Assembly: GCA_018647765.1 (NCBI GenBank)
Contig: JABGSN010000023.1
Span: 1-64,000, forward strand
Direction: 5' to 3'
DNA: 64,000 bases
Origin: Oceanospirillaceae bacterium
GTDB lineage: Bacteria; Pseudomonadota; Gammaproteobacteria; Pseudomonadales; Balneatricaceae
Of this stretch, positions 1-64,000 are shown piece by piece (position 1 is the stretch's first letter; the number at the start of each line of letters is the position of its first letter). The notes under the pieces are model-generated. The model was not told the DNA's origin, did no database searches, and saw nothing but the letters and a program-made list of their open reading frames with translations. Position numbers and translations under genes: made by a program.

Positions 1-28
1 GGCCTAAAATCCATCGAATTGCTTTCAT
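1..28 (-). CDS. 5' end of a gene running off the left edge
   Basis: Only the first nine codons are visible (MKAIRWILG). The call rests on an ATG preceded by a strong Shine-Dalgarno sequence, GGAGGA, nine bases upstream. The start resembles the amphipathic beginning of small glutaredoxin/GST-N-domain proteins, but nine residues cannot settle that. It lies downstream of tRNA-Ala and its terminator. Confidence 0.55.
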
Positions 29-81
29 GAGTTAGTTCCTCCAAAATGGGTAAATTAAAATACGTATTTAGTTACAGACAC

Positions 82-119
82 AAAAAAGCCGGTCAAACTA
101 TAAAGCTTATAACCGGCTG
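82..119 (-). terminator. Intrinsic terminator of tRNA-Ala
   Basis: On the minus strand an AGCCGGT/ACCGGCT stem is followed by six T residues. It lies just past the 3' CCA of tRNA-Ala and separates it from the next minus-strand gene. Confidence 0.8.
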
Positions 120-135
120 ATTTATAACAAATAAT

Positions 136-211
136 TGGTGGAGCCTAGCGGGATCGAACCGCTGACCTCAACACTGCCAGTGTTGCGCTCTCCCAGCTGA
201 GCTAAGGCCCC
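136..211 (-). tRNA. tRNA-Ala (GGC anticodon)
   Basis: This is a complete 76-nt cloverleaf read on the minus strand. The acceptor stem is GGGGCCT/AGGCTCC, the D-arm contains AGCTCAGCTGGGAGAGC, the anticodon loop is CTGGCAG (anticodon GGC), the T-loop is GGTTCGATCC, and the 3' CCA is encoded. It has its own promoter upstream and a terminator downstream, so it is a single-gene transcription unit. Confidence 0.97.
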
Positions 212-264
212 ACACGAGGGTAATCAAGTCACTGGGGTGTTCTGTTGCGACTTGATGGAGGCGT

Positions 265-292
265 ATTATAGGCACCTGAGCATGGATTGCAA
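265..292 (-). promoter_or_regulatory. Sigma-70 promoter of tRNA-Ala
   Basis: On the minus strand TTGCAA is followed after 16 bases by a perfect TATAAT and then a GC-rich discriminator (ACGCC), as in stable-RNA promoters. The leader between this promoter and the tRNA contains an 8-bp inverted repeat (ATCAAGTC/GACTTGAT) that could aid 5' processing. Confidence 0.75.
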
Positions 293-366
293 GCCGTTAT
301 GCCAAACTTATTTAATCTTTTTCCTGCACTGTCAGTTTAGGCTTAACATACTACCCTTTCCTTGAC

Positions 367-1497
367 CTAGCCCCATATATTCAAGTCGAGCGTCTGCTCC
401 GTGCCTGGGAATACAATCTGCCTAATATTTTTCTTAGAAATGTTAAATGCATGATGAATCACGTCGCCATAGACGTCTCTAGCATCGATTGTTTGGCGCA
501 AATCACGCCGTTCAAACAACTCTTTTTTGCCGAGCCCAGGCCAGTCGGTAATCACCTGCGCCGACTTGATTAAGCCACCCGCAAGAAATATGGCAGAGCC
601 GACCCCGTGGTCTGTGCCTTTGGTGCCATTTTCCTTGGCTGTACGACCAAACTCAGTCACCGTAATCACAATCGAATTGTCCCATACGTCCGCCGAATAG
701 GACGCGAAGGCATTGATGACGCGGTCCAATTTTTTAAGGTGTTTGGCGTGATCACCATGTTCTCCGCCTTGCCTTGAATGCGTGTCAAAACCAGAGTATT
801 CGACAAATCCAACCTTTGGTCCCTTGGGTTGCGCCATTTGTTTGGCCACTTCTTTGGCCAGTCGTTCAGGGTCTTGACCTCTGGATATGCGCTCGTTGGT
901 CATTGCGGTACTGGCACCGTATTTAGACAAGGTAGCATCTTCTGCCCACAAGTTTGCTAACAACTGATTGGTATCTTGATACGATTGTTTAGCAATATTT
1001 GAGGGAAACAAACTATTGGTGACGGCGGAGGACCTACAAATTAGCGGCGTAGGTAAGGTAACCGCAAGGCTAGATCGGTTAGCTAATTCCATAGCCCGCC
1101 CTAACCAACCGGTATTGGTTGAGTAAGCCGACGCCCCGCCGCCTTCCATAATGTTTTGGCCTTCAAAATGAGACCGGCCATAATAATTGAAGCCGGTAGC
1201 ATGAACCACACTTGCATTACTGTTGCGCCAATGCTTTTCAAAGCCTTTCATAGCGGGGTGTAATCCAAACTGATCGTCTAACGGCAAGGTATTTTCTACC
1301 AAGCAGGTGCTTCTAAGGTTAGCTAAATTTTTGTCGTGCTTTGGCTGGACCGCCGCTAAGCCATCCATACCACCACGCAACAGAATCACCAATATATTAC
1401 TGGTATTGGTTTCTGCGGCCGCCGATACCACACTGTGCCCCATAGTGTAGGCCACCGCAGACATTGAGGTGGCCTTGATAAACGCTCTTCTTTTCAT
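367..1497 (-). CDS. DUF1501 protein, Tat-exported
   Basis: The protein has about 376 residues. I place the start at the ATG of MKRRAFIK rather than ten codons earlier because AAGGAG sits just upstream of it. The N-terminus is a twin-arginine signal (KRRAFIKA, then an Ala-rich segment), so export of a folded protein is expected. The body matches the DUF1501 family: LLRGGMDGL near the N-terminus, FDTHSRQ in the middle and TEFGRTAKEN/GTDHG toward the C-terminus. These proteins are sulfatase-like in fold and their substrates are not established. The gene starts two bases after the stop of the DUF1800 gene, and the pair is a recurrent two-gene unit in marine and soil bacteria. Confidence 0.88.
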   Translation of the reverse strand: MKRRAFIKATSMSAVAYTMGHSVVSAAAETNTSNILVILLRGGMDGLAAVQPKHDKNLANLRSTCLVENTLPLDDQFGLHPAMKGFEKHWRNSNASVVHATGFNYYGRSHFEGQNIMEGGGASAYSTNTGWLGRAMELANRSSLAVTLPTPLICRSSAVTNSLFPSNIAKQSYQDTNQLLANLWAEDATLSKYGASTAMTNERISRGQDPERLAKEVAKQMAQPKGPKVGFVEYSGFDTHSRQGGEHGDHAKHLKKLDRVINAFASYSADVWDNSIVITVTEFGRTAKENGTKGTDHGVGSAIFLAGGLIKSAQVITDWPGLGKKELFERRDLRQTIDARDVYGDVIHHAFNISKKNIRQIVFPGTEQTLDLNIWG

Positions 1498-1499
1498 AG

Positions 1500-2957
1500 T
1501 CAGCTCCTTAAAAACCCGGGTGAACATAGCAAGGCGGCAATCTGTTGAATCGGTTGTTGCGAACCGAGAATGACGTTTTGAGTATGGGGCGATAAATTAA
1601 ACCGTTGTAGCTGTTCAACATCCAAGCCGTGATTCTTAACCGCTTCAGTGGTCACTGAGGTGTAGCTATAGTTTCGCCCAATAATTGACGCTAACCTCAA
1701 ACGACGATCTAAATACTCATTTGATAGCCAGCTTTGTTCAACTTCTGGCCAGCCGTTAGGCTGCTGTGCTTCGCCATGGAGCAAGCCAAGCTCTCGTAAA
1801 ATACTTGCAATGCCATTGGGGTTAAAATTCCAGTTGCGTGGCACACCATTTGGCACATCAATATCAAATGTCTTTAACGTATGGTAGAGCCAAACTTCTG
1901 GGTTGAGAAACTTGTCGCCTGTTTGCTCTAGCTCTTCTAGTATATCGAGTAAGCCTAGGTATACCGGCGCCAACTGACCTTTATTTTTTCTATATATTGT
2001 GGCCAATTGATTAACATGATCTGGCTCTGGATGGTCGGCGATAAAATGTTGGCACAAGCGAAACGCCAAATGCTTTGCCGTGTCTTGCATAGAGGTTAAA
2101 TCCCGTAGCACACGTTTGAGCTGGCCCTTACCAGTGGAGCTATTATATTTTTTACCAAGCACGGTTTGAGTGCCCGGCTCATGATAGTCTTTTTCGAACC
2201 GCAGTTCGTTGATATTATCCCAATCCACCAATTTCCATCCGGTGAGAATGTTCGTCATGCCATTAACATCATCTTGGCTATAGCCATTACTTGGCGTCAC
2301 CGTATACAGCTCTAATGTCTCACGCGCCAAATTTTCATTGGTACCATTGTCGGTCCACTTTTCCTTACTGGCCCTTGAGTTTTCACCTGTGTTATCTTGG
2401 TTATCTAAGTATAAGATCATGGCAGGGTGAGTCACCACCTTAAACACCAGATCCGACATGGCACCAAACATATTGGTTCTTACCATTTCTTGGAAGTTAG
2501 GTAAGCACGGCAAGTTGTTCATTGACTCTGAAACGGTGAAATAGTTTAGCCAAAAAAGCCACAAGCGATTGGCAAAATCAGCCTCAGTATTAACGCAAAA
2601 ATCTGCCCTGCGGTAGGTGGATAACCAAACAGGTCGGATCGATTTGTCGATCATTAGCTGTTGCAGGTTTTTATTTTCTTGTAGCAGGCGCTTTTCTTCT
2701 CGCCATAGCTGTGCGCGATGAACAATACCCGCTTTGAGGCCCAACGTTATACCCGAATAGGTTTTTTTTTCCGCCTCACTAAGACCCTTCCCAGCGGACT
2801 CTAGCAAAGGTTTAATACGATGATTAGACGTGTAGCTGCGTGGTTTAGAAATGGACTGCCGCGCCCTGGTAAACCATTGGGATTGTGAAATAGGATCGTC
2901 GCTGAGGCTAAACCCAAAGCCTGCTCGTCGGCTAATCCAGTCTGCGGTTTTTGTCAT
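1500..2957 (-). CDS. DUF1800 protein, partner of the DUF1501 gene
   Basis: The protein has 485 residues. It has the DUF1800 hallmark NENLARETLELYTV followed by a DVNGMTNILTGW segment, which corresponds to the family pattern of ARELLELHTLG then LTGW. The start MTKTADWISRRAGFGF resembles the family's LxRRxxFG opening. No clear signal peptide is visible, whereas its partner has a Tat signal. The family function is unknown; co-occurrence with DUF1501 suggests an envelope or extracellular role. It is co-transcribed with the downstream gene (2-bp gap). It lies downstream of gltX with a hairpin between them. Confidence 0.88.
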   Translation of the reverse strand: MTKTADWISRRAGFGFSLSDDPISQSQWFTRARQSISKPRSYTSNHRIKPLLESAGKGLSEAEKKTYSGITLGLKAGIVHRAQLWREEKRLLQENKNLQQLMIDKSIRPVWLSTYRRADFCVNTEADFANRLWLFWLNYFTVSESMNNLPCLPNFQEMVRTNMFGAMSDLVFKVVTHPAMILYLDNQDNTGENSRASKEKWTDNGTNENLARETLELYTVTPSNGYSQDDVNGMTNILTGWKLVDWDNINELRFEKDYHEPGTQTVLGKKYNSSTGKGQLKRVLRDLTSMQDTAKHLAFRLCQHFIADHPEPDHVNQLATIYRKNKGQLAPVYLGLLDILEELEQTGDKFLNPEVWLYHTLKTFDIDVPNGVPRNWNFNPNGIASILRELGLLHGEAQQPNGWPEVEQSWLSNEYLDRRLRLASIIGRNYSYTSVTTEAVKNHGLDVEQLQRFNLSPHTQNVILGSQQPIQQIAALLCSPGFLRS

Positions 2958-3033
2958 CTTTCAGCCACACTAAGGTGTTTATTAAAGACTGACAGTAACA
3001 CATAAACTAGCTTTAATTAGTAGAAAGACTTTA

Positions 3034-3066
3034 TTGCCCACGAGCGTTGGCCAACCCCGTGAGCAA
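3034..3066 (-). terminator. Possible terminator after gltX
   Basis: On the minus strand, downstream of the gltX stop, a TTGCTCACG/CGTGGGCAA stem encloses a second stem (GTTGG/CCAAC) and is followed by a short, imperfect T-rich run (TAAAGTCTTTC). The weak T tract makes the terminator call tentative. Confidence 0.4.
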
Positions 3067-3084
3067 TGAGTAGCCAGGTTATGC

Positions 3085-4569
3085 TTATGCCAAGCGTTGG
3101 TACTCTTTATCCCAACGCTTGGCTTCCTTCTTCGAAAGCCCACCCAGCACATCTACCGCATGACGAATACGTGCGCGACTCATGTCTGGGCCAAGAATCT
3201 GCATGGCATCAAATACCGACACGGAATTGGCGGCACCGGTAATCACCACAAATAAAACTGCAAACAGGTCTTTAGACTTAATTTCTAGTGTTTGAGCCAT
3301 ATCCTTACAAATAGCGAAGATATCGTCCTTTTGCCAGTGACGTAATGTTTCTAAACGCCACAAGGTAAACTGCAATGCTTTACGTACTTGTTCTGGCTCC
3401 AGTTTTTTACTGGCCAGATCGTCCTGTGTAAGCTCCAGCATGCCGCTTAGGAAGAAACCTGCCAAAGGCAGCACGTCACTAAACTTATCCACCCGGGGTT
3501 TAATCAGGGGCACAATAGGCGCTAAGAATTCGCTATTAATCGCCCACGTTTGCATACGCTGCATAAACTCCGTGTCGCTTAAGTCTTCACGCAACCATAA
3601 TCCGTTAAGCCAGGAGAGTTTTTCTTGATCAAAAATCGGCCCTCCTAGAGACACTCGGCTGACGTCAAAGTGTTCTACCATTTCTTGTAAATTAAATTTT
3701 TCACGCTCATCAGGCATAGACCATCCCATACGGCCCAAATAATTGAGCATGGCTTCTGGCAAATAACCCATACGCTGGTAATACATAATACTGGTTGGGT
3801 TTTTACGTTTGGATAACTTACTTTTATCTGGGTTACGCAACAAAGGTAAGTGGCACAGCTCAGGCATATCCCAGCCAAAATATTGGTACAGCAGCTGGTG
3901 CTTGGGTGCAGAGTTAATCCATTCTTCACCACGCAAAACGTGCGTGATACCCATCAGATGATCATCGACGACGTTAGCTAAATGATAGGTGGGCATACCG
4001 TCTGCTTTTAGCAGCACTTGCATGTCTACTTGAGACCATTCGATTTCGATGATGCCACGCAACATGTCTTGGAACACACACGTGCCTTCGCGTGGAATTT
4101 TCATACGCACAACGTAAGGTATACCATCGTCTAGGCATTGCTGAATTTCTGTTGGTGATAGGCTTAAACCACGACCATCGTAGCCGATAGGCAGCTTGTT
4201 TTCGGTTTGATGACGACGCAGTTCATTGAGTTCTTCGCTAGTAGCAAAGCAATAGAAGGCATAGCCGTCCTGTACCAGCTGGTCGGCGTAGTCTTTATAG
4301 ATACTACCCCGCTCGCTTTGGCGGTACGGGCCATGTGGGCCACCCACGTCTGGGCCTTCGCTCCACTCAATGCCTAACCAACGCAAGGAATCTAGAATAG
4401 CTTTTTCGGATTCTGGCGTACTACGTTCTTGGTCTGTGTCTTCGATACGTAAAATGAATTCGCCGCCGTGTTGGCGGGCAAATGCCAAATTAAATAGGGC
4501 AATGTAGGCCGTGCCTAGGTGTGGGTCGCCAGTGGGTGATGGCGCAATGCGGGTACGAATAGCAGTCAT
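3085..4569 (-). CDS. gltX: Glutamate--tRNA ligase
   Basis: The enzyme attaches glutamate to tRNA-Glu in the cytoplasm. It is a class I synthetase of 494 residues, normal for bacterial GluRS. The ATP-binding HIGH-type motif is PHLGTAY near residue 17 and the KMSKS-type loop is KLSKR near residue 252. IEDTDQERS is the conserved segment after the first half of the Rossmann fold. The C-terminal part is the anticodon-binding helical cage. The start ATG gives the standard [19 protein letters not shown] opening. It appears to be transcribed alone toward the DUF1800 pair. Confidence 0.97.
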
Positions 4570-4711
4570 GGTTTTGGTCTAACAGTGGGTGAAAAAATCC
4601 GCTGTATTATACCTGAAACTAAGCTTGAGTGTACTGCTGGAGATTGCTTCACTGCGTTCGCAAAGACGGGGGCTAGGTTCGCATGATGGGTGTTATGCGT
4701 TTTTAGCAGCC

Positions 4712-4762
4712 AAAAAAAACTGGGCTGGCAATGACATTCTATTTGTCATTGTCAGCCCAGCT
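4712..4762 (-). terminator. Strong intrinsic terminator after xsc
   Basis: On the minus strand a stem of about 17 bp (CTGGGCTGACAATGACA with TGTCATTGCCAGCCCAG) is followed by eight T residues. It lies just after the xsc stop codon and is the strongest terminator in the window. It covers part of a plus-strand open frame, which is therefore not a gene. Confidence 0.9.
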
Positions 4763-4782
4763 TTAACAACTAATCGAGTTGA

Positions 4783-6561
4783 TTAGGCGCCTTTTTGTGG
4801 GCGCATATCGTCGCGGCTGATGCCAGCAACTTGTACTGGGTTCTTCATCGCGTCGCGGCGGAACGGCTCGCCTAGCTCTTGGTTGATTAGGACTTCAATC
4901 AAAGTGGTCTTGCCCGCTGCTTGATCTACCAATGCCTGACTTATAGATGCGCTAACTTCGTCCATAGTACGAGCTTGAACGCCTTTAAGGCCACAGGCTT
5001 GCGCAATACCAGCGTAGTTAACGTTTTCGTCTAGCTCTGTGCCTACGAAGTTGTCGTCAAACCATAGGGTGGAGTTACGCTTCTCAGCGCCCCATTGGTA
5101 GTTACGCAATACGATCATAGTCACTGCTGGCCACTCTTCACGGCCAATGGCAGTAAGCTCTGTAACTGCAATACCAAATGCGCCGTCACCTGAGAAACCA
5201 ACAACAGGAACATCTGGGCAACCAATCTTGGCGCCAACTACTGCTGGCAAACCATAACCACAAGGGCCAAACAAACCAGGGGCCAGGTACTTACGGCCTT
5301 CTTCAAAAGTTGGGTAAGCGTTACCAATGGCACAGTTGTTACCAATGTCAGAAGAAATGATCGCTTCTTTTGGCAATACAGCAGAGATAGCGCGCCATGC
5401 CATACGTGGACTTAACCATTGTGGCTTGGCTTCACGAGCACGTTCGTTCCAAGTGGTACCTGGATCGTCGTCTTCATGAGTCATAGCTTCTAACTCAACG
5501 TCCCATGCAGCCTTAGTGGACGCAATGTGCGCTTTACGGTTTGCACGATCAGCGTCGCCAGCTGTTGCAGACAGTTGACCAATAATGCCGTTAGCTACTT
5601 TAGCAGCGTCGCCAACAATACCCACTGTTACAGCCTTGGTTAAACCAATACGCTCAGGCTTTAAGTCGACTTGGATGATTTTGGCATCTTTAGGCCAGTA
5701 ATCCATGCCGTAACCAGGCAATGTAGAGAATGGGTTAAGGCGTGTGCCCAAGGCCAACACTACGTCTGCGTCTTTAATCAACTGCATGCCGGCCTTAGAG
5801 CCGTTGTAGCCTAGTGGACCAGCGAATAATGGGTGTGAACCTGGGAAAGCGTCGTTGTGCTGGTAGCCACAAACAACCGGCGCGTCTAAACGCTCGGCCA
5901 ACGCCATAGAAGCAGCAATGCCGCCATCAGCTAATACCACACCTGCGCCGTTTAAGATCACTGGAGACTTAGCGCCAGACAACAACTTTGCAGCTTCAGC
6001 GACGGCCATCTCGCCACCGGAAGGCAATTCAAAGTCGATCATTGTAGGTAGGTTAATATCTACAATTTGAGTAAACATGTCACGCGGCACGTTGATTTGT
6101 GCAGGTGCGGAAAAACGATGTGCGTTAGCAATAACACGATCAAGAACTTCAGCAATACGTGAAGGGTCACGTACTTCTTCTTGGTAACAAACCATGTCTT
6201 TAAATAGCGCCATTTGCTCTACTTCTTGGAAACCACCTTGGCCAATCGTTTTGTTAGCCGCTTGTGGGGTAACCAACAATAGAGGGGTGTGGTTCCAGTA
6301 ACCCGTTTTAACAGCTGTTACAAAGTTAGTAATGCCTGGGCCGTTTTGAGCGATCATCATGCTCATCTTGCCAGTGGCACGGGTGTAACCGTCGGCCATC
6401 ATGCCGCCAGAACCTTCATGGGCACAATCCCAAAAGCTAATGCCGGCTTTTTCAAACAGGTCGGAGATAGGCATCATGGCTGAGCCAATGATACCAAAAG
6501 CGTGTTCAATACCGTGCATTTGTAGGGTTTTTACAAACGCTTCTTCTGTAGTCATTTTCAT
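4783..6561 (-). CDS. xsc: Sulfoacetaldehyde acetyltransferase
   Basis: Xsc is a cytoplasmic ThDP enzyme that converts sulfoacetaldehyde and phosphate to acetyl phosphate and sulfite, the step that breaks the C-S bond. The 592-residue length and the MKMTTEEAFVKTLQMHGIEHAFG opening are typical of the Xsc clade. Visible motifs are the ThDP-activating glutamate in AHEGSGGMMADG, the ThDP/Mg motif GDGAFGIAVTEL with its partner Asn in LRNYQWGAEKRN, and the family C-terminus FRRDAMKNP. It heads its own unit, with a 390-bp upstream region and a strong terminator. It is the meeting point of the isethionate and DHPS branches encoded upstream. A phosphate acetyltransferase gene, often beside xsc, is not in the window. 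Confidence 0.95.
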   Translation of the reverse strand: MKMTTEEAFVKTLQMHGIEHAFGIIGSAMMPISDLFEKAGISFWDCAHEGSGGMMADGYTRATGKMSMMIAQNGPGITNFVTAVKTGYWNHTPLLLVTPQAANKTIGQGGFQEVEQMALFKDMVCYQEEVRDPSRIAEVLDRVIANAHRFSAPAQINVPRDMFTQIVDINLPTMIDFELPSGGEMAVAEAAKLLSGAKSPVILNGAGVVLADGGIAASMALAERLDAPVVCGYQHNDAFPGSHPLFAGPLGYNGSKAGMQLIKDADVVLALGTRLNPFSTLPGYGMDYWPKDAKIIQVDLKPERIGLTKAVTVGIVGDAAKVANGIIGQLSATAGDADRANRKAHIASTKAAWDVELEAMTHEDDDPGTTWNERAREAKPQWLSPRMAWRAISAVLPKEAIISSDIGNNCAIGNAYPTFEEGRKYLAPGLFGPCGYGLPAVVGAKIGCPDVPVVGFSGDGAFGIAVTELTAIGREEWPAVTMIVLRNYQWGAEKRNSTLWFDDNFVGTELDENVNYAGIAQACGLKGVQARTMDEVSASISQALVDQAAGKTTLIEVLINQELGEPFRRDAMKNPVQVAGISRDDMRPQKGA

Positions 6562-6952
6562 AATCGGTTACACCTAAATTGGGTTGAAAGTGAGTTTAAT
6601 AAATAGAAAGAATTTAGAATTCTTAGGTTATGGATAGAGGATACTCAACTATTGACTAATAGCTTAGATCCACATTAGTTATTTCGATTAGCCCAGTTAA
6701 GCCAATCAAAAAAAACGCCTTACCCACACAGACAAAAATGTCTTGAGTGAGAAAAGCGCAAACTGTCCACTAAGACAGGCTAGGAAATTACTGGTTGTAT
6801 AAATAGTCTGAGAACCAAGGGGCAATTTGAGGGAATTTAAATACTCATAACGATCCAATGGACCACACCGCGCATGAATTTAATGACAGGCGGTGTGGCT
6901 GTTTATTTTTACCAATTTTTTGGTGCTAGCTTAATTCTCACTGAGATAGTTG
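6562..6952. other. Intergenic region between xsc and the TRAP permease
   Basis: This 391-bp stretch holds no credible gene. It must contain the xsc promoter on its left side. The only clear structure is the hairpin at 6863-6899, listed separately. I saw no copy of the LacI-type or IclR-type palindromes found elsewhere in the island. Confidence 0.6.
6863..6899. terminator. Hairpin downstream of the TRAP permease gene
   Basis: A perfect 9-bp inverted repeat (CCACACCGC/GCGGTGTGG) has an 18-nt loop and lies about 55 bp past the permease stop. The T-rich side (GTTTATTTTT) is on the plus strand, so as a minus-strand terminator it is weak. It may end or protect the TRAP transcript. Confidence 0.4.
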
Positions 6953-9286
6953 CTACCAATAGTTAGGTAACCACAATGCAATTTGTGGGATGAATATAAT
7001 TAACAGTAAACCGATTAACTGAATTACCATGAACTGCATCATACCTAAGTAAATATCCTTTAAGTCCCATTCTGGCACCACCCCTTTGAGGAAATAGGCA
7101 GACAAAGCCACTGGCGGGCTAAGCCAGGCAGTTTGGAGATTTACCGCCACAAGTATGGCAAACCAAATTAACAAGTCTGCTGAATTTAAGCCAAAGTCTA
7201 GAGTTTCTACCACAGGCAATAGAATAGGCACAATAATCAATACAATGGGCACCCACTCTAGCGGCCATCCCAACACGAAAATTAATGCCAATATGAAAAA
7301 CAACATTGCCCAAGACGACATGTCAAAGGACAAGAGTAATTCAGTCAACATCTGGGGTGTGCCAAGGTTTGAGAATACCGCGCCAAAGAAGTTGGATGCA
7401 GCCACCAAAAACATAATTAGAACCGTAATTTCTAGGGTCTTAATTAATGCCTCATAAGTAACCACAATACTAAATTTTCGGTAACCAATAGATAGAATTA
7501 ACGAACCAAAAGCACCACACGCTGCTGCTTCTGCTGGCGTTGCAAGTCCTGCCACAATAGAACCTAAAGAGAAGGCAATGAGCACCGTGGGCGGCACCAG
7601 ACCCATAAAGAACTCATACCATAAGTCAGAAAAATAAAAACCCTTGGGTTTAGCTTCCCGCGTCCATTTAAACGCCCTGAACATTAGGACCAACCATAAT
7701 AATGGAATCACCAGTCCTGCAAGTGGGAATAATGCCAAGCTACCTTTGGTTGCCAAAACACATAAGAATACGAACATGCCCAAGCCGGACATCACTAATA
7801 TTACTTCTAGGCCGTAATAAGGTGATGTTTCGGGCTGTTCTTCTTTAGGCAAAATAGGCCCAAGGTCAGGGTTAATCATGCAACGGCCAATAGTATATAT
7901 CATATACAAACTAGCCAATAACACCCCAGGAAACACTGCTGCACGGAATAAGTCCGTCACAGGCACTTCCAGAACAGGCCCCATAACAATCAACATAATG
8001 GAAGGAGGTATTAATATGCCTAAGGTTCCACCCGCCGTAATAGCACCTGCCGATAGGCGCACATCATATTTAGAGCGATTCATGGTTTTAGCCGCCATAA
8101 TGCCCAAAATAGTGACCGATGCGCCAACAATACCCGTAGCGGCTGCAAAAATCATTGAGACAAACAACACGGCAATAAACAAGGCACCCCGAGTGCGTGA
8201 CATCATCATTTGTACGGCATTAAACAGGCGCTCCATGAGCCCTGCTTGTTCCATCATAATGCCCATAAAAATAAACAAAGGCACGGCTACAAGCTGGTCA
8301 TTCAACATCGTGGAATTGACTTGAAGGGTCAGCAGGAAGAAGGCTAACTTACTGCTACCCGCTATCGAAGCAAATACAAAGCCAAGAAATATCAATGTAA
8401 AGGAAATAGGAAATCCGATGAAAATAGAAAACAACATGGCCGCTAACATGAGCATACCAATCATCGGTTTTGAAATATTAACGTCACCTAGCAGACTTGA
8501 TAACCAATCCCCTAAAGGCAACACATCTGGGTAGAACACAGATACAAAAACACATGCCAGACCGATTAAATAGAAAGGAAAAATCTTTAAAAATTTTCCT
8601 TCTCTTTCTTTGCCCATCTGGTGAAAAGCACGGAATAACTCAGGGAAACCCTGTAAAAACAGTAATCCAGCACCAATAGGCATAAAAATGCGGGCAGGCC
8701 ATAAGTAAGGTGCCCATGTGGAATCAGCACTCGCGTCTTCCCAGATACCCCATTTTTCACCCCAACCATTAAAGCCTAAAGAATCACCAGTAAAGCCTAC
8801 TGCACTCCAAAAGAACAGAATCATAGCGGGGAAATAGAACAGTAGGTATAAGGTGGCGTCAACAGTAGCTTGGGTTCTCTCATGCCAATTACGATAGATG
8901 AAATCTGCCCGAATATGCACACCGCGCATTAAGGCATAGCCTGATGCGGCCATAAATATCACCCCTCCAAGCATTCGACTAACGTCATAGACCCAAACGG
9001 TGGGCCCCAAGTTTACCGCACGTGCCAAGTCACCCAAATCATAAGAAATTAGTAAAGCAAACATGCCTCGGGAAAATACTTCGATCACCATCACAGCCAC
9101 TAAAGGGATAATGGCCAAGCAAATGATGCGCCCCATCCATAAATTCAGCACATCAATAAAAGCAGTAATGGGACGCTGCCAAGGCGTCATGTCCTCTGGT
9201 GTTTGTCCCGGTTTTTCGGCGCGACGCTCTGCGATTAATTCATCGGTGATTTCGAGTTCGCCAATGTCTGTTACTTGTGTCGCCAT
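6953..9286 (-). CDS. TRAP transporter permease, fused small (DctQ) and large (DctM) subunits
   Basis: The protein has 777 residues. Residues 1 to about 45 are a soluble acidic lead. Residues 45-235 form a DctQ-type four-helix unit (VWVYDVSRMLGG, GYALMRGVHIRAD). The rest is a DctM-type unit of about twelve helices with GFPISFTLIFLG and GGTLGILIPPSIMLIVMG. DctM drives sodium-coupled uptake of a substrate delivered by a periplasmic binding protein. QM fusions are common in marine bacteria. Its binding protein is encoded upstream with a stable hairpin between them. Next to xsc and a GMC dehydrogenase it probably imports a C2/C3 sulfonate, likely isethionate (IseLM-like) or DHPS. That assignment is from context only. 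Confidence 0.93.
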   Translation of the reverse strand: MATQVTDIGELEITDELIAERRAEKPGQTPEDMTPWQRPITAFIDVLNLWMGRIICLAIIPLVAVMVIEVFSRGMFALLISYDLGDLARAVNLGPTVWVYDVSRMLGGVIFMAASGYALMRGVHIRADFIYRNWHERTQATVDATLYLLFYFPAMILFFWSAVGFTGDSLGFNGWGEKWGIWEDASADSTWAPYLWPARIFMPIGAGLLFLQGFPELFRAFHQMGKEREGKFLKIFPFYLIGLACVFVSVFYPDVLPLGDWLSSLLGDVNISKPMIGMLMLAAMLFSIFIGFPISFTLIFLGFVFASIAGSSKLAFFLLTLQVNSTMLNDQLVAVPLFIFMGIMMEQAGLMERLFNAVQMMMSRTRGALFIAVLFVSMIFAAATGIVGASVTILGIMAAKTMNRSKYDVRLSAGAITAGGTLGILIPPSIMLIVMGPVLEVPVTDLFRAAVFPGVLLASLYMIYTIGRCMINPDLGPILPKEEQPETSPYYGLEVILVMSGLGMFVFLCVLATKGSLALFPLAGLVIPLLWLVLMFRAFKWTREAKPKGFYFSDLWYEFFMGLVPPTVLIAFSLGSIVAGLATPAEAAACGAFGSLILSIGYRKFSIVVTYEALIKTLEITVLIMFLVAASNFFGAVFSNLGTPQMLTELLLSFDMSSWAMLFFILALIFVLGWPLEWVPIVLIIVPILLPVVETLDFGLNSADLLIWFAILVAVNLQTAWLSPPVALSAYFLKGVVPEWDLKDIYLGMMQFMVIQLIGLLLIIFIPQIALWLPNYW

Positions 9287-9477
9287 GTCGGCTTCCTCAT
9301 ATTATTGTCAGCAATTATTACGCCTTGTCTTCAGAAAGACTGGCCTAAAGTTACTGTAACTAGCTGTTACAAAGTGAAAAATCTATCATAGGTTTCTGTA
9401 TGAAAAGTGCGAGAAGACTATGATAAACTTCTTACCATCGTATAAGTTTACAACCTTAATTATTGCGCTGCGATAAA

Positions 9478-9504
9478 TTGACCTAGCACTCAGTACTAGG
9501 TCAA
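9478..9504 (-). promoter_or_regulatory. Intercistronic stem-loop between the TRAP binding-protein and permease genes
   Basis: A perfect 9-bp inverted repeat (TTGACCTAG/CTAGGTCAA) lies 20 bp after the binding-protein stop. It has only a weak T-rich tail (ATTTATC) on the minus strand. Such hairpins after periplasmic-binding-protein genes often raise binding-protein over permease expression by 3' stabilisation or partial termination. Confidence 0.6.
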
Positions 9505-9524
9505 TATCAAGTCAATGCAAACTA

Positions 9525-10628
9525 TTACTTGATGCTATCAGCAAAGGCCTTACCTAAACTAGCATTAGATGCCTGTGCACCAGCCCAGAAAGGCACTGCG
9601 ATTGCAGCGAAATCTTTTTGCGACTGCCAAACTTCTGCAAAGAATTCATTCTCATCAGAAGATTTTTGAAGCAGCGCGTTTGCCGCATTCATATACGCAG
9701 GGAAATAATCTGCTGGCGTATCATGTAATTGCACACCATGATTCTCGGTTAAGTCTTTCAAAGCCTTACCGTTCTCATAGATACGGTAAGAAATAGATTT
9801 TGACAAAGATGCATTAGCAGCTACTTCTATAGCTTTCTTTTGCATAGTGGTTAGAGAGTCATAAACATCGCCGTTTAAGTACATGTCCGCATTTACGACC
9901 ACTTGGTGAAGACCTTGTAGGTAATAATGCTTTAATACTTTTTGGAAACCAAACACACTATCAGGTTTTGGACAACACCATTCGGCGGAGTCAATTGTGC
10001 CTTTTTCAAGTGCGGGTAGGATGTCACCACCGCCCATAGCAACAGAGGCCACGCCAATGTCTTTGTAAGCTTGACCTACCATGCCTGGAGGAGCGCGGAA
10101 ACGGAGCTTACGAAAGTCATCCATGGACTCAATAGGCTCAGGGAACCATCCCAAAGCTTCTGGGCCAACAGGCTGCAACATAAAGCCTTTAACGTTAACG
10201 CCCATTTCGCCCCAAAGACGATCATAAAGTTCTTTACCACCACCGTATTGGAACCAAGAAAGGAACGCAATATTATCAAGGCCTACACCTGCACCTGCGA
10301 TAGGAGCACCAAATAGGTTAGCGGCAGGATGTTTACCACCCCAATAATGAGTCCACGCAAAACCACCGTCTAGCAAACCAGCATCAATAGCATCGATAAT
10401 GTCAGTGTTACCAACAACCGACCCCCCTGGCAATATTTCAATATTGACAGAACCGTCGGTCAATTCACGCACATCCTTAGCAAATTCATTCAACATGTGC
10501 ACTTCATCAGATTTAGTGCCAAGCACTGACTGAACACGAAGAGTAACATCTTTAGCATAAACTGCAGTGGTGCTCATAATCAGCGCACCAGCTATAGCAG
10601 CCAACTTCATTTTGTTTAAAACGGACAT
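9525..10628 (-). CDS. TRAP transporter periplasmic substrate-binding protein (DctP family)
   Basis: The protein has 367 residues with a classic Sec signal peptide (KMKLAAIAGALIMSTTAVYA, cleavage expected near residue 25). The mature part follows the DctP/TakP pattern: LPGGSVVGNTDIIDAIDAG, then a conserved Arg in KLRFRAPPGMVGQ that binds the carboxylate in characterised members, then GTIDSAEWCCP. The WCCP/WAGP-like segment places it in the TakP-like branch rather than C4-dicarboxylate DctP. It delivers substrate to the fused permease. With xsc, a GMC dehydrogenase and IclR nearby, a sulfonate such as isethionate is the likely ligand, by inference. RBS-like purines lie directly upstream of the start. 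Confidence 0.92.
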   Translation of the reverse strand: MSVLNKMKLAAIAGALIMSTTAVYAKDVTLRVQSVLGTKSDEVHMLNEFAKDVRELTDGSVNIEILPGGSVVGNTDIIDAIDAGLLDGGFAWTHYWGGKHPAANLFGAPIAGAGVGLDNIAFLSWFQYGGGKELYDRLWGEMGVNVKGFMLQPVGPEALGWFPEPIESMDDFRKLRFRAPPGMVGQAYKDIGVASVAMGGGDILPALEKGTIDSAEWCCPKPDSVFGFQKVLKHYYLQGLHQVVVNADMYLNGDVYDSLTTMQKKAIEVAANASLSKSISYRIYENGKALKDLTENHGVQLHDTPADYFPAYMNAANALLQKSSDENEFFAEVWQSQKDFAAIAVPFWAGAQASNASLGKAFADSIK

Positions 10629-10752
10629 AATTGCCCTCCATTATTATTGTAATGCCTTCAGTCGGCTGCTGCTAATTTGTATGGAAGGCGTCACACAAAG
10701 CCCCATAATTGGGAGCAACAGTAAAATTATTTAAATAAAACTCATTACTAAG

Positions 10753-11340
10753 CTAAAAATAGGTAACTAGATCCAACCATCCGTCGTACAACATCTTTGT
10801 TGTTAAATACACTAAAAACACCAAGCCCACATAAGCAATGGCTGGGAATTTCAACATCACACGCATGATTAAGGAAGCAAAAAAGGCCATCAATACAATC
10901 GCTAATACCAAACCAATCACTAACAACTGGGTGTTATCTCGAGCAATGGCCGCTACGGCCAACACATTATCTAAGGACATGGAGATGTCTGCTATAGCAA
11001 TGGTCACCAGGGCGCTTCCCATGGTGACCTTACCTTTAGCCGGGCTAGTATCATCCGCTGGGGGTGCTGCAAAGTCTTTGATGTCACCATAGAAACGCCA
11101 GCACACCCAAGCTAACAAGACACCACCTAGCAACAAAATCCCTGGCACCCCAATAATAGTGCTGGCCACTACGGCAAACAAAATACGGAATAAGGCGGCC
11201 AATGCCATGCCAGCAAGAATTACCTTACGTCGTTGATGAGCAGCCAAACCTGCAGCTGCCATACCTATCACTAAGGCGTTGTCGCCAGACAAAATTAGAT
11301 CAGCAAATACAATCTGACCAATATCTAACCAATTAAACAT
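10753..11340 (-). CDS. TerC/YjbE-family integral membrane protein
   Basis: The protein has 195 residues and about six to seven predicted membrane helices. It carries the duplicated TerC signature: LSGDNALVIGMAA in the first half and ISMSLDNVLAVAAIA in the second, each with the conserved Asp-Asn pair. Characterised TerC-superfamily members export metal ions, mainly manganese; YjbE relatives in other phyla are less clear. The start codon overlaps the end of the upstream GMC dehydrogenase gene by 8 bp, so the two are translationally coupled. No TauE-type sulfite exporter is present in the island. A role here in exporting sulfite or a sulfonate is therefore worth considering but unproven. Confidence 0.88.
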   Translation of the reverse strand: MFNWLDIGQIVFADLILSGDNALVIGMAAAGLAAHQRRKVILAGMALAALFRILFAVVASTIIGVPGILLLGGVLLAWVCWRFYGDIKDFAAPPADDTSPAKGKVTMGSALVTIAIADISMSLDNVLAVAAIARDNTQLLVIGLVLAIVLMAFFASLIMRVMLKFPAIAYVGLVFLVYLTTKMLYDGWLDLVTYF

Positions 11341-12928
11341 TAGCTATCTCCTGCAAAATCATAGCGGCGGCTTTTTCACCAATCATAATCACTGGCGCAT
11401 TGGTATTGCCCGAAGTAATGATGGGCATGATAGACGCGTCAGCTACGCGTAAACCTTCAATCCCATGCACCTTAAGTTGAGCATTCACTACCGCCATATC
11501 ATCGTGTCCCATTTTGCAGGTGCCAGTGGGATGGTAGATGGTGCTTGCAGTGTCTCTGGCCCAGTTAAGAATATCGGCATCTACTGAGGCTCCAACACTA
11601 ATACCTGGGCTATATTCTTCTGTTATTAATGACTTTAAGGGCTCTTGCTGAGCAATAAGCTGGGTGATTTTTATACCCGCAAGAAGGGTCTGTTGGTCCA
11701 ACTCGGTGGCCAGGTAGTTGGGGTGAATATCGGGGTGATCTGCAAAACGATTAGACACTAAGCTTAAGTGGCCTGTACTTTCAGGGCGCATTTGCAATAC
11801 TGATGCGGTAAATGCATTAAACTTATGCGGGCCTTCGGCAGGTGAGTCTGCACTAAAAGGCTGTATATGGAATTGGATGTCAGGCCGGTCTGGGCTTAAA
11901 TGTGTTTTAACAAAACCTGTGCCCAAACTGGCTGCCATAGTCATTGGTCCAGTGCGCTTTAATAGGTATTCTAGGCCAATTAGCCCCTGCTTAAACCAAC
12001 TATTTATTTCAGTGTTAATAGTGCTAGAGGCACATTTAAATACCGGTCTAGCTTGTAAATGGTCTTGTAAATTTTGCCCCACACCTGGTAATTCTTTTAC
12101 CATTTTTATCTTGTGAGGGGTTAACTGCTCTGCAGCACCAATGCCAGACACCATAAGTAATTGTGGTGACCCTATAGCACCAGCGCTCAAGATAACTTCT
12201 TTATTAGCTTTTAAATCGCCACTGGCTAATCGCACTCCAGTAACACGGTTGCCTTCAAATAAAAGTTTTTCCACGCAAGAACCTGTGAGTATAGTAAGGT
12301 TGGCGCGGCTGCGGGCAGGATTAAGATAGGCAACAGCTGTACTGCAGCGCCGCCCTTTTTTAGCAGTGAGTTGAAACAAGCCCACACCTTCTTGATCTTC
12401 GCCGTTGTAGTCCTTGTTAGCGGGATAACCAAAATTTTGGGCAGCTTCTAACCAAGCATCAACAACAGGTCGGCTTAAGCGTGTTTCGGATACCGTTAAC
12501 TGCCCCCCTTGACCACGCAAGTCATTGGCCGCGCCCTGCCAGTCTTCAGAACGTTTAAAGTAGGGTAACACTTGGTCCCATTGCCACCCTTCGTTACCTA
12601 AGTTAGCCCAGTCGTCGAAGTCTTGCGCTTGGCCACGAACATACAAAAGCCCATTAATAGAGCTACTGCCACCCAGCACTTTGCCTCTAGGCCAAGGAAT
12701 AGAACGCCCATTAAGCCCAGCACAGGGTTTAGATTTGTAACACCAATCTGTCAGTGGATTGCCCATGGTCTTGAAGTAACCAACGGGCACATGAATCCAT
12801 GGATACCAATCGCGCCCACCGGCTTCTAGAAGCGCCACCTGATAGCGGCCACATTCAGACAAACGATTGGCAAGAACACAACCTGCTGAACCGGCACCAA
12901 CGACGATGTAATCGAACTGCTTTGACAT
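11333..12928 (-). CDS. iseJ: GMC-family flavin dehydrogenase, candidate isethionate dehydrogenase
   Basis: The protein has 531 residues. I choose the ATG at MSKQFDY because AAGG lies 7 bp upstream; the track's extra two codons start at TTG. The N-terminus is the FAD-binding GAGSAGCVLANRLSE. The GMC signatures GKVLGGSSSINGLLYVRG and GAIGSPQLLMVSGIG are present, and the C-terminal catalytic region has the active-site His in YHPTGTCKMG and Asn in SGNTNAPVIM. It is annotated generically as choline-dehydrogenase-like. Known isethionate dehydrogenases (IseJ) are GMC proteins encoded beside an IclR regulator and xsc, which is the arrangement here. The product would be sulfoacetaldehyde. Another alcohol, such as choline, cannot be excluded. 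It is divergent from the IclR gene and coupled to terC. Confidence 0.8.
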   Translation of the reverse strand: MSKQFDYIVVGAGSAGCVLANRLSECGRYQVALLEAGGRDWYPWIHVPVGYFKTMGNPLTDWCYKSKPCAGLNGRSIPWPRGKVLGGSSSINGLLYVRGQAQDFDDWANLGNEGWQWDQVLPYFKRSEDWQGAANDLRGQGGQLTVSETRLSRPVVDAWLEAAQNFGYPANKDYNGEDQEGVGLFQLTAKKGRRCSTAVAYLNPARSRANLTILTGSCVEKLLFEGNRVTGVRLASGDLKANKEVILSAGAIGSPQLLMVSGIGAAEQLTPHKIKMVKELPGVGQNLQDHLQARPVFKCASSTINTEINSWFKQGLIGLEYLLKRTGPMTMAASLGTGFVKTHLSPDRPDIQFHIQPFSADSPAEGPHKFNAFTASVLQMRPESTGHLSLVSNRFADHPDIHPNYLATELDQQTLLAGIKITQLIAQQEPLKSLITEEYSPGISVGASVDADILNWARDTASTIYHPTGTCKMGHDDMAVVNAQLKVHGIEGLRVADASIMPIITSGNTNAPVIMIGEKAAAMILQEIANV

Positions 12929-12955
12929 GTACAAGCCTTGTTTTATTATAAAAAA

Positions 12956-12988
12956 GCAAATATTGAGACTTTTTTACTCATAATTTGC
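12956..12988. promoter_or_regulatory. Candidate IclR operator between iseJ and iseR
   Basis: An imperfect 12-bp inverted repeat (GCAAATATTGAG / CTCATAATTTGC, 10 of 12 positions matching) has a 9-bp A/T-rich spacer. It sits in the 177-bp divergent region, 28 bp upstream of the dehydrogenase start. It is the best palindrome in this region. Confidence 0.45.
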
Positions 12989-13105
12989 TAACATTATGCA
13001 TAAAACCACATTGCAAGAAAGTTTTCAAGATTTTTTTATACAAACACAGTATTCTTGACCACCATTATTTTCATTGACTCAGGCTACGAAGGAACTCTCA
13101 AAGTC

Positions 13106-13867
13106 ATGACCGAAACCACTCGTATCGCCACCAATATGCGCCTTTTTTATATTTTAGATGTGCTTGGCGAAAACCAACGACCCATGACGCCATCCGAAAT
13201 TAATGCTGAATTAAACTGGCCCAAACAAACGGTTCACCGCTTATGCAAGTCTATGGTCGAGGAAGGCTTTCTAGTTTACGACGCGGCGGGAAAAAAACTC
13301 CTGCCTAGTACCAACCTACGTAGCATTGCTAGCGGAATAGTTGCCAGTGACTGGTGTAGCACAGCTATTCACCAAGTATTGGAAAGCCTCAGTACCAAAG
13401 TACAAGAAACTGTGAACTTTGTGGTACCTGAACAACCGGGTATGATTTATAAAGACCGTGTGCAAACCAACTGGGCCTTTCAAGTACATTTGCCCGTAGG
13501 CTCCCACGTACCCTTTTATTGCACAGCTAGCGGCAAAACCTATTTAGCAAGTCTGCCTGCCAAAGCTCGCGCTCTACTAGTAGAATCCCTTGATCTAAAA
13601 CCGCTAACCAAAAATACTATTAGCCAAAAATCAGCTTTATTAGAAGAACTAAAAAAAGTCAAGAAACAAGGCTATGCTATTGATAAAGAAGAATTTTTTG
13701 AAGGAATGGTGGCTATTTCTGTACCCGTTCTGGATCCCAAAGGCAGATACCATGGAGCCCTTGCTTTTCATGGACCCACAATGCGCTTGGACGTCACAAC
13801 TATTGTCCAACACTACGCCTGTTTACGCGACTCAGCCGACCAGCTAAGCCATATTCTATTTAACTAG
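13106..13867 (+). CDS. iseR: IclR-family transcriptional regulator, candidate isethionate regulator
   Basis: The protein has 253 residues from the ATG of MTETTRIATNMRL; the ORF track begins 17 codons earlier at a TTG. An N-terminal winged HTH (LDVLGENQRPMTPSEINAEL then PKQTVHRLCKSMVEEGFL, residues 14-60) is followed by the IclR effector domain (YCTASGKTYLASLP, GYAIDKEEFFEGMVAISVPV). It is divergent from the GMC dehydrogenase gene with a palindrome between them. Its 3' end overlaps the opposite-strand FMN dehydrogenase gene by 12 bp. In described isethionate loci the regulator is also IclR-type. It probably controls the iseJ-terC and TRAP genes, by inference. Confidence 0.88.
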   Translation: MTETTRIATNMRLFYILDVLGENQRPMTPSEINAELNWPKQTVHRLCKSMVEEGFLVYDAAGKKLLPSTNLRSIASGIVASDWCSTAIHQVLESLSTKVQETVNFVVPEQPGMIYKDRVQTNWAFQVHLPVGSHVPFYCTASGKTYLASLPAKARALLVESLDLKPLTKNTISQKSALLEELKKVKKQGYAIDKEEFFEGMVAISVPVLDPKGRYHGALAFHGPTMRLDVTTIVQHYACLRDSADQLSHILFN

Positions 13868-15016
13868 GTGCCCAACCAAACTGGTAGGGTTAGCACAGTG
13901 CAATTGTGACATCACCTGCCCCAACTCTAGGCGTAATAGCTCAATAGCATGATCAGCACCAGCCTGACCATGAGCCGCAACACCATACAAAAACATGCGC
14001 CCAGCAAATACTGCCTTGGCACCTAAAGCCATATAACGAGCCACATCCACGCCAGATTCCACACCACTGTCTACCATCACTTCACATTGGTTGCCTACGG
14101 CCGCGACAATTTCCGGCAATACTTGTACTGGAGATTGGGCCGCATCTAACTGGCGACCTCCATGATTGGAGACGATAATAGCATCAGCCCCTAATGCCAC
14201 TGCACGCTGGGCATCTGTAACACTTAGTACACCTTTAACAATCAGCTTTCCTGACCACTGCGCACGTATGCGTTGCAAGCTTGCTGCGTCCACGACATCG
14301 CGTAATTTCGTGCGGATAAATTCAGCAGCATCGTCCATGGACATGGTTTGTTGGTCCATATAGGGCGTTAAATTGGCAAACTGCGGCAACCCTTCGCGCA
14401 AGGTCGCTATGCTCCATAGTGGCCGCATAGTCGACTGTATTACACTAGAAAGCGTAATTTTTGGCGGTACGCTCAGGCCACTCTTGATAGCCTTTAAGCG
14501 CCGGCTCGGGGTCGGCACATCTAGCGTCACCACCAAATTTTCACAACCGCAAGCCTTAAGCCTAGCCAACAAATCGTCTTGAATCCCCAGGTCACTGGGA
14601 GAATAGAGCTGGAACCAAAAATTTTGTTGGGCATGCTTAGCCGCCTCTTCAAGTGCTAAGGTCGACACAGTACTTAACACAAAGGGAATATTTGCCGTTC
14701 TAGCAGCTTTGGCATGCATGACCGACGCTTGTGGCCACACCAAACCCGTTAACCCCAAAGGCGCTATACCATAAGGGGCACTATATTCACGCCCCAGTAT
14801 ATGCGTTGTTAAGTTTGGTGCCTGATAGGCCTCTAGATAATGAGGTTCTAAGCGAAGACTATCCAACATTTTGCGATTATGCTGGACAGCCACACCAGTA
14901 TTACAGCCTTCTTCGATATAATCAAAAGCAAATTTAGGCACTCTCTTTTTAGCCCGACATTTTAAATCGGCCATCGATACGGACTGTGAGAGTGAATTCA
15001 TCATACTGTTGCTCAT
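13856..15016 (-). CDS. slcD: FMN-dependent alpha-hydroxy-acid dehydrogenase, candidate sulfolactate dehydrogenase
   Basis: The protein has 386 residues and the full FMN-dependent lactate/glycolate dehydrogenase TIM-barrel pattern: FDYIEEG near residue 30, IAPLGLTGL, LSTVST, FQLY, then VKGVLSVTDAQRAVALGADAIIVSNHGGRQLD, containing the catalytic His and substrate-binding Arg. Relatives oxidise L-lactate, mandelate or glycolate. It lies in an operon between DHPS dehydrogenases and sulfopyruvate decarboxylase, and the step missing from that chain is 3-sulfolactate to sulfopyruvate. I therefore assign a SlcD-like role. No membrane anchor is obvious, so coupling to the electron-transport chain would be peripheral. 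It is the last gene of the hps operon, 21 bp after comDE. Confidence 0.75.
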   Translation of the reverse strand: MSNSMMNSLSQSVSMADLKCRAKKRVPKFAFDYIEEGCNTGVAVQHNRKMLDSLRLEPHYLEAYQAPNLTTHILGREYSAPYGIAPLGLTGLVWPQASVMHAKAARTANIPFVLSTVSTLALEEAAKHAQQNFWFQLYSPSDLGIQDDLLARLKACGCENLVVTLDVPTPSRRLKAIKSGLSVPPKITLSSVIQSTMRPLWSIATLREGLPQFANLTPYMDQQTMSMDDAAEFIRTKLRDVVDAASLQRIRAQWSGKLIVKGVLSVTDAQRAVALGADAIIVSNHGGRQLDAAQSPVQVLPEIVAAVGNQCEVMVDSGVESGVDVARYMALGAKAVFAGRMFLYGVAAHGQAGADHAIELLRLELGQVMSQLHCANPTSLVGHLVK

Positions 15017-15037
15017 TGTTAAATTTAACGTCCTTAC

Positions 15038-16156
15038 CTAGGTGACGGCATTCATAAAACGCTGCTTAATAGCGACAGCTTTCAAGGGAATTTCAGCACC
15101 CACCTTATCATTGCCAGCTTCAATAAAGTAATGCATAAAACGCACTTTGCCTTGCAAACCTTTATGCAGCTCATCTACTTGATCGGTCATAGCCGTTGAC
15201 TCAATAGCTGCTGATTGAGCAAAAGCCGTCAAGTTATAGCCTTTTGAACTTAATGTAGGCTGGTTACCCGTGGAGCCCCAGCTACCATTATCTAAACAAA
15301 CCAACGTAAAGTTACTGGGGTTAAATGAGGCAATATCATACATTTGGTTAGGGTTAAAAAACATGGATCCATCACCGTCAATAACATACACATGGCGCTC
15401 TGGCTGCGCCATAGCCAAACCTAAACCCACAGCCACGGCAGAGCCTAAAGCACCTAACATATAAAAGTTGGTCTCCCGGTCTTTGGTGTTATAGAGTTCT
15501 TTAGATGGGAAGCCAATTTGCGACAAGACAATATCATGATCCTCCACTACATCCATAATTTGACCAATTGCGCCAAGGCGAGTGACACTAGGCTGGCCAC
15601 TATAGGCAGGCGCTTCAGCTTGCACGGCATTAATACGTGGCGCCCCAAAATTATGATAATCAGCACTGTTCTGTTCCCACAATTCAGGAGACATAAGGAA
15701 CACTTTGACTTTGTTATCCGCAAAGCAACTAGCTACTTCAGCATTGATATTATCAAGGTCTTCCATATTGGATAAGATTTGGTATTCCACATCAATGGCA
15801 TTTAACAAGTCTTCTACCTTACTACCAAATATAATCTGCGCTTCAATCGGCTCTTGATAATAACCACGCCAAGACACAAAAATTGGCAAACCTACCTCAT
15901 ACAGCTTTTGCATGGTGTAAAGTTCGGTGATCAAGTTACCCAAACCTGTATTTTGAATCATCATAGCCGAACGTTTATGGCCCAAGCTACGCCCAAAACA
16001 TAAACCTAAACCACCAGATTCTTTAGTTATATCCAATACCGTCATTTCAGCTGGCTTGTGGCTCATCAGCGCATTCATTTTATTACACGGCAGATAGGTA
16101 ACAGCATCCACATCATTGGTTTGTAAGGCAGACCATATACGCTGGCTATTATTCAT
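15038..16156 (-). CDS. comDE: Sulfopyruvate decarboxylase, fused alpha and beta domains
   Basis: The enzyme is a ThDP decarboxylase that converts 3-sulfopyruvate to sulfoacetaldehyde and CO2. It has 372 residues. Residues 1-165 are ComD-like (TYLPCNKMNALM; activating Glu in TKESGGLGLCFG). Residues 185-372 are ComE-like, with the ThDP motif GDGSMFFNPNQMYD and the partner Asn in CLDNGSWGSTGNQPT. In methanogens these are separate chains; a single chain is typical of bacterial sulfolactate and DHPS degraders. The gene lies between the zinc dehydrogenase and the FMN dehydrogenase with about 20-bp gaps. It routes C3 sulfonates to Xsc instead of direct cleavage by SuyAB. Confidence 0.88.
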   Translation of the reverse strand: MNNSQRIWSALQTNDVDAVTYLPCNKMNALMSHKPAEMTVLDITKESGGLGLCFGRSLGHKRSAMMIQNTGLGNLITELYTMQKLYEVGLPIFVSWRGYYQEPIEAQIIFGSKVEDLLNAIDVEYQILSNMEDLDNINAEVASCFADNKVKVFLMSPELWEQNSADYHNFGAPRINAVQAEAPAYSGQPSVTRLGAIGQIMDVVEDHDIVLSQIGFPSKELYNTKDRETNFYMLGALGSAVAVGLGLAMAQPERHVYVIDGDGSMFFNPNQMYDIASFNPSNFTLVCLDNGSWGSTGNQPTLSSKGYNLTAFAQSAAIESTAMTDQVDELHKGLQGKVRFMHYFIEAGNDKVGAEIPLKAVAIKQRFMNAVT

Positions 16157-16176
16157 AAGCTATCTCTCAATATTTA

Positions 16177-17181
16177 TTAAATTAAATGATCCGGTTGTAG
16201 CACAATTTTTGCTGCCGCAACTCGACCATGATGTAAATCGGAAAAGGCCTTAGCTCCTTCGCTTAAAGGCCGCTGTTCAACCCACTGCAATGAGCCCAAT
16301 TGGCCATGGGCTAACATTGTTAGGGCGGCACTCATATCCGCAGGGGTATAGCAGTAATTGCCTAGCACGCTCACCTCCTGCAAAGTGATTTTGCGCATAT
16401 CCAAACCATCGTCGTTATTTTGTAAACCAACGTGAGAAATAATGCCACCAGGCGCTACCTGCTCACTAGCCATGGCACGAGTTACACCAGCGCCAACACA
16501 GTCCAACACCACGTCATACTGACCAGCATGGGGTGCTATTTGACTCATAGGATCAAAACTTTGCGCCACCTGCTCTCGATCTACCGTAGCCCGACGTAAG
16601 TCATTGGTTTCGGCCAAATCAATGCTACGACAACCCTTCGCTGCCAAGACTAAAGCAGTTAACAAGCCAATTGCCCCGCCACCAATAACGAGGCAGCGTT
16701 GTTCAGATATGGGTCTATAGCTCACCCGCTCCACCAAACTCACAGCATGAAGGGCGGTGGCGGTAGGTTCCGTCAGGGATGCCGTAACCGCATCGACAGC
16801 CGCCGGGACTGATAGCAGGCTGGTTTGCTTCATCACTAGATAATCAGCATAGGCGCCAGCCAAATACATTCCGATAAGCTCTCGCTTGGTACATAAATTA
16901 CTGCGACCAGCAAGGCAGTGCTGGCAATAGCCGCAACTCATGAGTGGATTAACCACCACGCGTTGACCATCTAGCTCCCCTCCCGTTACCGTACCGCAAA
17001 CCTCGTGGCCTAAAATTAGCGGCGGTACTCGACGCTCATCATGGCCATGATAGGCATGCATGTCAGAACCACATATTGCCGTGGCTTCCACTTGCAACAG
17101 CACCTGCCCAGCACCTGCAACGGGTGTTGGCTCATCGCGATAAACCACCTCTTGAGTGGCTGTGTAAACTAAGGCTTTCAT
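16177..17181 (-). CDS. hpsP: Zinc-dependent MDR dehydrogenase of the DHPS operon
   Basis: The protein has 334 residues, a medium-chain alcohol dehydrogenase. The catalytic zinc ligands are in AICGSDMHAYHGH and LGHEVCG; the structural zinc site is the four-Cys CGYCQHCLAGRSNLC; the nucleotide fold is LVIGGGAIGLLTALVLAAKG. In the known DHPS pathway two DHPS-2-dehydrogenases (HpsO, HpsP) interconvert the enantiomers through a 2-oxo intermediate so that HpsN can use both. This gene and the SDR beside it fit those roles. Which is O and which is P is a guess. An alternative is a sorbitol/threonine-type dehydrogenase. It sits 18 bp after the SDR gene. Confidence 0.78.
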   Translation of the reverse strand: MKALVYTATQEVVYRDEPTPVAGAGQVLLQVEATAICGSDMHAYHGHDERRVPPLILGHEVCGTVTGGELDGQRVVVNPLMSCGYCQHCLAGRSNLCTKRELIGMYLAGAYADYLVMKQTSLLSVPAAVDAVTASLTEPTATALHAVSLVERVSYRPISEQRCLVIGGGAIGLLTALVLAAKGCRSIDLAETNDLRRATVDREQVAQSFDPMSQIAPHAGQYDVVLDCVGAGVTRAMASEQVAPGGIISHVGLQNNDDGLDMRKITLQEVSVLGNYCYTPADMSAALTMLAHGQLGSLQWVEQRPLSEGAKAFSDLHHGRVAAAKIVLQPDHLI

Positions 17182-17199
17182 AAATACCTCTCCCGCACT

Positions 17200-17967
17200 T
17201 TATAAGGCCGTAAAGCCGCCATCAACAGCAATCACTTGTCCGGTAATATAAGCAGATGCTTCACTAGCTAGAAATACACAAATGCCATCCAAATCAGCCA
17301 ACTTGCCGTTACGGCCAATGGCAGTTTTTTGCGCCAACTGATGTGCTGTATCACCATCTTCAAACACGGGCTGGGTTAATTCCGTTGGAAAAAATCCTGG
17401 CGCGATAGCATTGCAATTCACCCCTTGAGCCGACCAAGCTTGCGCCATGGCACGAGTTAACTGGCTTATAGCACCTTTAGAAGCACCGTAGGCAATACCA
17501 TTAGCAAAGGCTCTGCTCGACTGCAAAGAAGCGACATTAATGATGCGCCCCCAGCCTCTTTTTTGCATACCAGGAACTAACAATTGTGCCAACATAAAGG
17601 GGGCTTTCACATTCAAGGTTTGGGTTATATCCCAGCTTTGGCTAGTCACATCTTCTGCCGCTTGGCGCAAATTCACACCTGCAGTGTTGCAAATAATATC
17701 CACCTGGCCATAACAGGTTTCGGCAAAATCAGCCACTAGTTGCCAACTGGACTGCTCATTTAAGTCAGCAACAAAAAATGTGGCTTCAATACCACTTTGT
17801 TGCAGTGACTCCACTAATGCTTGCAGTGCTTCCATACGCCTTGCTACTAACACAAGCCTTGCACCCGCGGCACCTAGAGCATGAGCTTGTTGAGCACCAA
17901 TACCCGATGAAGCGCCAGTGATTAGCGCCACCTTACCGGCAAGGCTAAACATCGATTCTTGTAACAT
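17200..17967 (-). CDS. hpsO: Short-chain dehydrogenase of the DHPS operon
   Basis: The protein has 255 residues with a complete classical SDR pattern: the cofactor motif TGASSGIGAQQAHAL near residue 18, NTAGVN, catalytic Ser in VASLQSSRAFANG, catalytic YGASK, and C-terminal YITGQVIAVDGGF. The ATG used lies one base after the hpsN stop; a second ATG five codons in, just before SLAGKVALITG, is also possible. Next to hpsN and the zinc dehydrogenase it probably supplies one of the two DHPS-2-dehydrogenase activities. The substrate is inferred from context only. Confidence 0.8.
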   Translation of the reverse strand: MLQESMFSLAGKVALITGASSGIGAQQAHALGAAGARLVLVARRMEALQALVESLQQSGIEATFFVADLNEQSSWQLVADFAETCYGQVDIICNTAGVNLRQAAEDVTSQSWDITQTLNVKAPFMLAQLLVPGMQKRGWGRIINVASLQSSRAFANGIAYGASKGAISQLTRAMAQAWSAQGVNCNAIAPGFFPTELTQPVFEDGDTAHQLAQKTAIGRNGKLADLDGICVFLASEASAYITGQVIAVDGGFTAL

Positions 17968-17968
17968 C

Positions 17969-19273
17969 TTAGGAGCGACCTAAATCAAACTGCTCGTTAG
18001 GGAAGTATTTATGCAAACGATCATCACCGGCACGAGCATGACCTTCCATACCTTCTAAACGTGAGATACGTGCCGCAGCCGCACCTACTTCTCGGTTGGC
18101 TTCTTGAGTCATACGCTGAGTGGTCACGGTTTTAATAAACTTACCCACGGATAAACCGCCCGTATAACGCGCCGCACCTTTGGTCGGCAAGATGTGGTTG
18201 GTGCCAGAGCACTTATCTCCATATGTTACCGTCGTTTCTTCGCCAACAAACAAAGACCCATAGTTAGTCAGGTTCTCTACCCACCAATCTAGATCTTCAC
18301 AATGGATTTCTAAATGCTCGGCGGCGTATTCATCGCTCACTTGCACCGCTTCTTCACGGGTGTCACAGACAACCACCTCAGCATAATCTGCCCAAGCAGA
18401 ACGTGCTGCCGAGCGTGATGGTTCAGGCATATCTTCAATAAGGCCTGGTACTAATTCAATGGCTTTACGTGCTACCTCTGCATCCAGGCTGATCAACCAC
18501 ATGGGGGAATCTGGACCATGTTCGCCTTGACCAACTAAGTCACCAGCAACGATACGCGGATCGGCACTTGAGTCTGCAATTACTGCAATTTCCGTAGGTC
18601 CGGCAAACATATCGATACCCACACGTCCGTATAACATACGTTTTGCTTCGGCCACAAAGCGATTGCCAGGGCCAGCAAGAATGTCGGCTTTTTTTCCGGT
18701 AAACAAACCAAATGCCATGGCAGCAATAGCCTGCACACCACCTAAGGCTAAAATTGTATCAGCGCCACTATAGTCCGCCGTGTACAAGATTGCATCATTC
18801 ACCCCAGCACCGGGCTTAGGCGGTGAGCAAGCAATAACGTGATTAACACCGGCGGCTTTCGCCGTAGCCACAGACATAATGGCCGAGGCAACATGAGAAT
18901 AACGACCACCAGGCACATAACAACCTGCAGTTTGCATAGCAATTTGGCGCTGGCCAGCCCACAAACCAGGTGACAACTCCACTTCAAAATCAATTAACGC
19001 ATTACGCTGGTGCTGGGCAAATTTACTGACTCGCTCGTGAGCAAAGCGAATATCGTCTTTTACTCGTTGCGTTAAACGTGAACTTGCCGCCTCGATTTCG
19101 TCACGTGTCACCACAATGTTGCCGGTAAACTGATCTAACTGCTGGGCATATTCTGCACAACGTTGTTCACCACCTTGTTCAATGTTTGCCAACATCTCCG
19201 ATACAATCAAGCGTGTGTTGTCTTCGCCTGTGGCAGGCGATTTGTCTGCACGCTTCATATAAGTAATAGTCAT
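17969..19273 (-). CDS. hpsN: Sulfopropanediol 3-dehydrogenase (histidinol-dehydrogenase family)
   Basis: HpsN oxidises DHPS twice at C3 with NAD+ to give 3-sulfolactate, a four-electron reaction like that of histidinol dehydrogenase. The protein has 434 residues. It keeps the HisD scaffold (CYVPGGRYSHVASA, AGPGNRFVAEAK, FAGPTEIAVIAD). The region around the zinc ligands reads GQGEHGPDSP and GDKCSGTNHILPT, the pattern of the HpsN clade rather than true HisD. No his genes are nearby. It is the first gene of a five-gene minus-strand operon and is divergent from a LacI regulator. Two matching palindromes lie upstream. Confidence 0.88.
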   Translation of the reverse strand: MTITYMKRADKSPATGEDNTRLIVSEMLANIEQGGEQRCAEYAQQLDQFTGNIVVTRDEIEAASSRLTQRVKDDIRFAHERVSKFAQHQRNALIDFEVELSPGLWAGQRQIAMQTAGCYVPGGRYSHVASAIMSVATAKAAGVNHVIACSPPKPGAGVNDAILYTADYSGADTILALGGVQAIAAMAFGLFTGKKADILAGPGNRFVAEAKRMLYGRVGIDMFAGPTEIAVIADSSADPRIVAGDLVGQGEHGPDSPMWLISLDAEVARKAIELVPGLIEDMPEPSRSAARSAWADYAEVVVCDTREEAVQVSDEYAAEHLEIHCEDLDWWVENLTNYGSLFVGEETTVTYGDKCSGTNHILPTKGAARYTGGLSVGKFIKTVTTQRMTQEANREVGAAAARISRLEGMEGHARAGDDRLHKYFPNEQFDLGRS

Positions 19274-19313
19274 TGCCTTGCACCTGTTGTCTTAATAGTT
19301 AAACGCGCATTTT

Positions 19314-19327
19314 TGTATGCGCTTACA
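19314..19327. promoter_or_regulatory. LacI-type operator O1 upstream of hpsN
   Basis: TGTATGCGCTTACA is a near-perfect palindrome with the central CpG typical of LacI-family operators. It lies 41 bp before hpsN and just downstream of a plausible promoter (TTGTGC, 17 bp, TAGTAT on the minus strand), so a bound repressor would block transcription. Confidence 0.65.
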
Positions 19328-19379
19328 TTTTTAATACTAAAACAATAATTCAACATGCACAAGACAGTTTTGAAAAAAA

Positions 19380-19393
19380 TGTATGCGCATACA
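19380..19393. promoter_or_regulatory. LacI-type operator O2 upstream of hpsN
   Basis: TGTATGCGCATACA is a perfect 14-bp palindrome sharing 13 of 14 bases with O1. The centres are 66 bp apart, about six helical turns, which suits looping by a LacI-type tetramer or pair of dimers. O2 lies about 95 bp upstream of the regulator gene, so autoregulation is possible. Confidence 0.7.
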
Positions 19394-19487
19394 CTATTAT
19401 TTTGTTACAATCGGCACCAAGCTATAGAACAAACATAAACAACCGTATTAATAACCGAACCGACCACACTCTTTTTATCGTTATTAT

Positions 19488-20504
19488 ATGACTAAAGCAG
19501 CAACTCAAAGTGACGTAGCCAAGGCGGCAAAAGTATCTACGGCAACTGTATCCCGTGTACTTAACCAACCTGACAGCGTAAAACCTGCGGTTCGCAAACG
19601 CGTACAACAAGTAATGAGAGAGCTAAACTATGTTGCCGATGCCGCTGCGAGAGCTTTGGCTAGTAAACGCTCGCAATGTATCGGTGCAGTAATACCCACC
19701 ATTGCTCACTCCATATTTGCCGAGGGCCTAGACGCCTTTGAAGCCACCTTAAACCAAGCCAATTATGGCTTGATGCTCACCAATTCAGGCTATGACGAAG
19801 ACCAAGAGTGGGCCCAGATACGCACTTTAATCGAACGGGGTGTAGACGCTATTATGCTGGTCGGCTACAACCACAAACCGCAGGTTTATGAGTTACTTCA
19901 ACAGCGCAACATACCCTATGTGTTAACCTGGGCTTTTCGTCAACATAGCCATCACCCCTGTGTTGGTTTTGATAACTTTATCAGCGCCCAACACATTCCT
20001 GAGCATTTATTGAAGCTAGGCCACCGTCGGTTTGGACTTATCACTGGCCTTCCGCAACACAACGATCGCGTGATAGACCGCTTGCAAGGCGTTCAACTTG
20101 CACTTGCAAGCCACGGTATTGAACTGGCAGACAATGCCATTGTGCAATGCAGTTACGATATGAGTGCTGGACGCAGAGCGTGCCATGACCTAATGAGTTT
20201 GGAACCACCACCCACAGCCATCATGTGCAGTAATGATGTATTGGCCATTGGTGCCTTACTCGAGTGCCAAGCCAACGGTATTGCTGTGCCTCAGACCGTG
20301 TCTATTGCAGGCTTTGACGATCTGGCGATTAGCCAAAACTTTACCCCCAGCCTAACCACTATGCATGTTCCTGCTAAGCTGATGGGGAAAAAGGCGGCAC
20401 AGTATTTAGTGGCGTCGCTAGCAGGCGAACAGACTCCCCAACACACGCTGGTTGATGTCTCACTGGTTGAGAGAAATTCGTGTGCTGCCCCACCATTGCG
20501 ATAA
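19488..20504 (+). CDS. LacI-family transcriptional regulator of the hps operon
   Basis: The protein has 338 residues. The N-terminal HTH reads TQSDVAKAAKVSTATVSRVLNQPDSV with the hinge helix region AARALASKRS near residue 55. The effector domain is a periplasmic-binding-like fold (IGAVIPTIAHSIFAEGLDAFE; CSNDVLAIGALLECQANGI; IAGFDDLAISQNFTPSLTTM). It is of the GntR/PurR-like type. It is divergent from hpsN with two operator-like palindromes between them, so it most likely represses the operon until DHPS or a pathway intermediate binds. The effector cannot be read from sequence. Confidence 0.92.
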   Translation: MTKAATQSDVAKAAKVSTATVSRVLNQPDSVKPAVRKRVQQVMRELNYVADAAARALASKRSQCIGAVIPTIAHSIFAEGLDAFEATLNQANYGLMLTNSGYDEDQEWAQIRTLIERGVDAIMLVGYNHKPQVYELLQQRNIPYVLTWAFRQHSHHPCVGFDNFISAQHIPEHLLKLGHRRFGLITGLPQHNDRVIDRLQGVQLALASHGIELADNAIVQCSYDMSAGRRACHDLMSLEPPPTAIMCSNDVLAIGALLECQANGIAVPQTVSIAGFDDLAISQNFTPSLTTMHVPAKLMGKKAAQYLVASLAGEQTPQHTLVDVSLVERNSCAAPPLR

Positions 20505-20561
20505 CCTGACGTCCCCACTCCATGACATCCACGGCATTCCGGCATTCCTTTTATCCTGAAC

Positions 20562-20599
20562 AAAAAAATCCCGCTAAGCAAAACCTAGCGGGATTTTTT
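20562..20599. terminator. Bidirectional terminator between the lacI-type gene and fhs
   Basis: AATCCCGCTA/TAGCGGGATT is a perfect 10-bp stem with A7 on the left and T6 on the right, so it can end both convergent transcripts. Confidence 0.9.
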
Positions 20600-20613
20600 A
20601 ATCAGCGGTTAGC

Positions 20614-22296
20614 TTAGAACAAGCCAACGATGTCGCCGTTTTCGTTGATATCGATGACTTCAGCAGCAGGCTTCTTAGGAAGACCAGGCATGGTCATAAC
20701 GTCACCAGCAAGCACTACGATGAAACCAGCACCGGCAGACAAACGCACTTCACGAAGTGGAATATCAAAACCAGTTGGACGACCCTTAAGCGCAGGATCA
20801 GTAGAGAAAGAGTACTGAGTCTTAGCCATACAGATTGGCAAGTTGCCGTAGCCCGCTTCTTCTAAAGCAGTAAAACGGTCACGTAGCTTCTGGTCGCCTT
20901 GAATGTCGTCAGCGCCGTAGATCTTCTGAGCTACAGTCTTAACTTTGTCCCAAAGAGGCATGTCATCTTCGTACAAGTAGTGGAAGTCGTTTTCGTGATT
21001 TTCTACCAATTCAACAACCGCTTCAGCTAGCTCAGTAGCGCCTTTGCCGCCGTCTGCCCAGTGGTTAGCTTCAATGACTTGAACGCCTAGGTAATCACAC
21101 TTAGCTTGTACTTGCTTCACTTCTTCGTCAGTGTCGGTAACAAACTTGTTAACGGCAACAACTACTGGAAGACCAAACTGGTGGATGTTTTCGATGTGTT
21201 TTTTAAGGTTTTCAACACCTTTAGCAACCGCTTCTAGATTTTCGTTGTTAACGTCCTTAAGAGGAACGCCACCGTGTAGCTTAAGTGCACGGATAGTAGC
21301 AACGATTACAACAGCGTTTGGCGTGATGCCAGCCTTACGACATTTGATGTCTAGGAACTTCTCAGCACCCAAGTCTGCACCAAAACCAGCTTCAGTTACT
21401 GTGTACTCACTTAGCTTCATAGACAAACGAGTAGCAACGACTGAGTTACAACCGTGAGCGATGTTAGCGAATGGGCCACCGTGTACGAATGCTGGCGTGT
21501 GCTCAAGCGTCTGTACAAGGTTAGGGCTGAATGCGTCTTTCAACAATACAGTCATTGCGCCGTGAACCTTAAGGTCACGTGCAGTAACAGGCTTCTGGTC
21601 GTATGTGTAACCAACTACTGCGTCACCCAACTTCTCTTTCAATTCAGCAAGAGTATTAGCAAGGCAGAAGATCGCCATAACTTCAGAAGCTACAGTGATG
21701 TCGAATCCAGTTTCACGAGGAACACCGTGAGCTGGGCCGCCACGACCGATGGTTACGTTACGTAGGGCACGATCGTTCATGTCCATAACGCGCTTCCAAG
21801 CGATGCGACGTGGGTCTAGGTTCAATTCGTTACCTTGCTGAAGGTGGTTGTCGATTGCAGCAGATAACAAGTTGTGTGCAAGGCCAATGGCATGGAAGTC
21901 GCCAGTGAAGTGCAAGTTAATGTCTTCCATGGGTACTACCTGAGCGTAACCGCCGCCGGCTGCACCACCCTTAACACCAAAACATGGGCCAAGAGAAGGT
22001 TCACGCAAACATACAGATGCTTGCTTACCAATTTGATTCAAGGCATCGCCCAAACCGATGGTCGTCGTCGTCTTACCTTCGCCAGCAGGTGTTGGGTTAA
22101 TGGCTGTCACTAGGATCAGTTTGCCATCTTTACGATCGGATACGCTTTTGATGAACTCAGGGCTGATTTTAGCCTTAATTTTGCCGTACATTTCTAAATC
22201 ATCAACATTGATGTTTAGCTTTGTAGCAACTTCAGCGATAGGACGTTTCTCGGCAGCGCGAGCAATATCAATGTCGGACAAGTAAGTCTTAGCCAT
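20614..22296 (-). CDS. fhs: Formate--tetrahydrofolate ligase
   Basis: The enzyme makes 10-formyl-THF from formate, THF and ATP in the cytoplasm. The protein has 560 residues, the normal length. The P-loop-like [20 protein letters not shown] is near residue 67 and [18 protein letters not shown] follows. The C-terminus ([24 protein letters not shown]) is standard. It is a single-gene unit ending at a bidirectional terminator. Its position between a sulfonate island and a quaternary-amine block suggests it handles one-carbon units from demethylation, which is inference. Confidence 0.97.
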
Positions 22297-22767
22297 GATT
22301 TTACCTTGGTATTAAAATTGAGCTGGTTTAAGCATCAATTTGTGGTTATTTGACCCGTCTGCGAAGGTGCAAAACGAGTCACTTGAATATTGGTGGGAAA
22401 TAATACTCTCCCGTAAATTAACTACATATCCAAAAGCGACCCATGACTATCCACCAGACCGAAACTTACGGGCAACACAGGAAACTCAAGTCAACCCCCT
22501 TTCCAAAAGGAAATTTAGCACCACAATGAGCACCAATTTGTAATTTTTTTTAACCCTGTTCACACACCATTGACAGGCGCGACCGTGTGCACAATCGACA
22601 CTCTAACCTGCTGTAAAATATTCGTTATTACCTAAAAAAACATCGCTTTTCGTCAAGTCAGTTCCATTATTCTAGGGCATAGTAGCGTTTTTGATTGTTG
22701 GCCTGCAGCACCCTCTGGCCGCTGCTTTATACCCAAACCGCCTGATAGAGAATAGAGAATAGAGATC
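22297..22767. other. Divergent intergenic region between fhs and the acyl-CoA dehydrogenase gene
   Basis: This 471-bp stretch contains no convincing gene on either strand. The only visible oddity is a short direct repeat, GAGAATA repeated twice, immediately before the acyl-CoA dehydrogenase start, where an SD sequence would be expected. I found no riboswitch-like structure. Confidence 0.55.
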
Positions 22768-23928
22768 ATGGATTTTAGCCTTACCGACGAACAACAAATG
22801 ATCATCGCCACCTTAAAGGCGTTTGTAGAGCAAGAGTTGTACCCCCACGAAGCTGAAGTGGAAAAAACCAACACCATCCGCCCAGAAATCTATGCAGACA
22901 TTAAACAAAAAGCCATTGAGCTGGGCCTCTACGCGGCCAACATGCCAGAACAACACGGTGGCGCTGGTCTAGATAGCCTCACTTTGTGTTTAATGGAGCG
23001 CGAACTAGGCCGCGCCAACTTTGGTTTACAGTACATTGTGGGTCGACCCAGCAACATTCTACTGGCGTGTAAGGGTAAACAAATTGAAAACTACTTGCAT
23101 GCCAGTATTCGCGGCGACAAGGTAGATTGTTTAGCCTTGACCGAACCCAATGCAGGTTCCGACGTACGCTCTATGCAGTGCCGCGCCGAGCGCGATGGTG
23201 ATGACTTCATAATCAACGGTACCAAGCACTTTATTAGCCATGCAGACGTCGCGGATTTTGTCATTCTATTCGCCGCCAGCGGCGTGGAACAAACAGTTCG
23301 TGGCCCAAAGAAAAAAATCACCAGCTTTCTGGTCGACATGGGCACCCCCGGATTCACCGTAGAACCGGGCTACAACAGTGTATCCCACCGCGGATACCAC
23401 AACAGCATCCTTAACTTTGACAACTGTAGAGTACACAAATCCCAAGTTTTAGGCGTAGAAGACCATGGTTTTGATGTGGCTAACGAATGGCTCGGCGCAA
23501 CCCGCTTATCTGTTGCCGCCATGTGCTTAGGGCGCGCCGAACGGGCCTTAGAAATAGCCACCGAGTGGGCCTCCACCCGCAAACAATTTGGCCAAAGCGT
23601 GGGGAAGTTTCAAGGGGTGTCGTTTAAGCTCGCCGACATGGCCACCGAATTAAAAGCTGCGGAACTACTCACCATGTACGCCGCTTGGAAAGACTCCAGA
23701 GGTGAAATGACCGACGCCGACGCTGCAATGGCTAAACTAAAAGCCACAGAAATGCTGGCCATGGTGTCGGATGAGGCCATACAAATTTTAGGCGGCATGG
23801 GCTTAATGGACGAATTGCCATTAGAGCGCATCTGGCGTGACCACCGCGTAGAACGTATTTGGGATGGCACCAGCGAAATCCAACGCCATATTATTTCTCG
23901 ATCTATGTTACGGCCGCTAGAAGGGTAA
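22768..23928 (+). CDS. Acyl-CoA dehydrogenase
   Basis: The protein has 386 residues, the normal length for an FAD-dependent acyl-CoA dehydrogenase. It would introduce an alpha-beta double bond into an acyl-CoA and pass electrons to ETF. Domains: helical N-terminus (residues 1-115), beta domain with LTEPNAGSDV, C-terminal helical domain with RKQFGQSVGKFQ. At the position of the usual catalytic Glu (YEGTS in MCAD) this protein has WDGTSEIQR, an Asp. It is followed after 7 bp by an acyl-CoA synthetase gene, and a betainyl-CoA-thioesterase-like gene lies nearby. A short or polar betaine-type acyl-CoA (for example gamma-butyrobetainyl-CoA) is a better guess than a fatty acid. Confidence 0.92.
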   Translation: MDFSLTDEQQMIIATLKAFVEQELYPHEAEVEKTNTIRPEIYADIKQKAIELGLYAANMPEQHGGAGLDSLTLCLMERELGRANFGLQYIVGRPSNILLACKGKQIENYLHASIRGDKVDCLALTEPNAGSDVRSMQCRAERDGDDFIINGTKHFISHADVADFVILFAASGVEQTVRGPKKKITSFLVDMGTPGFTVEPGYNSVSHRGYHNSILNFDNCRVHKSQVLGVEDHGFDVANEWLGATRLSVAAMCLGRAERALEIATEWASTRKQFGQSVGKFQGVSFKLADMATELKAAELLTMYAAWKDSRGEMTDADAAMAKLKATEMLAMVSDEAIQILGGMGLMDELPLERIWRDHRVERIWDGTSEIQRHIISRSMLRPLEG

Positions 23929-23935
23929 GTTGGCA

Positions 23936-25987
23936 ATGATCAACAAACAACGATTACGACGCCTCCTAGCGCCTCAATCCATCGCCGTATTTGGCAGCCG
24001 TGGCGCCGACTTCGCCATTCGCGAAAGTCAGGCCATGGGGTTTACTGGCCCCATATGGTCGGTACACCCTAAACGTAGCGCGCTGGAAGGCATTAGCTGC
24101 CTAAAAACCGCCCAAGATCTACCTCAAGCACCCGATGCAGCTTACGTTGCCGTTAATGCCGAAAGCGCCATTGAAACCGTGGCTGCGCTCAACAAAATGG
24201 GCGCCGGTGGGGCGTTACTTTACGCCTCTGGGTTCAGTGAATTAGGACCCATAGGTATCGATAGACAGACACGCTTACTGGCTGCGGCTGGCGATATGCC
24301 TATCATCGGACCCAACTGTTATGGCGTGATCAACGCCTTGGACAAAGCCGTGTTATGGCCCGACCAACATGGCTGCCAACCCGTAGACAAAGGTGTGGGC
24401 ATCATCACCCAAAGTGGCAACATTGGCCTCAACATGACCATGCAACAGGTGGGCTTACCTATTGCCTATATGTTTACCATGGGTAATCAAGCCCAAGTGG
24501 ATATCGCAACGGTGATGGACGCCATGCTGGATGACCCTCGTGTCACCGCTATCGGACTGCACATTGAGGGCATCAACAACTTGGCGGCGTTTGATCAAGC
24601 GGCCCGTCGTGCCCTAAAATTAAACATCCCCATTGTGGCTATTAAAACCGGGCGTACCGCCGCTGCAGCCAAAATCGCCCTCTCTCACACCAGTTCTCTC
24701 ACGGGGGCAGACAGCTTATTTGATGCCTTATTCAAACGTTTGGGTATTGCTCGAGTGGACACCGTGCCGGAGTTTTTGGAATGCCTTAAACTGCTGTCTG
24801 TCATCGGCCATTTAAGCCATAAATACATTGCCTCCATGAGCTGTTCTGGCGGCGAAGCCGGCATGATGGCAGACTTAATAGACGGCCGCGAGATTGAATT
24901 TGGACCCCTAACACAAGCCCAAAAAGACACCACCCTAGCCACTTTCAAAAACGGCGAGCAAGTCGACAACCCGCTGGACTATCAAACTTACATTTGGGGC
25001 CATCGCGAGCAGTTGGCAGCCACCTATGGTGCCCATATGGCTGCCAACTTTAGCGCCACCGTGTTAATCCTAGACTGGCCCAACACGGCAACCGCTAATC
25101 CTTCAGAATGGGATGCCGCCATGCTGGCCTTAGCCGACGCCGCCCAAGCCGGTGGCCACAAGGCCATCGTGCTGGCATCCATGGCCGAGTGCATGCCTGC
25201 ACACGCCATTAACACCTGTATTAAACACGGCATGGCCCCCATGATTGGTATGGACGAGTGTTTAACTGCCCTCAACCATGCATACCGCATTGGCCAGGCC
25301 TTTAAGGCCAATGTGCCACCTGCATTACACATTGGTATAGTACAAGCTGATGGCAGCGCACCCTTGTCGGAAGCGGACAGCAAGCAACGTTTAGCCCTAC
25401 ACGGCTTGCCCATTCCTAATGGCCACACAACCACTAACCTAGACCAAATCATACAGGTGGTAGCCAACTTGGGTTACCCCATTACCTTAAAAGCCGTGGG
25501 GACCGAGTTGGCCCATAAAACGGAATTAGGCGCGGTTAAGCTCAACTTAAAAAACTCAACACAGGTTGCTCAAGCAGCCACCGACTTATTTGCCCTTAGC
25601 GATACCGTGTTAGTGGAACAGATGGTGCAAGGTGTTGTTGCAGAACTCATCATAGGCATTAATTCGGACCCATTGTTCGGCCAATATTTAGTCTTAGGTG
25701 CCGGTGGCATTTTGGTAGAATTACTACAAGATGCACAAAGCTTACTGCTGCCGCTCGATAGAACACAAATCGAACAGGCTTTGTCCAGCCTCAAATGCGC
25801 CCCCATACTCGCGGGTTATCGTGGTAACAGTAGAGCGAATATTGAGGCTATTATTGATGCGGTTATGGCGGTACTCGATTACAGTCAACACGCCCCAGTT
25901 TACGAACTCGACATCAATCCGTTACTCGCCTTAGAGCAAGGCGCCGTGGCGGTTGATGCGTTGGTTCAACTCGGCCAACGAGGCTAA
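23936..25987 (+). CDS. ADP-forming acyl-CoA synthetase, fused alpha and beta domains
   Basis: The protein has 683 residues from the ATG of MINKQRLRRL; the track's start two codons earlier is a TTG. Order: CoA-binding Rossmann domain (IAVFGSRGADFAIRES, residues 14-110), succinyl-CoA-ligase-like domains (TQSGNIGLNMTMQQ; phosphohistidine candidate in LSHTSSLTGADSLFD near residue 252), then an ATP-grasp domain (LKAVGTELAHKTELGAV; LVLGAGGILVELLQD). Members convert acid + CoA + ATP to acyl-CoA + ADP + Pi. It would activate the substrate for the adjacent dehydrogenase. The superfamily also contains the DMSP-CoA ligase/lyase DddX, an alternative. It overlaps the opposite-strand regulator gene by 4 bp at the 3' end. 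Confidence 0.88.
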   Translation: MINKQRLRRLLAPQSIAVFGSRGADFAIRESQAMGFTGPIWSVHPKRSALEGISCLKTAQDLPQAPDAAYVAVNAESAIETVAALNKMGAGGALLYASGFSELGPIGIDRQTRLLAAAGDMPIIGPNCYGVINALDKAVLWPDQHGCQPVDKGVGIITQSGNIGLNMTMQQVGLPIAYMFTMGNQAQVDIATVMDAMLDDPRVTAIGLHIEGINNLAAFDQAARRALKLNIPIVAIKTGRTAAAAKIALSHTSSLTGADSLFDALFKRLGIARVDTVPEFLECLKLLSVIGHLSHKYIASMSCSGGEAGMMADLIDGREIEFGPLTQAQKDTTLATFKNGEQVDNPLDYQTYIWGHREQLAATYGAHMAANFSATVLILDWPNTATANPSEWDAAMLALADAAQAGGHKAIVLASMAECMPAHAINTCIKHGMAPMIGMDECLTALNHAYRIGQAFKANVPPALHIGIVQADGSAPLSEADSKQRLALHGLPIPNGHTTTNLDQIIQVVANLGYPITLKAVGTELAHKTELGAVKLNLKNSTQVAQAATDLFALSDTVLVEQMVQGVVAELIIGINSDPLFGQYLVLGAGGILVELLQDAQSLLLPLDRTQIEQALSSLKCAPILAGYRGNSRANIEAIIDAVMAVLDYSQHAPVYELDINPLLALEQGAVAVDALVQLGQRG

Positions 25988-26961
25988 GCACGGCGTAGTT
26001 GTTGATGTCGATCTTGACTCGGGGCGATGTTAAAAAACTGCCGGTAGGCACGGGAAAAATGAGCTGCAGACCCAAACCCACTAGCTATGGCAATATCGAC
26101 CACTTGCCGGTCTGTTTGTTGTAATAACGCTCGCGCTCGCTGTAACCGTTTGGCCCGATAATAACGCCCCGGTGGCTGTTGTAAATGACGACTAAACAGG
26201 CGCTCTAGTTCACGCTCTGACACACTCACAAGACTGGCGAGTTGCGGTATGCTTAGCGGCTCCTCTAAGTGGTTTTCCATAGCGGCAATAACGGTGAGCA
26301 ACTTGCGATTATTGGTACCTAAGCGCAATGCACTGGTCATGCGTTGCGGTGCCTTGCCTTCTCGCATATGACTATAAATTAGTTCATCCGACACGGTTAA
26401 TGACAATTCATGCCCATGCTGACACTGAATCAGATAGAGCATCATATCTAGGCCAGCTAAGCCACCAGAACAAGTAAAACGGCGGCCATCAATTTCATAC
26501 AACTCGTCGACCACGTCCACACACCTAAATACTTCCTTAAAGGCCATCAGGTTTTCCCAATGGATGGTCGCCCGAGTGCCATTTAACAACCCACTTTTGG
26601 CTAATAAATAACTCCCTGTGTCTTGGCTTCCCAGCCACACGCCTCTGCGACTGTGTTGCTGTAACCAATGCTGCAAATTTTTGTTGTAGCCTTTTTCTGG
26701 CCTAAAACCGGCGCACAATACCAACATATCGAGCCTGAACTCGCGGCCTAAGGCGCAATCAGCAACCAGGCTCATGCCATTACTCGCCGCCACGGGGCCG
26801 CCAGCAGCACTAATCACTTGCCATTGGTATAAACGTTGACCCGATTGGCTATTGGCCTGACGCAAGGGATCGACTAAGGCGGAAAACCCGATCATAGAGA
26901 ACTCGGGCACGAGATAGAAGGCAATGTTAATGGTCTTGCTAGGATTTTGAGGCGCAAACAT
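25984..26961 (-). CDS. GlxA-type AraC-family transcriptional regulator
   Basis: The protein has 325 residues. An N-terminal class-I-amidotransferase/DJ-1-like domain (IAFYLVPEFSMIGFSALVDPLRQAN; LGSQDTGSYLLAKSGLLNG) is joined to a C-terminal AraC double HTH (LASLVSVSERELERLFSRHL and VVDIAIASGFGSAAHFSRAYRQFF). This architecture is shared with GbdR and CdhR, the glycine-betaine and carnitine regulators of Pseudomonas. That supports quaternary-amine catabolism for the flanking genes. It is divergent from the thioesterase gene (120-bp gap) and convergent with the acyl-CoA synthetase gene. Confidence 0.9.
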   Translation of the reverse strand: MFAPQNPSKTINIAFYLVPEFSMIGFSALVDPLRQANSQSGQRLYQWQVISAAGGPVAASNGMSLVADCALGREFRLDMLVLCAGFRPEKGYNKNLQHWLQQHSRRGVWLGSQDTGSYLLAKSGLLNGTRATIHWENLMAFKEVFRCVDVVDELYEIDGRRFTCSGGLAGLDMMLYLIQCQHGHELSLTVSDELIYSHMREGKAPQRMTSALRLGTNNRKLLTVIAAMENHLEEPLSIPQLASLVSVSERELERLFSRHLQQPPGRYYRAKRLQRARALLQQTDRQVVDIAIASGFGSAAHFSRAYRQFFNIAPSQDRHQQLRRA

Positions 26962-27081
26962 GGTTACTTAACCCGCTGTCGTTTATGTGCAACAATAGTG
27001 CGATATTAATCATTCTTTGCACCACTTGCAACGACTAATCTATGGGCCTTAAGTAGCCACAATCATAGACACGGAAACCGT

Positions 27082-27555
27082 ATGAATCACGCTTTAAATA
27101 CCCTTAGCACACCGATTATAAAAGATTGGATTGACTATAATGGCCACCTAAACGACGCCTATTATTTAGTTATCTTTACACAGGCGACCGACACCCTACA
27201 GAACCACCTTGGTTTAACGCTGGAACACATCCAAGCCACGGGCGAAACGCTTTTTACGGTAGCTACCCATCTCGCTTACATACAAGAAATTGGTTTGGGG
27301 GAAGTGGTTACGGTAACCACGCAACTGTTAGAAACAGACAACAAACGCATGCGTATTTTTCACCGCATGTTTAACGCCCAACAAGAGTTATTGGCCACCG
27401 TAGAGATGCTGTTTTTGAGTTATAACTTAAAAGCCAAAAAGGTCAGTAATTTTGGCGACATGATGCAGGGAAGTTTGGCGCAGCTTGAACAACAACACGC
27501 TGACATGCCTTGGCCAGACAGTGCTGGCAAAGGCATCACGCTGAAGAGATCTTAA
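27082..27555 (+). CDS. cdhB: Hotdog thioesterase, betainyl-CoA thioesterase-like
   Basis: The protein has 157 residues and a 4HBT hotdog fold. The active-site region DWIDYNGHLNDAYYLVIFTQATD has the conserved Asp of the 4HBT helix. The pattern IIKDWIDYNGHLNDAYY closely resembles carnitine-pathway betainyl-CoA thioesterases (CdhB). Product would be glycine betaine plus CoA. The carnitine dehydrogenase (CdhA) and the 3-keto cleavage enzyme (CdhC) are not in the window, so the symbol is tentative. It is divergent from a CdhR/GbdR-like regulator and ends 3 bp from the convergent methyltransferase gene. Confidence 0.75.
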   Translation: MNHALNTLSTPIIKDWIDYNGHLNDAYYLVIFTQATDTLQNHLGLTLEHIQATGETLFTVATHLAYIQEIGLGEVVTVTTQLLETDNKRMRIFHRMFNAQQELLATVEMLFLSYNLKAKKVSNFGDMMQGSLAQLEQQHADMPWPDSAGKGITLKRS

Positions 27556-27558
27556 CCT

Positions 27559-28605
27559 CTAACGGCGGCGTGAACGACGGCTGGTAGCGGCGCCGTCTGC
27601 GGCGCCACCCGCCACACTCAAGTCGCCGGCAAACTGTGCCTTACCGCCTTTAGACACTTCACCCAGAGCAGATTCGATTTGCTCCACTGTGGGTGCATCA
27701 CCTTTGGTATGGCCATCCAGGGCTTTACGCATCGCCGCCACGTGTTCTGGCGACGTGCCACAACAGCCACCAATAATATTAGCGCCGGCATCCATGGCCA
27801 TAGTGGCATATTGAGCCATAATTTCTGGTGTACCATTATAATGAATCGCACCATTGAGGTATTCCGGAATACCACAGTTGGCCTTCGCCACCAATATGGC
27901 TTTGTCACCACCAGGGGCATTACGCATATTACGAATCGCCATCACCAGCTCCGACGCGCCCACACCGCAGTTAGAACCACACGCATAAGCTGTGTGGTCT
28001 TCGTGGGCACAAGATTGCACCATGTCCGAGGGTGTCACACCCATCATTGAACGACCATTGGTATCAAAACTGTAGGTACAAATTACCGGTAAACCAGTAG
28101 TATTGGCGCCCTCTATTGCCGCTTCCGATTCTTGTGTTGAGGACATGGTCTCCACCCACAATACGTCAGCGCCACCTGCCTTTAAGGCCGCCGCTTGTTC
28201 GGTAAAGGCGGCTACGGCATCGGCATGACTTAAACTGCCCATAGGTTCTGGAATCTCGCCCGTCGGCCCAATAGAGCCAGCCACAATAACCAGCCGCCCT
28301 GCTTTGGCTGCCACTTGCTTACCAATTTTAACCCCCGCCACATTGAGCTCGTGAACCCGATCTTGGGCGTTGTGCAACTTCATACGGTAATGCGTGCCAC
28401 CAAAGGTGTTGGTTAAAATAATGTCTGAACCGGCATCAACAAAACTCTGGTAGTTAGCGGCAATACGATCCGGATGGTCCACATTCCACAGCTCAGGCGC
28501 ATCACCTGTTTCTAGGCCCATGGCAAATAAGTTAGTGCCGGTGGCACCGTCTGCTAATAATACGCCGCGTTTTTCTAAAAGATCCTGTAAAACATTGTTG
28601 CTCAT
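27559..28605 (-). CDS. Homocysteine/betaine S-methyltransferase family protein
   Basis: The protein has 348 residues. It matches the Pfam homocysteine S-methyltransferase fold: LADGATGTNLFAMG at the N-terminus, LTNTFGG, IVAGSIGPTGE, and zinc ligands in CGSNCGVGA and GGCCGTSPEH. Members move a methyl group from betaine, S-methylmethionine or methyl-THF to homocysteine. Beside a CdhB-like thioesterase and an MttB-like gene, glycine betaine is the likely donor (Bmt-type). The last 30 residues are a low-complexity Gly/Ala/Ser tail ending in RRSRRR, not part of the catalytic fold. It is divergent from the MttB-like gene with 280 bp between. Confidence 0.9.
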   Translation of the reverse strand: MSNNVLQDLLEKRGVLLADGATGTNLFAMGLETGDAPELWNVDHPDRIAANYQSFVDAGSDIILTNTFGGTHYRMKLHNAQDRVHELNVAGVKIGKQVAAKAGRLVIVAGSIGPTGEIPEPMGSLSHADAVAAFTEQAAALKAGGADVLWVETMSSTQESEAAIEGANTTGLPVICTYSFDTNGRSMMGVTPSDMVQSCAHEDHTAYACGSNCGVGASELVMAIRNMRNAPGGDKAILVAKANCGIPEYLNGAIHYNGTPEIMAQYATMAMDAGANIIGGCCGTSPEHVAAMRKALDGHTKGDAPTVEQIESALGEVSKGGKAQFAGDLSVAGGAADGAATSRRSRRR

Positions 28606-28718
28606 GTGTGCTTCTCAAAAGATACCAATAATGTGGCTATGCTACCTTTGTCTGGGATTGTTAGCTAGGTTACCCTGCATGTTCCGATAGGCTGAGGTTG
28701 AGTTTTTCTCACATAAAC

Positions 28719-28733
28719 ATGAATTTTATTCAT
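28719..28733. promoter_or_regulatory. Small palindrome in the bmt/mttB divergent region
   Basis: ATGAAT TTT ATTCAT is a perfect 6-bp dyad with a 3-bp spacer, flanked by A/T-rich sequence and located between the two methyltransferase genes. It could be an operator half of a regulator dimer site. Short AT palindromes arise easily by chance. Confidence 0.25.
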
Positions 28734-28773
28734 CTGAATAGACTCAAGTAAAGCCATCTCGCCGATAATTAAA

Positions 28774-28810
28774 AAAGTGGCGCTTAAACACAACAAGCAG
28801 TCGCCACTTA
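28774..28810 (-). terminator. Terminator-like hairpin upstream of the homocysteine methyltransferase gene
   Basis: On the minus strand a perfect AAGTGGCG/CGCCACTT stem is followed by TTTTAATT. It lies about 170 bp before the methyltransferase start and 76 bp from the opposite mttB-like start. It could be a leader attenuator or a shield between the divergent transcripts. No known riboswitch was recognised. Confidence 0.5.
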
Positions 28811-28885
28811 GTCAGCATACAAACCTCAACAACTGCAAAATTTGTCCCAGATTAAACCTGCCCCATTGTACTGAGGAGTATTTCC

Positions 28886-30433
28886 ATGAGTGAAGCCCGC
28901 GGACGCCGCAAAAGCGGTGGTGGTCGTAGTGCACGTCAAGCATCACGTGCCGCAGACACTGTAACAGCACCGGCCTTTATTACTCGCCAACTAAATCCAT
29001 TTGAAGTGTTGGATGAAGCTGGCCTAGAGCTAATAGAGCGCAATGCCGACATTATCTTAGCTGAAACTGGCATTGAATTTCGTGACGACCCAGAAGCGCT
29101 AGCAGTACTTAAGGCTGCGGGCGCCAGTGTCGATGGCGAGCGTGTACGTTTTCCTCACGGGATGTGTCGCCAGATCATCCAAGCCTCTGCACCTTCAACT
29201 TACACTCAACACGCACGCAACAGTGAGCGTAACTTAGACATCGGCGGCAAAAACACCATCTTTGCGCCAGGTTATGGCTGCCCATTTGTACGCGATTTAG
29301 ACAACGGCCGTCGATACGCCACTATCAATGATTTCCAAAACTTCGTTAAGCTGGCTTACATGTCGCCTTACATGCACCACTCTGGTGGTACTGTATGTGA
29401 ACCCGTAGACGTACCCGTAACCACTCGCCACCTAGACATGCTTTACAGCCACATTAAGTACAGCGACAAAGCCTTTATGGGGTCTGTGACTGCACCATCT
29501 CGAGCGCAAGATACCGTGAACATGGCAAAGATTGTATTTGGTGAAGAGTTTGTCAAAAACAATACCGTGACCACTAGCTTAATCAACGCTAACTCACCTA
29601 TGACCTTTGACGACACCATGCTGGGTGCGGCCAAAATTTACGCCGAAAACAAGCAAGCTTGTGTAGTTACACCATTTATTCTTGCTGGTGCTATGTCGCC
29701 AGTAACCGTTGCCGGAACATTGGCACAGGTGTTGGCGGAAGTGTTAGCCGGCATTACCTTTATTCAGCTGTACCGCCCTGGCACGCCGTGTATCTTCGGC
29801 ACCTTTGCTAGCTCCATCTCGATGCAGTCTGGCGCACCCACCTTCGGTACACCCGAGCCAGCGTTAGTACTTTACGGTGCTGCGCAATTGGCTCGTCGCT
29901 TAGGTGTGCCGTTCCGTAGTGGTGGTTCGTTACCGGGCTCCAAAATTGCCGACGCTCAGGCGGCTTACGAAAGTGCCAACACCCTCATGCCAACCATTAT
30001 GGCTGGAGTTAACTTTGCCCTTCACTCTGCCGGTTGGTTAGAAGGTGGCCTGTCTATGGGTTATGAAAAGTTCGTTATGGACTGTGACCAACTGGGCATG
30101 GCGCATACCTTCTGCAAGGGTGTAGATTTATCTGAAAATGGCCAAGCCATGGACGCTATCCGTGAAGTTGGCCCAGGCAACCATTTCTTAGGCTGCACAC
30201 ACACACAGGCTAACTTCAAAGACGCCTTTTATATGTCTAATCTTGCTGACAACAACAGCTTTGAGCAGTGGGAAGAAGACGGCAGCCAAGACATTCAAGT
30301 GCGGGCTAACAAGTTGTGGAAGAAGATGCTCAACGACTACCAAGCCCCAGCTTTGGACCAGAGCATTGATGACGGCTTGAACGACTTTATGGCCAAGCGT
30401 AGAGAAGAACTAGCTGGCACTGGCGACTTCTAA
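28886..30433 (+). CDS. Trimethylamine methyltransferase (MttB) family protein, non-pyrrolysine type
   Basis: The protein has 515 residues with an uninterrupted frame, so no amber pyrrolysine codon is used. Non-Pyl MttB homologues, such as MtgB for glycine betaine, demethylate quaternary amines onto a corrinoid protein. After an Arg/Gly-rich lead (residues 1-25: RGRRKSGGGRSARQ) the MttB domain shows FEVLDEAGLELIERNADIILAETGIEF, FAPGYGCPFVRD and SGGTVCEPVDVPV. The start has a good SD (GAGGAG). No corrinoid-protein gene is next to it; the partner would have to be elsewhere. It is divergent from the betaine/homocysteine methyltransferase gene and followed by a terminator. Confidence 0.9.
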   Translation: MSEARGRRKSGGGRSARQASRAADTVTAPAFITRQLNPFEVLDEAGLELIERNADIILAETGIEFRDDPEALAVLKAAGASVDGERVRFPHGMCRQIIQASAPSTYTQHARNSERNLDIGGKNTIFAPGYGCPFVRDLDNGRRYATINDFQNFVKLAYMSPYMHHSGGTVCEPVDVPVTTRHLDMLYSHIKYSDKAFMGSVTAPSRAQDTVNMAKIVFGEEFVKNNTVTTSLINANSPMTFDDTMLGAAKIYAENKQACVVTPFILAGAMSPVTVAGTLAQVLAEVLAGITFIQLYRPGTPCIFGTFASSISMQSGAPTFGTPEPALVLYGAAQLARRLGVPFRSGGSLPGSKIADAQAAYESANTLMPTIMAGVNFALHSAGWLEGGLSMGYEKFVMDCDQLGMAHTFCKGVDLSENGQAMDAIREVGPGNHFLGCTHTQANFKDAFYMSNLADNNSFEQWEEDGSQDIQVRANKLWKKMLNDYQAPALDQSIDDGLNDFMAKRREELAGTGDF

Positions 30434-30460
30434 AGTTTAACCACCTGTGCAATAGCCATT

Positions 30461-30496
30461 AAAGCCTCCGTTGTTATGCATCAGGAGGCTTTTTTA
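30461..30496 (+). terminator. Intrinsic terminator after the MttB-like gene
   Basis: AAGCCTCC/GGAGGCTT stem followed by T6, 28 bp after the stop codon. Confidence 0.88.
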
Positions 30497-30514
30497 TGTG
30501 CGCAGTTTTAGTGC

Positions 30515-30823
30515 TTAACTGCCACCCATACACGGTGCCGTAGGAGGCATCTTCGCTTGACGCGCCTGCCACTGATCAGGTGTGTAACAGTGTAGAGCTA
30601 AGGCATGAATCGGGTTGCTCATCAGTGCGCCCACTAAGGCGTACACCTGCTGGTGCCGCTTCACCAACCCTAAGCCTTCAAACTCCTGGGATACTAATAC
30701 CAAATTGTAATGGCTATCGGTGGCCGAGCCACTGTGCTTGTGGCTGTCATTGTCAAGTTGGTGGTGTATTACTTTGAGTGGCAACAACACCGACTCCAGC
30801 AGTTTTTGTGCAGTGGTGTCCAC
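30515..30823 (-). CDS. bolA: BolA-family protein
   Basis: The protein has 102 residues with a GTG start preceded by GAGGAAT. It contains the BolA pattern: N-terminal helix, SHYNLVLVSQEFEGLGLVKRHQQVYALVG (family: H..v.vvS..F.G...v.RHr.vy) and C-terminal HALALHCYTPDQW. BolA proteins bind [2Fe-2S] clusters with monothiol glutaredoxins and affect morphology and biofilm formation. The C-terminal extension ends in PCMGGS. It is the last intact gene before a run of broken genes. Confidence 0.92.
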   Translation of the reverse strand: MDTTAQKLLESVLLPLKVIHHQLDNDSHKHSGSATDSHYNLVLVSQEFEGLGLVKRHQQVYALVGALMSNPIHALALHCYTPDQWQARQAKMPPTAPCMGGS

Positions 30824-31000
30824 AGCAATTCCTCAGTTTTGTGTAATACCGCATGGTAGCACGAAAGCCCCTCTCGACCTTGCTTAAGGGCCATAATAAA
30901 TAACACCAAAAAAACCCATTCAAATTTTATATTTATTCATTTTTATTATATTTACCTTATCCCAGCTGAATTCGCCAGATTATAGGTTTAGGAAATAGAA

Positions 31001-32552
31001 ATGAAATTATGTATGCGCCGCAGGCACCATGCCAAGTTTGGCATGAGCCTTTTATACGAAATATTGCTGAGCGCGTGGAGCCAAACCCCACCCACTACAC
31101 CGCTCCAAAGTGCGCCTACAACACCGGCAAACATCAGTTTTGCCCTAAGTAAAGCCTATACCCTAGCCCAAACGGTGGCGCCCACTGCAGCCACTCCGAT
31201 CAAGGCGTCTCTGTATGGGTTTCATCATATTCAAACTCAGCTACAGCCCCAAAACACACTTTTTTACACGGCTCAAAATAACGCCCTAGCGTTAGTAGAA
31301 ACCTACTGGGAACTGGCCATAATTCACTATGCCTTACAGCGTGTATGGCTGGTTCAAAAACTGCTGATGCCGCCTGTAGCATCACAAGGCACAAGCAACA
31401 CCGACGCCGTGTAGCCAGCTGGACACATTAAGCGCATTGGCAGGCACCGAGCGTCAGTTGTCACACCATCAAACACAAGTCGGTCGTCGGCTATCACAAC
31501 TCACAGGCCTCGCGCAGACCCACTTTTCTTTACATCACTTACCTTTATCGCAACTGCACGTACAGCTGCCCAACCCTAGTCATCTGGACCTTGACCAATT
31601 TACAAAACGCTTACTCAAACAGAGTTACAGCGCTATTTACGCTAACTTAAGAAATAACTTCCCAAGCCTAAAAATACTGCAATACCGTCGATTATATGAA
31701 GACTCCATGCTGGGAAAATGCGTGTGGTCACAAATATCCAGCGCGCTACTGACTAAAGCCCACCAACGTGAACCCGCAACCGCATCGCCCACCCTGTCCA
31801 AAGAGACCCATTTGGCCCAGCTCAACTTGGCATTGGTTAATTACCATTACCAGTATCAAAAAATGCAGAGTTTAAAGGCGCAATACCAAACCTCAGAAAG
31901 TCATTTTCGGCTCAGCTGAAATAGGCAGCTCAATAACACAGTAAGCCCACAGTCCATGTATTCCCTTAGTGTTGAGGCCATGGCGATACACCTAATCTAC
32001 CTGCAGTCGACACTCGACACAGTGCAAGCCTACGCCAAAATTTTGTCCAGTTCTCACCTTGCACTCGGTTCGTGGCAACAGCCGCTTGAGCAATTATCCT
32101 TGGCTCGCTCCAACCAGAACAAGTTATCTGACATTGTCGACTTGGCACCTGCCAGTAGCGAACAATCGGGCTCACTCAATAGCGATGACTTGGTAAGCAT
32201 TATGTCCTACAACGACGCCCAAAACCACTCAGCCAATGACATAAATAACCTAGCACTAGAGGCCCATTATAAAAGGAGTGGAGAAGGCGCCATCATTAGC
32301 GCAGCCGTAGAGCCCTATTTATGGCAAATCAACATGGGTGCCAACACGGCCAAAACCAAGGCTCAAGCTTACGATTACGCGCCGATGCTAAACCATCAAC
32401 TGTATAGCGAACACACCGTTGAGCAAACATCCAGCGGGGTGAAAACAAGTAGGATAAAGACCAAGGGCCTTGGGCATGATCGAGCGAGGCAACTATGCAT
32501 AAAACTCAAAAGCGTGGGCCAACAGTGTTGGGTGATACAAAGCGAACTGTAA
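31001..32552 (+). pseudogene. Broken TolC-like outer-membrane factor with SPOR-like C-terminus
   Basis: Three adjacent plus-strand ORFs (31001-31414, 31437-31919, 31956-32552) read best as one decayed gene. The first has LVETYWELAIIHYALQRVW, a TolC/OMF-type helix. The frame then shifts near 31380-31414, and the second continues with an OMF-like helix (SQLDTLSALAGTERQLSHHQ), read upstream of the track's TTG start. Second and third are in the same frame, separated by one TGA at 31917. The third ends in a SPOR-like segment (RARQLCIKLKSVGQQCWVIQ). OMF proteins with this tail occur in LapE-type export of giant adhesins. It abuts the broken lapG-like gene. The OMF assignment is moderate; the interruption is directly visible. 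Confidence 0.5.
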
Positions 32553-33187
32553 TTAACCTTTTAACGATTTGAGGGCACCTTGGTAAAGCCACCACTGACT
32601 TTCATTGAGGGCATAAATGGGTTTGAGGCTCGGTAATTGAACATCGACTTTAATGCGACTCGTGCGGTTATCGAGAATATAGAATTGGCCATCTAAATGA
32701 ACTGACAGCACTGCGTGATACTCGTCGATTTTGCTGTCTTTAGAAATAATCAACCGCATGTCTTGGGTTGCAAAACCGAGCTCACGTAGAGCAAAGTACT
32801 TAGCGATGCTGTAATCCTCGCAGTCGCCCTTACCATTAGCAAAAAAAATTCAGCCGGTGAAGCCTAATAGTCATTGGTGCCATACTGTCGTTTGTCGCTA
32901 GTGTAGCGCACTCGATTGACCAACTTGTTAACACTGTTTAATTGTTCCATCTGATTGGCACCTTTAAGCTTATACAGACGATCTAACACATCACTGGGTA
33001 AACAACCATTGGATTCACCGGCACAGGATGCCGCTTTAGTGGACCCATGACGATCCAGCATAGTGCGCCATTATTCAAACATCGTAGCTGGCGATTGGTG
33101 GGTCTGAGACACTTCACCTAAGGGTGCACTCATGGCACTGGTATAGGCCGAAAGGGTTAAACACATCAACAACATTAAATATTTCAT
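32553..33187 (-). pseudogene. lapG: Broken LapG-type periplasmic cysteine protease (BTLCP family)
   Basis: LapG cleaves the N-terminus of the LapA adhesin to release biofilm cells. The frame opens with a signal peptide (MKYLMLLMCLTLSAYTSAMS). Lesion 1 is an in-frame TAA at 33071-33073 (MFE-stop-WRTMLDRH). Lesion 2 is TAG at 32864-32866, where relatives have Trp (TNDY-stop-ASPAEF). Lesion 3 is a frame change in an 8-T run at 32841-32848. Beyond it the reading recovers as GDCEDYSIAKYFALRELGF, then YHAVLSV and LDNRTS, the expected Cys-His-Asp triad of LapG. Removing two T restores the family spacing. Three independent lesions make sequencing error an unlikely sole cause. Confidence 0.82.
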
Positions 33188-33433
33188 GTCGCGTTTCCAT
33201 GTAGATTTTGCTTAACGCCAATCTAGCACTGGGCTGCGTATTTATTGTTTAAGAGTTGTTGAGAAGAAATAGGCTTTACGTCTTTTTTTTGTAAGCTGGC
33301 CAAGCTTACCAATCAGTAAACCCTAATTATGTAACTCAACTGTAAATGGTGGCTAAAATAGGTTAATTATGTTGCACATACCTACAGCCACCGATAAAGG
33401 TTTAAGCTATTCAAATAAAGTGCTTTTTTACCC
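33188..33433. other. Intergenic region upstream of the tRNA-Asn pair
   Basis: It holds no gene that I can support. It contains a small inverted repeat (GTAAGCT/AGCTTAC, 33291-33310) preceded, not followed, by T8 on the plus strand, so it is not a terminator for either neighbour. The rest is A/T-rich and featureless; it may be debris of the lap locus. Confidence 0.5.
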
Positions 33434-33462
33434 TTGACTCAGGGCCAATAGATCATTAATAT
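33434..33462 (+). promoter_or_regulatory. Promoter of the tRNA-Asn pair
   Basis: TTGACT, 17-bp spacer, TAATAT, then a GC-rich discriminator (CGCGCC), typical of growth-rate-regulated stable-RNA promoters. It lies 21 bp before the first tRNA. Confidence 0.8.
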
Positions 33463-33483
33463 TCGCGCCTCGCATTGAGTGAT

Positions 33484-33559
33484 TCCTCGATAGCTCAGTT
33501 GGTAGAGCAGTAGACTGTTAATCTATTGGTCCCAGGTTCAAGTCCTGGTCGAGGAGCCA
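33484..33559 (+). tRNA. tRNA-Asn (GTT anticodon), copy 1
   Basis: A 76-nt cloverleaf: acceptor TCCTCGA/TCGAGGA, D-arm GCTCAGTTGGTAGAGC, anticodon loop CTGTTAA (GTT), T-arm CCAGGTTCAAGTCCTGG, encoded CCA. Confidence 0.97.
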
Positions 33560-33582
33560 ACCTCAACGCGAAACCCCGTGAT

Positions 33583-33658
33583 TCCTCGATAGCTCAGTTG
33601 GTAGAGCAGTAGACTGTTAATCTATTGGTCCCAGGTTCAAGTCCTGGTCGAGGAGCCA
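33583..33658 (+). tRNA. tRNA-Asn (GTT anticodon), copy 2
   Basis: Identical over all 76 nt to copy 1 and separated from it by 23 bp. The few bases before each copy (GTGAT or GTGATT-like) are also alike, indicating a recent tandem duplication. Both copies share one promoter and one terminator. Confidence 0.97.
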
Positions 33659-33668
33659 CTCTAAATTT

Positions 33669-33698
33669 AAAAAAGCCGCTTAATTGCGGCTTTTTTGT
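33669..33698 (+). terminator. Terminator after the tRNA-Asn pair
   Basis: AAAAAGCCGC/GCGGCTTTTTT stem with a 6-nt loop and T6, 11 bp past the second CCA. Confidence 0.9.
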
Positions 33699-33758
33699 GC
33701 CTAAAGAAAGCCAGGCCTACTCCGACGTAACGAACAGCTAGCAACAGAGACTATTTGT

Positions 33759-34751
33759 ATGTGGTTTAAAAATATCCGTATTTACCGTTTTACCAAACCT
33801 TTCACGTTAACCGCAGAGGAACTAGATCAAGCACTATCCGCCGCGCCTTTCGTACCCTGCGCTAGTCAAGACCAAAAACGTATAGGTTGGGTCTCCCCTA
33901 TTACCGGCCATGTTGAACAAAGCGGTTTTGCTCACGCCAGCCAAAGCTACATTATGGTTTGCGCCAAACGCCAAGAAAAGGTTTTACCTGCAGCCGTTGT
34001 AAATGAGCTTTTAGCCGAAAAGGTTGGCACCATCGAAGATGCCGAAGCCCGCAAGGTTGGCCGAAAGCAGCGCTTACAGTTGAAAGACGAAGTAATGATG
34101 GACCTATTGCCTAGGGCTTTCACACGCTCTCAATTGCAATACGCTTACATTGACCCTGAGCAAGGTTATCTGATTGTCGATACTGCATCAGCCACGAGAG
34201 CTGAAGAGCTAATTAACACCTTGCGCGACACCTTAGGTACGATGGCTGTGGTACCACTATCCACCCTACAAGCGCCTGTTAATGCCATGACAAGCTGGGT
34301 CACCTCTACCTTAGCGCCTGAAAACACCGTGCTTGGTGAAGAGTGTGAACTGGCTGATGCCAAAGAAGCCGGCAGCGTTATTCGCTGTAAACAACAAGAC
34401 TTGTCATCTACCGAAATTGCCAACCTGTTAGCGTCTGGCATGCTGGTCACCAAATTAGCTTTACATTGGATGGAAGGCATCAATTTCATGCTGGATGACC
34501 AACTATCCATCAAACGTTTACGCTTTGAGGACAAGGTGCACGAGAAAACCGACACTACAGAAGCACAGTCCGTAGTGGAACAATTTGATATCGAATTCTC
34601 TGTCATGACTATTGAACTAGAAGCCCTAATCAGTAATCTATTAAAGGCATTGGGAGGGGTAAATACAAAAACTGCATCGGTGGAAGAAATTGTTGCCAAG
34701 GCCAGCCGTGATGAGGCAAATAACACCAAGGTTGAAGAGGTTAGCTTCTAG
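33759..34751 (+). CDS. rdgC: Recombination-associated protein RdgC
   Basis: RdgC forms a ring around DNA and modulates RecA access. The protein has 330 residues, about 27 longer than E. coli RdgC. The opening MWFKNIRIYRF and the segments IGWVSPITGHVEQSGFAHAS and RKQRLQLKDEVMMDLLPRAFTRSQ are diagnostic. The extra length is mostly at the C-terminus (TASVEEIVAKASRDEANNT). Transcribed alone after the tRNA pair. Confidence 0.95.
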   Translation: MWFKNIRIYRFTKPFTLTAEELDQALSAAPFVPCASQDQKRIGWVSPITGHVEQSGFAHASQSYIMVCAKRQEKVLPAAVVNELLAEKVGTIEDAEARKVGRKQRLQLKDEVMMDLLPRAFTRSQLQYAYIDPEQGYLIVDTASATRAEELINTLRDTLGTMAVVPLSTLQAPVNAMTSWVTSTLAPENTVLGEECELADAKEAGSVIRCKQQDLSSTEIANLLASGMLVTKLALHWMEGINFMLDDQLSIKRLRFEDKVHEKTDTTEAQSVVEQFDIEFSVMTIELEALISNLLKALGGVNTKTASVEEIVAKASRDEANNTKVEEVSF

Positions 34752-34759
34752 GGACGGTA

Positions 34760-35215
34760 CTAAATTGGCAGCCCGTGGCGTTTAACCTCTTTTAAAATCA
34801 CATTAGTAAGCACGTTTTCCACGCAAGTCACCTTAAACAAAAAGCGATCCAGAAAATCGTTGTAGGCCTGTATATCCTCACACACCACTAGCATGCTGTA
34901 ATCCTCACGCCCAGTGGTGGCATAACACTCCACCACCAAATCACAATTGGCCATGGACTGTTCAAACTTGGCGCCATTTTCTGGATCATGGCGCGATAAA
35001 CTAACGTCGACCATGGCACGAAAATTCATACCCAGTTTAGCTTCATCAATCACCACACCATAACGACGAATGATGCCAGCCTCTTCCAAGGCCTTGACCC
35101 GACGCCAGCAAGCCGAAGGTGACATACCCACCTGTTCGGCCATTTCCACATTGCTACGCCTACAGTCTTGATACAAGAGTTCAATGAGCTGTCGATCCTG
35201 ATTGCTAATATGCAT
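34760..35215 (-). CDS. Lrp/AsnC-family transcriptional regulator
   Basis: The protein has 151 residues. The N-terminal HTH (RQLIELLYQDCRRSNVEMAEQVGMSPSACWRRVKALEEAGII) is followed by a RAM effector domain (VDVSLSRH; ECYATTGREDYSMLVVCED). Such proteins sense amino acids. It is divergent from an acetolactate-synthase-like gene with two repeated elements between them, so that enzyme is its probable target. Confidence 0.93.
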   Translation of the reverse strand: MHISNQDRQLIELLYQDCRRSNVEMAEQVGMSPSACWRRVKALEEAGIIRRYGVVIDEAKLGMNFRAMVDVSLSRHDPENGAKFEQSMANCDLVVECYATTGREDYSMLVVCEDIQAYNDFLDRFLFKVTCVENVLTNVILKEVKRHGLPI

Positions 35216-35216
35216 A

Positions 35217-35261
35217 TGGAATTATTACCCTAAAAATTACACAAATGTGGAAATAATACCC
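35217..35261. promoter_or_regulatory. Two repeated elements upstream of the ThDP-enzyme gene
   Basis: TGGAATTATTACCC (35217-35230) and TGGAAATAATACCC (35248-35261) are direct repeats differing at 2 of 14 positions, with a 31-bp period (about three helical turns). This suits an octameric Lrp-type regulator contacting one DNA face. Confidence 0.5.
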
Positions 35262-35362
35262 ATATTATACGCATATTAATGCACAAATAAACAACATTTT
35301 CCAGCATATATGAATATCATTACCTAGAGCTATTAACCTCAATTACTGTTTGGAATTCAGCT

Positions 35363-36997
35363 ATGTCTCAGGCAAACTCAAAAAGCTATATCTATCAATC
35401 CATCGCTCAATCGATGGTAGACCACGACATAGACACCATGTTTGGCCTAATGGGTGATGCCAACCTGTTTATGGTGGATCATTTCGTACGCCACTGCGGC
35501 GGTACCTTTATTCCTGCAGCCATTGAAGGTAGTTCTGTATTAATGGCTTTAGCCTACGCTAAGGTGTCGGGCAAAGTCGGTATAGCCACCGTGACCCATG
35601 GCCCGGCGCTGACCAATTGCACCACAGCACTCGTAGAAGGGGTTAGAGCGCGTATGCCTATGGTGTTGCTGGCAGGTGATACACCCGCAGCTAATCCGCA
35701 AAACTTGCAGAACATCGACCAAAGAGAACTCATCAAAACCACCGGTGCCGGCTTTACCCAACTGCGCGCGCCTGAAACTGTCACCCAAGATATCGCCCAG
35801 GCTATTTACCGCACACAAACAGAAAATCGCCCCATCGTGGTCAACATGCCCGCCGATTTCATGTGGCAAGAGTTAGCTCACAAAAGTGTTAAATTACCGG
35901 TATTTAATACCCCAAATTTGGTGCCCAAAGGCGATGATTTCGACAACGCCATTGGTATGATCGCCTCGGCTAAACGCCCAGTAATTCTCGCCGGTAGTGG
36001 TGCTATAAATGCCAAAGACAACCTAGTACAACTGGCCGATCGCCTAGAGGCCCCGTTAGCCACAACCTTGAAAGCCAAAGGTTTATTTAGCGATCAACCC
36101 TATAATATGGACATTTTTGGCACCTTAAGCACTAATGCGGCCTACGACTTAATCGCCAAGTCAGATTGTATTATTTGTTTTGGCACCAGCCTACATCACT
36201 TCACCACCGACAAAGGCAAACTGGTTGATGGCAAACGTGTAATCCAAATTAATAACGAACCCACCGAAATCGGCAAAAATCATCACCCAACAGTGGGTCT
36301 CACAGCCGATGCTCGCCTGACGGCAGAGAACATCATTTATTGGTTAAACGAAGCTGAAGTGCCTGCTAGTGGATTTACCTTGGATCTTGAACCATTTAGC
36401 TTGCATCGCCATGCTCCCGCTAAAAGACAAATGGCCTCCGCTAGCCATGTAGACTATATCTACGCCTTAGAACGACTGGAGGAGAGCTTACCCAAGCAAC
36501 GCATCCTTACCAGTGACGGAGGGCGTTTTATGACTGAAGTGTGGTGTAGAGTGTCTGTGCCATGCCCACGCTATTTTCTAAATACCGCTCACTTTGGGTC
36601 TATTGGTTTGGGCCTCCAAGAAGCCATTGGCGCCAGCTTTGCCAATACTGATTTACCCGTAGTGATGTTCACCGGTGATGGTGGCTTTATGATGGGCGGC
36701 ATCAACGAGTTTAATACCGCCGTGCGTATGAACAGTGACCTGATTGTTATTGTTGCCAATGACTCGGCCTACGGTGCCGAACATATTCAATTCATCGATC
36801 GTCAAATGGACCCAAGCCTTGCTATGTTCTCCTGGCCCTCTTTTGCCGAAGTGGCTACGACCCTTGGCGGTGAAGGTATCGAGGTGGCTTCTGTAGATGA
36901 CCTTGAAATAGCCATGACGGCCATCCAAAAACGATCCAAACCATTGCTCATTGAACTAAAGCTAGACCCCAATGACGTGCCAAGAATGCGTTTGTAG
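35363..36997 (+). CDS. ThDP-dependent enzyme, acetolactate-synthase-like, substrate unknown
   Basis: The protein has 544 residues with the three-domain ThDP-enzyme layout: N-terminal Pyr domain with activating Glu (AAIEGSSVLMALAYAKVSG), central domain (KRPVILAGSGAI), C-terminal PP domain with GDGGFMMGGINEFNTAVR and partner Asn (VIVANDSAYGAEH). No regulatory IlvH-type subunit follows and no ilv genes are near, so it is unlikely to be the main acetolactate synthase. Candidates are a 2-oxo-acid decarboxylase or benzoylformate-type enzyme. An Lrp regulator is divergent. The protein differs clearly from Xsc in motifs. Confidence 0.85.
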   Translation: MSQANSKSYIYQSIAQSMVDHDIDTMFGLMGDANLFMVDHFVRHCGGTFIPAAIEGSSVLMALAYAKVSGKVGIATVTHGPALTNCTTALVEGVRARMPMVLLAGDTPAANPQNLQNIDQRELIKTTGAGFTQLRAPETVTQDIAQAIYRTQTENRPIVVNMPADFMWQELAHKSVKLPVFNTPNLVPKGDDFDNAIGMIASAKRPVILAGSGAINAKDNLVQLADRLEAPLATTLKAKGLFSDQPYNMDIFGTLSTNAAYDLIAKSDCIICFGTSLHHFTTDKGKLVDGKRVIQINNEPTEIGKNHHPTVGLTADARLTAENIIYWLNEAEVPASGFTLDLEPFSLHRHAPAKRQMASASHVDYIYALERLEESLPKQRILTSDGGRFMTEVWCRVSVPCPRYFLNTAHFGSIGLGLQEAIGASFANTDLPVVMFTGDGGFMMGGINEFNTAVRMNSDLIVIVANDSAYGAEHIQFIDRQMDPSLAMFSWPSFAEVATTLGGEGIEVASVDDLEIAMTAIQKRSKPLLIELKLDPNDVPRMRL

Positions 36998-37021
36998 ATT
37001 CGTTACCTGTGTTAACTCAAA

Positions 37022-38242
37022 TCAAACCACCAAACCCGCGCTGTAACCAGAAGACCAAGCCCACTGAAAATTGTAGCCGCCAAGGTGACCGGTGACGTCC
37101 AATACTTCGCCAATAAAAAACAATCCTGGTTGTTGTTTGGCTTCCATGGTTTTGGAGCTGATGCCGTCGGTATCCACTCCGCCTAAAGTCACTTCTGCTG
37201 TACGGTAGCCTTCGGTAGCAGAAGGCTTGATGCGCCAATGACTGATTTGTTGGGCGATGAACACAAGTTTCTTATCACTAAAGTCACTCAGTGGTGCTGT
37301 GGCTAGCTCTGGCCACCATAGGTTTTGTATTTCACTAACCAAAGACTTAGCCATCTTTTGGCTAAGTAGGGTTTTTAACAAGCTTTTGCCTTGTTGCTGC
37401 TTGGCATTGAGTAACCACTGGGCCACATCATCGTCGGGCAAAAGGTTAATGATGACTTCGTCTCCTGGTGACCAGTAGTTCGAAATTTGCAAAATAACAG
37501 GGCCACTCAGGCCGCGGTGGGTAAACAGCAAGTTCTCTTTAAAACTCTGTTGCTTGCAGGTCACGCCTACTTCTAAGGCTAAGCCAGACAAACGCTCACA
37601 GATTGACTTGAGATTACCGCTAAACATAAATGGTACCAACCCGGCCTTTCGCTCAACCAGCGCTACATCAAACTGCTGAGCAATGTCATAACCAATACCA
37701 CTGCCTCCTAGCGTGGGAATAGACAAGGCCCCCGTGGCCACCACTAGCGTTTCACACACCAAACTAAGGGGTTGGTTGTTTTGGCTAAAACTAAGCTGAT
37801 AACGGCTTGCCGTGGCCTGTACAGCCTTTACTTCATCAAGTTGGCAGCGTGTTTTTATTTCCACACCCACTTGTTCACATTCGTGCAGCAGCATATTCAA
37901 GATATCTTTGGCTGAATGCTGGCAAAATAGCTGCCCGTGCTTACGCTCTTCAAATTCAATACCATGTTGCTCGACCATGGCAATGAAGTCCCATTGGCTA
38001 TATCGAGTTAGTGCGGCTTTACAGAAGTGAGGGTTAGCAGAAATAAAGTGATCAGGCTCAACATAATAGTTGATGAAATTACAGCGTCCCCCGCCCGACA
38101 TCAAAATCTTTTTACCTACTTTATTGGATTTCTCTAGCACCAGCACTTTTCTGCCACGGCGCGCAGCCGTAAAGGCGCATAGCAATCCAGAGGCACCTGC
38201 GCCGAGAATAATCACATCGTAATGGTTGGAGGCGTGTTTCAC
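37022..38242 (-). CDS. yhiN: HI0933/YhiN-family flavoprotein
   Basis: The protein has 406 residues. FAD-binding GAGASGLLCAFTAARRG is at the N-terminus, followed by the family hallmark KILMSGGGRCNF. GDVLDVTGHLGGYNFQWAWSSGYSAG-type C-terminus (here VLDVTGHLGGYNFQ) closes the FAD site. The family is annotated as BaiN/aminoacetone-oxidase-like, and its physiological role is unclear. The apparent start is GTG without a clear SD. It is convergent with the ThDP-enzyme gene and its 5' end overlaps the leader of the XRE gene. Confidence 0.9.
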   Translation of the reverse strand: MKHASNHYDVIILGAGASGLLCAFTAARRGRKVLVLEKSNKVGKKILMSGGGRCNFINYYVEPDHFISANPHFCKAALTRYSQWDFIAMVEQHGIEFEERKHGQLFCQHSAKDILNMLLHECEQVGVEIKTRCQLDEVKAVQATASRYQLSFSQNNQPLSLVCETLVVATGALSIPTLGGSGIGYDIAQQFDVALVERKAGLVPFMFSGNLKSICERLSGLALEVGVTCKQQSFKENLLFTHRGLSGPVILQISNYWSPGDEVIINLLPDDDVAQWLLNAKQQQGKSLLKTLLSQKMAKSLVSEIQNLWWPELATAPLSDFSDKKLVFIAQQISHWRIKPSATEGYRTAEVTLGGVDTDGISSKTMEAKQQPGLFFIGEVLDVTGHLGGYNFQWAWSSGYSAGLVV

Positions 38243-38368
38243 TATGTTGATATCAGTATAAATAAGGGGGCCGTGATTTTAGCTGTTTCTGGCGTGCAGG
38301 GATACGCCTTTGATTTTAGGCGGTCGACCACGTATGGTAGAGTTTCATTCATAATCTACCGAGATTCC

Positions 38369-38755
38369 ATGCCTAACACCCAACCAGACACTTCTGCCCT
38401 TTTTCTAAGTACTCGTATTATCAACGCCCGTGAGGCCAGCGGCTTTTCCCAAGCCCAACTAGCCCTTCGAATGGGCATTAAAAAAAGCACTGTTTCTAAC
38501 TGGGAGTCTAGCCGCACTAGCCCCCGCGCCAACAAACTCATAGAACTTTCTGGCATCCTAAACGTACCCGTTTTGTGGTTAATCGCTGGCGCCGAATCGC
38601 CCGCCGAAGTGACCGTACCCGAGCTAAGTGAAACCTTAATGCTCGAACAAAAACTGGATAAAGCCGACCTTCTTGTGAACGAACTATCAGCCATCATTTC
38701 AGACCTTCGTGGCCATACACGTCGGGTCCAGCGGGATATTGACGAGAGCCATTAA
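38369..38755 (+). CDS. XRE-family HTH regulator
   Basis: The protein has 128 residues from the ATG of MPNTQPDTS; the longer track ORF runs back into the yhiN start and is unlikely. HTH: RIINAREASGFSQAQLALRMGIKKSTVSNWESSRTSPR (residues 14-50), then a predicted coiled-coil-like C-terminus (LEQKLDKADLLVNELSAII). Small regulators of this form occur singly in marine gammaproteobacteria. The target is unknown. Confidence 0.88.
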   Translation: MPNTQPDTSALFLSTRIINAREASGFSQAQLALRMGIKKSTVSNWESSRTSPRANKLIELSGILNVPVLWLIAGAESPAEVTVPELSETLMLEQKLDKADLLVNELSAIISDLRGHTRRVQRDIDESH

Positions 38756-38797
38756 AGGCCGGTTCAGCCAAGCCTAGCCAATTCTAGATGACCATGG

Positions 38798-39241
38798 TTA
38801 GTTACAATAACCTATGGCCACGCAGGTGCCTCCATGCCCGTAGCTCAGCTGCCCTGCACTATTGATACTAGGTGTGAGTACAAAAGTGTAGCCCCCCGCC
38901 GCTGCGGTAGCGGTGCCGGTAATAACACCCGTTGTGGCAGCCACAGTAAGACTTTGGGTATTATCGCTGGCCGGGGGAGCCGGGTACGCCAATTCAGTAA
39001 AGGTGTCGCAAGCCGCTAGGTTCTCGCCTGCTTGCAACAAACAGGCCGACTGAGCTATACGCACCCCATGGCTTTGCTGCACCACTTCCATAAAACGAGT
39101 TTTTTGCAAATAACTTTGGTAGGTAGGTACCGCAAAAGCAGCTAATATGCCGATCAAGGCCACTACTAACAATAATTCAAGTAATGAAAAGCCTTGAATG
39201 TACCAATAGCAAAGGGATTGATTGTCCTTAGAATCCAACAT
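38798..39241 (-). CDS. pilA: Type IV pilin
   Basis: The protein has 147 residues from the ATG with AGGAG six bases upstream; the track starts 15 codons too early. The prepilin site is IQG|FSLLELLLVVALIGILAAFAVPTYQSYL, with Gly-1, Phe+1 and Glu+5. The C-terminal domain has two Cys pairs (ACLLQAGENLAACD; GTCVAIGYCN), compatible with a disulfide loop. It lies downstream of yacG rather than before pilB. It may be a major or a minor pilin. Confidence 0.9.
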   Translation of the reverse strand: MLDSKDNQSLCYWYIQGFSLLELLLVVALIGILAAFAVPTYQSYLQKTRFMEVVQQSHGVRIAQSACLLQAGENLAACDTFTELAYPAPPASDNTQSLTVAATTGVITGTATAAAGGYTFVLTPSINSAGQLSYGHGGTCVAIGYCN

Positions 39242-39312
39242 GTCACGCTCCTGTGAAAAATTTTTGTGTCCTAAATTGTAGGCCAATTATATAAAACTGC
39301 CCGATCCCTGTA

Positions 39313-39510
39313 TTAATCCTGTTGATCAGCAGAACCCAGCAAGGCGCTAGAAAAGTCATTTTCCAGCTCGTCTCCGGCAATGGCGTAATCACCACTGGCC
39401 CATGCACCTAGGTCAATTTGTTTGCAACGTTCGCTGCAAAATGGTCGATCTGGATTTTCGGGGTTCCAAGTCAAGGTTTTTTGGCACTGTGGGCAAGGGT
39501 ATTGGCTCAT
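39313..39510 (-). CDS. yacG: DNA gyrase inhibitor YacG
   Basis: The protein has 65 residues, starting at MSQYPCPQC where the ATG overlaps the coaE stop (ATGA). The four zinc-binding Cys are in YPCPQC and [15 protein letters not shown], the YacG signature. In E. coli it binds GyrB. Usual neighbour of coaE. Confidence 0.95.
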
Positions 39511-40106
39511 GTAGAGGTTTCCGTAAGCTGGCAAAGGTGTTGATGTAATTGCGCCACTTGCTGCTTCAAGTGACTCAAGTCCTGCTGATTGTCTAACACC
39601 CAGTGGGCACGGTCTAGACGTTGTTGGCGTTGCATTTGGCTGGCCATGATCGCTCGTATTTGTTGGGTAGAATTATGATCCCTAAGACTGGCACGCTGTA
39701 GTTGCTGGGCTTCGCTCGCATCCACCACCACAATAAAATCAACTTTGGTATGTTGTTGGGTTTCCAGCAACAAGGGTGATTCCAGTACGGCATACGGCCC
39801 ACAGGCAACCGCTAATTGGGTATCAATAGAGGCCCCTATAAGAGGGTGCAACAACGCTTCTAACCAGTCTTTTTGGGCTTTATTAGAAAATATATTTTGG
39901 CGTAATGCGGCGCGATCTAAGTTGCCATCTGGCAACAACACTTGCTCGCCAAAGTGGGTCGCTATGGTGGCCAGCGCTGGGCTACCAGCCACTACCACTT
40001 CGCGAGCCACTTTATCTGCATCCACCAAGGTAACGCCTAACTGCTTTAGGAAACCACTGGCTGCACTTTTTCCGCTACCGATTCCGCCTGTAAGGCCGAC
40101 GATCAT
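39507..40106 (-). CDS. coaE: Dephospho-CoA kinase
   Basis: The last step of CoA synthesis. The protein has 199 residues with the P-loop [14 protein letters not shown] at the N-terminus and [12 protein letters not shown] after it. It overlaps yacG by 4 bp. It is separated from pilC by 56 bp, where pilD is normally found in related gene orders. Confidence 0.95.
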
Positions 40107-40162
40107 ACCTGTTTCCTATTAAATCAGACTAGGCCTATCATTATAGCAGCCACAACGCCAGC

Positions 40163-41353
40163 TCACATCACCTGACCCATCTGCAATAGAGGTAAATAAA
40201 GCGCCACAAGAATGCCACCCACAAACACCGACACCAGGAGCAGCAGAACAGGTTCAATAAGCTGTTCTAACCACAAACTATGGCTTTGAGCTTGCTGTAG
40301 ATAATAACCTTGTAGTTGGTTAAAACTAGTGCCTAAATGACCGCTGGCCTCGCCCATACGAATCATTTGCACGGCATGTTGCGGCACACCAACACTTGCA
40401 AATACTTGGCTTAACCGTTGCCCTTGCTTCAGTTTGACCGTAGCAACGTCTAAGTCGCGACTGATGCAGCGCCAAGAGCTCGCATTGCCAGCCAGAGCAA
40501 TGGCCTCTAATAACGAAACACCCGCATTAAATGTTAAATTCAACAATAAATACAGCTCAGCTTGCCCATGTAAGTGCATTAATGGACCCACACCTGGCAG
40601 CCGCCACAAGCCCATTTCCATACACAACCTAGCTCTAGGTAGTGACCACAAGGCCATTACAACAACACTAAACAGCGTTGTCAAAACCAACAGAACCCAA
40701 CCCTTGTGCCGAAGAAACTCGGCCACTAGCAGCAACCATTGGGTCATTCTTGGCAAACCATAGTTCGCCGAAGCGTACAAATTAGCCACCTGTGGCACAA
40801 CCCAATAAACGATGAGCAAACTCACCAAAACACCGCTAAACAAGGTGATGCCTGGCATGATCATGGTGCGTAAAAAGCGTCGTTTTAGGTCGTTATTGGC
40901 CATCAACTGACAATGTGTTTGAGCCAATAGTTGGGGTAACTCGCCGCTCGCTTCTCCTGCGGCGATGAGATGTTCCAAGGCCGAACTAAACAACCCACTA
41001 AGGGCAATGGCGTCAGCAAAACTAGCCCCCCTTAGCAAGCTTTGCTGTATGTTCACCAATTCGATTTTGATGCGCATAGGTGCCTTAGCAACCTGCGTGA
41101 GCTGTAAACACATTAACAGCGGCAGGCCCGCAGCCATCAGTTGCGACCACTGCTGTAGAAGTTGCTGTAAATGTTGCGCGGCGATGCGTTTAGGCCAACG
41201 TCTGTGCCAGAACCAAACGCGTTGGCTATTTATTAAGTCTATACCTTGTTGTGACAGTTGTAATTGTAACAGTAAGCGGTTGTCGCACTGTTTCAAACCC
41301 TGACACTCTTGCCCCTGGCCATCGACACCGCGCCACAACCAATAGGCCGCCAT
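40163..41353 (-). CDS. pilC: Type IV pilus inner-membrane platform protein
   Basis: The protein has 396 residues, taking the ATG that overlaps the pilB stop (TGATG). GspF/PilC family: two repeats, each with LLxLAxASGELPQLL-type motifs (here IAAGEASGELPQLL and IRMGEASGHLGTSF), and three membrane segments (ITLFSGVLVSLLIVYWVV; VLLVLTTLFSVVVMALW; LLLVSVFVGGILVALYLPL). Works with PilB to assemble pili. Confidence 0.93.
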   Translation of the reverse strand: MAAYWLWRGVDGQGQECQGLKQCDNRLLLQLQLSQQGIDLINSQRVWFWHRRWPKRIAAQHLQQLLQQWSQLMAAGLPLLMCLQLTQVAKAPMRIKIELVNIQQSLLRGASFADAIALSGLFSSALEHLIAAGEASGELPQLLAQTHCQLMANNDLKRRFLRTMIMPGITLFSGVLVSLLIVYWVVPQVANLYASANYGLPRMTQWLLLVAEFLRHKGWVLLVLTTLFSVVVMALWSLPRARLCMEMGLWRLPGVGPLMHLHGQAELYLLLNLTFNAGVSLLEAIALAGNASSWRCISRDLDVATVKLKQGQRLSQVFASVGVPQHAVQMIRMGEASGHLGTSFNQLQGYYLQQAQSHSLWLEQLIEPVLLLLVSVFVGGILVALYLPLLQMGQVM

Positions 41354-42549
41354 CACCAAGTCACCCTGTTAACTTCTTCCATGGTGGTATGCCCCGACAT
41401 GATTCTCCAAAGCCCTTGCCGCCGGACGCCTGCCACCGAGTCGAACCGATCAAGTCTCCGCTCTACCACTAATTCGCGGGTCAACTGATCCATAACAAGA
41501 ATATCAAATAGCCCAAATCGTCCTCGATAACCCTCATTACAATTTACGCAACCCACAGCAATACAGGGCTTAAATTCGCCGTAGCAACCGTCGTAATCCG
41601 CCTGCGCCCTTTGCCACATATGGCTCGAAAGCTGTTCTAATGCGGCCCGGCTCATGGGTTGCTTACACAGGTCACACAAACGTCGCACGAGCCGCTGGTT
41701 AATGATTAAACTCAAACAATAGCTTAAGGCCAACATATCAACACCTAACCCGTGACATCGGTGCATGGCTTCGCCTATGCTACTGGTGTGCATAGAGGTG
41801 AGCAACAAATGACCCGTTTGAGCCGCTTTTAGAGCCACGTCAGCGCTATCTGCATCGCGCAATTCACCAAGCATGATCACGTCTGGGTCTTGGCGTAATA
41901 AAGCCCTTAAAATATGGCTATAGGTTAATCCAATATCGGCATTCACCGCCACTTGATGAACATCAGGCAAGGCAATTTCCACCGGATCTTCGGAACTAAC
42001 TAAGTTTAGGTGCGGCGCTTGTAGTTGCTTTAAACAACTGTAAAGCAACATGGATTTACCACTACCCGTGGGCCCGGTAACTAAAATAAGCCCCTGAGGT
42101 TTGATCAGTTGCGCCGTGACTTGGGACAATTGAGTGGGCGCTAAGCCCTGTTGATCGAGCTGAGTATTTTGTTGTTGCCACTGCAGTCGCAACACCAGCT
42201 TTTCGCCCCAATGGCCAGCCAAGCTGCTACTACGAATATCTACTTTTCGAGATTGTAATTGCCATTGAAAGCTGCCATCTTGGGGTCTTCTGCGCTCACC
42301 AATATCCATGTTGGACAACAGCTTAAAACGCACCACCAATGCATCAGCAGCGCTGACAGGAAGGTTGTCAAAGGGGGCTTGCAGCAAACGCATTAAACCA
42401 TCCACCCGCATCCGTACCCGCATACTTTTGGGCTGGGGTTCTAAGTGCAGATCTGAGGCGCCTGCGGTAGCTGCCGTTTCTAAGACTAAGTCTGCTAAAG
42501 CAATAGCATCATTTAAAGACACAGCGCTGTATAGAGGGATATCGTGCAT
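41353..42549 (-). CDS. pilB: Type IV pilus assembly ATPase, short form
   Basis: The protein has 398 residues, about 170 shorter than typical PilB because the N-terminal MshEN-type domain is missing. This resembles E. coli HofB. It retains ASDLHLEPQ, Walker A GPTGSGKS, the Asp box SSEDPVE, Walker B-like MLGELRD, LLTSMHT, and zinc ligands CDLCKQ and CVNCNEGYRGR. It is coupled to pilC. The ATPase core looks intact. Confidence 0.9.
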   Translation of the reverse strand: MHDIPLYSAVSLNDAIALADLVLETAATAGASDLHLEPQPKSMRVRMRVDGLMRLLQAPFDNLPVSAADALVVRFKLLSNMDIGERRRPQDGSFQWQLQSRKVDIRSSSLAGHWGEKLVLRLQWQQQNTQLDQQGLAPTQLSQVTAQLIKPQGLILVTGPTGSGKSMLLYSCLKQLQAPHLNLVSSEDPVEIALPDVHQVAVNADIGLTYSHILRALLRQDPDVIMLGELRDADSADVALKAAQTGHLLLTSMHTSSIGEAMHRCHGLGVDMLALSYCLSLIINQRLVRRLCDLCKQPMSRAALEQLSSHMWQRAQADYDGCYGEFKPCIAVGCVNCNEGYRGRFGLFDILVMDQLTRELVVERRLDRFDSVAGVRRQGLWRIMSGHTTMEEVNRVTW

Positions 42550-42613
42550 CTAAGCATCCATGCACTAAGAATTGATACCTTAAGGTTAGTCGATATTTTT
42601 AACAGCGTGGTAA

Positions 42614-43960
42614 CTAATTCATTTCACCACTGAGCTGGCGCGCAAGATCAACTGCATAGTTGTCGGTCATGCCACCAATAAAGTCCATAGTGGAACACAG
42701 GGCTTGATAGGCACTGTTGTCTTGTGTAGGCCGGTGGGTGCCCATTAAAGCGAGGTGTTTTTGGGCTTTAAACGATAAGGGGGCATCGTTAGTAGCAGTT
42801 TTGACCACAGCCAATGCAGCCGGCACAAAGCCATCGAGCAGTTTTTCTAATACCGAATAAGCCGCCAATTCCGTGCGATGGCGTTCAGGGGCCAAAAAAA
42901 TACGATTTTTGGCCAAAGCTTTGGCATCACCAATAATTTTTTGCGTCACTGGGTCACAATGGGCAATTAAGTCACCTTCTAGCTCGCCTGTCAGTAAGCG
43001 AGGCACTTGCTGTATAAACGTATGCGCGGCCGACTGAACTAAGTAATCAATGACCTTGCCTCTCAACAAGGCCAAACGACGAGTGGAATAATAGGCATCT
43101 ATCATGGGCGTCCGCTCAGGCACGGCCAACGGCCCAGTGATCGGGGCCAGTAATTCGAGCACATCCTGTTCATCAATAATGCCTAGCTCAACGCCGTCTT
43201 CTAAGTCGATAATGGCATAACAAATGTCATCGGCGGCTTCCATTAAGTACACCAATGGGTGCCGGCACCACTGATAATCCCCTTGTTGGATTAACCCCAA
43301 ACGGCCAGCAATATCAGCTAAAATATGTTTTTCAGATTGTAACGCACCAAACTTAGACTTGCGTTCACATTGTGCCGAATCAGCCAACCAAGGGTATTTA
43401 ACAAAGCTGCCCAAAGTTGCGTAAGTCAGGCGCATACCGCCTTTAAACTGGTGGTACTCCAGCTGAGTAAGCGTACGCAAGCCCTGAGCATTACCCTCAA
43501 AATTGAGCAAATCAGCTTGCTCTGCGCTACTCAGTTGTTGCAAACCATCGCTGGCGGCGAAGCTTTCAAACCAATGCCGAATAGAGCTCTCGCCAAAATG
43601 ACCAAAAGGTGGGTTACCAATATCATGAGCTAAACAGGCCGACTGCACGATAGCCCCTAAGTCGTGGGGCTCAATCCACTCGGGCCAATGCGCTTGATGT
43701 TGTAATTGATGACCAACCTGAATCCCCAAACTACGGCCTACACTGGCTACCTCTAAGCTATGAGTCAGGCGATTGTGTACGTGGTCGTTATGGGATAAAG
43801 AATGCACCTGTGTTTTGTGTCCCATGCGTCGAAACGCACTGGAAAAAATAAGGCGATCATAATCTTTGTGAAACGGGGTACGGCCTTGCTGGTGCTGTTC
43901 TGTGTAGGGTTTGCCAAAACGCTGATCAGCCAGCAACCCTTGCCATGTCATGGCCATCAT
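42614..43960 (-). CDS. dgt: Deoxyguanosinetriphosphate triphosphohydrolase-like HD protein
   Basis: The protein has 448 residues; I use the ATG (MMAMTWQG) with AAGGA upstream rather than the first ATG of the ORF. HD-domain metal ligands are in HNRLTHSLEVASVGRSLG and ACLAHDIGNPPFGHFGE. The enzyme hydrolyses dGTP (or dNTPs) to nucleoside and triphosphate. FSSAFRRMGHKTQVH is characteristic of the family. Confidence 0.92.
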   Translation of the reverse strand: MMAMTWQGLLADQRFGKPYTEQHQQGRTPFHKDYDRLIFSSAFRRMGHKTQVHSLSHNDHVHNRLTHSLEVASVGRSLGIQVGHQLQHQAHWPEWIEPHDLGAIVQSACLAHDIGNPPFGHFGESSIRHWFESFAASDGLQQLSSAEQADLLNFEGNAQGLRTLTQLEYHQFKGGMRLTYATLGSFVKYPWLADSAQCERKSKFGALQSEKHILADIAGRLGLIQQGDYQWCRHPLVYLMEAADDICYAIIDLEDGVELGIIDEQDVLELLAPITGPLAVPERTPMIDAYYSTRRLALLRGKVIDYLVQSAAHTFIQQVPRLLTGELEGDLIAHCDPVTQKIIGDAKALAKNRIFLAPERHRTELAAYSVLEKLLDGFVPAALAVVKTATNDAPLSFKAQKHLALMGTHRPTQDNSAYQALCSTMDFIGGMTDNYAVDLARQLSGEMN

Positions 43961-44022
43961 TGAAATCCTTGAGCTGCTAACGGGTATGCACGGCATACCC
44001 GTATGTAGTGTATTAATCTACC

Positions 44023-44301
44023 TTACTCTAGCACGATTAAAGGGCGAATGCGTTCTAGCGTTGCTGCCCCTATGCCGCTCACATTGAGCAATTGATCGAC
44101 ACTGGTAAAACCACCCATTTGGTCACGCAATAACACAATAGCGGCCGCCCTAATCTCACCCACACCATCAAGTGCTTCGGCTATTTGTGGCGCGGTTGCG
44201 GTATTAATATTAACGGGTAAGGCATCGGCAGCGCGGGTTATCGGTGAAAAAGCTAATGTAGTGGCAAACAAAAGCACTAATAATCGACGATAAGTTTTCA
44301 T
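44023..44301 (-). CDS. ComEA-like helix-hairpin-helix protein
   Basis: The protein has 92 residues. It has a signal peptide (RRLLVLLFATTLAFSPITRA) and then a ComEA-type double HhH: VNINTATAPQIAEALDGVGEIRAAAIV and FTSVDQLLNVSGIGAATLERIRPLIVL. It is predicted to be a periplasmic DNA-binding protein used in natural transformation. It is just downstream of pyrF, with a perfect dyad between them. The nearby pilin and pil genes fit a DNA-uptake role, by inference. Confidence 0.92.
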   Translation of the reverse strand: MKTYRRLLVLLFATTLAFSPITRAADALPVNINTATAPQIAEALDGVGEIRAAAIVLLRDQMGGFTSVDQLLNVSGIGAATLERIRPLIVLE

Positions 44302-44320
44302 AATCTACTCCTTGATTAAG

Positions 44321-44353
44321 TTAATCTGTCTTCAAATCTTGAAGACAGATTAA
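44321..44353. repeat. Perfect 15-bp inverted repeat between pyrF and comEA
   Basis: TTAATCTGTCTTCAA / TTGAAGACAGATTAA with a 3-nt loop. There is no T tract on either strand, so this is not a standard terminator. It could be an RNA processing or stabilising hairpin, or a protein-binding dyad upstream of comEA. Confidence 0.8.
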
Positions 44354-44379
44354 GCCTAGCACAAAGTGATTATTTTGCT

Positions 44380-45090
44380 TTAACCCAGCTCTTCCTCAAT
44401 CATTTCTAAAGCCTGCATCGGCTCTTTAGCTTGAGTGATTGGTCGACCTATAACTAGGTAATCACTGCCCGTTTGTATGGCTTGTGCAGGTGTCATTATG
44501 CGTTTTTGGTCGCCAGCCACGGCGAATGAAGGTCGTATACCCGGTGTCACCAGCTTAAACTCAGCACCTAACTCGGCTTTTAAGAGTGCTGATTCTTGGG
44601 CCGAACAGACCACACCATCAAAACCAGATTGTTGGCTAAGATGCGCTAGGGAAAGAACCCGCTGTGCCGGTGTTTGATCGATGCCGGTGGCTTTTAGTCC
44701 TGCAGCATCCATGCTCGTCAGCACCGTCACGGCTATGAGTAAGGGCTGATGGCCACCTTTGGCTTTTAATGCAGCTTGTGTAGTTTGCATCATTTCTGCA
44801 CCACCACTGGCGTGAACATTAACCATCCACACGCCCATACGCGCCGCCGCCAATACTGCTTTGGCGACGGTATTAGGTATGTCGTGAAACTTAAGGTCTA
44901 AAAATATCTCAAAACCTTGTTGCTGTAGCTGCTCAACTAACTGCGGCCCTGCAGCGGTAAAAAGCTCTTTACCCACCTTTAAACGACAGCGCTGGGGATC
45001 CAACTGTGAAGCCATGGCCAGCGCTTGGAACGATGATTCATAATCCAAGGCCACCACTATGGGCGACCCTTGTGTTAAGTTGTAGTCCAA
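44380..45090 (-). CDS. pyrF: Orotidine 5'-phosphate decarboxylase
   Basis: The last step of UMP synthesis. The protein has 236 residues. The catalytic Lys-Asp region is [20 protein letters not shown] and the C-terminal [12 protein letters not shown] bind phosphate. The start is a TTG supported by a strong SD (AAGGAG) lying inside the end of lapB, one base after the lapB stop. No ATG is available nearby. Confidence 0.95.
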
Positions 45091-45091
45091 C

Positions 45092-46255
45092 CTACTCTCC
45101 TTCTAATCCATAAATCGGTTTGGTGCTGCCCCATTGATGACAGCTTGGGCATTGCCAATGCATTGAGTTGCCAGCAAAACCACATTGTCTACAGCGGTAA
45201 TGTGGTTTGCTTCGTTGTAAGGCTACGGTTAACCCTTTAAGCACTTGCAAGCTGTCTTTGGCATTGGCAGAAGCCCATTGCATGTGTAAATCGATTAAGT
45301 AGTTAAAGCCTTTCACAGACGGCCGTTGCCTCAATTGCTCGGTTACATAGGCCGCCGCATCAGAATCATTGTCTTGACTTAATTCTTTGGCTTGAGCTAA
45401 CACTAAACTCGTACTGGGGTGTAGGCTCATGGCTTGGCTTAGCCAGGCACGCCAGCCAGCGATATCGTCTAACTGAGCAAAACACTGCTTTAAGGGCTGT
45501 ATAATTTCCGGCATCAGCTGCACATCTTGTTGAGCCATAACCAACATATGCCGTTTTGCATCTGTATAGTGGTGTTGCTGCATACTGAGTTTGGCGCGTA
45601 AAAAACTCACCCTAGGGTTGTCTGCATTATGGCGCTTAGCTTGTTTTAAATACAACAAACACGGCTTTTCTTCACCCTTACCTAATGACTCTTCCGCAAG
45701 TTCACAACAAAAATGTGACAACCTTTGTGCCAACTCCACACTGGCAGACACATTCGCTGCGGCGCCGACTTCTAGGGCTTTATGCCAATCTTGCTCGCGC
45801 TGATAGACGTCCACAAGTAATTCAGTTGCTTTGGCTTTTTGCTGGTTCGGTTGCTGCGCCACATCGAGTAGTAATTCTTCAGCACGATCTAACAAACCCG
45901 CCTTAATAAAGTCGTGCGCTAATTCTAGCTCTGCTAACATCAGCTGCTCTTGACCTAGACCTTTACCCGCTAATAAATTTTGGTGGATTTGAATGGCTTT
46001 ATCAACTTCACCACGGCGCCGAAAAAGGCTACCTAGGGCCAAGTGAGTATCCACGGTTTGGGGGTTTACATCGAGGGCATGAATGAACAGCTCAAGCGCT
46101 TCGTCCGTCTGTTGATTTAACAGGTAATTAAGACCGCGGTAATAATCAGCCTGCAATCCCATTTCCTTATGGCGTTTTTGACTACGCTCGCGTTGCCCTA
46201 ACCACCAGCCGATACCTAATGCTGCAAGCAATACCAACAGTAAGGATAAATCCAT
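45092..46255 (-). CDS. lapB: Lipopolysaccharide assembly protein B (YciM)
   Basis: The protein has 387 residues: an N-terminal membrane anchor ([16 protein letters not shown]), TPR repeats over most of the length, and a C-terminal rubredoxin-like metal site (CRQCGF...CPSCHQWG). LapB recruits FtsH to degrade LpxC and so controls LPS synthesis. It is coupled to yciS upstream and pyrF downstream. It is unrelated to the Lap adhesin locus despite the name. Confidence 0.95.
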
Positions 46256-46257
46256 TG

Positions 46258-46548
46258 TCAGACGGTGACCTTAGGGTCTTTACTGGTGCTAGAAATCAAG
46301 CTTAAACGGCGTTCAAGACGAGTATTTTGACGCTTCAATTTAAGCAATACAACACTATAAATAAAGGCTGACAAGCACATCCCTAACGCCAAACTCAAGA
46401 GTAACCAAATAGCAATGCTCATCGAGTGGGACTGAAAAAAGATAAGGTCTAAGGAGAAGGCCTGACTGTTGCGTGTGCTAAACAGCACACCCATTACCAA
46501 GGCCACAATAACGGTAATGGCGAAGAGTAAAGTCTTAATGAGTTTCAC
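46258..46548 (-). CDS. yciS: LapA-domain inner-membrane protein (YciS)
   Basis: The protein has 96 residues, with a GTG start. Two membrane helices (TLLFAITVIVALVMGVLF and SIAIWLLLSLALGMCLSAFI) are followed by a basic coiled-coil tail. It is the usual partner of LapB/YciM, called LapA in LPS assembly. It is 2 bp from lapB. Confidence 0.9.
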   Translation of the reverse strand: MKLIKTLLFAITVIVALVMGVLFSTRNSQAFSLDLIFFQSHSMSIAIWLLLSLALGMCLSAFIYSVVLLKLKRQNTRLERRLSLISSTSKDPKVTV

Positions 46549-46594
46549 GGGTTGCTACCTAATCAGCGGCGTCGAGTCAAAGCACTCGATGTCA

Positions 46595-46627
46595 GTAAAC
46601 GATAGTCTATTATAGACTATCGTTTAC
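46595..46627. repeat. Perfect hairpin enclosing the ihfB stop codon
   Basis: On the minus strand GTAAACGATAGTCTA, then the TAA stop codon, then TAGACTATCGTTTAC: a perfect 15-bp stem with the stop as a 3-nt loop. The left arm encodes the last five residues (VNDSL). No T tract follows. Confidence 0.85.
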
Positions 46628-46894
46628 CTGATCGCGTAACTCTTTACCGGGTTTAAAGTGAGGCACATACTTTTCTGCCAATTCCACCGAGTCACCAGTT
46701 TTTGGGTTACGCCCAGTCCGTGGTGCTCGATAATGCAGACAAAAACTGCCAAATCCTCTAATTTCAATTCGATCTCCCGCTGCCAAAGCATCTGCCATAT
46801 GTTCAATAATGGCTTTTACCGATTGCTCAACACTTTTTACAGGTATGCCCTGAAAGCGGTCAATTAAATTTTCAATGAGCTCAGACTTACGCAT
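46610..46894 (-). CDS. ihfB: Integration host factor subunit beta
   Basis: The protein has 94 residues, a DNA-bending HU/IHF protein. [29 protein letters not shown] is the beta-arm signature of IHF-beta. It follows rpsA, the conserved gamma-proteobacterial order. The stop codon lies in the loop of a perfect hairpin. Confidence 0.96.
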
Positions 46895-46910
46895 AGCGTG
46901 CCCCTCTTTT

Positions 46911-48575
46911 TTATTTTTTGAGCTGTTCCTTAATCAGGTCACCAATGGTCGTAGGGCCTTCTAAGTCAATGGATTGGGTATTCAATTCTTTCATCTGTGC
47001 ACGTTGCTGAGCGGCTTCTTGTGCACGAATCGCTAACGCAATAGAACGCGCCTTACGATCCACACTAGCAACAAAACTGGTCAAGCTTTGGCCTTCACTA
47101 AAGTCGGATAAGTCCTGGCCTTGAGCTAATTCACCACGTTTAAGGAAACCCTGCACACCTTCAGCCAGGTTAACCAACAAACCACCCGGCGTCACCTCGG
47201 CAATGATACCCGTCACTTCCGAACCTTTGCCATTAGCGCCGGCAAAGTCAGAGAATGGGTCGCCTGCCATTTGCTTAATACCTAATGCAACACGCTGTCG
47301 CTCGCTGTCGATGGATAAGATCACGGCTTCAACCTGCTGACCTTTTTGGTATTCTTCCAGCAAACTTTCGTCGCTCTTGTTCCAGTCGACATCAGACACG
47401 TGGACTAAACCGTCAATGCCATCTTCAAGCCCAATAAACAAACCAAAATCAGTTTTTGAGTTAAGTTTACCGGTAACTTTATCGCCTTCTGAATACTGTT
47501 TAGCAAAGGCTACCCATGGGCTTTCACTACATTGTTTCATACCTAACGACAATCGGCGCTTCTCGGAATTGATATCCAAGATCATAATCTCAATTTCGTC
47601 ACCCACGGCGACCATCTTGGATGGGTGTAAGTTACGCTTCATCCAGCTCATTTCAGACGCATGCACTAAACCTTCAATACCATCTGAGACCCGAGCGAAG
47701 CACCCGTAATCGGTGACGGTAGTGACGGTGGCAGGCAAACGACTGCCCACTGGGTAAGTGTCGGTAAAGCTCGTCCAAGGGTCTTGTTGTAACTGCTTTA
47801 AGCCTAAGGATACGCGTTGTTTTTCGGCATCAAATTTAAGTACTTTAACTTCAATGTCGGCACCGGCCGTTAGCATCTCGCTGGGGTGTTTGATACGGCG
47901 CCAGGCGATATCGGTAATGTGTAATAAGCCGTCTAGGCCACCTAAGTCGATGAAGGCGCCATAGTCGGTAAGGTTCTTCACAAAGCCTTTAACCACCGCA
48001 CCCTCTTCTAAGGTCGACAACACTTGTTCACGCTGGGCTTTATTGGCTTCATCCATCAATGCACGACGGGAAACAACCACGTTATTACGTAGGATATCGA
48101 GTTTGATGATCTTAAAGTCGAGGTCAATACCCTCAAGGTGGGAGATATCTTGTAAGGGCCGGGTATCAATGAGTGAGCCCGGTAAGAAGGCACGGATGCC
48201 GCCTAATTCTACGTTAAAGCCGCCCTTCACACGGGCGCTGATAACACCAGTAACAGTTTCATCAGCCGTTTGGATCTTCTCGAGTTGTTGCCAACGTTCC
48301 ATTTCGCGAGCACGTTCACGGGAGATTTGAGTGGCACCTAGGCCATCTTCAATTTCTTGCAAGGCAACTAATACATCATCGCCTACAGCTACTTCAAGTT
48401 CGCCTGCCGCATTAAGAAATTCAGAGAGCGAAACCACGCCTTCTGATTTCAGTCCCACGTTAATGGTGACGACTTCACTATCAATAGCAATGACTACACC
48501 GGTAATCAAAGAACCTTTCTTCATCTCTACCTGTTGAAGACTTTCTTCAAACAGGTCTGCGAAACTTTCGCCCAT
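46911..48575 (-). CDS. rpsA: 30S ribosomal protein S1
   Basis: The protein has 554 residues with six S1 RNA-binding repeats. The first two are ribosome-binding; repeats 3-6 have the VTxxxDYGxFxxLxxGxxGLxHxS pattern, e.g. [22 protein letters not shown]. There is no good SD before the ATG (CAGCGAG only), as in other rpsA genes that are translated through leader structure and autoregulated. Confidence 0.97.
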
Positions 48576-48596
48576 AGCTATACTCGCTGGGGATGA

Positions 48597-48634
48597 CGAT
48601 ACGCTCGGAACTGCCTAGCAGTGCGGGCGTATCG
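48597..48634 (-). promoter_or_regulatory. Two-tier hairpin in the rpsA leader
   Basis: An outer stem CGATACGC/GCGTATCG and an inner stem ACTGC/GCAGT end 21 nt before the rpsA ATG. The position and weak SD suit S1 autogenous translational control, as described for the E. coli rpsA leader. Confidence 0.55.
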
Positions 48635-48670
48635 AGACACCTCTTAGTTAGTTAATAATTAACAAAAGCC

Positions 48671-49348
48671 TTATAGAATGCCTTTGCTATGAATAAATGT
48701 AAGGATCTTTTGTTCCACATCTGTAATCGTCATTTGCGTACAATCGATCACCAATGCATCGTCAGCAGGCTTCAAGGGGGCGATGCTACGGTTTTCGTCG
48801 CGCTCGTCCCGCTGTTGAATATCCATCAGTATGTCTGACAGGCTAGCATTCAAACCTTTATTTTTCAACTGTTTATAGCGTCGATCTGCCCGCTCTTGCG
48901 CGCTGGCAGTTAAGAATACTTTCACCTGCGCTTCCTTAAAGATCACCGTACCCATGTCGCGACCATCGGCCACTAGGCCCGGTAGTTCGGTAAATGCCCG
49001 CTGGCGCTCTTGTAGCGCCTTGCGCACCAAGGTTAGGCTAGCCACTTTAGAGGCATTCATGCCGCAGGCTTCGGTGCGAATAGCTAAGCTGACGTCTTCG
49101 CCTTCTAGTACCACTTGAATATCATCACCCTTGGTTTTGAACTGCACGTCTAAGCAGCCTGCAATATCAGCGACGGCCAATTCGTTTTCTGGACTCACAC
49201 CATGGTGTTCGGCGGCTAAAGCCACTAACCTATATAGCGCGCCACTATCTAATAAGTTATAACCCAAACGCTCTGCTAGCAACTTACATAACGTGCCCTT
49301 ACCAGAACCGCTAGGGCCATCAATGGTAATAATAGGAACAGTTTTCAC
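48671..49348 (-). CDS. cmk: Cytidylate kinase
   Basis: The protein has 225 residues and phosphorylates CMP/dCMP. P-loop: [32 protein letters not shown] is the second family motif. The GTG start overlaps the aroA-fusion stop (GTGA). It precedes rpsA, the standard order. Confidence 0.96.
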
Positions 49349-51576
49349 GATTGAAATTCCTCATCAAGCGTCATACCTACGGTACGCGCTAATTCGACAA
49401 AATTAGGGAACGATGTAGCCACATGGGCGCAATCTAGAATTTTGACATTTGCATCGGCGCGCAGCCCGGCAATGGTAAAAGCCATGGCGATACGGTGATC
49501 ATGGTGGGTCACCACTTGGGCACTGGAAAAGTGCTGATTTGGTCCCATGCCTTGGATGATAGCACCGTCTGCCGTACCTTCTATGGTCACACCCATCGCC
49601 TTTAAACCATCAACCATCGCTTGAATACGGTCACTTTCTTTAACCCGCAGTTCTTCGGCACCAGTGATCGTGGTAGTGCCACTGGCACAGGCTGCCGCCA
49701 CCATCAGGGCTGGAAATTCATCAATTGCCAACGGCACTTGATCTTCCGGCACATGAATACCACTCAGAGGCGCGTATTTAACATGTAAATCGGCCACCGG
49801 CTCGCCACCGACTTCACGCTCATTAAGCACTGTTAAATTGGCACCCATTAAACGTAAAATATTAATGACGCCAACCCGAGTTGGGTTCATACCCACATGC
49901 TCAACCACTAAATCTGAGGTTGGACAAATAGCCGCCGCTACTAAAAAGAAGGTAGCCGAAGAAATGTCTGACGGCACGTCAATATCCGTAGCGAGCAACT
50001 CACCCTGGCCGACAATGGCACAGGTGTCAGAGGTTCGCTCAACGGCATAACCAAAGCCCTTGAGCATGCGCTCTGTATGGTCGCGGGTTGGGGCCGGCTC
50101 GGTCACACTGGTACGCCCGTGGGCATACAAACCTGCCAATACGACACAGGATTTAACTTGTGCACTGGCCATGGGTAAATCGTAATGAATGCCCTGTAGC
50201 GCTTGGCCACCCTTAATGCGCATAGGTGGGCAACCGCCTTCTGCCGTGTCAACCACAGCCCCCATAAGCCGCAAGGGTTTCGCCACACGCTCCATCGGCC
50301 GCTTGTTAAGAGAAACGTCGCCGCTCAACTCCACATCAAACTTTTGACCGGCCATTAACCCCGCCATCAGGCGGATAGTCGTGCCAGAATTGCCCACATA
50401 AAGCGGTCCCGGTGGTGGTTGCAGACCGTGCAAACCAACGCCATGCACAACCACCTTGCCATCATCAGGGCCTTCAATCACCACGCCCATATCACGGAAG
50501 GCTTGTAAGGTGGCCATGGCGTCTTCGCCTTCTAAAAAACCACTAATATGAGTGGTACCTTGAGCCAACGCACCTAACATAATCGAACGGTGCGACACCG
50601 ACTTGTCACCCGGCACGCGAATGCGACCTTTGACTTGACCACCTGGGTGGACATTAAAATGTTTTGTATTTGTCATAGTTCCAGTATAGGCAGTGCCTGC
50701 CAATATTTTTTCAAAATGATGTCGCGCACTGCGGGCGCGAGTAAAGATGCCCATCATGGTTTGGCTGTCGCCATTGGCCACTGCCGTACGCAACTGAGCC
50801 AAACCATGGGTAAAGGCATCCAATGTTTTTAAGCAGGCATCGCGGTTAGCCACAAACACGTCGTGCCACATCGTCGGATCACTACCTGCAATACGAGTAA
50901 AATCCCGAAAACCACCTGCTGCGTAGCGAAATATATCTTTATTGTCGCTATCTGAGGCCAACGTGTCGACCAAAGAAAAGGCCAACAAGTGTGGCAAATG
51001 GCTGGTTGCAGCCAACACTTCGTCGTGTCGCTCAACCTCCATGGTAAGGATTTCACAGCCAATGCCAGACCACAAATCAGCCAATACGGCAATCGCCTGT
51101 GGATGACTGCTCGGCAATGGGGTGATGATGAACTTATGATCAACAAATAAATCGATATTCACCGCGTTGATGCCACTGCGCTCAGACCCAGCAATAGGAT
51201 GACCGGGTACAAAACCCGCTGGGGGAATAGTGAAAATATCATAAGCCGCGGCAATAATACTGCCCTTGACACTGCCCACGTCCGTGAGCAAGGTGTTGGC
51301 GCCAATATGCGGCGCCACCATAGCCATCACCTTTTCCATGGCTTTCACAGGCACCGCCAATACCACCACATCCATGTGTGACAGAGTGGCCACTAAGTCC
51401 ACGACTTGATGGTCAATAACGGCCTGGTCTTGCGCTTGCTGCATGCTCGAGGCATCAAGATCGTAGCCCCAAACCTGGTGTTTTTGTGTGCGCCTTAAGG
51501 CCGCAGCCAAGGAGCCTCCAATTAACCCAAGGCCTAACACCAGCACCTTGTTATGGCAAAAGGTCGTTTGGGTCAC
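49345..51576 (-). CDS. tyrA-aroA: Prephenate dehydrogenase--EPSP synthase fusion
   Basis: The protein has 743 residues. Residues 1-295 are TyrA (NAD site [25 protein letters not shown]). Residues 305-743 are AroA ([47 protein letters not shown]). The fusion is known in Pseudomonas and related groups. It links tyrosine and shikimate branches on one chain. The GTG start shares its G with the pheA stop. Confidence 0.96.
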
Positions 51577-52700
51577 TAGAGTACCGCCTGAGGGTAGGAG
51601 CCCAGTATGCGCACTTCTACGGCATCTTGATCTAAATCCTGCAGAACTTGCTGTACCTTTTCATCTTCGTGGTGACCTTCAAAATCGATGTAAAATACAT
51701 AGCCCCACGCGCCCTGACCCGAAGGCCGAGACTCAATACTGGTCATGCTCACGTTGTGACGGTGAAAGGGTTCTAAGATATGGTACAACGCACCTGGTTT
51801 ATTACGCGCCAGCACCAATAACGAGGTTTTGTCTTGGCCAGATGCAGGCACCGATGCATGACCAATAATTAAAAATCGCGTGGTATTGTCGGGCTGATCT
51901 TCAATGTTTTCGTGGGGCAACTGCAAGCCGTATAGCTCGGCCGCCATGGTGCCAGCAATGGCAGCCACCTTGCCCACATCATCGTGCGTTTGAGTGGCCA
52001 CTCGGCGTGCGGCTTCGGCATTGCTGCTGACCGCAAAACGTTCTGCGTAGGGCATGTGGTTATCTAACCAAGACCGGCACTGAGCTAATGACTGAGAGTG
52101 AGAATAAATACGTTCGACTTGTGACAGGTCCGTGCCTTCTGCTACCAATAAATTCTGGTGAATACGCATTTCCACTTCGCCAGAAATCACCAGCGCCGAA
52201 TGGCGAAAACTATCCAAGGTATTATTAATCATACCCTCGGATGAGTTTTCGATGGGCACCACACCATAATGTGCACTCTTAGCTTCCACTTCGCGAAACA
52301 CTTCGTCAATGGAGCCGAGTGGTGCACTGATGACTGAGTGACCAAAATGTTTTAATGCCGCCGCTTGGGTAAAGGTACCCTCGGGACCCAAAAAGGCAAT
52401 CCGCATGGGTTGTTCGTGAGCGAGGCAGGCCGACATTAGCTCTCGAAACAGACGCGCCATTTCTTCATCGTCTAACGGCCCTTGGTTGCGCGCCATGACT
52501 TTACGTAATACTTGAGCTTCGCGCTCAGGGCGATAAAACACGGCGTCTTTAACACCTTGATGAGATTCCTTCACCTCGGCAACGCGCTGCGCACAGCTAG
52601 CACGCTGATTAATTAGCTGCTGGATTTGTTGATCTATGTGATCGATATCTTGGCGCAATTGACCGAGTTGTTGTTCTTGTGTCAGTTCTGGCTTGCTCAT
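51576..52700 (-). CDS. pheA: Chorismate mutase--prephenate dehydratase (P-protein)
   Basis: The protein has 374 residues from MSKPELTQ; the track start lies inside serC. Domains: AroQ chorismate mutase (residues 12-95), prephenate dehydratase (FLGPEGTFTQAAALKHFG; DNTTRFLIIG), and a regulatory ACT domain with GALYHILEPF and ESRPS, where Phe binds for feedback inhibition. Confidence 0.95.
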   Translation of the reverse strand: MSKPELTQEQQLGQLRQDIDHIDQQIQQLINQRASCAQRVAEVKESHQGVKDAVFYRPEREAQVLRKVMARNQGPLDDEEMARLFRELMSACLAHEQPMRIAFLGPEGTFTQAAALKHFGHSVISAPLGSIDEVFREVEAKSAHYGVVPIENSSEGMINNTLDSFRHSALVISGEVEMRIHQNLLVAEGTDLSQVERIYSHSQSLAQCRSWLDNHMPYAERFAVSSNAEAARRVATQTHDDVGKVAAIAGTMAAELYGLQLPHENIEDQPDNTTRFLIIGHASVPASGQDKTSLLVLARNKPGALYHILEPFHRHNVSMTSIESRPSGQGAWGYVFYIDFEGHHEDEKVQQVLQDLDQDAVEVRILGSYPQAVL

Positions 52701-52707
52701 AGTATCT

Positions 52708-53796
52708 CTAAGCCCAATGGCGTTGTTCGAAATCCTGCATAAAGGCAACTAACGCAGTAATGGCCTCCAGAGGGACTGCATTGTATATACTTGCACGCAT
52801 GCCACCCACGCTGCGGTGGCCCTTTAAGTTTAACAAGCCGCAAGCCTCGGACTCAGACAAAAACTGAGCATTCAGGGCAGCATCGGCCAAGCTAAAGGTG
52901 ACGTTCATTTTGGAACGGTTAGCCACCGCAATGTTATTGCTATACAGGCGGCTACTGTCAATGGCCTGATACAGGGTTTGAGCCTTAGCCTGGTTTAGTT
53001 GCGCCATCGCACTCACACCACCCTGCGCTAACAACCAGTCAAACACCAAACCTGCCAGATACCAGCTATAGGTGGGTGGCGTATTAAGCATGGAATCGTT
53101 ATCCGCCTGCAAGGCATAGTTAAACGGCCTTGGTGTATCGTCACGTGCCTGGCCTAATAAATCCTCACGTACAATCACTAAGGTTAGGCCTGCGGGGCCA
53201 ATGTTCTTTTGCGCGCCCGCATAAATCACACCAAATTGGCTGACATCGATCGGTTCTGACAAAATGGTGGATGACATATCCGCCACTAGTGGAACACTGC
53301 CTGTTTTGGGCACATAGTCAAAGGCTAAACCGCCTATGGTCTCGTTGGGACAATAATGTACGAAGGCCGCATCAGCATTGAGCTCAAGCTGCGTTTGCGA
53401 AGGTACTTGTAGGTGGTTTTTAGACTGGCTTGACGCCACCACCTTAGCTTCAGCAAAAGGTGCCATGGCGTCTATTGCCTTAGCTGACCAAATGCCCGTA
53501 TCAATATAGTCAGCCGATGTTTTTTGGCCCAATAAGTTCAGCGGTAGCAAGGCAAATTGCGCGGTTGCACCGCCTTGCAAAAACAACACCTTGTAGTTTG
53601 CAGGAATGTCCATGAGCTGACGTAATTTTGCTTCAGCATCGGCTACCATCGCCATGTAGGCAGGGTGTCGATGACTCATTTCCATCACCGACACACCACG
53701 GCCTTGCCAATCTAGTAGCTCAGCCTGAGCCAGCTCGAGCACTGCCGTCGGTAATGCAGCAGGACCTGCGCAAAAATTAAACTGGCGCTTACTCAT
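52708..53796 (-). CDS. serC: Phosphoserine aminotransferase
   Basis: The protein has 362 residues and is PLP-dependent. The PLP lysine is in IYAGAQKNIGPAGLT; the N-terminus FNFCAGPAALP and C-terminus GHRSVGGMRASIYNA are typical. It serves serine and pyridoxal phosphate synthesis. It is seven bases upstream of pheA and five downstream of gyrA. Confidence 0.96.
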   Translation of the reverse strand: MSKRQFNFCAGPAALPTAVLELAQAELLDWQGRGVSVMEMSHRHPAYMAMVADAEAKLRQLMDIPANYKVLFLQGGATAQFALLPLNLLGQKTSADYIDTGIWSAKAIDAMAPFAEAKVVASSQSKNHLQVPSQTQLELNADAAFVHYCPNETIGGLAFDYVPKTGSVPLVADMSSTILSEPIDVSQFGVIYAGAQKNIGPAGLTLVIVREDLLGQARDDTPRPFNYALQADNDSMLNTPPTYSWYLAGLVFDWLLAQGGVSAMAQLNQAKAQTLYQAIDSSRLYSNNIAVANRSKMNVTFSLADAALNAQFLSESEACGLLNLKGHRSVGGMRASIYNAVPLEAITALVAFMQDFEQRHWA

Positions 53797-53801
53797 ACAG
53801 G

Positions 53802-56399
53802 TTACTCTTGCTCTGTGGCGTCAAGGTTAGTTTCCGCATTGTCGTCAGCGCCTTCTTCGTCTTCCATGGTTTCCGCAACACGGGCCACCTGAACGAGTTT
53901 TTCGCCTTCCTGCACCTTAATCAAGGTCACACCCTGAGTATTACGACCCAGAACAGATACCTCGCTAGTGCGGGTGCGCACTAACGTTCCTTGATCGCTA
54001 ATCAAAATCACTTCATCGCTGTCAAACACCTGCACCGCACCAATAAGGGCACCATTTCGGTCTGACATTTGAATCGCAATAACACCCTTACCACCACGAC
54101 CACGCACCGGGTAATCTTCGTTACGGCTTTGTTTGCCAAAGCCGTTTTCACTGGCCGTTAAGATACGTCCACCGTCTTGTGGCATGATCAAGCTGATCAC
54201 ATGAGCATCTTCTGCCAAACGGATACCACGTACACCACGAGCCGTCCGGCCCATAGCGCGCACGTCGCCTTCATCAAAACGTACCGCCAGGCCATTATTG
54301 GCAAACAACATAATTTGCTGCTCGCCATCAGTAACTGTGGCGCCAATAAGGGTATCACCATCATCCAAACCAAGAGCAATCAAACCACTGGTTCTAGGCC
54401 GCGCAAAGGCAGTCAGAGGCGTCTTCTTAACGGTACCACTGGCCGTTGCCATAAAGATAAAGTGGCCTTCTTGATAACCGCCTTCTGGCAATGGCAAAAT
54501 AGTGGTAACACGCTCGCCCTCGTCCAACGGTAAGATGTTTACTATGGGGCGACCACGGGCCGTTCTGCTGGCCTGCGGAATTTCAAACACCCGCAACCAA
54601 TACACTTTACCGAGGTTACTAAAACACAAGATTGTGTCGTGGGACGAGGTGACTAATAAATGTTCTACAAAGTCTTCTTCTTTCACTGCTGTCGCGGCTT
54701 TACCACGGCCACCACGACGCTGGGCCTGATAATCACTTACTGGCTGAGTCTTGGCATAACCGCCATGAGAAATGGTCACCACCATGTCTTCTTCTGGGAT
54801 TAAATCGGCTACCGTAAGGTCTTGGCGCGAAGCAATGATTTCTGAGCGGCGCTTGTCGCCATAGGCTTCAAGTACTTCGGATAATTCTTCGCGGATCACT
54901 TCCATCAAACGCTCGGCAGATGCAAGAATTTCCAACAGCTCAGCAATGCGTTCCAACAGCACCTGGTATTCAGCCACCAGCTTGTCTTGCTCTAAACCGG
55001 TTAACCGGTGCAAACGCAAATCCAAAATCGCCTGTGCTTGTACGTCAGACAACTGATAGACGTCACCGTGTAGACCAAACTCAGGACCCAAGGCATCTGG
55101 CTTACAGGCATCTTCGCCCGCTCGCTCTAACATCACCACAACCTGACCCGCAGGCCAACTTTGCGCCACTAATTTTTCGCGGGCTTCGGCGGCGTTAGGC
55201 GAGGTTTTAATGAGCTCTATAACCGGGTCAATATTAGCTAAGGCAACGGTTAAACCTTCTAACACATGGCCGCGATCTCGGGCTTTATGTAATTCAAACA
55301 AGGTACGGCGTGTCACTACTTCACGACGGTGGCGCACAAAGGCTTCTAACATTTGCTTAAGATTTAAGGTACGCGGTTGACCGTCGACTAAGGCCACCAC
55401 GTTAATACCAAACACATTTTCCATTTGCGTTTGGGTATAAAGGTTATTAATGATAACTTCGGGCACTTCGCCACGACGCAACTCTATCACCATGCGCATG
55501 CCATCTTTGTCAGACTCGTCGCGCAGCTCGGTAATGCCTTCAAGCTTTTTGTCTTTAACCAATTCGGCAATTTTTTCAATCAAACGCGCCTTGTTCACCT
55601 GATACGGCAACTCGGTGACGACAATTGACGGCTTTTGGTTTTTCTCGTTGATTTCTACGTGGTAGCGAGCCCGCACATAAATGCGGCCACGACCAGTGCG
55701 GTAGGCTTGCACAATGCCCGCACGGCCATTGATGATACCCGCCGTAGGAAAATCCGGACCTGGGATGTGTTGCATTAACTCATCCACTTCAATATCAGGA
55801 TTTTCGATTAACGCCAAGCAACCACTAATCACTTCGTTGATGTTGTGAGGCGGAATATTAGTGGCCATACCAACGGCAATACCGGAGGAGCCGTTCACCA
55901 ACAGGTTAGGCAACCGTGTCGGCAGCACATCAGGAATCATTTCTGTGCCGTCATAGTTAGGCACAAAATCAACCGTATCTTTGTCTAAATCGGCCAACAG
56001 GTCATGGGCCATTTTCTTCATACGGATTTCGGTATAACGCATGGCGGCTGCAGAGTCGCCGTCTACCGAACCAAAGTTACCCTGACCGTCCACCAACACA
56101 TAACGCATAGAAAACGGCTGCGCCATACGTACAATGGTGTCATACACTGCCGTATCACCATGGGGGTGATACTTACCAATAACATCACCCACCACACGGG
56201 CAGACTTTTTATAAGGCTTGTTCCAATCGTTACTCAGCTCATTCATGGCGAACAACACACGCCTGTGTACGGGTTTTAAACCATCACGTACATCGGGCAA
56301 TGCGCGCCCAACAATAACACTCATGGCGTAATCCAAATACGACTGCTTGAGTTCGTCTTCAATATTAATGGGCGATATTTCTTTAGCCATTTCAGACAT
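53802..56399 (-). CDS. gyrA: DNA gyrase subunit A
   Basis: The protein has 865 residues. The catalytic Tyr122 is in [11 protein letters not shown], numbered as in E. coli. The quinolone-resistance region reads [19 protein letters not shown], so residue 83 is Thr and 87 is Asp. The GyrA box QRRGGRGK is present. The C-terminus has six beta-pinwheel repeats and an acidic tail ([14 protein letters not shown]). It is divergent from ubiG. Confidence 0.97.
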
Positions 56400-56640
56400 A
56401 ATTAAGCCAATTTCCTTGTGCGACTAACGCTACGAGCTCGCCTTGTGGAGCCCCTGTGGACAACGCCCTAAATGGACGTCACAAAAACCATAATTCTAGC
56501 ACGAAAAGAGGCTGATTAGCCACCAGCAAAGCACCTATCACACATCCAACAACATAACCCTAAGCCACAAGTTTACGGATGCAGACCAAGCATTTACACG
56601 CTATAATGGCAGAAATTTTTCATCGAACTGAAACTCAACC

Positions 56641-57369
56641 GTGACCCTAAACGTAGATCCTGAAGAAATCGCCAAATTTGAAGCCCTCGCCGCCCGCTGG
56701 TGGGACTTAGACAGCGAATTCAAACCCTTGCATGCCATCAACCCATTACGTATTGGTTGGATTGATGAGCGAGCCCATTTGCACGGAAAAAAAGTAGCGG
56801 ACATCGGTTGCGGTGGTGGTATTGTTGCCGAAGCCATGGCCTTAAGAGGTGCCACAGTCACCGGTATCGACATGGGTGAAGCGCCACTCAAAGTAGCTCA
56901 ATTACACAGCTTAGAAAGCGGCGTGGCAGTGGACTATCGACAAATGACCGCAGAGCAACTGGCCGATCAAGAAGCCGGTACCTATGATGTCGTCACCTGC
57001 TTAGAAATGCTGGAACACGTGCCCGACCCCAGCGCCGTCATCGCCGCCTGTGCCAAATTGCTAAAACCCGGTGGCCAAGCTTTTTTCTCTACTATCAATC
57101 GCAATCCCAAGTCCTACTTGTTTGCCATTGTGGGCGCAGAATACCTGCTTAAAATGTTGCCTAAAGGCACCCATGACCACAAAAAGTTTATTAAGCCTTC
57201 TGAATTACACGATTACATGCGCCAAGCAGACCTCTATGGCGAAGACATGACCGGCATGACCTACAACCCGCTAACACAAACTTACGCCTTAAAAGCTCGA
57301 GATGTGGATGTTAATTACCTTGTCTATGCCAGCAAAGCTCAAGATGCACCTCAACCGGTCGATAGTTAA
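56641..57369 (+). CDS. ubiG: Ubiquinone biosynthesis O-methyltransferase
   Basis: The protein has 242 residues, with a GTG start. SAM site: [49 protein letters not shown] is the UbiG N-terminal signature. It catalyses both O-methylations of ubiquinone. It is divergent from gyrA, as in Pseudomonas relatives. Confidence 0.95.
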
Positions 57370-57412
57370 CCATTAGTCCTAATGACTATTTTTATGCACA
57401 ACAGGAATCTTC

Positions 57413-58189
57413 ATGTTTGATTACACGGCGCCAGACAACCTACTAGCAAATCGCGTGATCTTAGTCACTGGCGCAGGCGATGGCATCGGCCGCGCTGCAG
57501 CCATCGAATACGCTCGCCTAGGCGCTACGGTTATTCTATTGGGCCGCACAGTTGAAAAACTTGAAACGGTTTATGACGAAATAGAAGCCGCAGGCCACAG
57601 CCAGCCAGCCATATATCCGCTCGATTTACGCGCAGCGAAAGACGAAGACTATCTTGAACTAGCGGAAATACTTGAAGGCGAGTTTGGCCGTTTAGACGGC
57701 CTCCTCCACAACGCCTCGGTATTGGGCCAACGCACCCCCTTATCAAACTATGAGTCCCGCACCTGGCGTTTGGTGATGCACGTAAACGTGACCGCGCCAT
57801 TCATGATGACTCAAGCGCTAATGCCTCTTCTAGAAGCGTCTGCCGACGCATCGGTGGTTCTCACCAGCTCCAGTGTTGGCACCCAAGGCAAGGCCTACTG
57901 GGGCGCTTACGGCGTATCTAAATTTGCCACCGAAGGCATGGCGCAAATTTTGGCAGAAGAAACTGAAAACACCAGCAACATCCGCGTTAACATCATTAAT
58001 CCCGGCGCCACCCGAACCAACATGCGCGCGCAGGCTTACCCAGGCGAAGACCCTGCCCTCAACCTTACGCCAGAAGACATTATGCCGGTGTATCAATTCC
58101 TAATGGGCACCGACAGCAAGGGCACGACGGGGCAGCGCTTTAATGCGCAAGAAATGCGCAAGCCAGAGCCGTTACCAAGCGACAGCTAA
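57413..58189 (+). CDS. yciK: YciK-family short-chain dehydrogenase
   Basis: The protein has 258 residues. SDR motifs: VTGAGDGIGRAAAIEYAR, LHNASVLG, catalytic TSSSVG and YGVSK. The N-terminal FDYTAPDNLLANRVILVTGAG matches YciK. It follows ubiG by 43 bp; the phosphatase gene mupP/gph often found between them is absent. Substrate unknown. Confidence 0.9.
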   Translation: MFDYTAPDNLLANRVILVTGAGDGIGRAAAIEYARLGATVILLGRTVEKLETVYDEIEAAGHSQPAIYPLDLRAAKDEDYLELAEILEGEFGRLDGLLHNASVLGQRTPLSNYESRTWRLVMHVNVTAPFMMTQALMPLLEASADASVVLTSSSVGTQGKAYWGAYGVSKFATEGMAQILAEETENTSNIRVNIINPGATRTNMRAQAYPGEDPALNLTPEDIMPVYQFLMGTDSKGTTGQRFNAQEMRKPEPLPSDS

Positions 58190-58194
58190 CCCGC

Positions 58195-58464
58195 TTAACA
58201 GACTTCAATCAAGGCGAGTTTTTGGCTACGCGTTAATTTTTTAATGGCAGCCTCGCGCTGACTAGCGGTGGAGCGATTTTTTTGCGGCTCACGGTAGACC
58301 ATAGCCCACGCAGGATCACTACGAAAAAATCGCGCGCCTAGCTTACCGCCCGCACAGTGCTCCTTAAAACGTCGCTCTGGGTCCGTAGTAATACCGGTAT
58401 ATAAGCGTCCACCTTGGGTTTGCACCATATACACCCACCAAGGCTTCGAATCCGCTTGCGCCAC
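58195..58464 (-). CDS. GIY-YIG domain protein (UPF0213-like)
   Basis: The protein has 89 residues, with a GTG start. VYMVQTQGGRLYTGITTDPERRFKEH is the GIY-YIG core (here VYM/LYTGIT), and ARFFRSDPAWAMVYREPQKNRSTASQREAAIKKLTR follows with the conserved Glu. Similar to YhbQ. It is convergent with yciK. Confidence 0.92.
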   Translation of the reverse strand: MAQADSKPWWVYMVQTQGGRLYTGITTDPERRFKEHCAGGKLGARFFRSDPAWAMVYREPQKNRSTASQREAAIKKLTRSQKLALIEVC

Positions 58465-58529
58465 TAAACCATACCTCTTGGGTCTGCTATAATGCGGCCC
58501 ATCTTAACCTACAGCGTTGATCACACCAA

Positions 58530-59561
58530 ATGCAAGCCATCGAATCTTTATCGGACCTCTTCAAACAACTTCAAGGCCAGTATCGCATCTATGACATGGG
58601 TTGTCGTTTAAGAAAGCTCTCTAGCGCCGACTTTCAAGCCTTTGAAGCCGGTCAAAAGGCCTATCCACTGCCTTGGTTACGTCACGCCTGGGTGGGAATT
58701 TTGTTGTGGCCACAACAAAAACAACAGACCCAAGCTACCCCCACCATTTGGTTCTTAAAATTCCCATTAGACGAACGCGGCCAATTGATTCAGGCCTCAC
58801 GAGATGAGTTTTTAAATCAGCTATTAGAAACCATAGGCACCAATATGTTGGACCAGCAAGCATCAAGCGAATGGGCCGAGCAACTCAAACATAGTAACCT
58901 TGCCTTTACACCGGAACAGGCACGTATGGCAGCCTTTCATGCCCATGCTAGCTTGGTGCTAGAACAGCCCGCATCTTCATACTACACCGCCGTAAACCAA
59001 TACATGAGGTCGAATCAGCTAGATAAAAACTGGCAAAACCTAGGTTTACAGGGTTTCGCAGACTATGCCGCCCGCTTGGAAACACACGCCGACTGGAGTC
59101 AGCAAGTGGCGCAACTACCCGCCCCAGTATTGGACACCCTGGCTGTACAGTTAGAAAACCAACCTCTCAACCACAAGCTAGCCAAAGCCTTTATCGAGCG
59201 CGGCCAGTTGAGCAACGTAGAAGGGGAAAAAGTGACCTGTTTACGTGCCGTTAGCCAAACTCCAGATGCGGGTTCACGCCAACAGTGGCTAACCCAGCTC
59301 ATGGCGTCAGACGTTATTACTGGGGTGGAAGTGCTGGCCACCATTACTAGCAAATGCAGCAATGACTTACTCGACCAACACTTAATGGGGCTATTTTTAC
59401 ATCAATGCGCTCATGACCAAGGCATCTTCAACGGCTTGGTGCAGGAGTTGATGTACCGGCCTAAGCTGCGTAGCGTGGTATTAGCCGCCTTCCGAGCGCC
59501 TGAGCGAAACCCACAGCTGATACAAGCCATAGGCTCGCTCATGGGGCAGAGCCAAAGCTAG
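58530..59561 (+). CDS. DUF3549 family protein
   Basis: The protein has 343 residues and matches the DUF3549 pattern: SLSDLFKQLQGQYRIYDMGCRLRKLSSADFQAFE at the N-terminus, WFLKFPLDERGQLIQASRDEFLNQLLETIG in the middle. It has no catalytic motif that I recognise and is largely helical in the second half. It is found beside housekeeping genes in gammaproteobacteria. It ends 4 bp inside the opposite DUF3726 gene. Confidence 0.82.
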   Translation: MQAIESLSDLFKQLQGQYRIYDMGCRLRKLSSADFQAFEAGQKAYPLPWLRHAWVGILLWPQQKQQTQATPTIWFLKFPLDERGQLIQASRDEFLNQLLETIGTNMLDQQASSEWAEQLKHSNLAFTPEQARMAAFHAHASLVLEQPASSYYTAVNQYMRSNQLDKNWQNLGLQGFADYAARLETHADWSQQVAQLPAPVLDTLAVQLENQPLNHKLAKAFIERGQLSNVEGEKVTCLRAVSQTPDAGSRQQWLTQLMASDVITGVEVLATITSKCSNDLLDQHLMGLFLHQCAHDQGIFNGLVQELMYRPKLRSVVLAAFRAPERNPQLIQAIGSLMGQSQS

Positions 59562-60271
59562 TCTGGGCCAGCACCCATACGCGAGGCTTCGGTTTCGGGC
59601 ACCAAGGAGGCATGCATCATTTGTTTTAGACGGGCCAGTACGCTGGCATCCACATGCACACCTTGATCCAAACAACGTTCCCGCCACCCTAACAAATCGG
59701 CACCGTCGGTGATCATCACCCCATCGATGTCGGCCTGGCCCATCGATAACATCAACTCATTCTCTCCTACCAACAGCTCACGCGGCTGGTATAAACCTAG
59801 GGGTTGGCCGTCTGCAGCAATCAATACACACCGCTGTGCGCCACTTCGATGGGTAAAATACAAGGCATAACATTGCTGCGCTTGAGGCTGATTCAAAGGT
59901 TGAGATAACCAATTCATCATACACGGCACAGCAAAGGCTGGGGCAACTAAATTCCTCACCCGCACCTGCGGTGAACAGTGAGCCAAGCCTAGACCTAGAG
60001 CCAGCTCAACCTGCACTAACGCAGACTGACCATGGGCATCAAATACTAATTCTTGGTCACTAGAAAGAATCAGCTCGGGCGCTTTAATACGACTACTCAA
60101 CGCATCCAATGCCTGACTCAACAAGCCACTGTTAGCCAGGCCAAGCTGAAATGCGCTGGCGGCCTTGATGCCTGCACTCAGTTGATCACCAGGTGCAAAA
60201 CCTAAGCCTTCCACACTACGTTTAACCAAAAATTTAAGCTCGTTAGCCGACAGTTGTATTAATTCAGACAT
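59558..60271 (-). CDS. DUF3726 family protein
   Basis: The protein has 237 residues from MSELIQLSANELKFL, which has an SD (AGGAG) overlapping the previous stop. LSANELKFLVKRSVEGLGFAPGDQ is the family opening; the rest is mixed alpha/beta with no known active site (VMITDGADLLGWRERCLDQGV near the end). Function unknown. Four bases after the 568-aa gene, so the two proteins are likely made together. Confidence 0.8.
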   Translation of the reverse strand: MSELIQLSANELKFLVKRSVEGLGFAPGDQLSAGIKAASAFQLGLANSGLLSQALDALSSRIKAPELILSSDQELVFDAHGQSALVQVELALGLGLAHCSPQVRVRNLVAPAFAVPCMMNWLSQPLNQPQAQQCYALYFTHRSGAQRCVLIAADGQPLGLYQPRELLVGENELMLSMGQADIDGVMITDGADLLGWRERCLDQGVHVDASVLARLKQMMHASLVPETEASRMGAGPD

Positions 60272-60275
60272 GCAC

Positions 60276-61982
60276 CTACTCCTGCTCTTCAACTTGCGGG
60301 TTTGTAGGCAATACTGGCGCTACAGGGAAGTACCAGTCGTCGTTAAACTCAGCCTTAAGATCGGCCACCACTGGCGCACCTTGGAACATGGTATTGCGTA
60401 CCCAAAGAGCTGATTTAGGGTCAAATTTGCTAACCCCAAAAAACGCCAGCTTGCAGCGTAACAGGTGCATAGGCAAAACACCTTTGTGCAGCAGGTTCGC
60501 TCTGATTTCGCCGTACTGAGTTTGCGCCATAGTTGCAATGCGCGACACAATACCTAAATGGGCCGGTTTATGTAACAAAAACTCCGCCACACTGGCATCA
60601 GGCGACTGTTCGATCAAGGCCAACAGGTCATTGTGACACTCTTGCACTGCTTTGGCGATGCCTAAAAACATTTGTAATTCAGCACCGTCATCAACCCCCG
60701 TTTTACCTAAACGTGGTTCGATTTTTTGTTGCGAATAATACCAAAAGGTTTGATGCTCATCGGCCTGACTAAAATCATAGTCAAACACCCAATCATAACT
60801 GTCTTGAATATTGTCGGTTAAGCCTTGCGCCCGCTGTGTAGGGTCATAACTCAGGCTTTCGTTAATCGCCAGAGCATCTTCTTTAACATTGACGATGTCT
60901 GGAAATAATTCCATCAACAAACTTACCAACAACTCTTGGGCTTCCAAACTATAGTGCTGCTCGGACCATTCATGCAGTTGTCGCCAATCGGACACTTGCT
61001 CGGCATGGCCTGCCAGCCAGTCCGCTAGGTCTTGCGTGTCGAGCAATAACTGAGCGTTATTCTGAATCTGCCACTCATCAAAGGTACTCACCTCTCGCAC
61101 GTGTTGCATGGCTTGCTTAAGAATATTTTGTAGCTGCAGCAACTTAGCAGCATCCACCGGAGCGGCTAATACTTCGGCATAGGCTTGTTCACGCTGACCA
61201 ATCCACTGGCTCATGAGCAACGGATGGTTGATCAGATAAGGCGCCATGCCCAGGCCGGTAGAGTTGCCTATACCCAAATAACGCTGCAAGTTAATGTCTA
61301 AATCTACCGCATCCGGGTAGGAAGGTTGATGCACTAAGTGATGCAACTGATCCAAACTAAATTGGCGCAACAAATAACAAACCAGCATTTCGGCGGCAAA
61401 AGGTCGCGCCAAGTCGGGATGATGACGGGCAATTTTATCCCAGTCACAGGCACCAAATTTACCCGACCCATAGACTGCGGTGGTGCGATACAAATAGCCT
61501 ACTTCGGCCAATTTCTTAGCATCAGGCTGCTGCCCACTGCGCAACTGCGCCAACAGCGAATCAAATACGCGTGCGCTACGGTTACCGCGAGCTAGAGATA
61601 AACTGCGCGCGTCAATACGCCCCGCTTCTTGGAGCGGTACGTTGGCAGCTAAACGCTCAAGCCACACGTCGTCCATTTCGCCTTCTACCAGCGTCATGGT
61701 CAGGTCCCATTTTTCAGCAATAACACGATCATTACGCTCTTCGGGGGCCAAGTATTGTGAAAACACCACAAAACTAAGTTGGCTATGGGGCATTTTAATA
61801 TCAAACACTGCATGACCATAACCATCTTGATCAAGCTCAAACTGGCTATAGCTAATGGCCCACTGGTCCTGCACCATGTGCCGAACCAAGGTTCGCATAA
61901 AACTCAAACGGCTCGCAAAACCCGCGCCCAAACGCTCTAAGTCCATTGCCTGTGCAGGCGGACGCAAGATAATTTGACTCAT
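60276..61982 (-). CDS. Large conserved-looking protein of unknown function
   Basis: The protein has 568 residues with a normal start (ATG) and no signal peptide or membrane segment. It opens with IILRPPAQAMDLERLGAGFASRLSFMRTLVR. The middle is rich in Gln/Leu helices and Asp/His clusters; a patch CHNDLLALIEQSPDASV lies near residue 455. I do not recognise a family. It lies between an M19 dipeptidase gene and a DUF3726 gene on the same strand, which suggests a shared pathway. It is soluble and cytoplasmic by appearance. Confidence 0.75.
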   Translation of the reverse strand: MSQIILRPPAQAMDLERLGAGFASRLSFMRTLVRHMVQDQWAISYSQFELDQDGYGHAVFDIKMPHSQLSFVVFSQYLAPEERNDRVIAEKWDLTMTLVEGEMDDVWLERLAANVPLQEAGRIDARSLSLARGNRSARVFDSLLAQLRSGQQPDAKKLAEVGYLYRTTAVYGSGKFGACDWDKIARHHPDLARPFAAEMLVCYLLRQFSLDQLHHLVHQPSYPDAVDLDINLQRYLGIGNSTGLGMAPYLINHPLLMSQWIGQREQAYAEVLAAPVDAAKLLQLQNILKQAMQHVREVSTFDEWQIQNNAQLLLDTQDLADWLAGHAEQVSDWRQLHEWSEQHYSLEAQELLVSLLMELFPDIVNVKEDALAINESLSYDPTQRAQGLTDNIQDSYDWVFDYDFSQADEHQTFWYYSQQKIEPRLGKTGVDDGAELQMFLGIAKAVQECHNDLLALIEQSPDASVAEFLLHKPAHLGIVSRIATMAQTQYGEIRANLLHKGVLPMHLLRCKLAFFGVSKFDPKSALWVRNTMFQGAPVVADLKAEFNDDWYFPVAPVLPTNPQVEEQE

Positions 61983-62041
61983 ACTTATACCTCAAAACAA
62001 GCCTAGTGGCGGGCGCTAATCTTTGTTAAACAACATCTATA

Positions 62042-63025
62042 CTACTGAGGGCCAAAACCCACAGCACAAAAATCGAGCCAGTTACGGCCCATGATTTTTT
62101 CGATTTCCACTTCGTTAAAACCTTTATCACGCAGACCCACTACAATATTGGGAAAATCAGCGCTAGTTTCAAACCAAGACAAAGACTCAGGCCAAGCCGC
62201 ATTGCTAGCCGAACCCTCACCATAGTCCATTTGTTTAGTCCAACGCCCATTCCGCATCCACTCCAACACTTCAAGCGGTTGATCGAGGCACAAGTCACTG
62301 CCCATGCCCACTCGATCAATGCCCATAAGGTCGACGGTTTCTGCCACCATGGTGCAAAACTCGTCTAACCCACACTGGGGACCATTTTTTAGGTGAAACG
62401 GATACATACTAAAACCGAGCAAACCTTCACTTTCTGCCAAGGCAGACAGGACTTTATTAGACTTGTTACGCTTAGCCGGCTCAAAAAATGTGGGATTAGC
62501 GTGACTAATAACGATCGGACGCTGCGATATTTCGATGGCCTGCAAGGTGCTTTCTTCTGCACTGTGGGACATATCAACAACCATACCCACGCGGTTCATT
62601 TCTTTAATCACCACCTTACCAAAACGGGAAATACCCGCATCGGTAGCTTCATAACAACCGGCACCTAACAGGCTTTGATTATTATAGGTAAGCTGCATAA
62701 TCTTTACGCCGAGCTGGTTAAATATCGCCACCAGATCAATGTCGTCTTCTATTGGAGAGCAGTTTTGGAAACCAAAGATGATGCCCACTTTATTCTGCGC
62801 ATGGGCGGCTTCAATATCGGCAGCAGTATGCACAGGCACAATCAGGTCGCTGTGCATTTCAAACATGCGATTCCAGTGACCAATGTTGTACAAAGTTTCA
62901 CGACAAACTTCGTGATAAGCGATGGTGACGTGCACCGCACTTAACCCACCGTCGCGCATTTGTTCAAAAACTTTACGGCTCCAATGGCTGTACTGCAAAC
63001 CATCGATCATCATCATTTTAGACAT
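62042..63025 (-). CDS. Dipeptidase-like protein (peptidase M19 family)
   Basis: The protein has 327 residues, a metal-dependent TIM barrel. MIDGLQYSHW replaces the usual DGHND metal motif; GFQNCSPIEDDIDLVAIF, MQLTYNNQSLLGAG, VVDMSHSAEESTLQAI and ISHANP carry the other ligands and structure; GMGSDLCLDQP has the last Asp. The divergent first motif argues against a true renal-dipeptidase substrate. Similar proteins sit in glycine-betaine/dimethylglycine loci of Pseudomonas (PA5396-like). It is downstream of the aldehyde dehydrogenase gene. Confidence 0.85.
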   Translation of the reverse strand: MSKMMMIDGLQYSHWSRKVFEQMRDGGLSAVHVTIAYHEVCRETLYNIGHWNRMFEMHSDLIVPVHTAADIEAAHAQNKVGIIFGFQNCSPIEDDIDLVAIFNQLGVKIMQLTYNNQSLLGAGCYEATDAGISRFGKVVIKEMNRVGMVVDMSHSAEESTLQAIEISQRPIVISHANPTFFEPAKRNKSNKVLSALAESEGLLGFSMYPFHLKNGPQCGLDEFCTMVAETVDLMGIDRVGMGSDLCLDQPLEVLEWMRNGRWTKQMDYGEGSASNAAWPESLSWFETSADFPNIVVGLRDKGFNEVEIEKIMGRNWLDFCAVGFGPQ

Positions 63026-63053
63026 ATTCTGCTCTCTTTTTAGGTATTACTAG

Positions 63054-63083
63054 GGTTGCTTCACGGCGAAGCGTTCAGCAACC
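63054..63083 (-). promoter_or_regulatory. Intercistronic hairpin between the ALDH and M19 genes
   Basis: A perfect GGTTGCT/AGCAACC stem on the minus strand lies between the aldehyde dehydrogenase stop and the dipeptidase start. No T tract follows, so it is more likely an mRNA processing or stabilising element than a terminator. Confidence 0.4.
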
Positions 63084-63101
63084 TGGCCCTCTGAAAAGGC
63101 A

Positions 63102-64000
63102 TTAAGCCTTCATGTAAGTGGTTTTAACTTCGGTGTAAAACTCTTCCGCGTACTTGCCTTGCTCACGCGAACCAAAGCTAGAGTTTTTACGGCCACCAAA
63201 TGGCACATGGTAATCGGTGCCTGCAGTTGGCAAGTTAATCATGGCACAACCGGTTTTAGCGTTACGCTTAAAGTGAGTGGCATACTTCAAAGATGTGGTG
63301 CAAATACCGCCGGTTAAGCCATATTGAGTATCATTTAAGGTAGCCAAGGCTTCTTCGTAGTCGGCAACCTTAATCACACACGCCAATGGAGCAAAGGCTT
63401 CGTCGCGGTTAATACGCATGTCGTTGGTGGTGTTAGTGAACAGCGCTGGGGTCATAAAGTAACCCGTACTGTCATCAAATTCGCCACCACAAACCAAGGT
63501 TGCGCCTTCGTCTTGAGCCAACTGGAAGTATTCTTTGTTTTGCGCAAATTGCTTTGCATCTGCAGCCGGCCCAATGGTCACGCCATCTTCCAACGCGCCG
63601 CCCACTTTTAGCTTAGCCATACGTTCTTGTACTTTAGCTACAAATTCGTCATGCACACCTGCAGTAACGATTAAACGAGAAGACGCAGTACATTTTTGGC
63701 CAGTGCCACCAAAGGCTCCGCCCACTGCACAATCTGCGGCGTTGTCTAGGTCGGCGTCATCTAATACGATCAAGGCATTCTTACTGCCCATTTCCAATTG
63801 AAACTTAACTAAGTTAGTCGCCGCTGCAACTGCAACACGCTTGCCAACAGCCAAAGAACCAGTAAAGGTAATGGCATCAATCTCTGGGGACGTAATAAGC
63901 TTCTCGCCTACACTAGCGCCAGATCCCATGACTAGATTAAATAAACCGGCTGGAATGTCTTGCTTGGCAATAATTTCCGCCAACAACACAGCACTGGCTG
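63102..64000 (-). CDS. Aldehyde dehydrogenase, N-terminus beyond the right edge
   Basis: About 299 residues of a roughly 480-residue enzyme are visible, and the frame is open to the window edge. ALDH motifs: catalytic Glu in LEMGSKNALIVLDDADL, catalytic Cys in GGTGQKCTASSRL, FTGSLAVGKRVA at the cofactor site, and C-terminal PFGGRKNSSFGSREQGKYAEEFYTEVKTTY. That C-terminus is like 2,5-dioxovalerate (alpha-ketoglutarate semialdehyde) dehydrogenases. A hydroxyproline-, sugar-acid- or betaine-type pathway is possible. It leads the minus-strand set M19 / 568-aa / DUF3726. Confidence 0.9.
   Translation of the reverse strand, partial: ASAVLLAEIIAKQDIPAGLFNLVMGSGASVGEKLITSPEIDAITFTGSLAVGKRVAVAAATNLVKFQLEMGSKNALIVLDDADLDNAADCAVGGAFGGTGQKCTASSRLIVTAGVHDEFVAKVQERMAKLKVGGALEDGVTIGPAADAKQFAQNKEYFQLAQDEGATLVCGGEFDDSTGYFMTPALFTNTTNDMRINRDEAFAPLACVIKVADYEEALATLNDTQYGLTGGICTTSLKYATHFKRNAKTGCAMINLPTAGTDYHVPFGGRKNSSFGSREQGKYAEEFYTEVKTTYMKA

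Follow-up and report, generated by a model that had tools for sequence, protein, structure and literature searches.

The four-gene locus at positions 22768-27555 of the window (the whole analysed stretch of 64,000 nucleotides from an Oceanospirillaceae bacterium) is, with a probability of about 85%, one half of the known route from gamma-butyrobetaine through carnitine to glycine betaine, in a rearranged form whose remaining genes lie elsewhere in the genome. All four reading frames of the original prediction are present with Pfam and NCBIfam support, and the computation also recovered every enzyme class of the route in the genome and a recurrent linkage of the homologues in relatives. The genes of the locus and its neighbours are listed below.

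20614-22296, reverse strand: formate-tetrahydrofolate ligase, a neighbour (NF010030, above cut-off)
22768-23928, forward strand: acyl-CoA dehydrogenase (Pfam Acyl-CoA_dh_N/M/1), putative gamma-butyrobetainyl-CoA dehydrogenase
23930-25987, forward strand: ADP-forming (NDP-forming) acyl-CoA synthetase (Pfam CoA_binding_2, Succ_CoA_lig and ATP-grasp_5), putative gamma-butyrobetaine:CoA ligase
25984-26961, reverse strand: GlxA/AraC-type regulator, GbdR/CdhR-like (Pfam DJ-1_PfpI and HTH_18), divergent from the thioesterase
27082-27555, forward strand: hotdog (4HBT) thioesterase, CdhB-like (Pfam 4HBT_2; match to the thioesterase part of PRK07531)
27559-28605, reverse strand: homocysteine S-methyltransferase, MtgE-type, betaine-homocysteine methyltransferase-like (NF005718; Pfam S-methyl_trans)
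28886-30433, forward strand: MttB-superfamily methyltransferase, MtgB-like, putatively for glycine betaine demethylation (Pfam MTTB, 763 bits)

The reading frames of the ligase and the GlxA regulator overlap by 4 bases. The ligase frame opens with a TTG at 23930, and the ATG at 23936 is the more likely start.

The substrate is suggested by homologous carnitine clusters, which support three parts of the original proposal: betaine metabolism, an ADP-forming ligase that activates the substrate to a CoA thioester, and the candidacy of gamma-butyrobetaine. In plasmid pR132505 of Rhizobium, a GlxA gene is followed by CdhC, a CdhA/thioesterase fusion, the dehydrogenase, the ligase, a carnitinyl-CoA dehydratase and an ABC transporter, and the dehydrogenase, ligase and hydratase of this cluster are homologous to those of the window genome (62%, 47% and 69% identity). 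The same enzyme set stands in a single cluster in Aestuariispira, Nisaea, Roseibium and a more distant gammaproteobacterium (G037). The Sinorhizobium meliloti route reportedly comprises the BcoAB ligase, an acyl-CoA dehydrogenase, a hydratase, a CdhA-thioesterase fusion and CdhC, all of them enzyme classes found in the window genome, with BcoAB likened to the window ligase by its reaction and not by its family. According to PMC8364193, BcoAB forms gamma-butyrobetainyl-CoA from ATP, CoA and gamma-butyrobetaine. PMC12482172 credits Bazire et al. 2019 (its ref. 26) with the characterisation of the route from gamma-butyrobetaine to glycine betaine in S. meliloti, and describes the 3-hydroxyacyl-CoA dehydrogenase SM2011_c01638, which makes dehydrocarnitine and also hydrolyses betainyl-CoA. 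The module had been called undescribed; with the whole set clustered in rhizobia and other bacteria and the S. meliloti route characterised, this description does not hold.

The ligase carries CoA-binding, succinyl-CoA-ligase-like and ATP-grasp domains and both family histidines, H253 and H529, conserved at the >97% level in 49 aligned sequences, which places it in the ADP-forming acyl-CoA synthetase superfamily. Its closest solved relative is the DMSP enzyme DddX (7cm9, E 2.8e-59), a match that speaks for the reading in which a different betaine acid (DMSP, trimethylaminopropionate or another omega-trimethylammonium acid) is the substrate of the ligase-dehydrogenase pair and the carnitine-type thioesterase and regulator are mere neighbours. 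However, the match is general to the family, as 4-hydroxybutyrate-CoA ligase 8wzu scores almost equally (9.1e-59). DddX, an ADP-forming DMSP lyase, resembles the window ligase at superfamily level only and differs in gene context, and DMSP cleavage is not indicated. Besides, the nearest gene clusters indicate carnitine, and the clusters read showed no partner gene of a DMSP pathway. The absence of a hydratase and of the first thioesterase from the window operon could mean a changed substrate, but an unlinked carnitine-type hydratase replaces the lost one. Action on another betaine acid is therefore unlikely, and DMSP and other betaines are disfavoured as substrates. DMSP, which had been put forward as an equal candidate, is rated low, since the DddX match lies at superfamily level and the gene context is of the carnitine type.

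The dehydrogenase is immediately 5' of the ligase in all 38 assessable loci. Its closest solved structures are short-chain acyl-CoA dehydrogenases, which would suit a pair for ordinary short-chain fatty acids with betaine genes adjacent by chance; in Alpha- and Gammaproteobacteria alike, the pair is recurrently linked to CaiD, the CdhA-thioesterase fusion and CdhC, which makes this very improbable. At the catalytic-base position Asp replaces Glu, a feature common to 40 of 42 aligned sequences. This unusual Asp, together with the shared substrate class and the acyl-CoA dehydrogenase-like enzyme of a gamma-butyrobetaine cluster (PMC8364193), could point to a trimethylamine-releasing lyase like BbuA, which converts gamma-butyrobetainyl-CoA to crotonyl-CoA and trimethylamine. 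BbuA is likened here by description. The clusters hold carnitinyl-CoA dehydratase and CdhA/CdhC, whose substrates are intermediates that still bear the trimethylammonium group, and they showed no CoA transferase of the Bbu type; a lyase of this kind is thus hardly credible.

For the gamma-butyrobetaine route, the missing steps were sought by targeted searches of the whole genome. CdhA and CdhC had been stated to be absent, which is true of the window only: both lie on contig C3 of the same genome, CdhA at 38449-39426 (573 bits to PRK07531) and CdhC/BKACE beside it at 39468-40331, with 61% and 72% identity to their Rhizobium counterparts. A hydratase of the crotonobetainyl-CoA hydratase type (CaiDs) is encoded on contig C61 at 9365-10147, unlinked to the operon. 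Its top NCBIfam model is crotonobetainyl-CoA hydratase, at a score under the cut-off, and the Rhizobium protein likewise falls under it. The pathway genes are spread over three contigs, by which the window genome differs from the S. meliloti route, as it does in a free-standing CdhB, adjoining MtgB/MtgE genes and the unlinked hydratase.

Generally, the dehydrogenase-ligase pair is the recurrent unit across relatives, with CaiD immediately 3' of the ligase in 32 of 36 loci, while GlxA and CdhB adjoin the pair only in the window genus. The suggested survey of four-gene co-occurrence is thus borne out for the pair and not for the other two genes. Most congeners and SUP05 bacteria keep thioesterase, dehydrogenase, ligase and hydratase in a row. 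The SUP05/Thioglobus operon (TE1-dehydrogenase-ligase-CaiD, where TE1 is the dedicated first thioesterase) has a dehydrogenase 80-86% and a ligase 53-58% identical to those of the window, but it keeps TE1 and the native CaiD, and its CdhC and CdhA fusion stand at another locus. Nine genomes with the operon, mostly of SUP05/Thioglobus type and one Loktanella, were tested for CdhC; it was found elsewhere in seven, of which six have a complete CdhA-thioesterase fusion adjoining, while in the seventh the adjoining CdhA match is truncated where the locus ends.

The window genome and at least four congeners have the operon without thioesterase and native hydratase, and carry the unlinked rhizobial-type hydratase instead. 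Of 12 congeners (the window genome counted) that have the ligase and in which a hydratase was detectable, 7 have only the locus CaiD and 5 only CaiDs, and both occur together in no genome examined. Targeted searches did not find TE1 in the window genome, and no frame of TE1 or CaiD is left at 22297-22767, between the formate-tetrahydrofolate ligase and the dehydrogenase, or between the ligase and GlxA. The loss might instead mean that the operon of the window species changed pathway, so that the dehydrogenase and ligase serve another betaine acid, or end at an unsaturated betainyl-CoA feeding another step, with CaiDs not their partner; we regard this as quite improbable.

The thioesterase scores 125 bits against the thioesterase part of PRK07531 (carnitine 3-dehydrogenase), shares 31% identity with that part of the Rhizobium CdhA fusion and has 2hlj as its top solved relative. 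It would be a betainyl-CoA thioesterase and would probably also act on L-carnitinyl-CoA. The top NCBIfam model of the regulator is GbdR, at 335 bits against a cut-off of 480, so it is a relative of GbdR and is not classed as GbdR. The CdhB-like character and the GbdR/CdhR architecture of the original prediction are thus upheld, short of formal GbdR membership. This regulator would control the route; a search for a 5+5-base gapped motif common to the regions ahead of dehydrogenase/TE1, GlxA-CdhB and cdhC, made in several species, detected none at the thresholds used, which leaves a common regulon unproven.

The MtgE-type protein exceeds its model cut-off (NF005718, 480 bits against 338). The nearest solved relatives of the MtgB-like protein are 4yyc, 2qne and glycine betaine methyltransferase 9yce (E 2.8e-128 for the last), and its frame runs without an internal stop and hence has no in-frame amber (pyrrolysine) codon, as would be expected of MtgB. 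These neighbours, which the original prediction did not name, share the metabolism of the four-gene locus. The genes of MtgE and formate-tetrahydrofolate ligase stay adjacent to the module across the genus, and the latter enzyme probably handles C1 units released by demethylation.

In the presumed order of reactions, the ligase would convert gamma-butyrobetaine, CoA and ATP to gamma-butyrobetainyl-CoA (step 1), the dehydrogenase would yield crotonobetainyl-CoA (step 2) and the unlinked CaiDs of C61 L-carnitinyl-CoA (step 3), from which a thioesterase would release L-carnitine (step 4). CdhA oxidation and CdhC cleavage, from C3, would lead to betainyl-CoA (steps 5 and 6), which the window CdhB would hydrolyse to glycine betaine (step 7), to be demethylated by MtgB/MtgE and partners from the adjacent genes. 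Regulator and thioesterase would then belong to the carnitine to glycine betaine branch. As TE1 is absent from the window genome, step 4 needs CdhB or another enzyme, and a single thioesterase may serve steps 4 and 7.

The enterobacterial Cai system (CaiA-E) resembles this scheme in its CoA-level chemistry of gamma-butyrobetaine, crotonobetaine and carnitine and in a CaiD-type hydratase; it is anaerobic, runs in the reductive direction and uses CaiB/CaiC with no ADP-forming ligase (PMC2131755). Pseudomonas carnitine catabolism (CdhR, CdhC, CdhA, CdhB) shares CdhA, CdhC, the CdhB-type thioesterase and the GbdR/CdhR-like regulator, whereas in the window genome cdhCA is unlinked from cdhB and gamma-butyrobetaine activation steps are added; Pseudomonas sp. 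AK1 uses a gamma-butyrobetaine hydroxylase instead (PMC2131755).

In conclusion, the result is solid and mostly ordinary, and its twist is evolutionary: this is a clean case in which the CaiD step was apparently replaced by the unlinked, distantly related CaiDs and the native thioesterase was also lost, and a pathway judged from a single locus can look broken though the genome is complete. CoA-dependent gamma-butyrobetaine catabolism, known from rhizobia, is now also placed in SUP05/Thioglobus and marine Oceanospirillaceae. There it would turn a further nitrogen osmolyte into carnitine and glycine betaine and lead into MtgB/MtgE demethylation, a route reported not long ago from marine bacteria (PMC12478193).

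The four genes at 22768-27555 form a real betaine module, as the original prediction had sensed; rather than being undescribed, however, it belongs to a known pathway whose genes lie on three contigs of the window genome (2.49 Mb, 68 contigs, completeness rated 100%; closest named relatives, Oceanospirillaceae metagenome genomes), the window itself being contig C54:

C54, left of the module: formate-THF ligase gene
C54, 22768-23928 (+): acyl-CoA dehydrogenase, first gene of a tandem pair
C54, 23930-25987 (+): ADP-forming acyl-CoA synthetase (ligase), second gene of the pair
C54, 25984-26961 (-): GlxA/AraC regulator, strand opposite to the pair
C54, 27082-27555 (+): hotdog thioesterase of CdhB-like type, transcribed divergently to the regulator
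C54, 27559-28605, right of the module: betaine-homocysteine-methyltransferase-type gene (480 bits, above the cut-off)
C54, 28886-30433, right of the module: MttB-superfamily gene
C3, within 38449-40331: CdhA, scoring 573 bits against PRK07531 (carnitine 3-dehydrogenase), and, adjoining it, CdhC (BKACE)
C61, 9365-10147: CaiDs, crotonobetainyl-CoA-hydratase-type

CdhA and CdhC had been taken as missing, but they are neighbours on C3, and their apparent absence is therefore an effect of the window edges.

In the genome collection, the dehydrogenase lies directly upstream of the ligase in all loci with upstream DNA (38 of 38), and the operon hydratase, CaiD, directly follows the ligase in 32 of 36 loci with downstream DNA, the other four being congeners of the window organism. 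The SUP05/Thioglobus order is TE1-dehydrogenase-ligase-CaiD, where TE1 is a dedicated first thioesterase. CdhC and a CdhA-thioesterase fusion are included in the cluster in Aestuariispira (L041), Nisaea (L064), Roseibium (L068) and a gammaproteobacterium of another family (G037, L109), and likewise on Rhizobium plasmids, which alone are noted to have an ABC transporter after the pathway genes. For nine genomes without CdhC at the fetched operon locus (eight being of SUP05/gammaproteobacterial type, the ninth a Loktanella), we searched the whole genome, and it turned out that seven carry CdhC elsewhere, six of them beside a complete fusion; in the seventh, Loktanella, the adjacent CdhA match is cut off where the fetched locus stops, and the fusion state cannot be read there. 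In G042, from a different family of the same order, dehydrogenase, ligase and a rhizobial-type CaiD lie near an MttB gene with 66% identity to the window copy (L111, C21, 113-8100).

These contexts point to a CoA-dependent gamma-butyrobetaine route, in which the ligase would convert gamma-butyrobetaine to gamma-butyrobetainyl-CoA, the dehydrogenase would yield crotonobetainyl-CoA, the hydratase L-carnitinyl-CoA and a thioesterase L-carnitine; CdhA would then produce dehydrocarnitine, CdhC betainyl-CoA, and a thioesterase glycine betaine. This route has been characterised in S. meliloti (Bazire et al. 2019). Seven steps are reportedly assigned there to five enzymes, which would imply a single thioesterase for both hydrolyses. 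The gamma-butyrobetaine:CoA ligase of S. meliloti is BcoAB (PMC8364193), and one enzyme of that species, SM2011_c01638, carries out both carnitine oxidation and the conversion of betainyl-CoA to glycine betaine (PMC12482172).

At the catalytic Glu position of short-chain acyl-CoA dehydrogenases, 40 of 42 aligned sequences, including Rhizobium, have Asp (in the window, within RIWDGTSEIQR); Glu is kept in just two, those of G037 and G042. The family His residues of the ligase, H253 and H529, whose roles we take from family knowledge, are >97% conserved among 49 aligned sequences. Co-occurrence and homology point out the pathway but do not give the substrate, for which, by sequence, DMSP or another betaine acid is a less favoured candidate; the best solved match of the ligase is DddX, but 4-hydroxybutyrate-CoA ligase is about as close. 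A search for a common regulatory motif among the pathway genes found none.

Of the ligase-bearing genomes of the genus, seven (G001, G002, G006, G007, G008, G009, G013) have CaiD in the operon and CaiDs nowhere; the five without operon CaiD (G000, the window genome, and G005, G010, G011, G014) all have CaiDs at an unlinked site. In G003 (67% complete), the locus is cut at a contig end and neither is in view. The perfect 7:5 exclusion between the two hydratases has a probability of 1/792 if draws are independent, although relatedness weakens the true evidence. TE1 parallels the split, being present in G001, G006, G007, G008, G009 and G013 and absent from G000, G005, G010, G011 and G014; in G002 its position falls off the contig. 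A tree of five region proteins places G000 beside G009, a genome with both TE1 and CaiD, within the CaiD clade (support 0.996); the other four species with CaiDs fall elsewhere. This topology suggests that loss occurred separately at least twice. CaiDs shares 69% identity with the Rhizobium hydratase versus 47% with native CaiD. The simplest reading is that the hydratase was replaced and that CdhB alone, as we infer, would then cover both hydrolyses in the manner of the fused rhizobial clusters.

CaiDs occurs in two settings: next to hut genes and an ABC transporter in G000 and G012, and, in G005, G010, G011 and G014, next to a gene that looks RNase-R-like by its sequence alone. In G000, the gene immediately upstream of CaiDs (L107, C61, 8478-9278) encodes a product that matches the Pfam halogenase family HalD, and G012 has a gene placed alike. 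G012, a close relative (CdhC 99%; 95% complete), retains CaiDs and CdhA-CdhC, but searches of this genome revealed neither the ligase nor an orthologous MttB (best 59%), nor any match to TE1/CdhB. The whole region can therefore be missing together, possibly through block loss.

The closest solved relatives of the 28886-30433 product are 4yyc from S. meliloti, 2qne and glycine betaine methyltransferase 9yce. Together with 27559-28605, this gene corresponds to MtgB and MtgE of the marine glycine betaine demethylation/methionine system (PMC12478193). G000 has seven MttB-superfamily genes in 2.5 Mb (C54:28919, C16:1744, C49:45905, C68:30531, C56:3108, C28:61796, C7:9057; L173-L179), the window copy sharing 27-58% identity with the others, which suggests that several quaternary amines are demethylated. 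In a second cluster of G000, on C39 (L116, 8275-11941), short-chain dehydrogenases accompany a CdhA-like dehydrogenase and a Rieske oxygenase of GbcA/CntA-like type; the cluster recurs in G014 (L163) and G005 (L164), there with a BKACE gene, and probably acts on a different trimethylammonium compound. Besides, window positions 4783-19273 look like a sulfonate (dihydroxypropanesulfonate/sulfolactate) cluster, with Xsc-like, TRAP transporter and sulfopyruvate-decarboxylase-like genes as read from sequence and a model-supported HpsN-like member of the histidinol-dehydrogenase family.

In conclusion, what is new, and of modest interest, is that the pathway occurs in marine gammaproteobacteria and that one of its steps was apparently replaced there.
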